Shown here: one piece after another, positions 1 to 64,000 of the stretch | How the letters are laid out: each line of letters opens with the position of its first letter | How positions within the stretch are numbered: the first letter of the stretch is position 1 | NCBI GenBank assembly: GCA_905250025.1 | Contig: CAJNOJ010000369.1 | Location: forward strand, 27,037 to 91,036 | DNA length: 64,000 nucleotides | DNA from: Adineta ricciae | Lineage: Eukaryota; Rotifera; Eurotatoria; Adinetida; Adinetidae | Reading direction: 5' to 3' | The notes under the pieces: model-generated | Told to the model about the DNA's origin: nothing | Database searches by the model: none | The model's input: the letters and a program-made list of their open reading frames with translations, nothing else | Position numbers and translations under genes: made by a program

Positions 1-276
1 TTCTCACATCGGTGTATTATATCTGCAAATGAAATACTTCGCAACTGTGTAAAAAGCAACGTTTGTTTATCGTATACATTAAAACGCCCGTTTTAATTTT
101 CATGAAAGTGCACACTCCACCAGTTCGTCGAGATTCAGAATGTTTACTTACATTTTTTGTTCTGTTCGAAAAGTAGATAATGCCTATGCAATTTGTAATC
201 ATAACAAAAAATAGAGAAAAGAAATATTCAACTATTTCTGCAGCGGAAAGTTTGCTCGACGTTGCGCACAGTTTGA
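1..276. other. upstream flank, no gene seen
   Basis: AT-rich DNA in front of the first gene. A 61-codon minus-strand reading frame at 17-202 has no recognisable domain and no partner exon, so I read this stretch as promoter or intergenic DNA. Confidence 0.4.
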
Positions 277-1135
277 ATGGCTAAGTCGAAATCAAAACCC
301 AATGAAACAATCAATTCCAAGCTCAGTACAAAGTCAACTAGGATCAGCACGATAGATCCTGCTGAACAATCCAATGTTGTTTATCGAAATCCTCCGAACT
401 ATTTTCATTCTCTCCCGTCACGTGCAAAACCGAAGTATGACAATTGTAAAAACAAGTTCTCAATTGTATTCTTTATTATTATTTATCGCTAGGTGGACCG
501 TGTCACGATGTCTTTGCATACAATTTTTAGTGTTGCTAGGCCTTGTGACGCTGGCAGCGATTACCATACCAATCGTTGTGATCGTATTAGGTAAGTGTAC
601 TCATTCTGATCAGAAAAACGTGACCAATTGAGAAAATATATTCGCTTCTTTATAATTTAGATTCGATATCGTCATCACCGCGTAAGTCTACTGATTTAGA
701 TTTTTATCCTTTATTATTATCGATATAGCATGTGCTTCCACCTATTCTGATGTATTTACAAATGGAATTACTCCAACAACAGCTCAATGTACAGCATGGA
801 GAGAATTTAAAAATGCGTTGACGTGTGCTACCTACTCAAAAGTGAGAATGTACGGGTCAAATGATCCAATAGGTATAACGTCGACTGATTCATCTGTAGC
901 CACTGCTCTTGCAATAGCATTACGATACAATACAACGATTACTACTGTTTTGAACGGAGTAACATGGCGAGTCGGTGCTTGCGGTAGTGGTTACGAAATT
1001 AGTGCAACTGGAACAATATGTTCCTGTCCGACTGGTTACACAATTCGACCATGCATCGGTAGTTCTAATTGGGGAGGAATTAATAGCGCAACATGTGGCG
1101 CCGCGACACAAACAATGTCCCTTTATTTCGAATGA
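277..1135 (+). CDS. single-pass membrane protein with cysteine-containing ectodomain, 4 exons
   Basis: Predicted 227 aa from four exons: 277-434, 493-590, 661-681 and 729-1135. Introns of 58, 70 and 47 bp have GTATGA, GTAAGT and GTAAGT donors and TAG or ATAG acceptors, and phases match throughout. The first ~50 residues are polar and presumably cytosolic. One hydrophobic helix follows (about residues 58-82, motif FLVLLGLVTLAAITIPIVV), then a Thr/Ser-rich ectodomain with paired cysteines (motifs WRVGACGSGYE, CSCPTGY, RPCIGSSNWGG). I know this C-terminal pattern from uncharacterised bdelloid proteins, and its function is unknown. Type II topology is inferred from the N-terminal charge pattern. 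The start was chosen because it is the first ATG of the frame. No other copy is in this window. Confidence 0.72.
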
Positions 1136-1714
1136 AGGAGTTTGAATGAAAGCGAATTGTAAAATAGGGGGTTTTGATGACTAGGCAAAAGTAAATATTG
1201 AGTTACACTTGATGCCATTCTCGCACTGCATATGGCGCTGATCTGTCTATATCAGGGATGGGGAACGCTGCACGTTTTAAATTACGTTTTCTAGCAGTTT
1301 TCCTGCATAGCTCAATCACATTTATATGTTATTTTAAGCCAAAGTATTATGCGTTCCTCCTTCATGGAACGGGGGAACGGACAACTGTACGTGAACAGTT
1401 TGATTATAATTGAAAAAACTCTACAAAATGTACCTAGAAATGGGACGATAAATACTGACACCCCTAATGAAAATCCCTATTTCTATCATTCTGCTAGTGA
1501 CAATTTTTTGATGATAATTATTTTCCGTAATAGACTTGAAACCATTAAGATCCTTCACCTGGAAAATCTGCTCCTGATCTTTCGTTTCTGTACTTGATTG
1601 AATCACCTTCAAAATTGATACGTATTTCTTTGCCAGAAAGAGATTTTTCTATATAAATATACAAAGAAGCATTCCCATGAACATTCGAATATTATTTACA
1701 ATAGTTCATCGACC
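1136..1714. other. intergenic, no gene recognised
   Basis: About 580 bp. Opposed 63-82 codon frames around 1349-1612 overlap each other on both strands and have no domain, so I treat them as chance. The last ~100 bp (motif ATATAAATATAC near 1652) is the likely promoter of the 7TM gene starting at 1715. It differs from the leaders of the other GPCR-A copies, so this is a separate paralogue. Confidence 0.4.
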
Positions 1715-2037
1715 ATGTCTTTGCTATACATCAGTCAACAAACGACTATCTATGCTGGTTGCTCTCTCGCTTTCATTGGTATGCTTGGAAACTCAATGAA
1801 TATTCTCGTCTTTTCAACTGTTCCGTCCTATCGAACAACATCTTGTACGTTCTATTTTCTCATTAGTTCTATCTTCAACATTGCATACATCATCATCAAT
1901 CTCATTTCACGCATTGTTAGTGCCGGATTCGGTATTGATCCTACACGAACATCTCTCGCCTGGTGTAAAACAAGACAGTTCTGTCTATTCACACTCAGCT
2001 TGATCACAATTACATGTTCATGCTTGGCAACCATCGA
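1715..2037 (+). CDS. GPCR-A family 7TM receptor, 5' part only (TM1-TM3), cut at an N
   Basis: The first ~107 codons of a rhodopsin-like receptor: TM1 with the GNSMNI motif, TM2, and TM3 ending in CSCLATI just before the DRY-equivalent IDQYF seen in complete copies. It is nearly identical to codons 1-107 of the gene at 29061, with only a handful of substitutions. At 2038 there is a single N, and beyond it the sequence becomes the 3' end of an F-box gene, so no intact receptor can be encoded here. The 3' half of a very similar receptor lies after another N at 45122; the two could be halves of one gene separated by a scaffolding error (inference). Confidence 0.8.
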
Positions 2038-2038
2038 N
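2038..2038. other. single ambiguous base at a homology switch
   Basis: One N, with GPCR-A coding sequence to its left and the interior of the F-box exon (equivalent to 23726) to its right. It is probably an assembly join placeholder. Confidence 0.85.
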
Positions 2039-2229
2039 TACTCTTGCAAACAAAAACTCATCTTCCATGTTTATTGAATCTCTCGGTGGAGTGGAATCAA
2101 CTCACAAATATCACCAAGAACTTCACTGAAAAGCCGACACAGTTCAATCTGAAGAGATTGAAATGTCTTGATGTCTGTCAACCGTTCGTTCGTCCTGAAG
2201 GCTTTGATCAATACTGTCCTTTTCTCTAA
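2039..2229 (+). pseudogene. 3' fragment of the F-box/LRR-like gene
   Basis: Nearly identical to the last ~63 codons of the complete gene (23726-23916), ending with the same VRPEGFDQYCPFL tail and stop. The 5' ~480 codons are absent because the sequence begins immediately after the N at 2038. It is either a truncated duplicate or, more likely, one end of a misplaced contig holding a second copy of the locus. Confidence 0.8.
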
Positions 2230-3203
2230 TTGTTGTCAATAAAAGATCGAAATCCGAACCATTCTATGATTGGTTATGCGCACGCTTGTTTGTTGAAGTT
2301 GATGGAGAGGAAAGTTAAAAAGCAGAACAAACAAGATGGAAGGCGAGTGTAGAATGATGAAATTCTCAGCGAGGAAATTGAACGTTTAAAAGTACATTTT
2401 ACTCCTACAAATGGAACTATTATTGCCAATAGTATTCTTATTTTGAAGGATATGAATAGTAAAAATGTCGGGCACGACAAACACCGTCTCACTCTTATCT
2501 AAATGATAAAGCCACCAATTCCATGAGGTTCATTAGATGCACTATTAGACCTGATGAATGACAGCTTGTGAGGTGAAAATTCTAGGTCACCTTGTGCTGA
2601 AATAATGCCAAACAGCAGAGCTAATTTCAAGAGAACAAACTGTATTGAAAGAATGATTTAAATAATGGATGATAACTTTAAAGGAGATTTTTGTTATCGT
2701 TTGTTATTGCCGTTCCATAGACAAAGCGTTCGTTCGCCAATGTCAAGAGAAGAAAAGAGCGAGAAAGACAAGGAAGCCTAGGAAAAGAAGAAATTATTTG
2801 GTAGGCTTTGTAGTAGTAGTAATACTGTTCCTATTGCGTGTGCACGTTTATGTTTACTAACAAAGCATGTCAAGAATAACAAAATCGATCCGAATGATCT
2901 ACAAGTAAGTTCGGAACATTTGGTTTTTCGTCTATCGTTTTCTCCCTTCCGAACATTTACACGATTTCTACTAATAAATTTCTCGACAATTATCTCAAAC
3001 ATCAGTATTTATTTTCCCATAGCACAGCGAATATCTTCTCGATAATAATAATACGATGGGTCGAAAGAAATAGAACATATTACTTGTTGTTTTCATCTAA
3101 GTGATTCCTCGATTCATAGGCGGAAAGCAACTAGAAATAACTATGTCATGGTATTAGTTTTCGTTTATGAATTATGTCTTCTCAAACAATAGCCTGATTT
3201 CTG
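2230..3203 (+). other. degenerate coding-like stretch downstream of F-box fragment
   Basis: Matches 23917-24939. On the plus strand one can follow protein-like pieces broken by stops: EEIERLKVHFTPTNGT near 2360, AEIMPNSRANFKRTNCIERM near 2600, and FGRLCSSSNTVPIACARL near 2805. This suggests remnants of an unidentified multi-exon gene. I could not assign a family. Against copy 2 it lacks a ~80 bp piece near 2690 (present at 24370-24450). Confidence 0.4.
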
Positions 3204-3986
3204 AGTAGGAATTTCGGTTGGAATAGCTTACGAGTATCATCGGTGAGTTTCTGAACTTGGGTTACATTCAGCAGGTAAATCTTCGATGATACTGTCGAAG
3301 GATTAATAGAGATCGCTTGCGAAAATGGTATTAATTTGTTCGATACTGGTGGAAAGTAAGACTTATTCGTTTGTACAGAAAATACTCGGTAATGAGAAGT
3401 TCGTTGGAGCGGAAATAAGTCTGGGCAAAATCTCGAAGAAGAAGAAATGGAAAAGATCAACATACGCTGTTTCAACAAAACTATACTGGGGTGGAAAGAA
3501 ATGAAAGTTTTCTTCTCTTTGAAATGCCTAATCTTGGATTTCGCTAGATCGTCTACAACTGGATTATGTCGATACTGTTCTTGCGAACAAACTCGACAGT
3601 TCCGTACCGATTGAAGGTAGATTTTCTCTTATTCGGAGAACAAAACGCCTATTTTCCTTTTTCTATTCCTTGGAGAAATTGTTTTTGCATTTACTCAAGT
3701 GATAAATAATAATTTTCGCTTCTACGGGGACACATCACGATGGTCCCCCATGGAAAATACTGGTAAAGTGAAATGAACGTCGAAAACAACATCCGAGAAC
3801 TTGTAATTCCAGTGTTGACATTCGATTGTACAGTTCCCCAATTAGTTATCGGTAAATATCACATCAATCTTATTCCCTCTAATGGTTTCGTTTGTAAACT
3901 GATGTTTGAAGAATGATAGCGTACATTGTGTCTTACTCGGTGCTTCATCTGTTGAGCAACTATACGAATATCTCAATTCTTTACAT
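3204..3986 (+). pseudogene. Kv channel beta subunit / aldo-keto reductase pseudogene (copy 1)
   Basis: From 3204 one frame reads SRNFGWNSLRVSS, then stop, TWVTFSR, stop, IFDDTVEG, GINLFDTG, matching the N-terminal AKR barrel of KCNAB proteins (YRNLGKSGLRVS..TWVTFGGQISDE..NLFDTAE). Further pieces are LGKISKKKKWKRSTY, STKLYWGG, LQLDYVDTVLANKLDSSVP and LLGASSVEQLYEYLNSLH. There are in-frame stops and frameshifts, so it is dead. Compared with copy 2 (24940-26033) it carries a ~65 bp deletion at the repeated GATCGTC near 3547 and a ~270 bp deletion near 3778. Those deletions remove the START-of-helix exon holding SRKHII and the exon holding EQAxYNSFQWEK. The family assignment is firm from motif order; the functional claim is nil. 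Confidence 0.82.
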
Positions 3987-4000
3987 GAAAATATCGAATT

Positions 4001-4220
4001 TAGGAACTAAATAAACATGTTCACTATCAAACAATCGTTGACCATATGCCAAAGTAATATTGGAAGATTTAATAAGAAAGAAAATAGCCAAACTAATGGA
4101 ATCATTAACCAACACGAACGAATATTTAATAGAATTTGTTCAGTTACATGAAGAATACGAAAGATTGACCAGAGAACACTTTGACTAGATATTTATAAGA
4201 AAATTTGTTTGATTCTCCGT
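4001..4220 (-). pseudogene. internally deleted GPCR-B receptor fragment (copy 1)
   Basis: Minus-strand sequence homologous to two parts of the complete GPCR-B gene at 17030-17993: the TM4 region (17455-17635) joined directly to the first ~10 codons (about 17968-17993). TM1-TM3 is deleted between short ATTTA(G) repeats, and everything after TM4 is lost. The start codon has also changed from ATG to ACG (plus-strand CGT at 4218-4220). The same deletion occurs at 26048-26246, so it predates the block duplication. It begins 15 bp after the Kv-beta remnant. Confidence 0.78.
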
Positions 4221-5225
4221 TTGAAATGTAAAAAAAAGAAGGATAAAGTTATGTTTTCTGTCACTGATCCTCTTTGAGATAAAGTAGAACAGTTTTTATA
4301 TAGAAAATTTTAATTATCGAAAGTAGGCTTTTACCTTCATCTTAATATAATGTTTTGTTATTAATATTTCTTTTACGACTCATCCTCTTCACACTCGCAT
4401 CTTCAAGATAAGAACTGAAAGATGTGTTCAGAAAGTTCATACTACTTTCAGATTGTTTCATTGGGTAGAAATGTTTGAAGAGGCAAACTTCATGTTTATA
4501 CAAACAAAATAAGGATTTTGTGTATTCAAGTTTCTGTAAAATCAAGTATTGAAATATATTAGAACTGAAAAGAAACAAAAGGTATCTGCATTTTCTCAAG
4601 AGTACCTAAGAACTGACTAAATCTCATTAAAATAGTCTCATCTTGAGGATGTTTTTTTCGATACAAGCAAAAGTTGCTGATTGATATAAAAATCTTGATT
4701 ATGCCACTACTAGGGACAACATCCCAGCTGATAAGATGGGCTTCGCTTCATAGATGAGTGACATTCTATGAGTTTCTTCCAAAACAGAATAAGGAATCAT
4801 ATAGTTTGCTGTTACAAGTTCTCTGAGTGAAAAATACTTCAAGCACGTAAAATATTTTTATCTTTCCATCTGTATTTTTAATCTGCTGATTCTGTTAGAT
4901 CTTATAAAAACTAAAATTACCGAATCTATATCCTTCGATATAATTTTATTCTTGTTTCATCCTTAAGATAGATCAAAACCACCATTGCATTCAGCGTTGT
5001 CTCGTTTGTGCATATAAATCTCGGAGAACATTGTTTTGTATTCGACGGCTTGTAATAATCCAAAATTTCCGTGACATGTGTCATCATTTAGAGTCTTTAT
5101 ATTGAAGATTCTATTTTGATGAACTTACTGTCAAAAATTTAGAACGTTTATTTTTCTGAGAACCATCTTGTTCTAGAAACATAAAAGCATTCTACTAAAC
5201 CATCAAACATCATTCTGTCTCTACC
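4221..5225. other. GPCR-B/GPCR-A spacer (leader of GPCR-A), copy 1
   Basis: About 1 kb of AT-rich DNA shared with 17994-19348, 26247-27618 and 59300-60523. It ends with a conserved pre-start stretch (CATCAAACATCATTCTGTC then TCTACC before ATG). Copy 1 lacks the ~200 bp part containing GCAATGGCAAAACCAGGAGG that the other three copies keep (18428, 26710 and a diverged form near 59765). A 53-codon minus-strand frame at 4926-5087 is open here, but I see no independent coding support. Confidence 0.55.
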
Positions 5226-6192
5226 ATGCTTTTGTCATATATCAGCCAACAAACGACTATCTATGTTGGTTGCTTTCTCGCTTTCATTGGTATTCTAGGC
5301 AATTCAATGAATATTCTCGTTTTTTCAACTGTTCCGTCCTATCGAATCACTTCTTGTACGTTCTATTTTCTCATCAGTTCTATCTTCAACATTGCATACA
5401 TCGTCATCAATCTCATTTCACGCATTCTCAGTGTAGGATATGCCATCGATCCTACACGAACATCTCTCGCATGGTGCAAATTCAGACAATTCTGCTTGTA
5501 TGTACTTCTTTTGATCACAGTCACGTGCGCATGCTTAGCAACCATCGATCAATACTTCGCATCATCACAGAATGTTCGAATCCGTCGTTTGAGTAACATT
5601 CGATGGGCTCGTCGAATCGTCGTCATTGTCATTATTATCTGGTGTATTTATGGCATCCCACCTACCTTGTATTCCGACATCTCATCTACTACAAAAGCCT
5701 GTGCAGTTACTAATGCAGGATACACTGTCTATTTTCCGTTCCATGTTATAGGACTGAACTGCATCATTCCCACAGTTGTAATGGTTACATTCGGATATCT
5801 CACTTATCGCAACATTCGTCTCACTCGTGCTCTTGCAAGACAATACGCTGATCGACAACTGGTTCGAATGGTTCTCTTTCAGATCATTCTTGTGATCATT
5901 AGTTTCGTTCCATATGGAACATATAGTATGTATAGTTTGATCTCTACTGGGTTAACCAAAGATGCTTACCGGTTATCACAAGAAGCATATGCATTAGCGG
6001 TTATCAGTCTCGTAACTTATTTTTATTATTGTGTAAGCGGCAAAATTGAAAAAGAGAAGTTGCAATGATGGTTGTTGTTTATTTTAGGGAAACTGCTATG
6101 TATTCGTACTGTCATCGAGTCGATTTCGTCGATCTGTTCGAAACCGGATATTATACTGGTGGAATCCAATCCAAATCGATCCAGCGATATGA
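5226..6192 (+). CDS. GPCR-A 7TM receptor, short-tail type, intact
   Basis: Predicted 303 aa in two exons, 5226-6032 and 6088-6192. The 55 bp intron (GTAAGC..TTTTAG) is missed by a plain ORF reading, which would run on to 6068. Seven hydrophobic segments are visible: TM1 with GNSMNI, TM3 end TIDQYFASSQNVRIRR (DRY equivalent), TM5 GLNCIIPTVVMVTFGY, TM6 FQIILVIISFVPYGTY, and TM7 completed across the splice (YFYYC/GNCYVFVLSSSRFRRS). The tail is NRILYWWNPIQIDPAI. It is a class A-like receptor probably for a peptide or other small ligand; the ligand is unknown. Its counterpart at 27619 carries a nonsense codon, so this is the only complete short-tail version in the window. Confidence 0.85.
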
Positions 6193-6822
6193 CAAGCAAT
6201 TATTTAACGTAGCTCAAGAGACGTGAACATAGCGGCTGTTAGAACCGCTTAGAGCTAGCAAGTGTTTTAGTTCTGCTTTACCGATGGCAAGATGCTATCA
6301 TTATCATGAGTAGATAGTTTAAATAAAATCAGATGAAGCACAGTTCACAACCGGACCGATGATAACGGTTGAGTGGTTTAATCAATAAGAAGTGTACAGA
6401 ACAAATAAATTGAGATTTCCCATTGGAATATATTCCGTTCTTAAACTGACAGGCTTTATGATTCGATTACTTTCTATGTGAATAAGTGATCATAAAATTA
6501 TAGTAGTGAAAACTACATGCATCTATTTATGTCTATTGAAAACTTTTGCATCGAGTCAAAATAAACTTTTGCTAGATTGAGTTTTTAGAGACTGATTTTA
6601 CGCGTTGAAGGCGGCAATAGACGTGCTATCAGAAAAAAACTACGAATTAATTCCACTGCTACTGTTCCATTCAAAGAAGCAAAGATTGCTTTAAAATGTT
6701 CAAACATGGCACTTTTAATGATATATCGTTAAAAATCTTTTTACCTTCTACATTGAACATAACGAGGTTTTCTCGACGCCCTTAATAAAAGCAAGTTTAT
6801 CTTCCAGCGATAGTGCTACATC
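6193..6822. other. intergenic between two GPCR-A genes
   Basis: 630 bp with no gene. It corresponds to 28577-29060, which is about 150 bp shorter through indels. The ~130 bp before 6823 (from AAAATGTTCAAACATGGC) is conserved between the copies and is the likely promoter/leader of the second receptor. Confidence 0.5.
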
Positions 6823-7830
6823 ATGTCTCTGCTGTACGTCAGTCAACAAACGACTATCTATGCTGGTTGTTCTCTCGCTTTCATTGGTATTCTTGGCAAC
6901 TCAATGAATATTCTCGTCTTTTCAACTGTTCCATCCTATCGAACAACATCTTGTACGTTCTATTTTCTCATCAGTTCCATCTTCAACATTGCATACATCG
7001 TCATCAATCTCATTTCACGCATCGTTAGTGCCGGATTCGGAATTGATCCTACACGAACATCTCTCGCATGGTGTAAAACAAGACAGTTCTGTCTATTCAC
7101 ACTCAGTTTGGTCACAATCACATGTTCATGTTTGGCAACCATCGATCAATATTTCGCATCATCACAGAATGTTCGAATCCGTCGTTGGAGTAACATTCGA
7201 TGGGCTCGTCGAATCGTCGTCATTATCATTATTATCTGGTGTATTCATGGCATCCCACCTGCTTTGTATTCCGATATCTCGCCTACAACAAAAGCCTGTG
7301 GAAATATGAATGCGAGATATGCTGACTACATTCCTTTCTATCTGTTGGGTTTGATTTGTGCCATTCCCATCGTTGTAATGGTGACATTCGGATATCTCAC
7401 CTATCGCAACATTCATCTCACTCGCACTCTTGCAAGACAATATGCTGATCGACAACTGGTTCGAATGGTTCTCTTTCAGATCATTCTTGTCATCATTAGC
7501 TTCGTTCCATATGGAACATACAGTGTGTATAGTTTGGTGACGACCGGAATGGCAAAAGATACTTATCGATTGTTGCAAGAAGCATTTGCGATAACAGTGC
7601 TTAGTCTTGTGCCTTATTTCTACTATTGTGTAAGTGAAAGCGTAAAGGAAGGAGAGAGTGATGAAGGATGTTTATTTGTTTAGGGAAGTTGTTATGCGTT
7701 TCTGATGTCGTCAAGTCGATTTCGTCGATCTGTTCGAAATCAAGTGTTGTTCTGGCGCAGAGCAGGTCAAGTAATTCCATTTCAAAGTGTAACGCATGCA
7801 CAACGGGCATTTTCAAATAAAACTTATTGA
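6823..7830 (+). CDS. GPCR-A 7TM receptor, long-tail type
   Basis: Predicted 317 aa in two exons, 6823-7629 and 7684-7830, with a 54 bp intron (GTAAGT..TTTAG) at the same codon as in the 5226 gene. TM1 GNSMNI, TM3 TIDQYFASS, TM6 SFVPYGTYSVYS, TM7 PYFYYC/GSCYAFLMSSSRFRRS. The cytoplasmic tail differs from the short-tail type after RRSVRN and runs QVLFWRRAGQVIPFQS to SNKTY. No disabling change was seen. It is the counterpart of the gene at 29061. Class A-like 7TM signalling at the plasma membrane is inferred; ligand and G protein are unknown. Confidence 0.85.
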
Positions 7831-8358
7831 CGAACTACTATTTCCAGACATGGTATTTTCGATGGAATATTAATCAAAGCAAAGAAATATTCCATTATAT
7901 TCATAGAAAATGTTCTAGCTACACAATCAGACTAAAAATAGGCCAATGCTGTTCTTAAACTTCAAAGTTAATCACCTGAAAGGCATATAAAGAATATGCG
8001 CGAACTTTTTCTCAAAATAAAAATAGCATTAAATGAAATCATGAAAAAATGAAGCAGCGCTCTACACAAGGGCGTTAATTTGACTGACATACCTACGCGT
8101 ATGCACGCATCCATCTAACCATCATCAATAAGATAATGTAGCTATTTACAATGTATTTTAATATAATCTCGTTGTCAAGGAGGTTGTTTCACGACGGTTT
8201 CAGTAGAATATCGTCATAAATTCTACAACAAAACATTTTCAAACATATTGACACATGCTTAGATAAGATATGCGTCACATTGATTAAGTGGTGTTGTATA
8301 AAAACACACCATTCTCTATGTTTTATTTCGTTTCATCCTATAGCAAAGCAACATTTCA
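7831..8358. other. intergenic, promoter region of the type II membrane gene
   Basis: 528 bp matching 30069-30603. No coding frame. The last 100 bp are the most conserved between the copies and contain the TATA motif listed separately. Confidence 0.5.
8297..8303 (+). promoter_or_regulatory. probable TATA box for the gene at 8359
   Basis: TATAAAA about 60 bp before the start codon, followed by ACACACCATTCTCTATG. The identical arrangement precedes the paralogue at 30604. Confidence 0.6.
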
Positions 8359-9120
8359 ATGACTTTGATGACGAATACAAGTCAAGAAAAGATCGTCAAT
8401 TACGGAAGCATGCAACATCCAGTGGCTATCGAGCATGCTCAACGTAAAAATTCAATCAAATTTTTGATTGCTTTACAAATTTTGACAACGGTTCTCACTT
8501 TGATATTGGTTGGTACATTGTATAGTATGACCTACAAGCATCCTACTCGTGAAGAAAAACACCAACCATACACCAATATTGTTCCGACACAGTCGAAGAG
8601 AAATGGCAGCATTTCAGTTCTCTATGTACTCGATCCAATTGGTCATTCATTCTGTTTTCGTGATGGACTCTACGGTGAAACAATAACAGATTGGACTGTT
8701 TACAATCGATGCAGCGATCTTGATTTCAATACCTATTATAAAGGTAATTTTACTGTTGGTGTTGAAGGTGGCCGAGTTGCAACAATCATTGACCTTGGCA
8801 CAGCCACCGAACTTAGAGTCAAATACAAATATGAAGAGACTGTTGGAAATGGTCAAGGATACGCATCGATTCATCGGCAAAACAAAACTTTACTTATTCT
8901 TAAGGATTATCGAAATCGTACTTATCAAATAATGGACGAATCACCTGCATTATTCCAAGAAGGAAAAGTATTATCGACTGCTGCTGTCAAACAAGGACAT
9001 ATCTATGCTCTTCGAATTAGTGACAGTTATGATCTAACATTCGAACGTATCGTCAAAATGTTAGTCATCGCGTATGAACCAAATGTATCAGTCACAATTC
9101 GTTGGGAAGTTTTATTTTGA
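8359..9120 (+). CDS. type II membrane protein of unknown function (copy 1)
   Basis: Single exon, 253 aa. Residues 1-33 are polar; one hydrophobic helix follows (about 34-56, FLIALQILTTVLTLILVGTL), then an ectodomain of ~195 residues with N-glycosylation sequons (NFT, NKT, NRT, NVS) and only two cysteines (GHSFCFRDGLYG, YNRCSDLDF). The ectodomain is rich in beta-prone strands. I do not recognise the family. The paralogue at 30604 differs at roughly 20 residues with one 1-codon indel after TYKH; this pattern of a retained frame with many substitutions suggests a functional protein. It sits between a 7TM gene and a secreted progranulin-like gene in both copies. Confidence 0.82.
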   Translation: MTLMTNTSQEKIVNYGSMQHPVAIEHAQRKNSIKFLIALQILTTVLTLILVGTLYSMTYKHPTREEKHQPYTNIVPTQSKRNGSISVLYVLDPIGHSFCFRDGLYGETITDWTVYNRCSDLDFNTYYKGNFTVGVEGGRVATIIDLGTATELRVKYKYEETVGNGQGYASIHRQNKTLLILKDYRNRTYQIMDESPALFQEGKVLSTAAVKQGHIYALRISDSYDLTFERIVKMLVIAYEPNVSVTIRWEVLF

Positions 9121-9420
9121 TTCTATTTATGATTCACATTCCTAAACAATCATTTTCAAGTAATTTTTGATTCAAATCAATAAATCTATCGGATTGTCTT
9201 TTCACATACATGAGCATTGTTTTCTAACGTGTTGAACGTAAATGGATTTTTATTAGTTTTATGAAAAGAATCTCGGAGGAATGAATAGCGTTCATGAAAA
9301 AGATGGAGCGATTTTAATTGAGTTTTGTCAATGCAACTGATTCATCGTGATTGGATGATTCGTGAACATCAACTAAATCTAAATACGCAAGAGAAATTTC
9401 GAGAAAAAAATTTCATTCAA
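9121..9420. other. intergenic between convergent genes
   Basis: 300 bp separating the stop of the membrane protein from the 3' end of the minus-strand granulin gene. Tandem AATAAA-like sequence (CAATAAATC at 9178-9186) is a plausible polyadenylation signal for the plus-strand gene. Confidence 0.45.
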
Positions 9421-10213
9421 TCAAAGAAACAAACGTTGTTGACGTGGTCGAGCCGCTGTTTTTGTGAACCATGGAATTGAAATTTGTTGTTTGCATCGTG
9501 AATGCTCAACATCACAGGTATATCCATGTGGACAGCAATGAAGATGATCGCTACAGCAGACAGCATCGTCTAAAACATACAGTACATTGTGTGAGATGAT
9601 CTTCTAGGGTCCGCAAGTTCAGTTACCTAATGGACAGCATCCATAGTCACCGGATTGTAATTTACAGCAAGTTGAACCATCTGGGCATGATGATGAACCT
9701 AAATCGAACAAAATGGAATTCGAATTGCTGCATGTAAAACTCGATCTTCGTACCGCCTGGACATGGAACATCATTTACTGGACGATCGAATTTCTTTTTG
9801 CATCGTGAATGTTCGGTATCACATGTGTATCCGCTGGGACAGCAATGAAGGTGATCACTGCAGCAGACAGCATCAGCTAAAGAAAACGATCGGTTTTTTG
9901 GAGAAGTGATTACAAAAGACAAACAACGCATACCAAGTGGACAACATCCATATTGTCCTGATGATAACTGGCAACACGTATTTCCATCGGGACATGAGCT
10001 TCCATCTAGAGAAAATTATTTATTCATAAACGAACGAACTCCAGTTTGAACAAACCTGGACATGGAACTGAATTGTTAGCTGCTCGTTCCTTTCCTAATA
10101 AAACTAGTGGCTAAACAAAAACTAATCTATGAATTGATTCGATCTAGACGATATTTCTTTACATTAATTGCACCGGCGCCGACAACTAATAACAAAAACA
10201 CCAACGACCGCAT
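9421..10213 (-). CDS. secreted progranulin-like protein, two granulin repeats (copy 1)
   Basis: Six exons on the minus strand, in reading order 10163-10213, 10056-10110, 9934-10005, 9754-9876, 9627-9698 and 9421-9569, with matching phases, give 173 aa. A signal peptide ([15 protein letters not shown]) is followed by two granulin modules with the signature [13 protein letters not shown] and CPDG(N/S)TCC, each ending EHSRCK. The second acceptor is set at 10111 because only that choice keeps the frame. The ~12-cysteine granulin fold is a compact secreted growth-factor-like or lysosomal module in animals; the rotifer role is unknown. The paralogue at 31687 has the same exon plan and no breaks. 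Confidence 0.85.
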
Positions 10214-10792
10214 TTTTCAGTATTCAATAGGACAGAGATAAAATACACACACGAAACAATGAAACAGTTGTGAGAAAGACACGAATATATATACAGAAAC
10301 TGATAAGACTTTTCATTCGAAGGCATATCATAGGTGTGTTTGGTTTTAAACACGAGAAGGTTTATCTTTTAAGATAATACTTGCATTGCTGCGTAACGAT
10401 GTCAGAGCAGCGAGAAAGAAAACCAGGCAAGATTTACTTTTTCTCGAGCAAACAAATGACACAATTATCTTTACGTCCTTCAGAGACTGTTGGCTTTGTA
10501 TGTAACTATATAATGCAGTTATTTATACACAATTGAATGCACGTCCATATTATAGATTAAGGATCATTCGGAAAAATCCATGATTGCTCATATGTATAGA
10601 AATGACACTGCACTGTGGTGTGATTTTGGATATTTCCTTACACGTCAGTCTGACACGAACATCGATGATTCATTTTTTCCTCCATTAAAGACGTATTCTT
10701 CCTAGAGGTGATCAAGTCAGCCAATAAAAAAAGACTAATTGTGTATACAATGTAGTACAATTTGACATAGGAAAGCTTTTTTAACTATTAAC
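10214..10792. other. divergent promoter region, granulin and RING genes
   Basis: 580 bp between two head-to-head genes, conserved in copy 2 (32480-33066) with small indels. No reading frame. ATATATATACAG near 10285 could serve as a TATA element for the minus-strand gene. Confidence 0.45.
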
Positions 10793-11199
10793 ATGACTGT
10801 GTTAACGGATCAGTATGAATATCTGAATGAAGATGCAATTGACGATCAATTTAAATGTGTTATTTGTATCCAGCCATTTCGATCTCCGATCATACTGCAT
10901 TGCCAACATACATTTTGTCAAAAATGTATCGAAACGTGGGTGGAAAGTAATAAATCGTGTCCGGTATGTCGTCAACCGGCCGAGATTTCGGTGATAAAAA
11001 TCAATGAAACTCTCAACAAACAACTCGATGAATTTCTTGTTCGATGTCTTCGATGTAAAAAGACAAATATTCAACGAAGCCGTTTCGCCAAACATTATCA
11101 GCATTGTTCAAAACGACGACTTCAAACTGTTTCAGATTTATTCAAAACTCGTTGGGATGGCCTGCGAAGCAGCGTTCGATCGAGATGTCGAAGAAAAAA
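10793..11199 (+). CDS. RING-finger protein, 5' part, cut at an N (copy 1)
   Basis: The first ~135 codons of the gene complete at 33067. The C3HC4 RING is intact (CVIC, CQHTFCQKC, CPVC), followed by a conserved Cys/His-containing segment CLRCKKTN..HYQHCSKRR. Sequence stops at the N at 11200, so the Pro/Ser-rich region and C-terminal membrane anchor are missing. The seven or so substitutions against copy 2 leave every zinc ligand untouched. It is probably an incomplete assembly, not a real truncation. Confidence 0.8.
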
Positions 11200-11200
11200 N
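11200..11200. other. single ambiguous base at a homology switch
   Basis: One N where homology to copy 2 ends inside the RING gene; unrelated sequence follows. Confidence 0.85.
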
Positions 11201-11277
11201 AACATAGATGAAGGACATTGTAGCACCTGGATTTTTATTGCTCCCTACACACATGGTTTATTGCCAGTTTAGATAAA

Positions 11278-11435
11278 TGATTGGTCATTAAGTATTATTA
11301 TTGCTTATTCAGTATTATTATCTCTCATTCAGTATTAATATTGCTCAGTCAGTATTTTTATTGCCGGAATTTGGTTATTGCTCATTTAAGTATTTTTATT
11401 GCTCATTTAAGTATTTTTATTGCTCGTTTAAATAG
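11278..11435. repeat. short tandem repeat, ~24 bp unit
   Basis: Six or seven imperfect units of the form TCATTTAAGTATTTTTATTGC; the last two are almost perfect. It starts about 80 bp after the N at 11200. Confidence 0.75.
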
Positions 11436-11854
11436 AAGTCAATATTTTTCCCTGAGTAAATTCTGTTTGCATATTCCCGTTTTTTCAACTTAAAACTGGC
11501 TTCCCGCTTTCTCTTTTTTTCAGGAAATACATTTTCTTGCAGTATTTTTTCCTTTCCTTTTGCAAAAAACTTAAACATCACTGAATATAAGTTTATAAAA
11601 AATGCGAAGTAATAATGTAGACAAGAAAATAGAGAAAACTAAATAAGAGAGAAAAGGAAAAAAGAGGAGGAGTGGGACGCCAAACGCGAAAGCATGGGAC
11701 TTCCGTCTCGCTTAAAAGCTTTTTTATTTATTTGTTTTCTGGAAATAAAGCGCATTGTTCTTTAAACATTAGCTTGGAATCTTCCAACTACGCTCATATA
11801 TATAGTTCATAGTTGAACGCAAATACGTTGAATTCTTATTCATTTACAACGATC
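11436..11854. other. intergenic, upstream of IRG gene
   Basis: AT-rich, no coding frame. CATATATATAG near 11796 lies about 60 bp before the IRG start codon and is a possible TATA element. Confidence 0.4.
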
Positions 11855-13168
11855 ATGAGTGATTATCAACAGCAACGAGTAGGATTAATATTTTTGCCTT
11901 TTAGGAAATAATATAGTTTGTCTTAATAGCAAAACATTCAGCTCACTGAAAATGATTGGCGAACTCTTTTGAGAAACGGCGGAATACAGGCTTTGATACA
12001 AAAGCAAAAAGACATCGAGAATGAATACAAAAATCAACCGGTGCTGATTGCTTTGATTGGTGAAGCGGGCTGTGGTAAATCAACACTTATTCGCCGTTTT
12101 ATGGGCATGTCACCCGACGACGAAGGTGAGCCAAAGATTGGCGAATGTGTTAGTGAATGTACAAAAGAAGGCAGAGAATATCGCAAATCTGGTACTTCAG
12201 TTGTATATGTGGATTTACCTGGCGTTGGTAGTACTACTAGCTCATGTGCTTTCACAACTCCCAAAGAACAAATTAACTATTGCAAACTCTACAGGCTTCA
12301 TACGGTGGATTATTTCGTTCTTCTCTCGCACAATAAATTTACTGAACAAGACAAGCGTCTGGCTAAATACATCACTGATGAATTGAAGAAAAAATTCGTT
12401 TTCGTACAAACAAAAATAGATTTGTTACGTTTGGAAGGCGGAAATAAATTGCTAGAAAAGCGTGCAGGTTTTGATGCCGTCAAGGCCAAGATTCGTGAGC
12501 AACTTCAAACGCAACTTGCTGCTGACAATGTTCACAAAATCTTTCTTGTGTCCAATCAGTTCATCGAAAGTGAATCCGACGGAAAAACAATTTACGAATA
12601 TGACCAATCTCCAGATTATGAATTTGATCGATTATGGGAAGCGATACAAAGTGACATGATATCGGAAGATGGATTGGGTGCTGAGAAGGGGAGAGCGTTT
12701 GTATTAGCAACTGGTGCTGTTTGCGAAAGTGCTATCCGTACCGCAGCTAATTCGCTTCGAAAGCAGAAATGGGGATGGGCAACGCTCTCGGGAGTAATTG
12801 GCGCTGTGCCTATACCAGGTGTTTCTATTTCATGTGATATTGCTATTATTGTCACCAAAGCAACGGACTACTTTTTTCTATTTGGACTCAATCCAATCAA
12901 TTTCATGGGACCAGGTACTGCCAAAGAAAAATTAACAAATCTAATCCAAGCTTTGTACGCAAGCCTGGGAGTTCGTGCTAGTGCAATCTTGGGAACAATG
13001 CTAGGTATTAGTGCAGGCGAAGAATCTGTCAAAGCTGTGCCTGTTGTTGGTGTTGCAATCGGTAGTTTTGTAGGTGCTGGTGTGTCTTTCGCATCGACGT
13101 GCGTTATACTAGGTCAAGTGATCGATTTTTGCGAGAAGGAAGCTCTCAAACTTATCCATAGAAACTAA
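11855..13168 (+). CDS. IRG-type (immunity-related) GTPase
   Basis: 416 aa from exon 11855-11878 (MSDYQQQR), a 63 bp intron and exon 11942-13168; the long exon alone lacks an ATG start, which is why the small first exon is needed. The G1 P-loop is GEAGCGKS (residues 48-55), the G3-like motif is DLPG (99-102), and the G4-like motif TKID follows FVQ. A C-terminal helical domain contains hydrophobic hairpins (GAVPIPGVSISCDIAIIVTK, VPVVGVAIGSFVGAGVSF) typical of IRG/p47 GTPases. In vertebrates such proteins act on pathogen vacuoles and membranes; bdelloids carry many. An immune or stress role here is inference. The P-loop has Cys where mammalian IRGs often have other residues. No second copy lies in the window. 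Confidence 0.85.
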
Positions 13169-13547
13169 TAACAATAAAACAAAAACCATGTAATCACTAT
13201 AAGCGTACTACGATCGAGAAGCAATTCAACGTTAAACTTTATTGATAAACCACAAATACATATTTTTTTCATTTATTCAAATGTTTTAATCCCGAATAAA
13301 ATCGCTTTCTTCAATAATAAGAGAACGTGATCTAAATCAATTCGTGACAAAGAGATTATTTATCGACGAAAGAAAATTTGAAATTTTATTTTCATTTAGA
13401 ATACGCAGAATCATCAACGTGAGTTTTATGATTTCTCTTTAGCATGTTTTTATATAAGTTATAACTGTTCCCCCGATAGCTTTACATTACAAAAAAATCC
13501 ATGTCAAAGAAAGAAACAATATCTTTTGATTGTAATCAATTATTCTG
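13169..13547. other. intergenic, no gene seen
   Basis: 380 bp of AT-rich DNA between the IRG gene and the NHL receptor pseudogene. Multiple ATAA/AATAAA sequences just after 13168 fit a polyadenylation zone. Confidence 0.4.
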
Positions 13548-16500
13548 ATGAGAAAGAAGTATCTGCCCTTCAGCATGTTGATAAAAATTAATTTCATTCT
13601 AATTCTTCTCATTTTGATCAATAATGTATCAGGTATTTATTCATTCAAGTTTCAAAACGAATTTTACTGATGGTTTAATACTAAGAAGAAAACATTACTC
13701 CAAAATTAGACAGATTCAGATTCCGTTTCTATTACTGTATTTCATGTAGGAGAAAATACAAACTTTTTTAAAGATCAATAACGAATAGTATCATATGATA
13801 CACTCAAAATTCATTCACATCGTAGGTCTTTGGTGTAATCAACCAAAATTTTGTTCAGCAAAAATTTGCGATCAAAATGAAATTACATTTGCTGATAATA
13901 CTACTGTTGGCTCTAGGCCTCATAAATATTTATTAATATAGGCAATACAATTTATATATTTCATCCTCTATTGTCGTATCTGTCTGTATGGTTCAACAAT
14001 CGTATTCATCCATCAACAATAGATACTAAAATATATTCGATGGGATACTTTATTTTCGTTACAGAAAACGAAAATATTTTCTTTGAAAAGTTTTCCCAAC
14101 CTCATCAAGTTTATAAGTTGAATTAAAATACAAATCAACGAACTATTATTATGAATGTGAGTCTACCATGTTTTGGTATTTTTGCTGATATCAATAATAC
14201 TTTGTAATGTTTGTTAACTAGAAAAAGTCAAGTTGTAAAAAGAAAACTGAATGTGATTTCAATGGAAACGGAAATTGTTGCTGGAACAGGTATCGAAGGA
14301 TCTGATCTGAATCAACTTGGTTATCCCATGGGAATTTTTGTTGACATAAACTTTGATTTATATGTGGCAGATTGTGAAAACAATCGCGTTCAACTCTTTC
14401 AATTAAATCAATCAAATGGACAAACAAAAGCAGGAGACACATCATTATATCCACCAATTACTCTTCTTTGTCCATCGGAAATTGTACTCGACATCAATAG
14501 ATATTTATTCATTGCAGATAATAATAGTCGTCGTATTGTAGGAGAAGAACCAACTAGTTTTGGATTTACAATTGCGTGTTATAACCTAGGTCACAATCAA
14601 ATCAACTGTTTGGTGCAATAATTTTGAGTTTCGATAGCTTCGAAAACATGTTTGTAACTGATCTAGTGAACACATGCATTCAAAAATTTCTATTCATCGA
14701 TAGCTCTTGCAGTAAATATCAGAGAAGAATTTGAATTGAAATTGTTCTATTTATTGTGCGATTTTGTAGAAAATTCATCATTGACAGAGTCAATGTATCC
14801 AACAGCGATTACACAGAATAGTTCAACTTTTTTCACAGATTGTTCAAAAATAAATTCTTATTACGAAATAATTCAAATGAATTTATTTATTTCTGGCGTT
14901 TACTCCTTTTCAATCGAAAGCAATTTACGGAACATATTTGGATACATTTACAAAGTCAAACTGAATCCATTCAATCCTCTTGAGAATGTTCTTTACAAGA
15001 TGTTGACAATGATAAACATGTTCGAATAATACTCAGCACTTCTCTTCAAGTCAATACCTCATACATACTGATCGTAGCAACATCTTCTTTGAGTATAACA
15101 AGATATTTTTCAATTCTAACAAGCGGTCCAGGTGATATTAATTTCAAGCGTATCAGTACGTCTATTGTTTACACAATACAAACTTCGATTATGTCTATTT
15201 TTGTTCAGTAGATATGCCATCAACTATTCAATAGATATACACGTTAACATTAACGATCGACAGTGCAATTTATATCCTCGAAATTGTATAGATTCAACAT
15301 ATTACTATGTAGCTATATAAGTCAAAGCCTCTACAGATGGTTTATATACTTTTCTAAGCCATAGTAATATTCTATTAGTTGATTATATCTGTAAAAAGTA
15401 TTTCAAACCGTTTTCTTCGGACATGAATTTACTGCTAGAGGATAAGAGAATGCGTGAGTCTTTCAATTTTCGACTACGACCTTTTCTTGAGACCAGTACT
15501 ACATACATCTTGGATGTAACAATGATAAATCGATATGAAAAAGAAACATTTTCCGTATTTTTATCTGGCCCAAATACTGTTGATCTAAGAAAAAACAAGT
15601 GAGTATCTATTTGCTAGGAAAAAAAACTTTCAATAATATTTGTCGACAATTTTCCAAATAGTTTATCCGTCGTTGATTCCGTTAACTCAAATGTCACAGT
15701 GAAATTTTCATCAACACCAACTCCCTTCAGTCAAATGCATTCTCCACAATGCGAAAAACCAGACTATTATTATCAAGCAATACAAATAGATATATCTGGA
15801 AGTGCATATTACAGTTTTGAAAGTAAAGACGTTCGTGACCTTCATCCGAGAGGTTTTATTTATTAAAATGATTTTTATGCCGACCAAGTCCTTCGAAAAT
15901 CTATTAAATAACGATGACAAGTCCAACGATTTCAATCAAAATAACTACAGCGACAACAATGTTTATATTTAGTGGAGGTTTGATTAATAGTATCTTTTCT
16001 CTTTTAATATTTAAAAATAAAGATTCACGACAAGTTGGTTGTGGAATATATCTTCTTTGCATCATCCAGTACTTTCTTGCTTACAATTGGAACGTTTACA
16101 AAGAAATTCTGGTTTTTTATTGTTACTCAAATAGATTTATCCATTCCATTGTCGATTCTTGAAGGAGGAGGTTGTAAATCTATTGAGACACTTCTGAAGT
16201 TATGCCTACATTCGAATGGTTGGTTTAATGCTTGTGTTGCGATCGAAAGAATGATTTCTTGTTTACGAAGGAGTTATTTTCAATAAAGAAAAGAGCAAAT
16301 GGATTGCTCCTAGGATTATTTTCATCTTATCATTTTGTGTTATGGGTTCAATTATTCAAAAAAATTGAAGAAAATGGACGTTAGTACTTGGTGTAGAACT
16401 CGATATTCGTCTTCGCTTCAATATTCTGATACAATTGTTTTATTCATTCATCTGATTGGTCCATTTCTTGCGAATCTTTGTTCTGCATTATTTATTATAT

Positions 16501-16787
16501 GTGGATCTACTCGACAACGGTCAAAAATTCGAGAAAATAACACTTGTCGAACTCATATTTATAAACAACTTCATGAACATAAACAATTATTAATTGGTCC
16601 CATTATTTTACCATTCCTATCATTACCTCATGTTATTATCTTATTATCATCTGAATGTGTCAATACTAATCGATATAAATGGTTACTTCTCTTCAGTTAT
16701 TTCATTTCGTTCACGCCGTCAGCGCTTATCTTTGTTATTTTTGTCTTACCATCGGATTTATACAAGAAATCGTTTGAAAAGTCATAG
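13548..16787 (+). pseudogene. NHL-propeller / 7TM chimeric receptor, decayed
   Basis: Protein pieces in order: a signal-peptide exon 13548-13632 (MRKKYLPFSMLIKINFILIL), a GLWCNQPKFCSAKICDQNEITF exon at 13826 that opens the ectodomain, NHL blades (GIFVDINFDLYVADCENNRVQLF near 14330, SEIVLDINRYLFIADNNSRRI near 14480, FDSFENMFVTDLVN near 14637), two or three lectin-like repeats (TQNSSTFFTDC..NSYYEIIQ near 14810, LETSTTYILDV near 15490, CEKPDYYYQAIQIDISG near 15760), then a 7TM domain from 15950 (SGGLINSIFSLLIFKNKDSR, SNGWFNACVAIERM, LPFLSLPHVIILLSSECVNT). The domain order equals a large bdelloid receptor family as I remember it. At least five frameshifts or stops break it, including one near 16068 in TM2-TM3. 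The 3' part is duplicated at 57570. Confidence 0.8.
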
Positions 16788-17029
16788 AAAAACCTCCTTC
16801 AAAAGACGGCGATGATAAGAATGGGAAAAAAAATCATATGAATAATGATAGGATTATATTTGGTGGCCCACTAAGAATTCCAATACCAACTATAACCATC
16901 ACATTTCATCTTTTGTTTTACGCGCTCGAATAATGTATTACATACAAATACTGCCGTAACATTATGTTCGACAGGAATTGTGAGAATATTTTGATCCGAC
17001 TCGATTATAAATTTGTAAAATGAGGAATT
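16788..17029. other. intergenic between convergent 3' ends
   Basis: About 240 bp, conserved at 58086-58330 apart from a ~30 bp insertion there. No gene. Confidence 0.45.
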
Positions 17030-17993
17030 TCAAAGATTAGTGTTCTGTTGAAGGGTAACTATTGGATAAACTCGTGTCTTTCGACAATAAACTTGAATTT
17101 GATGATTAATTTGTGGTGTTATATAAATTAATGCTAAGCTTAATGTTAAAACACATATGGATATACTTAATACAAGAACGCGATAAAAACAAAAGGCAAG
17201 TTCATTGGTAAAGGCAAGAATGATTAACATAATACTTGTTGGGATACCATAAATACCTAATAGGATAAGAATAAGAATGATACGACGAAAAACCACAATG
17301 TCTCGTTGTTGAGACCGTTGAATTTGTGGAAGATTTCGATTTAAACTTTGTTTATGTAAAAATTGAGTTACACGAAAATAAATAAATGAAATGGAAAGAA
17401 AAGGAATGCCATAAATTGTCAAAATTGAATATGCAATTGTTCGAGAATCATCTTTAGGAACTAAACAAACATGCTCACTATCAATCAATCGTTGGCCATG
17501 CCAAAGTAATATTGGAAGATTTAATAAGAAAGAAAATAGCCAAACTAATGGAATCATTAACCAATACGAACGAACATTTAATAGAATTTGTTGTGTTACA
17601 TGAAGAATACGAAAGAGACGAAAGATTGACTAAATAAAACTTTGATTAAATATTTAGGAGAAAAAAGAAATTGATTACTTGTAAAACAAATGATTGATAA
17701 ATAGCTGAAATAAATGCATAAAATATATAAGAATGAATTCGACATATTAATGTTTCTTGTTCGTCACTGAATTCTTTTAAATCGCCTTGAAGAACTCGAA
17801 TATTAATTGAAAACGTTAGTATACCAAGAATGAATAAAACAAAATAATTATTTGTACAAAGAAGTAATTGAACATCAAAGAAAGTTTTTCGTCGAAGTAA
17901 AATGAAGATTAAAATAATCGTTGTTATGATTGTACCAATGAAATTGATTATTAGAGAAATTAGATTTAGAAGAAAATTTGTTTGATTTTCCAT
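17030..17993 (-). CDS. GPCR-B 7TM receptor (copy 2)
   Basis: 304 aa in two exons, 17679-17993 then 17030-17629, with a 49 bp phase-0 intron (GTAATC..TTTAG). Start MENQTNFLLN; a longer in-frame start at 18041 is possible but its extra residues are not kept in the 58331 copy. Seven hydrophobic segments: TM1 NFIGTIITTIILIFILL, TM2 NNYFVLFILGILTF, TM3 IFYAFISAIYQSFVLQ joined to SIFRLFRILHV (DRY equivalent absent), TM4 MIPLVWLFSFLLNLPILLW, TM5 IYGIPFLSISFIYF, TM6 RRIILILILLGIYGIP, TM7 VLTLSLALIYITPQINHQ. A class A-like receptor without canonical motifs; ligand unknown. It is divergent from the truncated GPCR-A at 19349, a pairing repeated through the window. Confidence 0.85.
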
Positions 17994-19348
17994 TTGAAAT
18001 GTAAAAAAGAACAAGAAGGATAAAGTTATATTTTCTATCACTGATCCTCTTTGAGGTAAAGTAGAACAGTTTTTATATAGAAAATTTTAATTATCGAAAG
18101 TAGGCTTTTACCTTCATCTTAATATAATGTTTTGCTATTAATATTTCTTTTACGACTCATCCTCTTCACACTCGCATCTTCAAGATAAGAACTGAAAGAT
18201 GTGTCCAGAAAGTCTATACTACTTTCAGATTGTTTCATTGCGTATAATCGTTTGAAGAGGCAAATTTCATGTTATACAAACAAAATGAGGATTTTGTGTA
18301 TTCAAGTCTCTGTAAAGTCAAGTAATGAAATATTTTAGAACTAAAAAGAAACAAAAGGTATCTGCATTTTCTTAAGAACTATTTTCAAAATATGCGTCGT
18401 GCGATATAAACAAAAGCCGAACAGCAATGGCAAAACCAGGAGGAAGCCAAATGGATAATTGTCGATTTCATTTCGACCTTCGCCTATTGAGAATTTTAGT
18501 TTTTGGAAATTTTTTATTTATCTTTCGGTAAGATATTCATTGATCTTTTTCTCCCATTTGAATTTAATGTGCAATTCTTGTATAAGAAAAAAGTGGCTAA
18601 GAACTGACTAGGTCTCATCAAAAGAGCTTCATCTTGATTGATTTTCAACTACAAAACAGATAACGAATAATCAGGTTTTTTCCTCGTTTTTTACATGAAC
18701 ATGGATGTTTAGCTCATTGAAATTTGAAAAATGACGCTAATCATCCGAGTTTCATATTTCTCATGAAAAGAACACCATGTTACGTTTTTGTTCGGCCCCG
18801 TCAATAAAATTCTTTTCCATTTTACCAGTCAGTGTTTTTCGATACAGGCAAAACTTGCTGATTGACGCAAAAACCCTGATGACGCCGCTGCTAGACACAA
18901 CATCTCAACTCATAAAGTAGGCTTCGCTTCCTAGATACAAATTCTTCCACTAAAAAATACTTCAAGCCCGTAAAATATTTTTATCTTTCTATCTGTATTT
19001 TTAATCTGCTGATTCTGTTAGATCTTATAAAAACTAAAATTAGCGAATCTATATCCTTCGATATAATTTTATTCTTGTTCCATCCTTGACGTGAATCATA
19101 ACCATCATTACACTCAGCGTTGTCTCGTTTGTGCATATAAATCTCGGAGAACATTGTTTTGTATTCGACGGCTTGTAATAATCCAAAATTTCCATGACAT
19201 GTGTCATCATTTAGAGTCTTTATATTGAAGATTCTATTTTGATGAACTTACTGTCAAAAATTTAGAACGTTTATTTTTCTGAGAAACATCTTGTTCTAGA
19301 AACATAAAAGTATTCTACTAAACCATCAAACATCATTCTGTCTCTACC
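17994..19348. other. GPCR-B/GPCR-A spacer, copy 2
   Basis: 1.35 kb shared with the other three modules. Contains a block from 18375 (ATGCGTCGTGCGATATAAAC and an ATG-initiated 34-codon frame at 18427 ending at a GTAAGA donor) conserved at 26668 and 59727 but deleted from copy 1. This could be a lost exon, but no downstream exon was found. Confidence 0.5.
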
Positions 19349-19454
19349 ATGCTTTTTTCATATGTCAGTCAACAAACGACTATCTATACTGGTTGCTCTC
19401 TCGCTTTCATTGATATCCTTGGCAATTCAATAAATATTCTCGTCTTTTCAACAG
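19349..19454 (+). pseudogene. GPCR-A fragment, truncated after TM1
   Basis: Starts normally (MLFSYVSQQTTIYTGCSLAF) and holds TM1, then breaks at FSTxx into unrelated sequence (AGGCAGTCG) that in copy 3 lies ~335 bp further on (60957). A deletion fused the receptor start to the next block, so only ~35 codons remain. Confidence 0.85.
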
Positions 19455-19672
19455 GCAGTCGTTTCTGTCGAAACTAGGTGAACTCCGTCGTTTAATAACA
19501 GATTTCGTTCTTCTTTTATTATGACTACAATTCGAAGGATTTGACAGAAGAAAATAATCCGCGAACACATCTCAATGCATACGAGAAACAGAAATAGAAA
19601 TAAATAAACATCGACATACATAAGAAGAATTCGTTCGATTGAAAAAATCCCTTTCTAAAATGAATCATTTAA
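19455..19672. other. short spacer after the deletion junction
   Basis: Matches 60957-61165. No gene recognised. Confidence 0.35.
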
Positions 19673-20330
19673 TTATTTATTGCGCTCAAAAAATAGCACA
19701 GGCACGTGACGAGATTTGTTATTCAAAGAATAAACTGATGAATCATTGAATTCATGCCATTGATTAGTACATGGATGCTTGCCTTGGGTGATAGAATGAT
19801 CTGAGTAAGCCATGTCACTACGATTCGATACACCAAATAGATTGAAACTCGCGACAGACCCTAAACATACGTAAGACTATTCAATCACTTCTCTTAAAAG
19901 GCAGATTACCTTCATAACTTTCGGACGCCACATCGATTAGATCATTAAGATTGAGATCGTTGATTGTCAAGTCCACACGAGTATTCAATTTCGTTTGACT
20001 GCGAGTTTGTGAAAAACGTTTTCGACGAAGTACGAGAACGTCCGAATACTTTCTGAATCAAGAACTTGTTCGTACATCATTGTTTCTGTTTATACTTTGT
20101 ACACAGATAAAAGAACAATTTCGTCGGATGATCAGCATGCATACTCTTCTCCTGCCGGCTTTTCATTTCCATCCAAATCTTCTTTGCTTACAAACAATTG
20201 AATGCATTCCTGAACATTGCTCGAATCTTTCGCTGGTATTCTTGAACGTTCATCGGCTAGAGTGGATATTTAAATCATGTACAAGAAGCAGAAGATGTAT
20301 TTCAGATAGTTTTCTTTTATTCTTTTGTGA
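19673..20330 (-). pseudogene. ubiquitin-specific protease C-terminal part, decayed (copy 2)
   Basis: Minus-strand exons carry the end of a USP4/15-like catalytic domain: ECIQLFVSKEDLDGNEKPA (about 20240-20185), VLVLRRKRFSQTRSQTKLN then LNLNDLIDVASESYE (20027-19910), and after a 49 bp intron FNLFGVSNRSDMAY..NQWHEFNDSSVYSLN..VPVLFFERNK, stop at 19673-19675. These align with VLVLHLKRFS, DLIAVSNHYGG, GHYTAF, WHYFDDSSV and YVLFYER. The catalytic GHYTA region is degraded to DHSIT, and in-frame stops occur before the RKRF block. The upstream Cys-box exons are absent. Copy 3 (61166) keeps more ancestral residues. Confidence 0.78.
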
Positions 20331-20451
20331 AAATAAACAACAATGCAATCATGGATATATTTGTTGACCGCTTGTGTTTTCTAGAAATATGTATGTGAAC
20401 AATGTGTTGTAAAACTTGGATCGCTTTCTTACGATCAATGAAGCGAAAAAA
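20331..20451. other. short spacer between minus-strand remnants
   Basis: No coding signal seen. Confidence 0.3.
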
Positions 20452-20734
20452 TCATGTTCCACGAAGAACCATGAATTTTTTCAACGTGTCGATAATTTCA
20501 GTCTCGAATTTGGCTTGTTCGAGATAGAATTTCGATGTGTCTTTTGTTTGTGTGTCAATATTTTCATTCTGAATCATTGTTTGATACGATTTGGCTCTTT
20601 GCTCCAATAGATTTTCGGCATCTTTTAAGCTATGTGTCTACAGAAATGAACAAGTTAAGCTATCGAGGTATTTTGAATTTTCTTACGCTAATATCGGTAA
20701 TAGTAAGCGTACGAAGAAACGCTTCGATCGACAT
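20452..20734 (-). CDS. small helical protein, 77 aa, two exons
   Basis: Exon 1 20687-20734 encodes MSIEAFLRTLTITDIS. A 49 bp intron (GTAAGA..TCTGTAG) leads in phase to exon 2 20452-20637, which starts THSLKDAENLLEQRAKS and ends KKFMVLRGT before a TGA. The sequence is charged and almost entirely helix-prone (coiled-coil-like, EQAKFETEIIDTLKKF). No family recognised. It lies between two clearly dead minus-strand genes, so it could be a surviving end of a larger lost gene. In copy 3 the frame is kept but the splice acceptor has been deleted. Confidence 0.55.
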
Positions 20735-21125
20735 TTTGGGTATATCTAGATGAAAAGAGAAAGAAACTATTTATACTGTGGCCTGCAAAGCTATTAACAT
20801 ATCTCTCCGTTCTTTTAATGTATTTTCTTCTAGATGTGATTACTTTTCTTTGTTTTCCTCTGATGTCTATGCCTCGAAAACGAATACATTTATCTAGCTT
20901 GAAATAGAGAGAGAAGAATCGAAACATCATACCTCGAGAATATTTTGATCACGTCCGTTTTCGTTAATGAACAGAGTCCATGGCGATGGACGGTCTTCCC
21001 AACATTTTATACCTCAGTCAGACCACTTTGTGGTTGTGATAACCTCGTCGAGTTAACCATAGAAAATCTCGCAGAGAAAAAACACATTTTCCTTCTCAAT
21101 CGAATAAATATCGTCTCTTACTTAC
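20735..21125. other. spacer between small gene and eL20 remnant
   Basis: About 390 bp, conserved in copy 3 with a ~65 bp deletion there (after 62325). May hold the last, unrecognisable exon of the eL20 remnant. Confidence 0.35.
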
Positions 21126-21440
21126 TTGACTTTCAAGCCATCAAAGTATCTCACATGTCATAGACGACATTCCGTAGCAGACAAACGTTCAACCTTCGTG
21201 ACTTGAATGGTCGACGATCGAGTATGATGTTTCACGGACATATCACAATAATATTGTGTGATAACTAATGTTCGTGCTGAATCTCGATATTCTTGGTACA
21301 TCATATCGAAGCCAAACATAACCCTCTTCACCACTATAATGATTTATGTTAGTTGACCAACTAGCGTTTGAAAATCTCATCAGCGCTCTTCTTCAATGTT
21401 CCAGCTGACATAAAAAAGAACAGAAACGTGATTTCGCTTA
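21126..21440 (-). pseudogene. ribosomal protein eL20 (RPL18A) pseudogene (copy 2)
   Basis: Minus strand reads AKSRFCSFLCQ, LKKSADEIFKR, stop, GYVWLRY, MYQEYRDSARTLVITQYYC, DMSVKHHTRSSTIQVTKV, ERLSATECRL, stop, HVRYFDGLKVK, then a GTAAGT donor. This follows RPL18A in order ([75 protein letters not shown]). Two stops are shared with copy 3, so inactivation predates the duplication. Copy 2 alone has lost ~18 bp (the DSRPDTHK segment). This is a decayed copy; the functional ribosomal gene must lie elsewhere. Confidence 0.85.
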
Positions 21441-22169
21441 GATAATTAGTTGTTTGTTCTCTCCAGAGATGAGAATAAAATCTAGAAATTTTATAAGCTT
21501 TAGGCCATCATGTACTTGCACATAACCCAACAGGACTCATATCTTCATTCGTTCAATAGATCGAAATGACAATGGCTTTTAAAAATGACTTTGCAGAAGG
21601 TTCGTGATTGCTGCTTCCATCGTTTCTATTTAATCCTATTCAGTTGAACAATCAGTCGGCCAATAAGAGAAATTCGTGTTTTCTTGAAATGTTTCAGGCG
21701 GTGGAGTAGCACACACATCTTCTAGTGCTGATATACGTCTGAATAAGCAACGATCATTACGGGCACAGGCGCAATATTCATTGAGGAACAACTGCTGAGT
21801 CAACACCTACGGTGGTGCATTAAGTATCAAAGATATAAAAAATATTTATTAATGTCGTTCGAACGAATCGTTTGTATATGCGTCACGTATTACATAAGCA
21901 GTAAAATCATTGGTGATCGATCTGAAACCATTTTGTATATAATCATGCATCACATTCATCCTCAAGAACGAAGTGGGAGGAAACCACGACGGTTATCAAA
22001 CAAAAATTTCGTTGTGTTCATTTCGTATACTATCAACATGGCTAGCTGTTGAACTTCAGCAAGAAAAGATGATGAATATTCATATCGATTGGTTCATTCT
22101 TAATTGATCTAGTGTATATCTTTAGTTCAATGTGAACATGTCATTGTTCCTGTAGACGACGAAGAGGAA
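21441..22169. other. upstream region of the F-box gene
   Basis: No certain gene. A minus-strand frame near 21640-21815 (LNEYCACARNDRCLF and YWPTDCSTE) resembles a cysteine-containing exon and is partly kept in copy 3 with a stop. Plus-strand 66-codon frames at 21852 are conserved with copy 3 but have no domain. Copy 3 holds a ~200 bp extra piece (62915-63100) missing here. Confidence 0.4.
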
Positions 22170-23916
22170 ATGGAAAGAAATATGTATATAAAGAATGACA
22201 GAAATTCATCCGTACATACAGACATGAGCGAATCTAATAATAATCTACTTCATCTACCCGATGAAATCTTCCTCATCATTTTCAAAGAACTCACCATGCT
22301 TGATGTGTTCTCTTCACTTGTGAATGTTGATCGACGTTTTCATCGACTAGCAATGGATTCTCGTTATGTTCGTGATTTTGATCTCACTGACACGAGAATG
22401 ATTAGATCACTCTGCAATCAATCTTCAATTGATACTCGGTTCCTTCCGCGATTCAGTGAAGAAATCTTACCTCGAATTCATCGTCATGTCCATCAACTTA
22501 CTCTCGAGCAGTCTTCGATCAAGTCGCTTCTAACTGTCAATTATCCTCACCTCGATTCACTGTCATTGATCAATCTCGAAGAAGAAGTGCTTTATCAATA
22601 TGTAACTGGTAGAGTCTTTCGACTTTGATTCTCTCAAAAGATAGAATCGATGTTTTTGTTTCTAGATGATGTAGTACTTCGTGCTCTTTTCAAACAGGTG
22701 ACAAAACTTAACATTGACATGAAGAAATCGAAAGAGAGTCTCTCTAATACTGTTCGAAACATTTTCGCATTAATCATCTCTCACTGTACACAATTAACGG
22801 ATTTGAATTTTTGTTATATGTTCACTCTGGGACAGTGTGAGGCGTTAGTTTACACTATTCCACGAGAAAGTAATATTTCTTCCAGTTTAACAAAATTGAA
22901 AATCAGTGTCCCCACGTTCATCGATTGTGTTTATCTTCTTGATGGGCGCTTCGAATGTTTATCGACATATATTGTCAAAGTTGGACACATTTTTGATATA
23001 CAATGGAATATCCATGGAGGAGTAAGTCGAATTTCCAACGATCATTTTCACTCCTCAAATAAAATCATTTTCTGTTGTATAGAAACCGCTTCCAAAACTG
23101 AAATGTTTTTCATTGATTAGTTTCGAGAGGACACCTGATTATGACAAGCTTGTTGTTCCTTTACTTCGTCGGATGATCAATCTGGAAGAACTACAGTTAT
23201 TTTTATCCGTATTAATACGCGAATCGTTTTGTATTGATGGCTATGGCTTATGGCACGACTTTGTCGGTCGTATGACGCAGCTGAGGAAGTTTACTTTTAA
23301 CATCTATACAACCGTGTGGTTTCGGAGCATGGATATTGCAATTCCATGGAATGAATTTATTCAAAGCACTTTCCATGGAAGAAACTATCCATCAGTAGCA
23401 GCATATGTTACGAAGAAACCAAATTGGTGTGACCATGACTGTCACATATACTCTCTTCCATATGATTTCGAATATTACCATGATCTAGACAATCACTTTC
23501 CCGGTGGCATGTTTTCTAAAGTTCGACTATTGAAGATGCGTGACAGCGTGTCCTTCAAACATCGCTTATTCGAGGTTGTCGCTCACGATTTTCCGTTCCT
23601 CGAGTTCCTGCGAATATCAAATACGAAGCCTATGGAAGACAAAGAAGATTCTTGTGCATCCATCGCATTTCCTTGTCTAACATTTCTCGATCTCCGTGAT
23701 GCACATGTTGACTATGCTGAAATGTTACTCTTGCAAACAAAAACTCATCTTCCATGTTTATTGAATCTCTCGGTGGAGTGGAATCAACTCACAAATATCA
23801 CCAAGAACTTCACTGAAAAGCCGACACAGTTCAATCTGAAGAGATTGAAATGTCTTGATGTCTGTCAACCGTTCGTTCGTCCTGAAGGCTTTGATCAATA
23901 CTGTCCTTTTCTCTAA
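22170..23916 (+). CDS. F-box / leucine-rich-like protein, complete
   Basis: 542 aa in three exons: 22170-22608, 22666-23021 and 23083-23916, introns of 57 and 61 bp with matching phases. The N-terminal F-box (residues ~27-65) has LLHLPDEIFLIIFKELTMLD and FSSLVNVDRRFHRL. The remainder resembles the irregular leucine-rich C-terminal part of bdelloid F-box proteins (HVHQLTLEQSSI, CTQLTDLNFCYMFTLGQCEA, RRMINLEELQLFL, FPCLTFLDLRDAHVD). By family logic it would be an SCF ubiquitin ligase adaptor choosing a substrate, unknown here. The 5' end is repeated at 63822 (window edge) and the 3' end at 2039. Confidence 0.85.
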
Positions 23917-24939
23917 TTGTTGTCAATAAAAGATCGAAATCCGAATCATTCTATGATTGATTATGCGCACGCTTGTTTGTTGAAGTTGATGGAGAGGAAA
24001 GTTAAAAAGCAGAACAAACAAGATGGAAGGCGAGTGTAGAATGATGAAATTCTCGGCGAGGAAATTGAACGTTTAAAAGTACATTTTACTCCTACAAATA
24101 GAACTATTATTGCCAATAGTATTCTTATTTTGAAGGACATGAATAGTAAAAATATCGGGCACGACAAACACCGTCTCACTCTTATCTAAATGATAAAGCC
24201 ACCAATTCCATGAGGTTCATTAGATTCACTATTAGACCTGATGAATGACAGCTTCTGAGGTGAAAATTCTAGGTCTGAAATAATGCCGAACAGCAGAGCT
24301 CATTTCAAGAGAACAAACTGTATTGAAAGAATGGTTCAAATAATGGATAATAGCTTTAAAGGAGATTTCTGACCGTTGCTTTCATCGTTTTGATAGAAGT
24401 CTATTCGATTGATGAGTTGACCAAGCAATAGAGGAAGGTTGTCTTTTTTTATCGTTTGTTGTTGTCGTTCCATAGGCAAAGCGTTCGTTCGCCAATGTCA
24501 AGAGACGAAAAGAGCGAGAAAGACAAGGAAGCCTAGGAAAAGAAGAAATTATTTGGTAGGCTTTGTAGTAGTAGTAATACTGTTCCTATTGCGTGTGCAC
24601 ATTTATGTTTACTAACAAAGCATGTCAAGAATAACAAAATCGATCCGAATGATCTACAAGTAAGTTCGGAACAATCTCCCTTCCGAACATTTACACGATT
24701 TCTACTAATAAATTTCTCGACAATTATCTCAAACATCAGTATTTATCTTCCCATAGCACAGCGAATATCTTCTCGATAATAGTAATACGATGGGTCGAAA
24801 GAAATAGAATATATTACTTGTTGTTTTCATCTAAGTGATTCCTCAATTCATAGGCAGAAAGCAACTAGAAATAACTATGCCATGGTATTAGTTTTCGTTT
24901 ATGAATTATGTCTTCTCAAACAATATAGCCTGATTTCTG
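23917..24939 (+). other. degenerate coding-like stretch (copy 2)
   Basis: Counterpart of 2230-3203, with the extra ~80 bp at 24370-24450 and a ~20 bp deletion near 24673. Same protein-like pieces broken by stops; gene not identified. Confidence 0.4.
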
Positions 24940-26033
24940 AGTAGGAATTTCGGTTGGAATAGCTTATGAGTATCATCGGTGAGTTTCTGAACTTGGGTTC
25001 CATTCAGCAGGTAAATCTTCGATGATACTGTCGAAGGATTAATAGAGATCGCTTGCGAAAATGGAATTAATCTGTTCGATACTGGTGGAAAGTAAGACTT
25101 ACTCGTTTGTACAGAAAATACTCGGTAATGAGAAGTTCGTTAGAGCGGAAATAAGTCTGGGCAAAATCTCGAAGAAGAAATGGAAAAGATCAACCTACGT
25201 TGTTTCAACAAAACTATACTGGGGTGGAAAGAAATGAAAGTTTTCTTCTCTTTGAAATGCCTAATCTTGGATTTCGCTAGATCGTCAACGGAAAAAGATC
25301 TCTCACGAAAACATATTATCGCATGTTTAAAATCTAGTCTCGATCGTCTACAACTGGATTATGTCGATACTGTCCTTGCGAACAAACTCGACAGTTCCGT
25401 ACCGATTGAAGGTAGATTTTCTCTTATTCGGAGAACAAAACGCCTATTTTCCTTTTTCTATTCCTTGGAGAAATTGTTTTTGCATTTACTCAATTGATAG
25501 ATAATAATTTTCGCTTCTACGGGGGCACATCACGATAGTCCCCCATGGAAATACTGGTAAAGTGAAACAAACGTTGACCACTGTTTGAAATCTTCTCTCT
25601 CTCGATAATTCAGCTTAATTCCACCTATTTCTGAGCAAGCGTAGTACAATTCATTTCAATGGGAAAAGGGCCGAAGTACTTTTGCCCGATGCTTTTCAAA
25701 AGATACGCATCAGCACCATGACTTACTCACATTCAAGAGCTGCACTTAAAGTAAGTCACAATCATTTTCAGAAAAAGAGCTCGCAGCGTTTATTGTAGGG
25801 TCACGGATTATTAAAAGAAATAGTTCTGAATGAAGAACGTCGAAAACTAGTAATTCCAGCGTTGACATTCGATTGTACAGTTTCCCAATTAGTTATCGGT
25901 AAATATCACATCAATCTTATTCCCTCTAATGGTTTCGTTTGTAGCCTGATGTTTGAAGAATGATAGCGTACATTGTGTCTTACTCGGTGCTTCATCTGTT
26001 GAGCAACTATACGAATATCTCAATTCTTTACAT
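24940..26033 (+). pseudogene. Kv channel beta subunit / aldo-keto reductase pseudogene (copy 2)
   Basis: The fuller copy. Blocks in order: SRNFGWNSL (24940), TWVPFSR, stop, IFDDTVEGLIEIACENGINLF, GKISKKKWKRSTYVVSTKLY, STEKDLSRKHIIACLKSSL, LQLDYVDTVLANKL (25280-25415), EQA, stop, YNSFQWEK and LLPDAFQKIRISTMTY (25650-25750), ALTFDCTVSQLVI (25860-25900), and A, stop, CLKNDSVHCVLLGASSVEQL (25943-26033). These match KCNAB landmarks such as [43 protein letters not shown] and LLGASNAEQL. The conserved Trp before CLRN is a stop (TGA). At least three in-frame stops and a frameshift. Stops at TWVxFSR and after EQA show it is non-functional. Confidence 0.85.
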
Positions 26034-26047
26034 GAAAATATCGAATT

Positions 26048-26246
26048 TAGGAACTAAATAAACATGTTCATTGTCAATCAATCGTTGACCATATGCCAAA
26101 GTAATATTGGAAGATTTAATAAGAAAGAAAATAACTAATACGAACGATTATTTAATAGAATTTGTTGAGTTACATGAAGAATACGAAAGATTGACCAGAG
26201 AACACTTTGACTAGATATTTAGAAGAAAATTTTTTTGATTTTCCAT
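26048..26246 (-). pseudogene. internally deleted GPCR-B fragment (copy 2)
   Basis: Same TM1-TM3 deletion as 4001-4220, plus a further ~25 bp loss in TM4. The ATG (plus-strand CAT at 26244-26246) is still present. Not functional. Confidence 0.78.
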
Positions 26247-27618
26247 TTGAAATGTAAAAAGGAAAAAAAGGATAAAGTAGAACAGGTTTTATATAGAAAA
26301 TTTTAATTAAAGAAAGTGAGATTTTATCTTCATCTTAATATAAGATTTTATTATTAACACTTCTTTCACGACTCATCCTCTTCACACTCGTATCTTCGAG
26401 ATAAGAAGTGGAAGATGTGTTCAGAAAGTTTATACTACTTTCACATTGTTTCATTGCGTAGAAATGTTTGAAGAGTCAAACTTCATCTTTATACAAACAA
26501 AATAAGAATTTTGTGTATTCAAGTCTCTCTGAAATCGAGTATTGCACTGTATTAGAACTAAAAAGAAACAAAAGGCATCATCATTTTCTTAAGAACTATT
26601 TTCACATGCATAAATTGTTATTAAAACATCTATTTTCAAAATGAGTCTTTTATAAAATCTAACAGATGCAAAATATGCGACGTGCGATATAAACAAAAAC
26701 CGAACAGCAATGGCAAAACCAGGAGGAAGCCAAATGGATAATTGTCGATTTCATTTCGACCTTCGCCTATTGAGAAATTTAGTTTTTGCAACTTTTCTAT
26801 TTATCTTTCGGTAAGATATTCATTGATCTTTTTCTCCCATTTGAATTTAATGTGCAATTCTTGTATAAGAAAAAAGTGGCTAAGAACTGACTAGGTCTCA
26901 TCAAAAGAGCTTCATCTTGATTAATTTTCAACTACAAAACAGATAACTAATGATCAAGTTTTTCCTCGTTTTTACATGAACATGGATGTTTAGCTCATTG
27001 AAATTTGAAAAATGACGTTAATCGTCCGAGTTTCATATTTCTCAAGAAAAGAACACCATGTTACGTTTTTGTTCGGCCCCGTCAATAAAATTTTTTCCCA
27101 TCTACCAGTCATTTTTTTTCGATACAAGTAAAATTTGCTGATTGATATAAAAATCTTGATTGCGCCACTGCTAGACACAACATCTCCACTGATAAGGTGA
27201 TGTTACTAGTTCTCGGACTGAAAAATACTCCAAGTCCTTAAAATATTTTTATCTTTCCATCTGTATTTTCAATTTGCTGGCTCTATTAGGCCTTATAAAA
27301 AATTAAAACTAGCTAATATATCCTTCGATATAATTTTTGTTTCATTCTTGAGGTAAATCACAACCATCATTACACTCAGCGTCATCTCGTTTGTGCATAT
27401 AGATCTCGGACGGCGTTGTTTTGTATTTGAAGGCTTGTAATAATCCAAAATTTCTGTGGCATGTGTCATCATTTAGAGTATTTATATTGAAGATTTTATT
27501 TTGAAAAACTTACTGTCAAAAATTTAGATTATTTATTTTTCTGAGAGAAATCTTGTTCTTGAAACATAAACGTATTCTACCAAACCATCAAACATCTTTC
27601 AACATACTACCCCCTGCC
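26247..27618. other. GPCR-B/GPCR-A spacer, third occurrence
   Basis: 1.37 kb, homologous to 4221-5225 (shorter there) and to the other two spacers. No gene recognised; the 62-codon minus frame at 26990-27178 is not maintained in the other copies. Confidence 0.5.
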
Positions 27619-28576
27619 ATGCTTTTGTCATATATCAGTCAACAAACGACCATCTATGCTGGTTGTTCTCTTGTTTTCATTGGTATCCTTGGCAACTCAA
27701 TGAATATTTCCGTCTTTTGAACTGTTCCATCCTACCGAATCACTTCTTGTACGTTCTATTTTCTTATCAGTTCTATCTTCAACATTGCATACATCGTCAT
27801 CAATCTCATTTCACGCATTGTTAGTGCCGGATTCGGTATTGATCCTACACGAACATCCCTTGCATGGTGTAAATTCAGACAGTTCTGCTTATATGCACTT
27901 CTTTTGATCACAGTCACATGCGCATGTTTAGCAGCCATTGATCAATACTTCGCATCATCACAGAATGTGAGAATTCGTCGCTGGAGTAACATCCGATGGG
28001 CTCGTCGAATTGTCGTTATTATCTGGTGTATTCATGGCATCCCACCTATCTTGTATTCAAATATCTCGCCTACAACAAAAGCCTGTGGAAATATGAATGC
28101 AAGATATGCTGATTACATTCCTTTCTATCTGTTGGGTTTGATTTGTGCCATTCCCATCGTTGTAATGGTGACATTCGGATATCTCACTTATCGCAACATT
28201 CATCTCACTCGTGCTCTTGTAAGACAATATGCTGATCGACAACTGGTTCGAATGGTTCTCTTTCAGATCATTCTTGTGATCATTAGCTTCTTTCCATATG
28301 GAATATACAGTGTGTATAGTTTGGTGACGACTGGATTAACCAAAGATAGTTACCGGTTATCACAAGAAGCATATGCACTAGCAGTTATCAGTCTCGTAAC
28401 TTATTTTTATTATTGTGTAAGTGGCAAAATTGAAAAAGAGAAATTGCAATGATGGTTGTTGTTTATTTTAGGGAAGCTGTTATGTATTCGTACTATCATC
28501 GAGTCGCTTTCGTCGATCTGTTCGAAACCAGATATTATATTGGTGGAATCCAACCCAAATCGATCCAGCGATATGA
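27619..28576 (+). pseudogene. GPCR-A short-tail receptor with premature stop
   Basis: Counterpart of the intact gene at 5226. Exon 1 27619-28416, intron 28417-28471, exon 2 28472-28576 all survive with good splice sites, but codon 34 is TGA (27718-27720, NISVF then stop). A three-codon in-frame deletion also shortens TM4 (RIVVIIWC versus RIVVIVIIIWC). Everything downstream of the stop is open, so inactivation looks recent. An internal start at 27904 would give only TM3-TM7. Confidence 0.85.
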
Positions 28577-29060
28577 CGAGCGATTATTTAATGTAGCTCA
28601 AGAAACGTGAACATAAAACTAGCAAGTGTTTTAGTTCTATTTTAACAATGGCAAGAAGAAGTGTACAGAACAAGTAAATTGAAATTGACAGGCTTTATGA
28701 TTCGATTACTTTCTATATGAATAAGTGATCATAAAAATAGTAGTGAAAACTACATGTATCCATTTGTGTCTACTGAGGACTTTTGCATCGAGTCAAACTC
28801 ACCTCTGGTCGGATTGAGTTTTTAGATACTGATTTCACGCGTTGAAGGCGGCAATAAACGTGCTATCAGAAAAAAACTACGAATTAATTCCACTGCTATT
28901 ATTCCATTAAAAGAAGCGAAGCTTGTTTTAGAATGTTCAAACGTGGCACTTTTAATGATATATCGTTAAAAATCTTTTTTACTTTCTACATTGAACATAA
29001 CGAGGTTTTCTCAGCGCCCTTAATAAAAGCAAGTTTATCTTCCAGCGATAGTGCTACATC
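28577..29060. other. intergenic, leader of next GPCR-A
   Basis: 484 bp, shorter than the copy 1 equivalent (6193-6822) through several deletions. The last 130 bp are highly conserved. Confidence 0.45.
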
Positions 29061-30068
29061 ATGTCTCTGCTATACATCAGTCAACAAACGACTATCTATG
29101 CTGGTTGCTCTCTCGTTTTCATTGGTATGCTTGGCAACTCAATGAATATTCTCGTCTTTTCAACTGTTCCGTCCTATCGAACAACATCTTGTACGTTCTA
29201 TTTTCTCATTAGTTCTATCTTCAACATTGCATACATCGTCATCAATCTCATTTCACGCATTGTTAGTGCCGGATTCGGTATTGATCCTACACGAACATCT
29301 CTCGCCTGGTGTAAAACAAGACAGTTCTGTCTATTCACACTCAGTTTGATCACAATTACATGTTCATGCTTGGCAACCATCGATCAATACTTCGCATCAT
29401 CACAGAATGTTCGAATTCGTCGTTGGAGTAACATCCGATGGGCTCGTCGATTCGTCGTCATTGTCATTATTATCTGGTGTATTCATGGCATCCCACCTAT
29501 CTTGTATTCAGATATCTCGCCTACAACAAAAGCCTGTGGAAATATGAATGCAAGATATGCTGATTACATTCCTTTCTATCTGTTGGGTTTGATTTGTGCC
29601 ATTCCCATCGTTGTAATGGTGACATTCGGATATCTCACTTATCGCAACATTCATCTCACTCGTGCTCTTGTAAGACAATATGCTGATCGACAACTGGTTC
29701 GAATGGTTCTCTTTCAGATCATTCTTGTGATCATTAGCTTCTTTCCATATGGAACATACAGTGTGTATAATCTGGTGACGACTGGAATGCCAAAAGATGC
29801 TTATCGATTGTTCCAAGAAGCATTCGCAATAACAGTGCTTAGTCTTGTGCCTTATTTCTACTATTGTGTAAGTGAAAGTATAAAGGAAGGAGAGAGTGAT
29901 GAAGGATGTTTATTTGTTTAGGGAAGTTGTTATGTGTTTCTGATGTCGTCAAGTCGATTTCGTCGATCTGTTCGAAATCAAGTGTTATTCTGGCGCAGAA
30001 CAGGTCAAGTAATTCCATTTCAAAGTGTAACGCATCCACAACCGGTATTTTCAAATAAAACTTATTAA
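29061..30068 (+). CDS. GPCR-A 7TM receptor, long-tail type (copy 2)
   Basis: 317 aa, exons 29061-29867 and 29922-30068 with a 54 bp intron. Same landmarks as the 6823 gene: GNSMNI in TM1, TIDQYFASS after TM3, SFFPYGTYSVYN in TM6, PYFYYC/GSCYVFLMSSSRFRRS across the splice, tail ending SNKTY. Intact. It is also the closest relative of the receptor halves at 1715 and 45122. Confidence 0.85.
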
Positions 30069-30603
30069 CGAACTACTATTTCCGGGCATGGTGTTTTTGA
30101 GGGGAAGGTTTTTGATGGAATTAATCAAAGCAAATAAATATTCCATTATATTCATAGAAAATGTTCCTATTACACAAACAAACTAAAAAAAAGCCGATGC
30201 TGTTCTTAAAGTTAATCATCTGAAAGGCATATAAAGGGTATGCGCAAGGCTTTTTCTCAAAATAAATGCAACATAAAATGAAATCATGATAAAATGAAGC
30301 AGCACTCTACACAAGGACGTTAATTTGACTGAAATACCAATGTGTGTGCACACATCCATCTAATCATCATCAATAAGAGAATGTATCTATTTACAATGTA
30401 TTTTAATATCATCCCGTTGTCAAGGAGGTTGTTTCACAACGGTTTCAGTAGAATATCGTCATAAATTCTACAACAAAACATTTTCAAACATATTGACACA
30501 TGCTTAGATAAGATATGCGTCACATTGATTAAGTGATGTTGTATAAAAACACACCATTCTCTATGTTTTATTTCGTTTCATCCTATAGCAAAGCAACATC
30601 TCA
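30069..30603. other. intergenic, promoter region of the type II membrane gene (copy 2)
   Basis: 535 bp matching 7831-8358, no coding frame. Confidence 0.45.
30542..30549 (+). promoter_or_regulatory. probable TATA box for the gene at 30604
   Basis: TATAAAAA about 60 bp before the ATG, in the same context as at 8297. Confidence 0.6.
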
Positions 30604-31362
30604 ATGACTTTGATGACGAATACAAGTCAAGAAAAGATCGTCAATTACGGCAGCATGCAACATTCAGTAGCTGTCGAACATGCTCAACGTAAAAGTTCAA
30701 TCAAATTTTTGATTGCTTTACAAATTTTGACAACGGTTCTTACTTTGATATTAGTTGGTACATTGTATAGTATGACCTACAAGCATAATCGTGTAGAAAA
30801 ACACCAACCATATACCAATATTGCTCCGACACAATCGAATCGAAATGGCAGCATTTCAGTTCTCTATGTACTCGATCCAATTGGTCATTCATTCTGTTTT
30901 CGTGATGGACTCTATGGTGAATCAATAACAGATTGGACTGTTTACAATCGATGCAGTGATCTTGATTTCAACGCCTACTATAAAGGCAATTTTACTGTTG
31001 GTGTTGAAGGTGGCCGAGTTGGAACAATCATTGACCTTGGCACAGCCACCGAACTTAGAACCAAATACAAATATGAAGAAACTGTTGGAGATGGTCAAGG
31101 ATACGCATCGATTCATCGGCAAAACAAAACTTTACTTATTCTTAAGGATTATCGAAATCGCACTTATCAAGTAATGGACGAATCATTTGAATTATTCCAA
31201 GAAGGAAAAGTATTATCGACTGTTGCTGTCAAACAAGGACATATCTATGCTCTTCGAATTAGTGACAGATATGAATCAACATTCGAACGTATCGTCAAAA
31301 TGTTGGTCATCGCTTATGAACCAAATGTATCAGTCACAATTCGTTGGGAAGTTTTATTTTGA
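30604..31362 (+). CDS. type II membrane protein of unknown function (copy 2)
   Basis: 252 aa, single exon, same architecture as the gene at 8359: cytosolic N-terminus, one helix around residues 34-56, glycosylated ectodomain. Most differences from copy 1 cluster just after the helix (TYKHNRVEKHQ versus TYKHPTREEKHQ) and in the last third (DESFELF versus DESPALF, SDRYESTF versus SDSYDLTF). Both cysteines are conserved. Function unknown. Confidence 0.82.
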   Translation: MTLMTNTSQEKIVNYGSMQHSVAVEHAQRKSSIKFLIALQILTTVLTLILVGTLYSMTYKHNRVEKHQPYTNIAPTQSNRNGSISVLYVLDPIGHSFCFRDGLYGESITDWTVYNRCSDLDFNAYYKGNFTVGVEGGRVGTIIDLGTATELRTKYKYEETVGDGQGYASIHRQNKTLLILKDYRNRTYQVMDESFELFQEGKVLSTVAVKQGHIYALRISDRYESTFERIVKMLVIAYEPNVSVTIRWEVLF

Positions 31363-31686
31363 TTCTATTTATGATTCACATTCCTAAACATTCATTTTCA
31401 AGTAATTTTTGATTCTAATCAATAAATCTATCCAATTATCTTTTCATGTAAACGATAAATTTAATTAAAACGTCTATGAGCATTTTTTTCTAACGTGTTG
31501 AACGTAAATAGATTTTTATTAATTTCATGAAAAAAATCTGGGAGGAATGAATAGCGTTCATGAAAAAGATAGAGCAGTTTTAATTGAGTTTTGTCAATGC
31601 AACTGATTCATCGTGATTGGATGATTCGTGAACATCAACTAAATCTAAATAAGCAAGAGAAATTTCGAGATAAAAATTTCATTCAA
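31363..31686. other. intergenic between convergent genes (copy 2)
   Basis: Equivalent to 9121-9420 with a short insertion. CAATAAATC at 31420 is a possible polyadenylation signal. No gene. Confidence 0.4.
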
Positions 31687-32479
31687 TCAAAGAAACAAAC
31701 GTTGTTGACGTGGTCGAGCCGCGGTTTTCGTGAACCATGGAATTGAAATTTGTTGTTTGCATCGTGAATGCTCAACATCACAGGTGTATCCATGTGGACA
31801 GCAATGAAGATGATCGCTACAGCAGACAGCATCCTCTAGAACATACAGTACATTATATGAGATGATCTTGTAGAGCTCGAGTTCAGTTACCTAATGGACA
31901 GCATCCATAGTCACCGGATTGTAATTGACAGCATGTTGAACCATCTGGGCATGATGATGAACCTAAATCGAACAAAATGGAATTCGAATTGCTGCGTGTA
32001 AAATTCGGTCTTCGTACCGCCTGGGCATGGAACATCATTTACTGGACGATCGAATTTCTTTTTGCATCGTGAATGTTCGGTATCACATGTGTATCCGTTG
32101 GGACAACAATGAAGGTGATCACTGCAGCAGACAGCATCAGCTAAAGAAAACGGCCGCTTTCTTAGAGAAATAATTACAAAAGACAAACAAAGCATACCAA
32201 GTGGACAACATCCATATTGTCCTGATGATAATTGGCAGCATGTATTTCCATCGGGACATGAGCTTCCACCTAGAGAAAATCATTTATTCATAAACGAACG
32301 AACTTCAGTTTGAACAAACCTGGACATGGAACTGAATTGTTAGCTGCTCGTTCCTTTCCTAATAAAACTAGTGGCTATAAACAAAAACCAATCTATGAAT
32401 TGATTCGATCTAGATAATATTTCTTTACATTAATTGCACCGGCGCCGACAACTAATAATAAAAACACCAACGACCGCAT
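31687..32479 (-). CDS. secreted progranulin-like protein, two granulin repeats (copy 2)
   Basis: Exons in reading order 32429-32479, 32320-32374, 32198-32269, 32018-32140, 31891-31962 and 31687-31835, all with the same lengths as copy 1 (51, 55, 72, 123, 72, 149 nt), giving 173 aa. Signal peptide [15 protein letters not shown] and two [13 protein letters not shown] modules are intact. The third-exon junction now reads PGGSSC instead of PDGSSC because of a one-base change at the splice. The conserved exon lengths support the model in both copies. Confidence 0.85.
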
Positions 32480-33066
32480 TTTTCAGTATTCAACAGGACA
32501 CAGAGATAAAATACACACACGAAACAATGAAACAGTTGTGAGAAAAGCACGAATATATATACAGAAACTGATAAGACTTTTCATTTGAAGACATATCAGA
32601 GGTGTGTTTGATTTAAACACGAGAAGGTTTATCTTTTAAGATAATACTAGCATTGCCGCGTAACGATGTCAGAGCAGCAAGAAAGAAAACTAGGCAAGAT
32701 TTACTTTGTTTCGAGCAAACAAATGACATAATTATCTTATGTCCTTCAGAGACTGTTGACTTTGTATGTAACTATATAATGCAGTTATTTATAAACAATA
32801 AACTAATTTATTGAATGCACGTCCATATTAGATTAAGGATCATTCGGAAAAATCCATGATTGGTCCTATGTATAGAAATGACAATGTACTGTGGTGTGAC
32901 TTTGGATATTTCTATACACGTCAGTCTGACACGAACGTCAATGACTCATTTTTTTCCTCCATTAAAGACGCATTCCTCCTAGAGGTGATCAAGCCAGCCA
33001 ATAAAAAAGACTAATCGTGTATAGAGTGGTACAATTTGACATAGTAAAGTTTTTTTTACTATTAGC
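32480..33066. other. divergent promoter region, granulin and RING genes (copy 2)
   Basis: Counterpart of 10214-10792. No reading frame. Confidence 0.45.
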
Positions 33067-33756
33067 ATGACTGTGTTAATGGATCAGTATGAATATCTAA
33101 ACGAAGACGCAATCGACGATCAATTCAAATGTGTTATTTGTATCCAACCATTTCGATCTCCGACCATACTGCATTGTCAACATATATTTTGTCAAAAATG
33201 TATCGAAACGTGGGTGGAAAGTAATAAATCGTGTCCCGTATGTCGTCAATCGGCCGAGATTTCAGTGATAAAAATCGATGAAACTCTCAACAAACAACTC
33301 GATGAATTTCTTGTTCGATGTCTTCGATGTAAAAAGACAAATATTCAACGAAGCCGTTTCGCCAAACATTATCAGCATTGTTCAAAACGACGACTTCAAA
33401 CCGTTTCAGATTTATTCAAAACTCGTTGGGATTGCCTGCGAAGCAGCGTTCGATCGAGATGTCGAAAAAAAACAAATCAAACTTCAAACCTCGACTTCCC
33501 TACTCCACAATTACAATTTCATTATTCACGAAGTCCATCACCTATCCAACAAACATATTCACCATCACCGAATACGCAGCCTTTATATAGAAATTCCCAA
33601 CCACGTGGTTTGATACGAAAAGAAATCGGTTTCTATGCTTTTATTGTAATATTGGTTCTATTGCTCGTGATTATTGAACAATTATCCACTACTTTTTTTC
33701 GACGTCTTGCAATAACTTTTGGTATTATATTTTTATTTTATTACATGATGAAATAA
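33067..33756 (+). CDS. membrane-anchored RING-type E3 ligase candidate, complete
   Basis: 229 aa, single exon. C3HC4 RING with ligands C22, C25, C37, H39, C42, C45, C56 and C59 (CVIC, HCQHIFCQKC, CPVC). A second Cys/His segment follows (CLRCKKTN..HYQHCSKRR, residues ~85-110), reminiscent of a TRAF-type zinc finger. Then a Ser/Pro-rich linker (RSPSPIQQTYSPSPNTQP) and two C-terminal hydrophobic helices (residues ~187-225, YAFIVILVLLLVIIEQL and FGIIFLFYYMMK) that suggest membrane anchoring. A ubiquitin ligase role follows from the RING; substrate unknown. The stop lies 34 bp from the stop of the convergent chitin-binding gene. Confidence 0.87.
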   Translation: MTVLMDQYEYLNEDAIDDQFKCVICIQPFRSPTILHCQHIFCQKCIETWVESNKSCPVCRQSAEISVIKIDETLNKQLDEFLVRCLRCKKTNIQRSRFAKHYQHCSKRRLQTVSDLFKTRWDCLRSSVRSRCRKKTNQTSNLDFPTPQLQFHYSRSPSPIQQTYSPSPNTQPLYRNSQPRGLIRKEIGFYAFIVILVLLLVIIEQLSTTFFRRLAITFGIIFLFYYMMK

Positions 33757-33790
33757 ATATACATTTTACAGTATTAGCATCATTACGTGA

Positions 33791-34128
33791 TTAGTGGCAT
33801 GTTGTCTTCCGTGGAATATCGCAGTTTTTTATTCGATCATTCCATTTGAGTCCAACATTACATTTTTGATAATAAACTTTTCCGGAATCATCGCATTGAA
33901 TAAATCCACCACAATCATTGGGATTTTCATAGATGCATTCTTTTGGATCTTTGCATCCTCCGAGAATATCTTTTTCCGGGCAGACAAAATCCTTTCGACC
34001 ATGAATTGCATGAAGTAAACTAGAACAAAAGTTCATCAAATGGTTCAAATTAATAGAGAAAAAAAAACACTTTCTACTGACCTTGTGACAATCACACAAA
34101 TCATTAGAATAGATCGATACGACGCCAT
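33791..34128 (-). CDS. small secreted chitin-binding (CBM14/peritrophin-A) protein
   Basis: 91 aa, exons 34082-34128 and 33791-34019 with a 62 bp intron (GTCAGT..CTAG). Signal peptide MASYRSILMICVIVTSLLHAIHG, then one peritrophin-A type domain with the six-cysteine spacing visible in CPEKDILGGC, ECIYENPNDCGGFIQC, YQKCNVGLKWND and KNCDIP. Such domains bind chitin in cuticle, trophi or gut matrices. It would be secreted. The plain ORF extends to 34099 with a spurious start inside the intron; the signal peptide exon fixes the real start. Confidence 0.85.
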
Positions 34129-35836
34129 CTGATTCGGTTATGTAACTATGAAAGGATTATATCATCGATCCATTCGATCCGGGTATTTATAGTGTTCGAT
34201 TCAGTCTTTGTCTTCTATAACAAATGATCGAGGGTGAGAGAGAGCGATCGATATATATGTTTTCTTTTTTTCTTTTTGTCAGTGATCGTTCTAGGTCATT
34301 ATATATCTCGCCTTGTTTGACGAACAAATAAAGAGAATTTATCTTCGAAATGCTGAATTATCCAAATTCCAGAGATTTCGAAAACAGTAGATTGTCACGA
34401 TAATAATTACAAATAAATCTCTGTTCCGGAGTTGAAAGGATGGCTCTAGTGGATAAGCAGGTCAAGCCGAAATAGCTCTACTGCTCTCCTCGATCACGAT
34501 GAAAACAGTCCTCATTGGCATTCATCTTCACCTAAGTGACATTTCTTTCAATTATCGCATCTTTTTTCTGATATAAATAGAGAAAAGTGCACTTTGAAGA
34601 TCGTTTGAAATGTTGTTTTCCTATCTGTCTAACTCTAACAGTGTATAAGTCCATCGATTGAGATAATAAACAAAAGGTACAAAAATATAACTAAAAGAAA
34701 GTTGTCTTGCTTCTGTAAAGAACATTCTTTGGATTTGGATACGTAATTATGCTTTTACAATAAAGTCATGCATACTAAGATATTGCCAGCGGTTTCACCA
34801 AAAAAAAATGAATGAATTGGACCAGAGATTTAAAACTAATAGCTTGTTTGCGCAATTTTCTTAGATTCTCCGTTCTTCTAATGATTGTCGTAGTAATACA
34901 AAAGAGTCGCTGAGATCAAAGATAGAACTTTTTATAGAAGGGGTTTACGATGAAAGTACGGACGGTTTCTAACAGATTCATCAACAGTATATTTGGTCAC
35001 AACTACAAATGCTATAATGAACCGAAGATGTCTCGAGAATAGATTAATTTTACCTTCCGTTATGTTCGGAGTTATCTCTGGAACATCAAGTGCTAAAAAA
35101 AGATTTACTAACAATAAGATGCTTCAAGAAAAAAAACTGATGCAACAGCAGAGTTTTCGAAATCAAACAATTATACGATGATGGAAATGAAGAAATCATA
35201 AGTTGTTATGATCTAATCGATGATGTTGATGTTTATTGACCAAATCGACGCATTATCAAAAAATGACGAACGTGTTCCACATTCACACCCTCAAGAGAAT
35301 ATAAAGCAGCTTTTGGGGTAATAATTCACATGCTCAATGTGAATAGAGCAATACAACAAACAATATTTTGTTGTAGAATTCCAAACGCTTCACTATTACA
35401 TAAATAAATCGCATGAAATCAACAGACTCGTGCGTATGTGCAAAAAGAAACAGAATACCGAAACACATCTTATCATACAAGTAGGCGTGAATCCTACTCA
35501 ATACATAACTCGTTCGGTATGTTTCATTTTGTATACTGTACGTGATTGTATGATGAATTCAACGGCTCACGAATATTCCATTATCTGAAGTTATTCCAGT
35601 AGAAACAAATAATACGGAGTGAATCATGATATCTTCTTCATTCTTTTCTGCCATTTGAGAGAAATTTATTTTATACAAGTAAAATAATGCTGTTGATTTG
35701 TTTACATCACAGATTTTTACATGTAAACATTCAGAACAATTGAATCAGTAACTGATGAGATTTCCCTCCTACTTCCCGAAATATTTTCTCCCTTTCGTAG
35801 CATATAAAATGTCAGATTCGTCCATTTGTCCGCACA
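34129..35836. other. 1.7 kb gene-poor stretch
   Basis: No gene supported. A plus-strand fragment at about 35130-35248 reads FEIKQLYDDGNEEIISCYDLI followed by DDVDVY, vaguely like the end of a doublecortin-type domain, but the frame upstream is broken by stops. ATATATATG and TATATCTCG near 34250-34310 are possible promoter elements of the minus-strand gene. Confidence 0.4.
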
Positions 35837-38800
35837 ATGATATTCTCTCTCTCAACAATGAGAAACTATTTTCTCATTTCGATACTCATCTGCATAATTA
35901 ATATAAATCAAGCGAACACCGACGGTAAGATACTGATTTCAGTTCTAAATAAACATATTATATTCATTCTATTAGAAGCTGATGATCAGCATCATGATTC
36001 AAGAATTCGTCGATCATACGATGTAGGAAATATCGATAAACAAATGTTTCGTTCCGTATAATATTGTGTTTTCATTCAGGATCCGGAAGATGATCAAGGT
36101 TATTTGAACTTCTATATTCGTGACTCGTGTAATGATGAAAGTGAATACGCGAAAAAGCCTATGCGTTTTCCATACAAACGATTTGATCGTCGCAGATATG
36201 GTACGAATTATCCATGTGGTTGAAAACGAAATTGTGATTTCCATATTTAGAATTATCGAGTTCTTGGATAAAATATTCACCTTATATGCACATTTATGTT
36301 GAACGGTTTACCCGACAAACGATGATCTATGGACCAACTGGAGGTAGGATCTTTCCGAAAATGAAGTTCGTTGGTTGTTATTCTCAATTATAGCTTATTT
36401 AATACCTCCATTGGTTAATTTCTATGGAGATCTTATTCCAGTAGCTCGATTGCTAGTATACGGATACGCAACTTTACTGAGCAACGGCGTACCGATGTTG
36501 CCTTCTTTCGATATTCGATATTTTCTTCGTAATAATCCACGTTCGTATTTCATTTGCACTCTTTTCGGTAACCTGCAAAAACATATGTTTATCTGATCTA
36601 GGTTTTCTTCGCAATATGCCGAGATATGATTATGGAAAACATGCTTTTGATAAAGGAGTCCGCACTAAATATCAGTCAGATTTTGATGAAAACTGTCTGG
36701 ACGATGACGATTCCGAAGAATATGAAAACTATAATTCGCGACCTCGTTATCCAGAGCAGCAATACTACAATAGGAATTGTAAGTTGTCTCCGCAATTGAA
36801 GACTATCTCTAATTTTCATTCACTTCTCTTCAGTTCTCTTACCTTAAGTTCACACGCAAAATGCCTTCATTGATAGGAATCTCTTGTTCTTTGTCTAATA
36901 GATTATTTATCTCGAAGAAGAACACGAACCAGCACCACAACGATTCATACAACAACCCCATCACACACAACCCAAAAATATTCCACACATCATACAGCAA
37001 CAACTAGATCCACCACCCATTCCACAACTCACTCAACAACTCATTCCACTACCCATTCCACCACCCATTCAACACATCATTCAACACCTCATTCCACCAC
37101 CCATTCAACACATCATTCAACACCTCATTCGAGCACCCATTCAACACATCATTCCAGCACTCATTCAACACATCATTCAACACCTCATTCCACCACCCAT
37201 TCAACACATCATTCAACACCTCATTCGAGCACCCATTCAACACATCATTCCAGCACTCATTCCAGCACTCATTCAACACATCATTCAACACCTCATTCCA
37301 CCACCCATTCAACACATCATTCCAGCACTCATTCCAGCACTCATTCAACACATCATTCAACACCTCATTCCACCACCCATTCAACACCTCATTCCAGCAC
37401 TCACTCAACAACTCACTCAACAACTCACTCAACAACCCACTCAACAACTCACTCAACAACTCACTCAACAACTCACTCAACAACCCACTCAACAACTCAT
37501 TCAACAACGGGATCTTCGGCCCATTCCACCACCCATTCCAGCACTCACTCAACTACTCATTCCACCACCCATTCCACCACTCACTCAACAACCCACTCAA
37601 CAACTGATTCCACCACCCATTCCACCACCCATTCCACCACTCACTCCACAACTGACTCAACAACTGATTCCACCACCCATTCCACCACTCACTCAACTAC
37701 TCATTCCACCACTCACTCCACAACTGACTCAACAACTCATTCCACCACCCACTCCACAACTCATTCAACAACGGGATCATCACATCAGTCATCGGCTACT
37801 ACAGGTCGAACAACAATCTTCACAAAAACACCAGAAACAACACCTGCGTCATCTGTCACTGATCCAAGCAGTTGCCGTTCATATTCTCCTCCTTGTAAGT
37901 TTCGTGTTGTCAGCATTATTTGGACAGAAACGAAGATTATTAAGATAATCAATAGCGAGTGATGTTGGTGTGTCAAAATTCATAGTTAAATAATGGGGAT
38001 ATATTTGATTTCTTCCCAGATCTCGATAACATATTGAGTGAGTCCGGTAGTTGTAAATATTTTTTGTATGTTGAAGGTAGACGAAAGGTCGATTGTAGAA
38101 ACTAGCTTGTGAGTTGTATGTAACATTCCGTTGGGCAGAGCGATAGTGACGAGTGCAATCAAATATTGATAGGAATTGATGTAGAGTGTGTTCTTTTGTG
38201 TATGAACATGTATTTTAGATACATCCAACGAAAATTGCAAGGTACCATCAAGCAACTTTATTTTACCGAATTACAATTTAATCGTTATTGGCGATCTGAC
38301 GTCGAAGTCACATATTGATTTGAACAGTTTGGTATGCGGCAACTACTTTTCTGGTGGAAACGCTGAATTTTCGCAACAGTGGCCACAAGGAACGCCTTCA
38401 AGTATTGAAATTCACGGAAAACTAAATGGTGGTTTTCGAGTAATGCACGGCTCATTAGGTGTTGGTTGCGATGGACGTAGTATATCACGTGATCCATCCA
38501 ATTCACTCGGATACATAGTCGATGATCAAAGTATTAACATCCAGGATAAAAATATCGGCGCCACTGTAACGGAAGATTGTTGTATTAATACAGCCTGTCA
38601 ACACGTTGAAGAGAATCTTCAAAGCTTATCAAATTTATTTTGCAAATCTGAAGTAACACCTGGCAACTATCATGGATGGAAAGAAAGTAGCAATCAAAAT
38701 TATGTTTTTGAAGTTAGTAATGCTGATAAGAATGGAATAGCCATATACAATATAGCAAACGATGAATTGTTTGGTTCGGCTGTACTAAGCAGTATTGATT

Positions 38801-39111
38801 TATCGGTTAAAACTACTGCATTACAATTCCTTGTAATCAATATAAGGGGCACGAATATTGATACAACGAACAAAAATTTCGGCGCTTTTAATGATTTCAA
38901 TGGCAAAGTGGCAAAATCAAGTGTACTTTGGAACTTCTGTGATGCTAAGAAGATCACCGTCGGTTCACAAATTCCCGGTGCAGTTTTAGCACCATATGCC
39001 GATGTTCATAATCCAAATGTTATGGATGGTACTCTTGCGGCCAAAACAGTCAGTATTCAAAATGAACTTCATAAACCACGGATTATCCTTCCACCCTGTT
39101 TACAATCATAA
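35837..39111 (+). CDS. mucin-like secreted protein with choice-of-anchor A domain, 8 exons
   Basis: 807 aa from exons 35837-35924, 35976-36022, 36080-36200, 36251-36343, 36394-36540, 36602-36778, 36902-37894 and 38219-39111; all phases agree and introns are 50-61 bp except 123 and 324 bp. Signal peptide (MRNYFLISILICIININQA; a second ATG at 35858 is equally good), an acidic/aromatic region with PPLVNFYGDLIPVARLL, an acidic DDDDSEEYENY stretch, ~290 residues of Ser/Thr/His repeats, then from residue ~510 a choice-of-anchor A domain: NYNLIVIGDLTS, KLNGGF, LQFLVINIRGTNID, SSVLWNFCDAKKITV, IPGAVLAPYADV and MDGTLAAKTVS. That domain is mainly known from bacterial surface adhesins, so ancient transfer is plausible. 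Probable role: secreted or surface adhesive glycoprotein (inference). Confidence 0.78.
37008..37780 (+). repeat. 12-bp minisatellite coding for Ser-Thr-Thr-His units
   Basis: About 64 imperfect repeats of a CATTCAACAACT-like unit in frame, giving STTH, STHH, STPH, SSTH and STTD variants. Higher-order repeats of 4-7 units are visible in 37060-37390. The antisense reading (37049-37552) is open only because of this periodicity. Confidence 0.92.
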
Positions 39112-39559
39112 AAACAGTATCTATTTTGCTTTTCATACAATTATTTAATAAATATATACTCTCGTTCCTTGCAAACCAATTAACTAACTACTGATTATTC
39201 GGAAGAGCACGATAACCATTCGTGATTATACGAAGACTATATTTTCTCTTTCGTATTTTAAAGTTTGATATGAAAGGAATAAAAGCAAGATTAGTTGAAT
39301 TGACATAGAGACTCTCAGTTCTAATATTTGGTTTGAAAATATGCACTAGTTTATTCACATTTTCACATAAGAAATACTCAAGGATTTTATTCAATACACG
39401 CTGACATATATATATATATATATAATACGGTAAACAGGTATCCATGGAAGAAAGAAAACGAGATAAGAATGACTTCAAACCATGTGCTTTGTTATTCAGT
39501 AAAACTTCTCAAACAACGATGCGTTGTCCTTGGGTTTTTTTTCTAGATTAAAACGAACT
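39112..39559. other. intergenic, with (TA)n tract
   Basis: Contains a ~19 bp TA run at 39406-39424 and ends in a polypyrimidine/CTAG acceptor-like sequence (39534-39545) just before the transporter start, suggesting a 5' UTR intron or trans-splice acceptor. Confidence 0.45.
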
Positions 39560-41051
39560 ATGGTTAACAAATCTGGCACGTCATTGTCAAGTATCTGTCT
39601 GATTACTATTCTCTATACATTAGAAGGATTAAACATTGGACTGATGTTGAGTATTCCATTGTTTTTAATTTACTATGGTGCAACGTGGAAAGATCGCGGA
39701 ACGTTCAATTTTACGTCTTATCCATTTTCGATGAAATTACTTTGGGCACCGCTGGTTGACGTTTTTTATATTAAACGTTTCGGAAGACGAAAATCATGGA
39801 TAGTACCAACTCAATTACTTACAGCTGTTGTTCTGTTGATCGCTTCGTTTTTCATCGAATCTCTAGTCGTTCAGAATCACGTTGTAATCCTGACAATTAT
39901 TTTCTTTATTGTGGTTTTTCTCACTGCGACTGATGATGTTTGTATTGACGGGTTCGCTATAACTTTGTTCGCGACGACTAATCCGCAATGGGCATCGACG
40001 AGTCAAGGTATAGGGCAAACATTTGGTCGATTTCTTGGTTCGTCGTTTCTGTTGACATTGGAATCAGCGAATTTTACGAACAAATTTATTCGTGCACCGC
40101 TTGCACTGCCTTCACAAACATCAGGCTTGTTCTCCCTTGCACAATTCATACGTGTCGTCGCTGTTATTTTCGTACTTGTCACTATTTGTGTGATATTTGT
40201 TCGTGAAAAACAAGAAACAGTTCACGCAGATGACCATAAAGCCAGTGACCTTTCTTTAATGAAAGTTTATCATTCCATCCTCAAATTATTGAAAAAAAAA
40301 TGTATTCAACAGTTAGCTATTATCATGTTACTTTTACCAATTCCTTTTGTACCATTTCAAGCTATGAGTAATTTAGCATTGATAAGGTACGTGCTTTGTT
40401 AGCATAGTAATGTGAAGTTTCCATTTCTATTTCAGTCATGGCGTACCGAGAGACAGTCTGGCTCTTGTCAATATTCCAGTCACTCTGATCACAGTGTTTG
40501 CACCTCTGATTATTCGTCGTACCAAACGACCTCTTCTCTGGCTGATTAAAATGTACATACTGAACCTTCTTATCGCCATTCCAGTTGCTGTTTATATTCA
40601 TTTTACTGGTAAAATGCTTGCTTCGGGTTATTACTATCCAATACTTATTCTACTTATGTCAATCAGTGACTTTATAAAGACTTTAATATCGGCTGCTTGT
40701 GTCGGATTCTTTGCTTCAATCTGTGAACCACGTATTGGTGGTACTTACATGACATTCCTTGTCACGATCAGTAATCTAGGTGGTGCTATCAACTCCTCCA
40801 TCGTTCTTTACGTATCGAACTGGTTACCGAAGAAATACGATTACCTTCTTGCAACATGTGCATGTGAAGTTCTCGGCATCTTGCTGCTCGTTTTCGCCTA
40901 TCGAGTATTAATACGATTGCAAGATCTACCTACTCACAAATGGTACACAACGGAACAAGTTAATGCTGTTGAGAGTAAATTAGAAGATCTCGGTCAAAGT
41001 GATCCTAAGCAATCGTTCATTTCGGAAAAAGAAATACAGTCGATGAGTTGA
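39560..41051 (+). CDS. acetyl-CoA transporter, SLC33A1 family (major facilitator)
   Basis: 480 aa from exons 39560-40386 and 40436-41051, 49 bp intron. About ten to eleven membrane segments. Family landmarks are strong: LEGLNIGLMLSIPL, PFSMKLLWAPLVD, FGRRKSWIVPTQ, QGIGQTFGRFLGSSFLLTL, LESANF and IGGTYMTFLVTISNLGG match animal acetyl-CoA transporter 1. SLC33A1 moves acetyl-CoA from cytosol into the ER/Golgi lumen for acetylation of gangliosides and proteins. At 480 residues it is shorter than the ~550 of vertebrates, mainly at the N-terminus. The first ATG in frame after the acceptor-like CTAG was chosen; no upstream in-frame ATG was seen. Single copy here, intact. Confidence 0.9.
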
Positions 41052-41216
41052 ATCTATGTCTAACAATGTGAATTTAATGACGAAACTATTCGTGTGAAAC
41101 GGTACAAAATGGTGTAGATGCACAATGCACTTGCAGTATGCACGAAGAAATAACTTTGTCGCAATGATTCTTTGTATAATTTTTGTGATAACAAGAATAA
41201 AAAACAAAATTCAGGT

Positions 41217-42125
41217 TTATATTTTGATTATGACTGTTTTTCTATTTTTCATCAATTTTCGTAATTGAGGATTCACAAACGGTTGGCAAAGGGCGAGAAA
41301 CAGTGCATTTAATGAAGCTGAAATCCATTCAATCCGATAAATATGCGCATCCAGTTGACCACGTGGTGCATAAATGATCAAATCAACAATCGAAGGAAGC
41401 GATGCCACGCTCAGAATCAGCATCACTATCATTATTCGTTGAATAATGAAATATTCTCGTCGACTTCGTTTTCGATAATACACCTTCGATGTTGATATTC
41501 GACGTATTTTGAAAATAATACAAATATAACATACAAACATAACCAAAAGAGGCAAAGCAAATAAAATGAAAATCAAATATAACAATGAATTGAATTCACT
41601 GATCAATGCTGTGCAATAATTTTCATTAGGTATCAGTTGAATACCTTTGAAAATCAGAAGATAAGGCAGAACACTGCCAAACGCAAACAGAATCTGACCG
41701 GGTATGAACACATAGTAATAGATATTCGCTTGATGCATCCATACGTATTCGGGATAGACAATACGAACGAAACGAAAGAATGCTTGAAGTGCACAACTCC
41801 AATAGAGAGCACAGACTGCTGAGTAATATAGATAGGAGCGGAATTGACATAAGAATGAATTATTTTCACGAATGAACTGATAGAAATCTCGCTGTATCGT
41901 TGGCCAATTCACATCAAGTATCTGCAAAGCGCTTTCCACAACGAGCATACAAAGCGTATTTAATGAAAGGATCACTGGTACTTCGATTTTCACTCGTCGT
42001 GAATGAAATTTGATTTGAATAATGCGATATATAATGATAATAGTAAAAAAACATGAGATCAATAAGCATAACGACTCTGCAGTAGTTGAAATTATGTTCA
42101 ATATCACATCGACAGAGATTGACAT
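41217..42125 (-). CDS. GPCR-C: third type of 7TM receptor
   Basis: 302 aa, single exon, start MSISVDVILNI. Seven hydrophobic segments: LCLLISCFFTIIIIYRI, VPVILSLNTLCMLVVE, YLYYSAVCALYWSCALQAFF, YYYVFIPGQILFAFGSVLPYL, LLYLIFILFALPLLVMFVCY, IQRIMIVMLILSVASLPSIV and WISASLNALFLALC followed by QPFVNPQLRKLM (an NPxxY-like end: VNPQL). TM3 ends RFVRIVYPEY. Same general class A-like architecture as GPCR-B (both have a Trp-containing TM4 and a PQ or NP near TM7) but too diverged to be a recent copy. Ligand unknown. Convergent with the transporter; stops 166 bp apart. Confidence 0.85.
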   Translation of the reverse strand: MSISVDVILNIISTTAESLCLLISCFFTIIIIYRIIQIKFHSRRVKIEVPVILSLNTLCMLVVESALQILDVNWPTIQRDFYQFIRENNSFLCQFRSYLYYSAVCALYWSCALQAFFRFVRIVYPEYVWMHQANIYYYVFIPGQILFAFGSVLPYLLIFKGIQLIPNENYCTALISEFNSLLYLIFILFALPLLVMFVCYICIIFKIRRISTSKVYYRKRSRREYFIIQRIMIVMLILSVASLPSIVDLIIYAPRGQLDAHIYRIEWISASLNALFLALCQPFVNPQLRKLMKNRKTVIIKI

Positions 42126-44905
42126 GGAGCTGTTTGACACCGTTCTTATCCTAAAAGATGAAATAAAGAAGATGCTCTTGTCTGACTAAACCTACACTCA
42201 AGTGTTTATAGACAAGAGCTTATGAGCACAGTCTCTTTCAGGCTAGAAGATATAACTGACATTGAGAGTTGGCATGAAAAAGGAAAGGTTTTCTGCTTAA
42301 TTTGTGTGTTTATTAGTAATAAATCGAGGTAGATAGAAGAAGTTCAACTTAATAATGACACTGTATAACGTCTCTTCGAAGAATAGAACTCAATACTATA
42401 CAACGGCCAGATTGTCACACAACGAATTCCATGACAGCAGATGAAATCCCGTGACAATTGACTATACAGCGTATGTGATAATTATAATCAGCATTAATTA
42501 GCCGATCTACCAGATTAGCAACTCGTTGAAAATCAAAGAGAAGAAGCGAAGAACCACTATACTTGATGGAAAAGATTTCTCTCCACAGAAATTCATATTC
42601 GTTCTGAAGTCTGTACTTATCTGAAGAGAGAGATTAGAAGAGCGTTCGTTTGAAAACGAATGCTAACAATCCATCAAATGAACCTACACTTAACGCTACC
42701 TGTCATTTGGCGATGTTATCAATTATCAACCGTCATAAAAACTCTCGTATCGCGTATTGTTTCTTGATTATACGAAAACATCTTCTACGTTTTTATGATT
42801 CGCGTCAGAATTTACATTGCTAGTCGAAACGCGATCGAGAGTTCGAACGAAGAAAAAGTGTGTCGACAAAATAAGGACTTTTGTTCTTTGCTTGGAAACG
42901 TGGTTGAATGCCGAATTTATTATGCGTAAAGAAAAAAAAGGAAAGTCATGAATGAGAATTATTTTCTTTATATCTATTAGTATATTAATAATCATGGTGT
43001 TTCATCGAATTAACGCCCGTTGATATTCTTAGTACTTTTCCACATACGGTCAGGTTCTGTCATCTTTTTTGCTTTGTGAACGCCGGTATCTACACTCTCT
43101 TCCGTTCAACATACCGACGAACTGTGTAATCAGTATGAATGGCTCCTGTAATACGAGCCACGTAGACAACTTAGGCGTTGGTGACGTGTCTAGGGTCATT
43201 CATGGCGGTTTTAGCAGATTAGTCGCAATATAAAAGATCGCATGACGTGTCTCAATGTGACTACTTTTGTTTATGGTTAAGGATATAAGCACATATTCAT
43301 CAGATGGAAGTAATTAGCACTTTTGTGAAACATGATCTAAAAGAGAGCCTTGAAGTTTTTAAAAGCAGAAATGTGGACCCTCAGGGACAGACGCAAGGAT
43401 TCTATGTTGAGGATGCTTTATTTATACATCAAGCTTACCTACACTCACGCTCATTGATCTACATTGTATCCATTGATCTATGAAAATTATCACAGATAAT
43501 TCAGATTTTCGAAATAATGTAAAAACAGAACAATTCTCGATCAGAAATCTTCATTGCTATGATAGGAGCCGATTTATCGTATTTCACATTTTTAATCCCA
43601 CAAGGGATTGTACCAAAAACTTTTCTTTTAAATGGGTACATTACTTTGAAAGTACGAATGTTAGCAGTGTATGTAAAATGTCCTCAAAATAGCATAGGCA
43701 ATACTGTATTATTTAATTCCATCCACAGGATCTGAAATATTTATCACACGTATGTGAACATCTGCGTATGAAAATAATCCGCATTAATCGGTACAGTCCA
43801 GAAGATCAATATAAAATGATAATTCAATGTAGCAACAACGAACTTTATTCTTATTTTGACATTCTATTGATATTGATGAGAGACAAGTAGTATCAAACTT
43901 CAACAAGGAAGTCAAGTATTTGGAACCACTTCAGTCAATTCTATTAATAACATGAAAAATAGTTTCGATTAAACTCGAAGGTGTACCATGAAACGCTAAA
44001 AGATCGAATTTACTCACCCTCATCTATGCTAGTCAAGTCCTTCAATATAAAAGGAGAAGGAAATTCATGTATATACTATCCTACGCACGTATGGTTAAAT
44101 AATAAACTTTCAGCATAATAAAAACGACCTTTTCCATTATTTTTGAAGATTTTAGAAAGCGCACAACGTATATTTTTAGGTGCTAAGTGGATCTCATTAA
44201 CATTCTTTTATTATTTTTTTCTAAGACAATCAATTACTGATTTCAATTAGCCAGGCATAATTTTTCTTTACTTTTCATATATAAAAACAATAAAAACATG
44301 ACTTTAATATCAGGAGTTACGTGTTCGTATCAAGCTGACAATGTTGACATATAGAAAGAAACAAAACTATCTGCAGAACATATGCACGGATAGAACGTGG
44401 TTAAAATGACGACATCGACTAAATTGATTCTTTGCTCCATTCCGATGACGTTCGCATTTTTCTGACGTTCTAGAAAATCTATTACTAGCTTTTCTTTGTC
44501 GTCATGACCATGAAGATATTCTCATGTCTATCTGAAAATGAGAAAGCCTAATACAAAAAACACTTTTCTAATGGCTGACGTGTTTCCTTGTATTTGTCTA
44601 CAGTGTGAAACAACAAATGCAAGATATCAGCGTAAGACCTGATGACGAACAATAGTCAAAGCTCAGACCGGACTCTAGTCTATTCTATTCTAAGAACAAT
44701 GAATATTTGTCCCGTTAAACATCAACACGTTCGTATACCGTTAGGAAATTGTATCAGTACGCCTCGTTTTTGCTACAATTCTCTAAAATACTAAATGTAA
44801 TGATTTAACTTAAGCAAATTGTCCCTTTATCAGAATCCATATGTTTTAGGGGAAACAAGTCATTAACCAAATACTTTCATCAGTTCATTTCACAATGAAC
44901 GACAA
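42126..44905. other. 2.8 kb gene-poor stretch
   Basis: No confident gene. Frames at 42768-42995 (minus) and 43480-43692 (plus) lack domains. One short plus frame preceded by a TATA-like motif is listed separately. No transposon ends were noticed. Confidence 0.45.
43304..43483 (+). CDS. possible short ORF, 59 aa
   Basis: ATG-initiated frame MEVISTFVKHDLKESLEVF..VSIDL, with AATATAAAAG at 43228-43237 about 70 bp upstream in the position expected of a TATA box. No homology recognised, no introns. Could be chance in AT-rich DNA. Confidence 0.2.
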   Translation: MEVISTFVKHDLKESLEVFKSRNVDPQGQTQGFYVEDALFIHQAYLHSRSLIYIVSIDL

Positions 44906-45120
44906 ATGATGTTGACTGCTAAACTGTTTTTCTTGCTTGTTAGTTTTAAATCGTATTTCTTTCAACTAAATCTTTTTCAAAGTGGAATCGAAGATGAAGA
45001 AGTGGTTGAAAACGAACGGCAATCAACTCGATTGTATCTGTTTCTTTTTCTTCTTTCGTTAACCATTCTGATTTTTTATTATTCGGTCACAAGTTCCACA
45101 CGAATAGTTGTGATCAAATC
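44906..45120 (+). CDS. N-terminal anchor of a bdelloid-type membrane protein, cut at an N
   Basis: The frame reads QLNLFQSGIEDEEVVENERQ, then STRLYLFLFLLSLTILIFYY, then SVTSSTRIVVIK and stops at the N (45121). The pattern of an acidic N-terminus, R(Q/I)STRLY, one helix and a Thr-rich exit is a very common start of large uncharacterised bdelloid membrane proteins as I remember them. The rest of the gene is missing. The exact start is uncertain: a splice acceptor (TTGTTAG at 44936-44942) could mark an upstream exon. Confidence 0.55.
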
Positions 45121-45121
45121 N
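45121..45121. other. single ambiguous base at a homology switch
   Basis: One N; unrelated membrane-protein start to the left, GPCR-A codon ~188 onward to the right. Confidence 0.85.
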
Positions 45122-45606
45122 CATTCGGATATCTCACTTATCGCAACATTCATCTCACTCGTGCTCTTGTAAGACAATATGCTGATCGACAACTGGTTCG
45201 AATGGTTCTCTTTCAGATCATTCTTGTGATCATTAGCTTCTTTCCATATGGAACATACAGTGTGTATAATTTGGTGACGACTGGAATGCCAAAAGATACT
45301 TATCGGTTGTTCCAAGAAGCATTCGCAATAACAGTGCTTAGTCTTGTGCCTTATTTCTACTATTGTGTAAGTGAAAGCATAAAGGAAGGAGAGAGTGATG
45401 AAGGATGATTATTTGTTTAGGGAAGTTGTTATGTATTTCTGATGTCGTCAAGTCGATTTCGTCGATCTGTTCGAAATCAAGTGTTATTCTGGCGAAGACC
45501 AACTCAAATCGACAAAACGATACGATTAACAGCTACCGGTCACAGTTTAAGAAAAGTCGGTGTAGCTGTTCCAACTTTACCCTTCACCATAACTCGTAAT
45601 CAATAG
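45122..45606 (+). CDS. GPCR-A receptor, 3' part (TM5 end to tail), begins at an N
   Basis: Exon 1 remainder 45122-45366 starts FGYLTYRNIHLTRALVRQYA, then TM6 and TM7; intron 45367-45420; exon 2 45421-45606 encodes GSCYVFLMSSSRFRRS and then a third kind of tail, RRPTQIDKTIRLTATG to TLPFTITRNQ. The upstream part is nearly identical to the 29061 gene, but the tail differs after LFW, so this is a distinct paralogue. Together with 1715-2037 it would cover codons 1-107 and ~188 to end of one receptor, leaving ~240 bp unaccounted for. Confidence 0.75.
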
Positions 45607-46255
45607 AATTTCTGAAATAAACGAGCATTAAGTAAATTAGCGTATCTCACAGAAGAGACTAAAATTTGTTTACATGATTGATTGAAACCATATGGCATAA
45701 TAAGGACAATTATTTCTTTTCAATTTTTTAATACCTATCCTTTGCGTCAAGTAAAAACGATAAAAATATACAATGTGCAATAGCATACGAGGTAATATTT
45801 GTAGATGCTGGCAAGATTAATTCATTATAGAGCGCGAAATATATACCCCCAATATGAGGTAAATCTTATGTTTTCACCTGCTCATTATGTCAAATCGATG
45901 ATCGTATTTCACTTTATGAAAATAAAAAAGTATACTTTTTATAGTTGTTTTAATTTTACTGCTAAAACAAAGAAGCACAGTTATTAACTAATCTAGTCTT
46001 TCTTGCGTATATCAAACGCAGACGTTATTATTGTGTCTGTCATTGTTTGTGATCATCAGAAGTTTCACGCAAGACACATCATCATTATAAACTCTTACAT
46101 TTAAAATCTGATAATGACAAATGCACTTCCATATTTAATGAGTTTGATACCAAACGTGCGGTGCGTTTATCGTTCCTGTGAAAAGTTGATTATATCATTA
46201 CACGATGTATGTACTTATAAACCCCTATACATCATTTGTGGCAACTCATCGACTA
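45607..46255. other. intergenic, no gene seen
   Basis: 650 bp of AT-rich DNA. The sequence just before 46256 (GGCAACTCATCGACT) resembles that before 1715. Confidence 0.4.
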
Positions 46256-46912
46256 TGTCTTTATCATACATCAATCAACAAACAACTATCTGTATGCTTG
46301 TTTCTTTCTCGTCTTCTCAACTACTGGATCGTATCGAAAAACATAGTGCACTTTCTATTTCCACATCAGCTCCATTTTCAACATTGTTTACATTGATATC
46401 ACTCTTGATTTCGCGCCTCGCTAGTGCTGGATATGGTATGGATTTTACAGGGATACTGTGTAAAATGAGAGCATTTTTTCCTATTGTGCCTCTTTTAATT
46501 ACAATCACATGCTCATGCTTAGCAGCCATCGACCCATTCGTCGAATCGTCATTATTATCTGATGTATTCAGATATCTTGTCTACAACAAAAGCTCGTGGA
46601 AATATGAATGCAAGATATGCGAACTACGTTCCCTTCTATCTGTTGGTTTTGATTTGTGCCATTCGGATATCTCACTCGTACTCTTGCAGGACAATATGTG
46701 GATATACAGCTGGTTCGAATGGTCTCTTTCAGATCATTAGGTTCGTTTCATATGGGGCACGCAGCGTGTATAATTTGGTCACTGTCAAACTAACAGAAGA
46801 TAGTTACCGACTACTACAAGAAGCAATGACAGCGATAGTAATGAAGGCTATTATGTATTTGTGCTGTCATTCAGTCGCTTCCGGCAATCTGTTCGACGAA
46901 AACTATTATTTT
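46256..46912 (+). pseudogene. older GPCR-A pseudogene
   Basis: Begins MSLSYINQQTTICMLVSFSS and can be followed through several frames: LISRLASAGYGMDF, LLITITCSCLAAIDPF, MNARYANYVPFYLL, then SYGARSVYNLVTVKLTEDSY and LLQEA. There are large deletions in TM1 and TM4 and several frameshifts. Divergence is much greater than among the other copies, so it is an old relic. Confidence 0.82.
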
Positions 46913-47030
46913 AGCTTATTTTATACAATATAGAAGCGTTGTATATAGATGGCGTTAGAGGAGCAGAATTGTATGGTGGTTGTAAAATAACTTGTGATCT
47001 TGGTTTCTTCATATACACATACTTCCTGAA

Positions 47031-48799
47031 ATGACGCTCGAATCGCTGCCCAATGAAGTTTTCTATGGAATATATTTGAATATCTCAATGACATTCATCT
47101 ATTTCATAGCTTTTATGCTCAGAATTATCGTTTTAACGGATTGATTACTTCTGACATGTAGTCGACGATGTCGATTGAATATTCAATCTATATCTAAATC
47201 TGCTTTCCATCAAGTACTCCCGCAGTATTTACCATTCATTATCGATCGAGTGATTTCATTGGTCATTTCCGATGACGATGAAACTACAAATCTTATTGAC
47301 GATTTTCCTTCATCCGATCGATTTCCTAATTTACAATGTTTATCAATGATTCAAGTAAATTCAATCGAAAAACTCAATCAAGCGTCATATTCACATCCGC
47401 TGACACGTTTAACCTTCATTGATTGCTACTCAACGCAGCAAAATGGTCTAATTAATTTAATTTCATTAACAATGTTCGGCATTTGCTTCAACTCAAATAT
47501 TTTTCCTTGCAATATGATATCATCTATAATTCGTTCTTTTCCAATCAATTCAATTCATTTTCATGAGATTCTATCGATTTAATTTCAAAGACTTGATTAA
47601 TCTATTCAACTTGACATCTCGACTTCGTCACTTTCAAGCAACATGTTTTGCCGACGTTGGTGTTGATTCACCAGTGGTCCAGAAAAGCTTCATTTTGAAC
47701 AAAATTGAACATCAACATGTTAGCGTCAACTTTTGGTTTGATTACTCTTCTACAAAACATATCGAATTTACGTCATCTGATCGTTAATACATCGACTGTT
47801 TTCTTAAATGATCATGAATGATAACGAATCACATAAAAACATTCCGATTGTGTACGGAATTCAAATATAATCAAGAAAGTGATGACAAAGAAAAACAAAT
47901 TGATGATTTATTGGATACATTTCGAACCGATTTTTGGCTCGCTGAACATCAATGGTTCGTTCGATGTGAATGGAATTCGACTGACAATGATTCAAATATA
48001 CTCTATACACCTTACTTTATCATTTAGATCGATACTCCATTCAAAACTCAAATCGACAATTCCAAACGATGAAACCTGTTGGTCATATGAATTAGTGCGC
48101 AACTTAACTTTGAAAAATACTAATATTGATAACTGGTGTGTACATCCGATATTTCGTTTTACAAATCTTTCTTCTCTACATATATTGAACTTCCAGCACA
48201 CAGCAACCATTACTCAGTCATTCCGACGCTCAATAGTTTGACATGGTTAACAGTAAGCATCTATGACAACACTGTTGAGTCGGAGTTGCAAACCTTGATC
48301 AATTGAATACCGAATCTTTATAGATTAACATTTGATTTATCATTACCGGATTTATTACCGATAGTATGGAGGATCAGTAACCCATCAGTTCGTCGACTCG
48401 ATCTATTTCGGGAAGCATTATCAAATAACTGCTCTCTTGATACTTCTCAATGTTTAGAGTTGATCAATTCACTACTACGACGTCAATGTGGACTGCTTTC
48501 AATTAGTGTGGCAGATCAATCCGCGACTCCTGATCTTATCAAGAAAAAAATCGAATATTCGTTCGTTGATATATTTATGGGAAGAAGAGAACATCAATCG
48601 TAGTGTCAACAAACAAGAACTTGTTCAATGGTTACAAAATCATTTGCCGTCGAACAGCAATGTTCGTCATGTAGGTTTTTTAACTCATAGAATTCAAATT
48701 TGGATTAATCAATATGCTGAATCCAAAAAAGGATATTCAAGTATTGTTTTTAGATATGCACCGATCAGATTGATCGATCTAGACAGAAAACATACTTGA
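47031..48799 (+). pseudogene. second-type F-box/LRR-like protein, decayed
   Basis: Opens with an F-box-like start (MTLESLPNEVFYGI, then by frameshift FEYLNDIHLFHSF), followed by DRVISLVISDDDET (47245), NLQCLSMIQVNSIEKLNQ, HPLTRLTFIDC, FRTDFWLAEHQWFVRCEWN (47915), HILNFQHT (48185) and the C-terminal QELVQWLQNHLPSNSNVRHV..IQIWINQYAE (48620-48720). This order matches a large bdelloid F-box family in which RIISLRLSDDDET and WFVRCHW are hallmarks. Six or more frameshifts and stops. Its 3' end overlaps the NACHT gene's last ~20 bp tail to tail. Confidence 0.75.
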
Positions 48800-51700
48800 T
48801 GCTATTGTTCGAGAGGTATTTTCATAAAAAATGTCTAGTGAAGGTAAGGTCGGCTGGTTCGGGTTGATTTTTCCGAATAGCAAAACATGAAATACTTGTT
48901 TCAACTCAGAATCTAATTGTTCTGTTGAAAAACGGTGGAACGATTTTTGATGCGACCAAGGATCTTCGATTGCTGTAATAAGGGACTGTCGGCATTCGGT
49001 AACTGAAATTTCATCAATATTGACCAAACGGCAGAGTGTCTTAGCTGCATAGATGCGTTGACAAAGGGATTCAGCGTGCATGAATGACAAGAGTAATTCA
49101 ACTGGCTCTCGGTCTCGCAAAATTTCTATTTTAGAAATCGTTGAACGTAATGAAGAACGAGCAGGATTGGATTCAATACCATCTTGTAGAGCTAATATCA
49201 TCATCATCGATACGTACTCGACTGTTATGTGCTGAAAACTAGCGTAAACATAAAAACACGAAAGCTTTTGTCGGTAATTGTCGGTTTCTCTGTAAGCTTT
49301 GTAAACAGCATCCTTGAAAGATTGTTCGCCGAATGAACTTTGACGAACAACTTGACGAAATTTGTCAGATATTTCCTCGCATAAGTAATCGGCTATTTGG
49401 ATCATTTCATAACGTTGCCATGTATTATTATTCAATGCGTCAAATGTGTGCTGAACAAATGTTCGCAATATTTGTGACTCATGCTCAATAATCCATTTGA
49501 CGGCCTGATGAAAAGGCGCATCATAACCATTTTGATATCCATTCTTCGATAAATAATAGTCGACATTCATGACAAACGACGAATAAGCATCGTCAATTGA
49601 ATACTCTCGTGGATTTTGAATTATATGCTGATTTAAACCCAACAGAGTGGCCTTACGGATCATGAGGTCGGATGAATTCCTGTATATTGATTGCAGCTCC
49701 TTCAGCTCATCTTCTCTGATGGATTGGATTCCAAAATATAACGACCAAAAGCAAGCAATTAAAAGACGTCCGTCTTCAATTGAACCGTGATTATCTATTG
49801 CTTTTCGTATAATATCCCATAGATTATTTCTGACATGATCATCTTCTTGACACCAAATTACAGCTCGCGCAGCAGCAACTCGTGTTTCTGCACTATGATC
49901 ATCATGCATAAGTCGAAATAGAAAATCGAGATACTTGCTCATTTGTTTTCCAAGAAATTCATTGTTGAAACTATGATTTATAACCCATAATAGAAAGGTT
50001 TTGTCGGTTGAACCATCGGAGTTCGACAGATTTTGGAAGATTTTCTGCATATAACCTGCACCATCTAAGCTAATAGTCCCAATTAGGTCGAAAAAAGAAA
50101 TTTGAAGAGGAAGAAGATTCCATTGAGAGTTGCTTGTCTGTGTAGCGTCAAATCGTTGACGTTCGCTTTGCATAATTAGATCGATTTCATTGGAGTAATG
50201 CAGATAAAACGTACAACGTAGACTCTGTTTCACTTGCATAAGCTTTTCCGACGGATATTCATTCCACGTGTTTAGCCATCCGATAATTATGTCTAAGTTG
50301 TTGTGTTCATGTAAGTCTGCATACGTTTGCAGCTTCTTTGATGCTTTTCTTCGAAAGAAATCATCGCTATGATTGAGTAACTCACAGCAAATATGGAGAA
50401 CGTCAGATGTCCAGACTTCGTGTTCAGCGAGCAATATTGCACCATGAAAAGCGAATAGTTTACGTTTCGGATCGGCGTGCCATGGTAACCATTGATTGAT
50501 AATCGTTGAGGTCGATTCCTCGTCTTCTAATTCACTAAAATAGCGTAGCGATTGATTCAGAGCCATTAACTGAGACTCATCGATAACGGACAAAGACAAC
50601 GAAAGAAGATTTGTAATATTTGCGATTATCGTTGAACTTAACATCAATCGATCAAAAATGCTGATGTACTCGTTGAGTTCTCGTAGGAGATCGTCGAATG
50701 GAATGGAAGATTTCGTCGAAGGCGATGCGTCGTTCGTATCAGTAGTACTATAGAACCAGTTCTCGACCAACTGAATGTCATAAGCTATTGCATTCAGATA
50801 CATACATGATGAAAGAACAGCAGAGTTATGTGAGAGGTCAAATGACGATGAACGAAACATATCAGTCAATAAAGCTGAATTGATCTGAAAGACTTGTGTC
50901 AGTGCATTTGTTTCATCCTTCCAATTGGACTGACGTACGAATCGGCATACAATCTGTCGTAAAGAGGAGAAATGTGTTAATGCTTGGCAAACAGCTTGTT
51001 GTTCAGCCATGGAAATTGTTGAAAGGTGTTGAAATACTTTGGAGAGAAATACATATCTATGAGTGGAATTAGTTTTCTCAAACCGCAGCATGTAATGAAT
51101 GAATACCGTGATACAAAGAAGAAAATCTTTGGTATTTGCCTTCAAGGATTTGTTCAGTATATGAAATACTTGATTTTCATATAATGGTATTTTTCGACCG
51201 AAATTTACATGAGAAAGTGCGATAGTCGCATCTAGTTTTCGTAATGGATGATTGATATTTGCAATCATTGATTGAATTTGTGCATGGATCGTTTTGTCTT
51301 CTGTCGAATTAGCAAGAGTTATACCGGCCGTGTAAATTCGTTGGTCATCGGAATCATCACCAGTATGTGTAATTGATAGACACTGTCGTTCTTCAATTAT
51401 GGCCGCTTCGATAGAATAGAAACGGTTTTGTGAATTATTAAATGACCATAATTTTTCCATCAACGACTGAATGAAAGTGACTTTCATTAATGTTTCGATC
51501 AGATATTCATAAAGTTCACCGTTAACCGTCTCAGCCTTTTGGTTAATCATAACACGAAGAAAATTCATTACTTGGTATTTGTTGAAGACTGGTTCGAGAA
51601 TAACAAGTAGAGTCCACAGGCGTAACGAACATAATTCCATGGACGGGATTTGATTTAGAAATTCGAAAATAAGATGCACGAACTCTAAAGATCCATGGTC

Positions 51701-54700
51701 TTGGACTAAATGAGTATAAAGTTTGTGCACGTGTTTTGGAAGATAGGCGATAAGTAGAAGAGCCGGCTTATCTTCGAGCAATTGAAATGGATGTTCTCCG
51801 CGCTTAATCAGTTCTAAATCGTTCTTTTCAAGCTCCACAATATAATTAGAATCTACACAGTCTACTGACGGAATGCAATAAATAAATGATAAAACAGCGA
51901 GATGTATATCATCACCACTCGCAAGAAATCGCTCTTTGTCGAACGACATTGGAAGTTGAAGATTAACATAATGCGTGTGATTCAGTGGATAGGGACGATT
52001 TTTATGCGGACAAAGACCGACACAAACTAGCAGTCCATAAGCATGAGTCAATGCCTGAGCAATCATCAAATCTTCCGGATAATCTTTTGCTTCGATGTAT
52101 CTAGGAATGTCAATTGTATTCTTTGATCTCATGTTGATGTAATAATCGTGCAAATAAATTCGAAGAAGTTTTAGCTGATGTATAGCCAAATGCATAGCGT
52201 TTTGACTCGGATATTGCTCGTATTTTGATGGTGGACTGATGCCGTTCAGACAGAATAAGACAATAAAACTATGTATCAACTTCGAAGATACATCGGTGGG
52301 TTCAGCGTTTATTAGAATTTGATGACATTGATCGATCAGATGTTGAACTGTATTGGTTTTGTGGTCGGAAACATTGAGATAATCAATGAACATCTTGTGC
52401 AAAGACGAACTTCGATGTATGCGCTGACATGAAAAAGTAACTGTTACTGATCGTTCTTTATTTTTTACTAATTCAGTTCTTTTCAGTCCTCCATACAAAG
52501 CTATGATAGCTGCTAAGACGTGGCGATCTGAGTTTGTAACCACATCAGGTACAGTCGACTGCTGACTGCGCGGGTCACAAAATATATGTTTCATTTGTTG
52601 GGAGAAAGAAATCCTACTGCATTCTGTCAAAAATTTTTCTAGATAAATGCTAAATCGCTTTTCAAAGTGGTAGAGATAATCACCAATGATGCTAAGAAAA
52701 TACAAATCGATCCATTTGGAAATTGTTTCGCCCATGGCTAATCCAGGTAGTATTGCTATTAATCTAAGACGATTATCAGCATTACTTGACAAAACATTTG
52801 CCAACCATCGATGAATTGTTGGGATTGGTAAGATCGTCAAAGCGTCGGAGAGCTTGGCTTGAAAGCGACATGTTTCTGGTCCGTCATTATTTCCCGCTAA
52901 TAGTAGATCTAATGCTTTGAAAATGATTGCTTCTGACGGTAAAGTAACAAGGTTCGCCAAAGATTCAACGAATAACAAAGCTCCTAAAGGAGCGTATTTA
53001 TTGCATTGACTATTATATAACACTAAATGATTACAGAAGCGATCATATTGTTCTAAATCCCACTCCGAGCTAGTTTTGCTCAGAGTGAACAGAAGAGGAC
53101 CATGGGCTAGCAGTCGAGAATAGAAGTTATAGCAGCAAACAGCTAATTGTTCAGGTGATAAATTTTTTGTCATGAACGATAAATGAACAAAGTATTCTCG
53201 GAAGCTTGGGTGGAAGAATTCAAAGGTATTAAGATACGGAATGGCTGCTATGCCTGTAGCTTGGCCGAGTTTTTTCGTAAATTCTTCTGTTTTGCATCGA
53301 AGTTGCGGCAAGGATAGAGAGGATTGATTATGTGGGTTTGAATTGTTCCACTGTTTAAGAGAAATCCGACAAAGTGCTTTTAAATCGAATTCATCAATAC
53401 GGCCCGACTTTGAATTCGAATGGATATATAAGGCGAATTGAGAAAGAACGTATTTGAGCAAATCAGTGTCAATGGATGATTGTTGAATAATTAATTCGAC
53501 TATTTGCTCATACAATAATGCTCGTCTATTCGCTAATGCTTCGATGTCTTGTCGAACAGATATAGTGCATAGAACTGACAGGAGACGACAGTTCGATGCC
53601 CATTCTTTCACTTCTCTCTTCGAGTGAAGAGTTTCGCGTAACAGACAAAGACGTTCGCTAAGTTTCTTGTCTAAAGTTGGCGCGACGTTGCTCATTAAAT
53701 TGACTAAATTTGTTTGTACATTAGCATACCATGTGTCGACAAATTCCAACATCTGTTCAATATTCATAGGTAGAATTACATGAGTGCTAATAAGTTGATT
53801 TTGCAACGGGGAAATCTTATAAGCAGCTGCTTGACTGGTAATTATGACTACATTTCCAATCTCTAAGCCTTCAGAATCGTCTGCTTGATTTGTCCACATT
53901 TTCGCCAAGTTGGCATCATCAAAAGCAGAGATGAAGTCTGCTGAAAGCACAAATGTGTCAATAAAATCCTTTATAAGTTTCAAAACTTGATCACGAAGTT
54001 CAACCGTATCTATTGTATCAAGACCGTCTACTATGATCAAAGCATGCCGATATCGAATGAAATCTTGTATAAACTCGATACTATCGTTCGTGTATGGTTG
54101 ATTCTGCCATGTGTGTTGTCCAAAATAATCGAATAGTGTGGCATTTGGATGCTCCTGTAACCATGCAGTGAATTCATTCACACAGATCAAAATAGGTAAA
54201 CGAACAAGACTCGAGCATTTCATTTTGTCATCATCTCCGAATGATACTTGTTCGTGATCATGTGACAAAGCTTGTGCAAACTTGTAGGTCAACCATCGGG
54301 TAAATGTTGTTTTTCCGGATCCCGAATCACCTAGGAGAACAATCCAACGATGATGCTGAAGAATTTGATTAACATGATTATCAGGCACTGAAGTAGTTTT
54401 TTCATCTCTGAGAGGTTTACTGGGAATAAACGAAGTCGATAAAGTTTTATTCGGCATTTGCTTAGAAGATCCAGGAATGTTATTCAATCTGGTACGTAAA
54501 TTTGGACAGGTAAGTGGAATAGGAATACATTTGAGAATTTCTCTCAATCGTTGCCGTTCACTTTCATCGACAGACAAGCCATTCAAAAATATGTCGCTAT
54601 TTTCACAGATATTATCGATGTACAGATGTTTGTGAAATTTCATACATTGATCAAGATACGTGGTGAGTACTGTTGAGTGCTTCTCTTTAAGTGTATGTAA

Positions 54701-55303
54701 GGTGTGTTGATTCTCATTCGCACAATAATATTGGTGCTCTCGTTGTTCTAATTTAAGTTCGTATTCGAGTAGGTCACTGCTGTTGCCATTAATAGAAAGT
54801 TGATAATAGAGATCTTTCTGTTTAGTTAGTACTTGACAAGCTGCAGTATAGAGCGAGTCAAGCTTCCTTGATATCTCGCTGAAAGTAGCACAATAAATCT
54901 TCAACTTGTATAATGTACGTGTTAACAGTCGATAGAAAAGTCTGTAAGGATTTATACGAGGGTCTTCAGTAGTTTGAGTCTGATATTTTCCGTTGTGAAA
55001 GTCTTGATTCAGTGCGTTTTTGAATTTATCTATGTCATTTATAAATGCCCGTACATCGTCAATCGACGTGCTGGTAAAGCGATTAGCTGGTTTAAGGTGT
55101 GGGTATATGACATTGTCTTGCTCGATCAAGGCACAAATACGTAGAAACTCATCTATCAGCAATTTGAAATTTTCATTGGCAATGCTGACCAAGTCTTCAA
55201 TCTCACTTGATCGACTATAAGAGAAGCATCACATATCATTATAATGAAGAAACAAGGTATATTCCACGGACCTGCTGAATTGTCGTGATAGCGAGTGTAT
55301 CAT
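48779..55303 (-). CDS. NACHT NTPase with long HEAT-like C-terminus, 2155 aa
   Basis: Exon 1 55272-55303 (MIHSLSRQFS) joins over a 57 bp intron to exon 2 48779-55214; exon 2 alone has no ATG near its start, so the small exon is needed. Residues ~1-290 are helical with no recognised domain. The NACHT core has the P-loop GDSGSGKTT (~305-313), Walker B LIIVDGLDTID (~400) and a sensor-like VIITSQAAAY (~460), with LCTISVRQDIEAL and FFHPSFREYFVHLSF typical of the NACHT-winged-helix region. The remaining ~1450 residues are helical repeats of HEAT/armadillo type (e.g. AETRVAAARAVIWCQEDD, LQTYADLHEHNNLDIIIGWL). Animal NACHT proteins are cytosolic sensors that oligomerise on danger signals; an immune role is inferred. 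No N-terminal death-fold effector was recognised. Codon frame is open for 6.4 kb, so it is surely functional. Confidence 0.88.
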
Positions 55304-57569
55304 GTTTTGATAATATCACGTACTTATCTCCTATAAGAAATTATCACAATAAGACATGTTTCATAAGTTATTGGTAATATCTTTGATTGTAGGCTATCTC
55401 GGTATTCACTCATTCTATACTTAAAACTGACATCGCACACACGAATCGATCTCAGGTCTGGCAGTTGCAAAAAGACTATAACTAAATTCTCAGCTCGAAG
55501 TAAGCTCTTTTCGAAAGCATATACATAGTGTATGTCGTTTTTGGATAGATCTGAGTATTTATATGAGACAAAATTGGCTTTTTTAAATTATAAATATCTC
55601 AACATAGACAAACGATAAAAGCCATACGAGTATCTCCAGGCGAATCAATCCTAACAGTTTCTGGCACATTCAAAATGAAAACATGTATAATTTATCAACT
55701 CCTGCTATGTTCTTCATGGTAGAGTATAGTTACAATTTGATTAATTTTGCATTTTTAACAGCATTCGGTAATTTTCTTCTAAGAATTTTGGATGTATAAT
55801 TTTATACTGACTTAATTCAGGCTGAATACTTTAATATTGTGTCCTTCTTCTTGATAGTCGTGATTCTTGTGGCGCAAAAGCTTAAACATTTACGATAAAT
55901 GCAGAACAAGAAAAAAACGAATATTTTCATTACCATCGATAACAATATATGTTGGTTTTTTCCGTAATGTCACGTTGTATTTCTTTGCCTTTCATCAGAA
56001 TGACAATACATTAATGACTCATTGTTTATTGTAACGAACACGTCTTCTGGATTTTTCCCCATATGTCTTCCCCTCTCTTCGTACGGTGCAGTAACTGCTT
56101 ATCATGAGGGCTAGGTTTCCATCAATTGAAACTTTACCATATTCATTCGGTTCATATGGTGACAAATACATGAAGTTATCCAACACATTTTCAGACCAAA
56201 ATCACACAACTAGCTGTGATCTCGATGATAATATTCTCACCCTTCTTCGTGAGTTTAATGTCGAAACGAGTGAATACAATAGATCCTATATCAGGCTGCT
56301 AATTTAGTGTCATAAATGTCAAGTCTTTTTTTGTCTCCATCAGCGAAGAACTAAATCGACAATAGTTTTGTTTCGAATCTTTGAATCGTTATGCAGACCA
56401 GATGATCTCCATGTAATGAAACTTCCGGTTTTGATTTCGGCTGAATAATAAAACATAACACGGGTGAGAGATAAAGCTTGGACTTCCAACGAATCTTTTG
56501 TAGTACTCCAGTGTAACTTATATACAAGGCTGTTCTCTCTCATCATAAATGAACTTTCGACAGTTATCTTGGAGTTGATTCGTACTAATTTTTGAGACTT
56601 GATAGAAAGTATTTTTTGTCACTACTAAAGGATTTTGAAATAAATCACCACGAAGATGAATGAATAGTGAGGTTCAACCACAACCAACGAGTGATGTCAT
56701 AATATCGGTACGACGGGTATTCATCAAAATCCATCATATTCGCTCCAATACCGTACTACGTTCCTCTCCGCCATCCACCACGCTACGCACATTTCGATCC
56801 ATTTGAAAAGCTGAGGGATCGAGTGGATGTAATGGTTGCGTACATAGAAATATAATGAAAGAATGTTATGATTTCCTTCGCATGCTTTGAATATTTCAAA
56901 CATATGAACTAATATTTTATGACCGATTATTCTATTAACGTATCATTACTGACATTCTCATGCAATATTTTCCATTATATTGTGACAACCAAATGCGTGA
57001 ACATGAGTATATTTATATTCAGTTTGAATTTAAAAGTATCGCACGTAATTTCTTTCATAAAACGTTTTGAATATGAATATAAACACAATCGTGTCGTAAA
57101 ATAGCCATTACTCTTGTGCTTGAAGAATAGAATTAGTTCATTCCTGCGGCAATTAAATCATCATGCAAAATCAACTCATATTCCTCAGGTTTGGTAGATC
57201 GATGAGGAATATGGGTATCGAGATGGATACGACAAACACACTCAATCTCTCAGCTTTTCAAATGGATCGACACGATCGTATCATGGTGAATACGACAAAT
57301 CCACTCAAATTCCTCAAGCCGACGTCTTGTTGTGTTTTTGCTGGCGTATTGAAGTGATTACCCATGGATAGGATACGGTGATGTCGATACGCATGTTTTT
57401 TCGTTGATCAGGGTGAGCTTATCGTGACGTTCGACTGATGATACCCGTCGTAACGGCCTTATGACGTCTATGTAACCAACAGAGTATTCAGTTAAATACC
57501 GTTGTCGTGTTTGCAAGTTGATTGTGGAATAAATCTTTTTGCATCATCGTTAACTTCTTTGATTACGAC
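55304..57569. other. 2.3 kb gene-poor stretch
   Basis: Promoter side of the NACHT gene, then no supported gene. A 67-codon plus frame at 56104 has no domain. The inverted-repeat element at 56690-57460 is listed separately. Confidence 0.45.
56690..57460. repeat. candidate inverted-repeat (MITE-like) element
   Basis: Outer arms: GTACGACGGGTATTCATC (56705) against GATGATACCCGTCGTAAC (57436). Inner arms: TCGATCCATTTGAAAAGCTG (56794) against its exact complement ending 57271, with the next ~15 bp also largely matching. Inside lie a hairpin (CATATTCCTCA 57178 / TGAGGAATATG 57206) and a direct repeat (ATACGACAAACACACTCAA / ATACGACAAATCCACTCAA). No transposase frame. The nested arrangement suggests a non-autonomous element or a collapsed palindrome. 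Confidence 0.45.
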
Positions 57570-58085
57570 TGGAATATTTTTATCTTATCATTTTGTGTTA
57601 TGGGCTCAATTATTCAAAAAAATTGAAGAAAATGGAGGTTAGTACTTGATATATAACTCGTTATTCTTCTTCGTTTCAATATTAATTATGACAGAATTAT
57701 TTTATTCGTTCATCTGATTGATCCATTTCTTGCGAATCTTTGTTCAGCATTATTTATTATATGTGGATCTACCCGACAACGGTCAAAAATTCGAAAAAAT
57801 AACACTTCTCGAACTCATATTTACAAACAACTCTATAAACATAAACAATTAATAATTAGTCCCATGATTTTACTATTCCTATCATTACCTCATCTTATTC
57901 TCTCATTATCATCTGAATGTGTCGATACTACTCGATATAAATGGTTATTTCTCTTCAGTTATTTCATTTCGTTCATACCGCCGATACTTATCTTTGTTAT
58001 TTATATCTTACCATCGAATTTATACAAGAAATCGTTTGAAAAGTCATGGAAAAAGCTCCTTCAAAGACGACGATATCAATCGTGA
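57570..58085 (+). pseudogene. 3' part of the NHL-7TM receptor pseudogene (copy 3)
   Basis: Homologous to 16312-16815. Starts mid-7TM with FCVMGSIIQKN, then stop, and continues LIDPFLANLCSALFIICGST, SLPHLILSLSSECVDTTRY and LPSNLYKKSFEKSWKK. It retains the copy 2 defects and adds others. The left boundary near 57570 is the edge of the duplicated block, ~110 bp from the inverted-repeat element. Confidence 0.82.
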
Positions 58086-58330
58086 TAATAACAATGAAAC
58101 AAAAATCATACAAATAATGATAAGATTAGATTTGGTGGTTCGCTAAGAATCCCAATACCAACTATAACCATCACATTTTTCAGTGATTTATTGTTATCAT
58201 TGCATTTCATCTTTTGTTTTACGCGCTCGAATGATGTATTACAAATAAACACTGCCATAACATTATATTCGACAGGAATTACGAGAATGTTTTCACCCGG
58301 CTCGATTATAAATTTGTAAAATATGGAATT
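58086..58330. other. intergenic between convergent 3' ends (copy 3)
   Basis: Equivalent of 16788-17029. No gene. Confidence 0.4.
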
Positions 58331-59299
58331 TCAAAGATTAGTGTTCTGTTGAACGGTAACTATTGGATAAACTCTTGTCTTTCGACAATAAACTTGAATT
58401 TGATGATTAATTTGCGGTGTTATATAAATTAATGCTAAACTTAATGTTAAAACACATATGGATATACTTAATACAAGAACGCGATAAAAACAAAAGGCAA
58501 GTTCATTAGTAAAGGCAAGAATGATTAACATAATACTCGTTGGGATACCATAAATACCTAATAGGATAAGAATAAGAATGATACGACGAAAAACCACAAT
58601 GTCTCGTTGTTGAGATCGTTGAATTTGTGAAAGATTTCGATTTAAACTTTGTTTATGTAAAAATTGAGTTACACGAATATAAATAAATGAAATGGAAAGA
58701 AAAGGAATTCCATAAATTGTCAAAATTGAATATGCAATTGTTCGAGAATCATCTTTAGGAACTAAACAAACATGTTCATTGTCAATCAATCGTTGACCAT
58801 GCCAAAGTAATATTGGAAGATTTAATAAAAAAGAAAATAACCAAACTGATGGAATCATTAACCAATACGAACGAATATTTAATAGAATTTGTTGTGTTAC
58901 ATGAAGAATACGAAAGAGACGAAAGATTGACTAAAAACGAAAAACTTTCATTAAATATTTCGAAGAAAAAACAAAATTGATTACTTGTAAAACAAATGAT
59001 TGATAAATAGCTGAAATAAATGTATAAAATATATAAGAATGAATTCGACATATTAATGTTTCTTGTTGATCAGTAAATCGTTTTAAATCACCTTGAAGAA
59101 CTCGAATATTAATTGAGAATGTTAATATACCAAGAATGAATAAAACAAAATAATTATTTGTACAAAGAAGTAATTGAATATCAAAGAAAGTTTTTTGTCG
59201 AAGTAAAATTAAGAATAAAATAATCATTGTGATGATTGTACCAATGAAATTGATTATTAGAGAAATTAGATTTAGAAGAAAATTTGTTTGATTTTCCAT
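58331..59299 (-). CDS. GPCR-B 7TM receptor (copy 3)
   Basis: 304 aa, exons 58985-59299 and 58331-58930 with a 54 bp intron. The same seven hydrophobic segments as 17030-17993; about five substitutions in the 175 C-terminal residues (e.g. MIPSVW for MIPLVW, IDNEH for IDSEH, VTVQ for VTLQ) and several in the N-terminal exon (LRQKTFFDIQ, RFTDQQET). No breaks. Both GPCR-B copies being intact while the paired GPCR-A genes are truncated suggests GPCR-B is under constraint. Confidence 0.85.
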
Positions 59300-60523
59300 T
59301 TGAAATGTAAAAAGCAAAAAAAAGGATAAAGTAGAACCGGTTTTATATAGAAAATTTTAATTATCGAAAGTAAGGTTTTATCTTCATCTTAATATAAGAT
59401 TTTATTATTAACATTTCTTTTACGACTCATCCTCTTCACACTCGCATCTTCAAGATAAGAAGTGAAGGGTATGTTCAGAAAGTTCATACTATTTTCACAT
59501 TGTTTCATTGCGTAGAAATGTTTGAAGAGTTAAACTTCATCTTTATACAAACAAAATAAGAATTTTGTGTATTCAAGTCTCTCTGAAATCGAGTATTGCA
59601 CTGTATTAGAACTAAAAACAGACAAAATGCATCATCATTTTCTTAAGAACTATTTTCACATACATAGATTTTTATTAAAACATCTATTTTCAAAATGAGT
59701 CTTTTATAAAATCTAACAGATGCAAAATATGCGACGTGTGATATAAACAAAAACTGAACAGCAGCGGCGTAACCAGGGGCAGGGCAAATGGATAATTGTC
59801 GAATTCATTTCGACCTTCGCCTATTGAGAATTTTAGCTATTGAAAATTTTTTATCTACTTTTCGGTAAGATATTAATTGATCTTTTTCTTCCATTTGAGT
59901 TTTACGCGCAATTTTCGTATAAGAGTAACTCAGAAGAAACTAAATTTCATTAAAATAATCTCATCTTGGTTGATTTTCAACTACAAAACAGATAACTAAT
60001 AACCGGCTTTTTCCCTCGTTTTTACATGAACATGATGCTTAGCTCATTGAAATTTGAAAGATTACGCTAATCGTCCGAGTTTCATATATCTCATGAAAAC
60101 AACACCATTTTACGTCTTTCTTTGCTTTTTGTATGTTATCAGTAGTTTCGTATGTCCGTCAAGAAAATCCTTTCTCATCTACTAGTCAGTGTTTTTCGAT
60201 ACAAGCAAAACTTGCTGATTGACGTAAAAAACGTGATTGCGCTACTGCTAGATACAACATCTCCACTGATAAGGTGATGTTACTAGTTCTCGGACTGAAA
60301 AATACTCCAAGTCCTTAAAAATATTTTTATCTTTCCATCTGTATTTTCAATTTGTTGGCTCTATGACATGTGTCATCATTTAGAGTCTTTATACTGAAGA
60401 TTCTATTTTGAAGAACTTACTGTCAAAAATTTACAAGGGTTTTTCTCTGAGAAAAATCTTGTTTTAGAAAGATAAACGTTTTCTACTAAACCATCAAACA
60501 TCATTTATCTTACTGTCTCTACC
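59300..60523. other. GPCR-B/GPCR-A spacer, copy 3
   Basis: 1.22 kb; lacks ~150 bp relative to copy 2 (joined near 60362 at CTATGACATGTGTC). No gene recognised. Confidence 0.5.
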
Positions 60524-60802
60524 ATGCTTTTGTCATATATCACTCAACAAACGACTATCTATGTTGGTTGCTTTCTCGCTTTCATTGGTATCCTTGGCAA
60601 CTCAATGAATATTCTCGTCTTTTCAACTGTTCCGTCCTATCGAACAACATCTTGTACGTTCTATTTTCTTATCAGTTCTATCTTCAACATTGCATACATC
60701 GTCAGTGTCGGATTCAGTATTGTTCCTGCACGAACATCTCTCGCATGGTGCAAATTCAGACAATTCTGCTTGTATGCGCCTCTTCTGATCGCAGTTACTT
60801 AA
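60524..60802 (+). pseudogene. GPCR-A fragment, TM1-TM3 only (copy 3)
   Basis: MLLSYITQQTTIYVGCFLAF to APLLIAVT then stop, 92 codons. An in-frame deletion removes INLISRI at the end of TM2, and the gene is truncated before the IDQYF motif. It is the counterpart of the shorter fragment at 19349. Confidence 0.85.
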
Positions 60803-61165
60803 TTAGTTACATTCTCTGACAGACTTAATGATACGAAAAATATATTCAACATCATTGAACACATGAGTATCATTTGTTCAGCTTTTATCGTTTACTAGTG
60901 TAATTTGGTTTTAAATATCGACAACGTGATAGTTCCAGGATCGGAATTTTGGCGAAAAGGCAGCTGTTTCTATCGAAACTAAATGAACTCCGTCGTTTAA
61001 TAACAGATTTCGTTCTTCTTTTATTATGACTACAATTCGAAGAATTTGACGGAAGAAAATAATCCGCGAGCACATCTCAATGCATACAAGAAATAAATAA
61101 ACATCGACACACATAAGAAGAACTCGTTCGATTGAAAAAATCCCTTTCTAAAATGAATCATTTAA
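60803..61165. other. spacer, partly absent from copy 2
   Basis: About 150 bp here (60803-60956) are missing at 19454 because of the deletion there. Minus-strand frames to 61114 (NCSHNKRRTKSVIKRRSS) are unassigned. Confidence 0.35.
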
Positions 61166-61830
61166 TTATTTATTGCGCTCATAAAATAGCACAGGCATTT
61201 GACGAGAGTTGTTATTCAAAGAATAAACTGATGAATCATTGAATTCATGCCATTGATTAGTACATGGATGTTTGCCTTGGGTGATAGAGTGACCTGAGTA
61301 AGCCATGTCACTACGATTCGATACACCAAATAGATTGAAACTCGCGACAGACCCTAAACATACGTAAGACTATTGAATCACTTCTCTTAAACGGCAGATT
61401 ACCTTCATAACTTTCGGACGCCACATCGATTAGATCATTAAGATTGAGATCGTTGATTGGCAAGTCCACACGAATATTCAATTTCGTTTGACTGCGAGTT
61501 TGTGAAAAACGTTTTCGATGAAGTACGAGAACATCCGGACACTTTCTGAATCAAGAACTTGTTCGTACATCATCGTTTCTGTTTATACTTTGTACACAGA
61601 TAAAAGAACAATTTCGTCGGATGATCCGCATGCATACTCTTCTCCTGCCGGCTTTTCATTTCCATCCAAATCTTCTTTGCTTATAAACAATTGAATGCAT
61701 TCCTGAACATTGCTCGAATCTTTCGCTGGTATTATTGAACGTTCATCGGCTAAAGTGGATATTTAAATCATCTACAAGAAGCAGAAGATGTATTTCAGAT
61801 AGTTTTCTTTTATTCTTTTGTGAAAATAAA
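61166..61830 (-). pseudogene. ubiquitin-specific protease C-terminal part (copy 3)
   Basis: Same exons as 19673-20330 but less decayed: RKCPDVLVLHRKRFSQTRSQ (closer to VLVLHLKRFS), SGHSITQ retaining the Gly-His of the catalytic GHYTA box, and MPVLFYERNK. The stop before the RKCP block remains, and no N-terminal Cys box is present, so it is still a pseudogene. Confidence 0.78.
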
Positions 61831-61944
61831 CAACAATGCAATCATGGATATATTTGTTGACCGCTTGTGTTTTCTAGAAATATGTATGTGAACAATGTGT
61901 TGTAAAACTTGGATCGCTTACTTACGATCAATGAAGCGAAAAAA

Positions 61945-62197
61945 TCATGTTCCACGAAGAACCATGAATTTTTTCAATGTGTTGATAATTTCAGTCTCGA
62001 ATTTGGCTTGTTCGAGATAGAATTTCGATTTGTCGTTTGTTTGTATGTCAATATTTACATTCTGAATCATTGTTTGATGCGATTTGGCTCTTTGCTCCAA
62101 TATATTTTCGGCATCTTTTAAGCTATCGAGGTATTTTGAATTTTCTTACGCTAATATCGGTAATAGTAAGCGTACGAAGGAACGCTTCGATCGACAT
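61945..62197 (-). pseudogene. small helical gene, splice acceptor deleted (copy 3)
   Basis: Counterpart of 20452-20734. Exon 1 MSIEAFLRTLTITDIS and exon 2 LKDAENILEQRAKSHQTMI to KKFMVLRGT are kept, but a ~30 bp deletion between two ATAGCTTAA repeats removed the acceptor TTTCTGTAG, leaving a ~27 bp intron, too short to splice normally. Confidence 0.6.
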
Positions 62198-62526
62198 TTT
62201 GGGTATATCTAGGTGAAAAAAGAAAGAAACTATTTATACTGTGGCCTGCAAAGCTATTAACATATCTCTCCGTTCTTTTAATGTGTTTTCCTTTAGATGT
62301 GATTACTTTTCTTTGTTTTCCTCATATCTATTCCTCGAGAATATTTTGATCACGTCCGTTTTCGTTAATGAACAGAGTCCATGGCGATGGATGGTCTTCC
62401 CAACATTTCATACCTCAGTCAGATCACTTTGTGATTGTGATAACCTCGTCGAGTTAACCGTAGAAAATCTCGCAGAGAAAAAACACATTTTCCTTCTCAA
62501 TCGAATAAATATCGTCTTTTACTTAC
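62198..62526. other. spacer between small gene and eL20 remnant (copy 3)
   Basis: Equivalent to 20735-21125. No gene recognised. Confidence 0.35.
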
Positions 62527-62863
62527 TTGACTTTCAAACCATCAAAGTGTGTCACATATCATAGACGACATTCCGTAGCAGACAAACGTTCAACCTTTGT
62601 GACTTGAATGGTCGACGATCGAGCATGATGTTTCACGGACATATCACAATAATATTGTGTGATAACTAATTTTCATGCTGAATCTCGATATTCTTGGTAC
62701 ATCTTATGAGTATCAGGTCGAGAATCATATCGAAGCCAAACATAACCCTCTTCACCACTATAATGATTTATGCTAGTTGACCAACTAGCGTTTGAAAATC
62801 TCACCAGCGCTCTTCTTCAATGTTCCAGCTGACATAAAAAAAAGAATAGAAACGAGATGTCGC
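62527..62863 (-). pseudogene. ribosomal protein eL20 (RPL18A) pseudogene (copy 3)
   Basis: As 21126-21440, but keeps GYVWLRYDSRPDTHKMYQEY, the piece deleted from copy 2. It shares the stop after ATECRL and gains a stop after YRDSA. Confirms the family assignment and the ancestral inactivation. Confidence 0.85.
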
Positions 62864-63821
62864 TTAGATGATTAGTTGTTTGTTCTCTCCAGAGATGAGA
62901 ATAAAATCTAGAATTTCAAAGCTGAAATGAAATTCGAACGGGAATGAATGGACAAAAATGTGATTGGTTAGAAGCGTGTGTCCTTCTTGATTGGAGAGAG
63001 AGAGGTTGAAAAGTATAATCACCAAAATGGAAGCGCGACCATTGAATGATGTACTTCTCTTATTGGAAAAGACCAAATCATCAACTTGTGGAATGAAAGC
63101 TTTAGGCCATCATGTACTCGCACATAACCCAACAGGACTCATATCTTCATTCGTTCAATAGATCGAAATGACAATGGCTTTTAAAAATGACTTTGCAGAA
63201 GGTTCTTGATTGCTGCTTCCATCGTTTCTATTTAATCCTATTCGGTTGAACAGTCAGTCGGCCAATAAGAGAAATTCGTGCTTTCTTGAAATGTTTCAGG
63301 CGGTGGCGTAGCACACACATCTCCTAGTGCTCATATACGTCTCAATGAGCAACGATCATTACGGGCACATGCGCAATATTCATTGAGAAACAACTGCTGA
63401 GTCAACATCCACGGTGGTGCATTAAGTATTAAAGATATAAAAAATATTTATTAATGTCGTTCGAACGAATCGTTTGTATATGCGTCACGTATTACATAAG
63501 CAGTAAAATCATTGGTGACCGATCTGAAACCATTTTGTATATAATCATACATCACATTCATCCTCAAGAACGAAGTGGAAGGAAAACACGACGGTTATCA
63601 AACAAAAGTTTCATTGTGTTCATTTCGTATACTATCAACATGGCTAGCTGTTGAACTTCAGCAAGAGAAAACTTTATTCAAATGAAGCAAGAAAAGATGA
63701 TGAATATTCATATCGATTGGTTCATTCTTAATTGATCTAGTGTATATCTTTAGTTCACCATAGAACATATCGACGCCGTCGGTGTGAACATGTCATTGTT
63801 CCTGTAGACGACAAAGAGGAA
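62864..63821. other. upstream region of the F-box gene (copy 3)
   Basis: Equivalent to 21441-22169 plus ~200 bp at 62915-63100 not present there and a short piece near 63666-63690. No certain gene. Confidence 0.4.
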
Positions 63822-64000
63822 ATGGAAAGAAATATGTACATAAAGAATGACAGAAATTCATCCGTACATACAGACATGAACGAATCTAATAATAATCTAC
63901 TTCATCTACCCGATGAAATCTTCCTCATCATTTTCAAAGAACTCACCATGCTTGATGTGTTCTCTTCACTTGTGAATGTTGATCGGCGTTTTCATCGACT
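63822..64000 (+). CDS. F-box protein, 5' end, runs off the window
   Basis: First ~59 codons, nearly identical to those at 22170 (MERNMYIKNDRNSSVHTDMN, LLHLPDEIFLIIFKELTMLD). Intact as far as visible; probably the complete gene continues beyond 64000. Confidence 0.82.
   Translation, partial: MERNMYIKNDRNSSVHTDMNESNNNLLHLPDEIFLIIFKELTMLDVFSSLVNVDRRFHR

Follow-up and report, generated by a model that had tools for sequence, protein, structure and literature searches.

Scaffold C369 of the Adineta ricciae assembly very probably interleaves contigs of two haplotypes, and the three-copy gene array that it seems to carry is most likely an artefact of assembly

Three copies, whole or partial, of one gene-bearing segment stand in line on scaffold C369 of the Adineta ricciae assembly Ar_ARIC003 (GCA_905250025.1), which raises the question of whether they form a real tandem array or were brought together during assembly. 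The assembly is reported to span 135.6 Mb with an N50 of 283.8 kb, an L50 of 129 and a GC content of 35.5% (PMC7943196); the genome searched here had 1033 contigs totalling 130.46 Mb, the contig with the last number being 10113 bp long, and contig numbers did not strictly follow length (C128, 283933 bp; C129, 277305 bp; C130, 281877 bp). The window, meaning the whole stretch of 64,000 nucleotides analysed, is C369:27037-91036 (35.3% GC by base counts). As the 91036-bp scaffold stops at window position 64000, there was no sequence beyond that point. Three single N's lie in the window, at 2038, 11200 and 45121. Piece A0 is C369:1-20469, piece A' is C369:20471-29073 (ending at window position 2037), and E denotes a piece at C158:205975 and up; H1 and H2 stand for the first and second versions of the region. 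We consider it very probable that C369 consists of contigs from two haplotypes of one A. ricciae chromosomal region, interleaved and ordered wrongly in assembly. The features bearing on this were as follows, in window coordinates.

1..2037, plus strand: right-hand end of A'; A' is a second version of C369:7620-15865 in A0 (93% collinear match)
2038, no strand: single-N join of A' and B, judged wrong; no exact shared ends (31-bp seeds)
2039..11199, plus strand: piece B (copy 1), second version of 23726-33475, with a single N on either side
11007..11199, plus strand: end overlap with C158:246697-246889 (minus strand), 193/193 bp identical
11200, no strand: single-N join of B and C, judged wrong; B carries on in C158, not at 11201
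11201..45120, plus strand: piece C, the first version (H1), including copy 2 at 16313-33475
22113..23913, plus strand: several open frames making up the F-box-like gene of copy 2; Pfam match to F-box-like at E 8.2e-4, short of the family cut-off
44948..45120, plus strand: right end of C, overlapping C158:236605-236777 (minus strand) over 173 bp with 1 mismatch
45121, no strand: single-N join of C and D, judged wrong; the end of C overlaps C158
45122..48795, plus strand: start of piece D (45122-64000), second version of A0 (C369:16105-19671), 87-90% collinear
48782..55228, minus strand: 2149-aa open frame, counted from stop to stop, carrying an nSTAND3/NACHT NTPase domain; Pfam nSTAND3 E 1.4e-6
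56686..57473, plus strand: dispersed repeat of ~790 bp adjoining the start of copy 3; 4 further full-length copies (92-94%) and several partial ones
57571..64000, plus strand: copy 3, end of D and of scaffold C369, second version of 16313-22348

Both outer copies proved to be parts of the middle one. Copy 3 (57571-64000) aligned to 16313-22348 in blocks of 79-95.5% identity, the low blocks lying in a GPCR unit, and copy 1 (2039-11199) aligned to 23726-33475 in blocks of 87-96.5%, with short stretches lacking a match near 4.6-4.8 and 6.2-6.4 kb; the alignments were collinear over kilobases, far beyond chance. An earlier, sequence-only reading had described copy 3 as the left part of copy 2, stopping in the F-box gene, copy 1 as its right part, and the two set end to end as the order of copy 2 without the middle of that gene. 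The alignments bear out this description, the stretch absent between the two being 22349-23725 (1377 bp), in the middle of the F-box-like gene. Piece B was homologous to 23726-33475 over nearly its whole length, between its two single N's. Sequence between the copies, which would be unbroken in a real tandem array, was interrupted by the N at 11200 between copies 1 and 2 and by the N at 45121 between copies 2 and 3.

The right flank placed two of the pieces elsewhere. The last 193 bp of copy 1 (11007-11199) were identical to the extreme tip of scaffold C158, and past this overlap C158 went on as a homolog of 33281-43380, the right flank of copy 2, whereas the window from 11201 onward did not carry on that homology. 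Because of this identity, and because C158 is a second version of the right flank, copy 1 belongs before C158 and not before 11201; the sequence-only reading had called 2039-11199 misplaced, and in this it is supported. The end of C overlapped C158 as well (1 mismatch in 173 bp), and piece E matched C158:236657-236777 over 121/121 bp while also overlapping the C158 tip over 265 bp with 3 mismatches. As the overlaps of C and of E with C158 both fall near 236777, the two versions reach a common sequence, a shared right flank as expected of alleles. This common sequence was single copy in the 1 kb tested, the seven other matches listed all being at 66-68%.

To the left, the duplication took in a further 27 kb outside the window, an addition to what had been noticed before. 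Piece A' and the start of D were second versions of A0, the first piece of the scaffold, and matched it in order, 240 bp apart: A' stopped within a GPCR gene ~240 bp short of the starting place of D, and D began with the second half of that same gene, which bears on the join at 45121. Bearing on the join at 2038, the homology partner of B to the left of 23726 was the F-box-like gene and not a GPCR gene. The first 121 bp of A0 were exactly C583:16365-16485, beside a single N, and C583:1-5214 matched A0 2000-7255 as a 90-91% version and stopped ~365 bp before the starting place of A'. C583, at first sight a shared left flank, contains both versions, which leaves the two not joined to a single common sequence on this side.

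The four second-version pieces can be arranged in 24 orders, of which A'-D-B-C158 tip was the most collinear (chain score 44159 versus 34387), with 33,249 aligned bp (33 kb) at 91.0% identity across coding and noncoding sequence. Collinearity thus favours the earlier proposal that 2039-11199 belongs to the right of 64000. The ends of D and B, both nearly identical to copy 2, did not overlap, and a search of the genome contigs for the absent 1377 bp turned up nothing allele-like, so that the exact join of copy 3 to copy 1 (64000 to 2039) is one that we infer from collinearity only. Listed relatives of the missing F-box middle were at 80-87% on C75, C282 and C484, and C596 gave a match of 102 bp at 75%. 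C484, whose base 1 corresponds to 22350, was tried as the continuation of copy 3, yet it was only 87.6% identical to the end of copy 3 and is therefore not that continuation. C369 has four single-N joins, and an exact 31-bp end seed common to both sides was absent from all of them. SSPACE puts a single n between contigs thought to overlap; the literature passages on scaffolder joins that were consulted do not state this rule.

From these placements, H1 would run through C583 (16365-42691, reversed), A0 (C369:1-20469) and C (window 11201-45120), with A0 and C presumed to be neighbours. H2 would run through C583 (1-16363, reversed), A', D, the missing 1.38 kb, B, the C158 tip (246889 to 236830) and E, which would be a misplaced piece in C158, and both versions would then enter C158:236777 downwards. 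Homologs ~5-10% apart may have assembled into separate contigs, and links mapping ambiguously among near-identical GPCR gene copies may have led the scaffolder to chain both haplotypes in one line. Going beyond the sequence-only reading, the entire scaffold would then be interleaved, and copies 1 and 3 together would most likely be the second haplotype of the locus of copy 2, with no third copy and the apparent array an assembly error.

Divergence between the versions was evaluated with seven clean position-matched gene pairs out of 21 dS rows. Values were similar for copy 3 versus copy 2 (0.086, 0.093 and 0.133 in three GPCR frames) and for copy 1 versus copy 2 (0.136 for GPCR-A, 0.116 for a TM protein, 0.111 for granulin and 0.121 for RING), those for the frame at 16314-16784 being rough, since its alignment has 4 gap positions and its partner contains one stop. 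Coding identity was 94.5-97.0% in 5/7 pairs (a divergence of 3-5.5%) and 93.4 and 90.1% in the other two, compared with 91.0% for the whole chain. Kept apart were two F-box pieces (0.047 and 0), GPCR-b at its own position (0.345) and RING versus the C158 tip (0.022, 67 codons); dS was thus not uniform across the position-matched pieces. Rows left out were a 10-codon piece (dS 0), a second granulin match of 29 codons (dS 1.59) and eight matches between non-matching GPCR positions (dS 0.048-0.423). For A. ricciae, a median homolog divergence of 4.55% (PMC5916493) and a heterozygosity of 5.5% (PMC7953838) have been reported, and the coding divergence seen here appears compatible with published homologs.

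By itself, allele-like divergence of this kind would also be expected between duplicates of equal age, and divergence alone does not separate duplicates from alleles. It is conceivable, though improbable, that the contigs are misplaced, yet the two versions represent an old but genuine segmental duplication within one chromosome, at two loci of >54 kb, and not alleles. Duplicated loci would suit the cross-related GPCR units, a left flank not closed on a single common sequence and a middle of D unlike the place where its allele would be expected; however, both versions enter the same C158 sequence near 236777, where a tandem duplication would leave just one adjoining that flank, and the coding divergence appears to fit that of published A. 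ricciae homologs. We regard as very unlikely, and more so than a duplication, that the scaffold is correct and carries A0, A', B, C and D as a real array of homologous blocks in tandem on one chromosome. The deposited scaffold does read in this way, and linked homologous blocks are on record for the genus Adineta (PMC5916493), having once been reported in tandem for Adineta vaga, but the ends of B (193/193 bp) and C (172/173 bp) overlap C158, at odds with their scaffold neighbours. The four joins without a common end seed argue against it too, as do the orders with B ahead of D, of which the best (chain score 33222) was less collinear with H1 than A'-D-B-tip.

Interleaving of two haplotypes, the reading we prefer, has a partial precedent in Adineta assemblies, in which many collinearity breaks were described as spanning scaffold gaps, with the authors suspecting scaffolding errors in at least some; for A. 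ricciae two linked homologous blocks were found, both tandem (PMC5916493). The present locus shares with the cases described there its homologous blocks in tandem on one scaffold; what differs is that here a single case is resolved piece by piece, with end overlaps placing the pieces, in a probably later assembly (Ar_ARIC003). It also resembles haplotypic duplication, in which alleles kept as separate contigs mimic extra gene copies (PMC10548655), but here the haplotigs would in addition be interleaved within scaffolds, mimicking a tandem array. Three scaffolds (C369, C158 and C583) were seen to mix both versions. Linked homologous blocks on one scaffold have been read as indicating that bdelloid rotifers evolved for long without meiosis, and one such arrangement can now be restored to two collinear versions through end overlaps and collinearity. 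Caution is warranted in this assembly wherever a gene-copy count or a presumed tandem array extends over single-N joins.

The two versions differed in the middle of D. No counterpart of 48796-57513 was found in A0 16000-20469 or in window 11201-22400 (blastn with word size 7; tblastx), and therefore H1 and H2 are not homologous throughout; in the genome no other DNA match to 48900-56685 was listed, only the repeat at 56686-57473 matching elsewhere. The long, intronless nSTAND3/NACHT frame of H2 (48782-55228; NACHT match at Pfam E 5.3e-5, below the cut-off) likewise found no counterpart in H1, which bears an IIGP GTPase and an NHL-repeat frame. The GPCR unit of copy 3 at ~59.3-60.7 kb was 89.1% identical to 26.2-27.8 kb versus 86.5% to its positional partner, and that of copy 1 at 4.2-5.3 kb was 89.4% identical to 18.0-19.5 kb versus 87.0%. 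Of 56 informative GPCR sites, 39 paired each unit with the one that lies at the opposite position in the other version, 10 grouped the units by version and 7 by position. A tentative explanation, which we hold to be possible rather than probable, is that the homologs carry different defence-type genes at one place and that neighbouring GPCR genes have been swapped between positions and homologs, the locus being a highly divergent haplotype block in which non-allelic gene conversion has been at work. Likewise, the GPCR gene divided between A' and D differed from the gene of copy 2 by 5/324 and 7/377 mismatches, fewer than the 15/324 and 16/377 that separated it from the A0 gene at the matching position.

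The apparent three-copy array in the window most likely represents a single locus whose two haplotypes were interleaved by the scaffolder. The window (35.3% GC) covers C369:27037-91036 of the 91036-base scaffold CAJNOJ010000369.1 (C369) and ends where the scaffold ends, with no sequence past 64000. Four contig joins consist of a single N. Three fall within the window (2038, 11200 and 45121) and one precedes it (C369 20470), as does a run of 20 N's. The pieces carried either a first (H1) or a second (H2) version of the locus:

C369:1-20469, piece A0 (H1)
C369:20471-29073, right end at window 2037, piece A' (H2)
window 2039-11199, piece B (H2), copy 1 of the array
window 11201-45120, piece C (H1), containing copy 2 (16313-33475)
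window 45122-64000, piece D (H2), containing copy 3 (57571-64000)

Copy 3 matched 16313-22348 and copy 1 matched 23726-33475 in collinear blocks of 79-96.5% identity, with 22349-23725 absent from the two taken together. The sequence-only reading, in which copy 3 followed by copy 1 gives another version of copy 2 minus a middle part, was thus confirmed. The duplication pattern extends beyond the copies then recognized: A' matched A0 7620-15865 at 93% identity, and 45122-48795, where D begins, matched A0 16105-19671 at 87-90%. Both matches keep the order of A0, so that A' and D placed end to end make up another version of this stretch, about 240 bp short, paralleling the 1.38 kb missing from D followed by B relative to copy 2. 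A GPCR gene split between A' (1714-2037) and D (45122-45498) was 98% identical to a copy 2 gene (29060-29999), and less so (~95-96%) to its positional partner in A0.

The final 193 bases of B were identical to the final 193 bases of another scaffold, C158, on the minus strand. From this end, the C158 tip (246889 to 236832) was collinear with window 33281-43380 in blocks of 82-92.5%, separated by short unmatched stretches; the bases of C right after the N at 11200 had no such relation. As B ends where C158 ends, and C158 extends as a second version of C whereas the sequence from 11201 onward does not, B lies between wrong neighbours. All 24 permutations of A', D, B and the tip, each piece kept in its given orientation, were compared as collinear chains against A0 plus C. 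A'-D-B-tip came out on top (44159 bits; runner-up 34387), with 33,249 bases aligned at 91.0% identity, while orders with B before D scored 33222 at best. Together with the 193-base identity, this supports the earlier proposal that 2039-11199 was misplaced and belongs after copy 3. A tandem-repeat stretch at window 36998-37773 in C was also present in the tip.

On the right flank the two versions met. The end of C (44948-45120) matched C158:236605-236777 with 1 mismatch in 173, just beyond a 52-N gap inside C158 (236778-236829). An H2 piece, E (C158:205975 and up), adjoining a single N at 205974, was identical to C158:236657-236777 (121/121 bp) and overlapped the end of the tip by 265 bp with 3 mismatches, and so connects the tip with the sequence met by C. 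The kilobase that follows in C158 was single copy: all seven further matches listed were at 66-68%. E lies ~30 kb from its overlap site, at a single-N join, as a probably misplaced haplotype piece. On the left, the first 121 bp of A0 equalled C583:16365-16485 exactly, beside a single N at C583:16364; A0 1-1200 had a 96% counterpart in C583:6225-7424, and A0 2000-7255 one of 90-91% in C583:1-5214. Scaffold C583 itself carries the two versions in succession (94% alike over 915 bp compared), with doubled haplotype pieces at the join at 16364, so that the left side, as traced into C583, reached no shared flank.

These 121-bp exact overlaps suggest that the assembler used a de Bruijn graph and a k near 121. 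For the 'maxhap' assemblies of a 2021 study (PMC7943196), the final k is given as 121; how the A. ricciae sample was scaffolded is not described alongside, so the agreement is suggestive only. The N's divide C369 into six stretches, whose 12 ends we searched for with exact 31-bp end seeds within the sequences analysed; no neighbours overlapped across any single N. The end of C, with its one mismatch, was missed by the seed. B begins with 220 bp identical to copy 2, and identity to two GPCR copies in C extended from the start of D for 149 and 132 bp. Both stretches flanking the 20-N gap overlapped each other: a 169-bp stretch at C369:24603-24960, 99.4% identical on either side, represents overlapping contig ends left unmerged.

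Synonymous divergence (dS) was estimated over stop-to-stop frames by a simple Nei-Gojobori count. Between copies 3 and 2, three GPCR frames gave 0.086, 0.093 and 0.133 (nucleotide identity 90.1, 97.0 and 93.4%). Between copies 1 and 2, values were 0.136 for GPCR-A, 0.116 for an unnamed membrane protein without a Pfam match, 0.111 for granulin and 0.121 for RING (identity 95.3, 94.6, 94.5 and 95.2%). Differing values came from position-matched F-box pieces (0.047 and 0) and from GPCR-b (0.345), which falls in a cross-related GPCR region; RING against the C158 tip gave 0.022 over 67 codons. Pfam supported 7tm_1 GPCRs, granulin, RING and an aldo/keto reductase fragment at the position of the formerly proposed Kv-beta pseudogene; the F-box match scored under the family cut-off. 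The coding differences are close to the published A. ricciae median homolog divergence of 4.55% (PMC5916493) and heterozygosity of 5.5% (PMC7953838). The whole H1/H2 chain, non-coding sequence included, was 9% diverged, more than the coding sequence.

Two regions fitted the two-haplotype arrangement less well:

window 48782-55228, in D: 2149-aa stop-free frame encoding an nSTAND3/NACHT domain; the assembly search listed no further DNA match
window 17900-19460, GPCR unit X; copy 3 partner 59210-60800
window 26200-27760, GPCR unit Y; copy 1 partner 4130-5335

D 48796-57513 had no counterpart in the end of A0 or the start of C, and 48900-56685 had no other match listed in the genome searched (130.46 Mb, 1033 contigs). 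Either the homologs truly differ there, or A0 and C are not adjacent; the nSTAND3/NACHT frame could be specific to one homolog. The right edge of this unmatched region (56686-57473) was a dispersed repeat of ~790 bp with four other full-length copies (92-94%) and imperfect ~30-bp inverted repeats near both ends. The start of C held an IIGP GTPase frame and a weak NHL-repeat frame, and 11201-11684 matched repeats that are dispersed over many other contigs. At 39 of 56 informative sites in the GPCR units, X grouped with the unit of copy 1 and Y with that of copy 3; the remainder grouped by version (10/56) or by position (7/56), in a patchy distribution. In our reading this may reflect exchange between positions (non-allelic gene conversion); chimeric contigs could also have produced it.

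Nowell and colleagues suspected scaffolding errors behind some breaks of collinearity in Adineta (PMC5916493), and C369 provides a worked example of these rather than a new kind of feature. Elsewhere, F-box loci at C75:239589-243910 and C282:27707-30682, the latter with a single N where the middle of the F-box gene is lacking, were 85-98% alike and ~80-84% identical to the F-box locus of the window; from these identities, they are possibly a second homolog pair (ohnologs).
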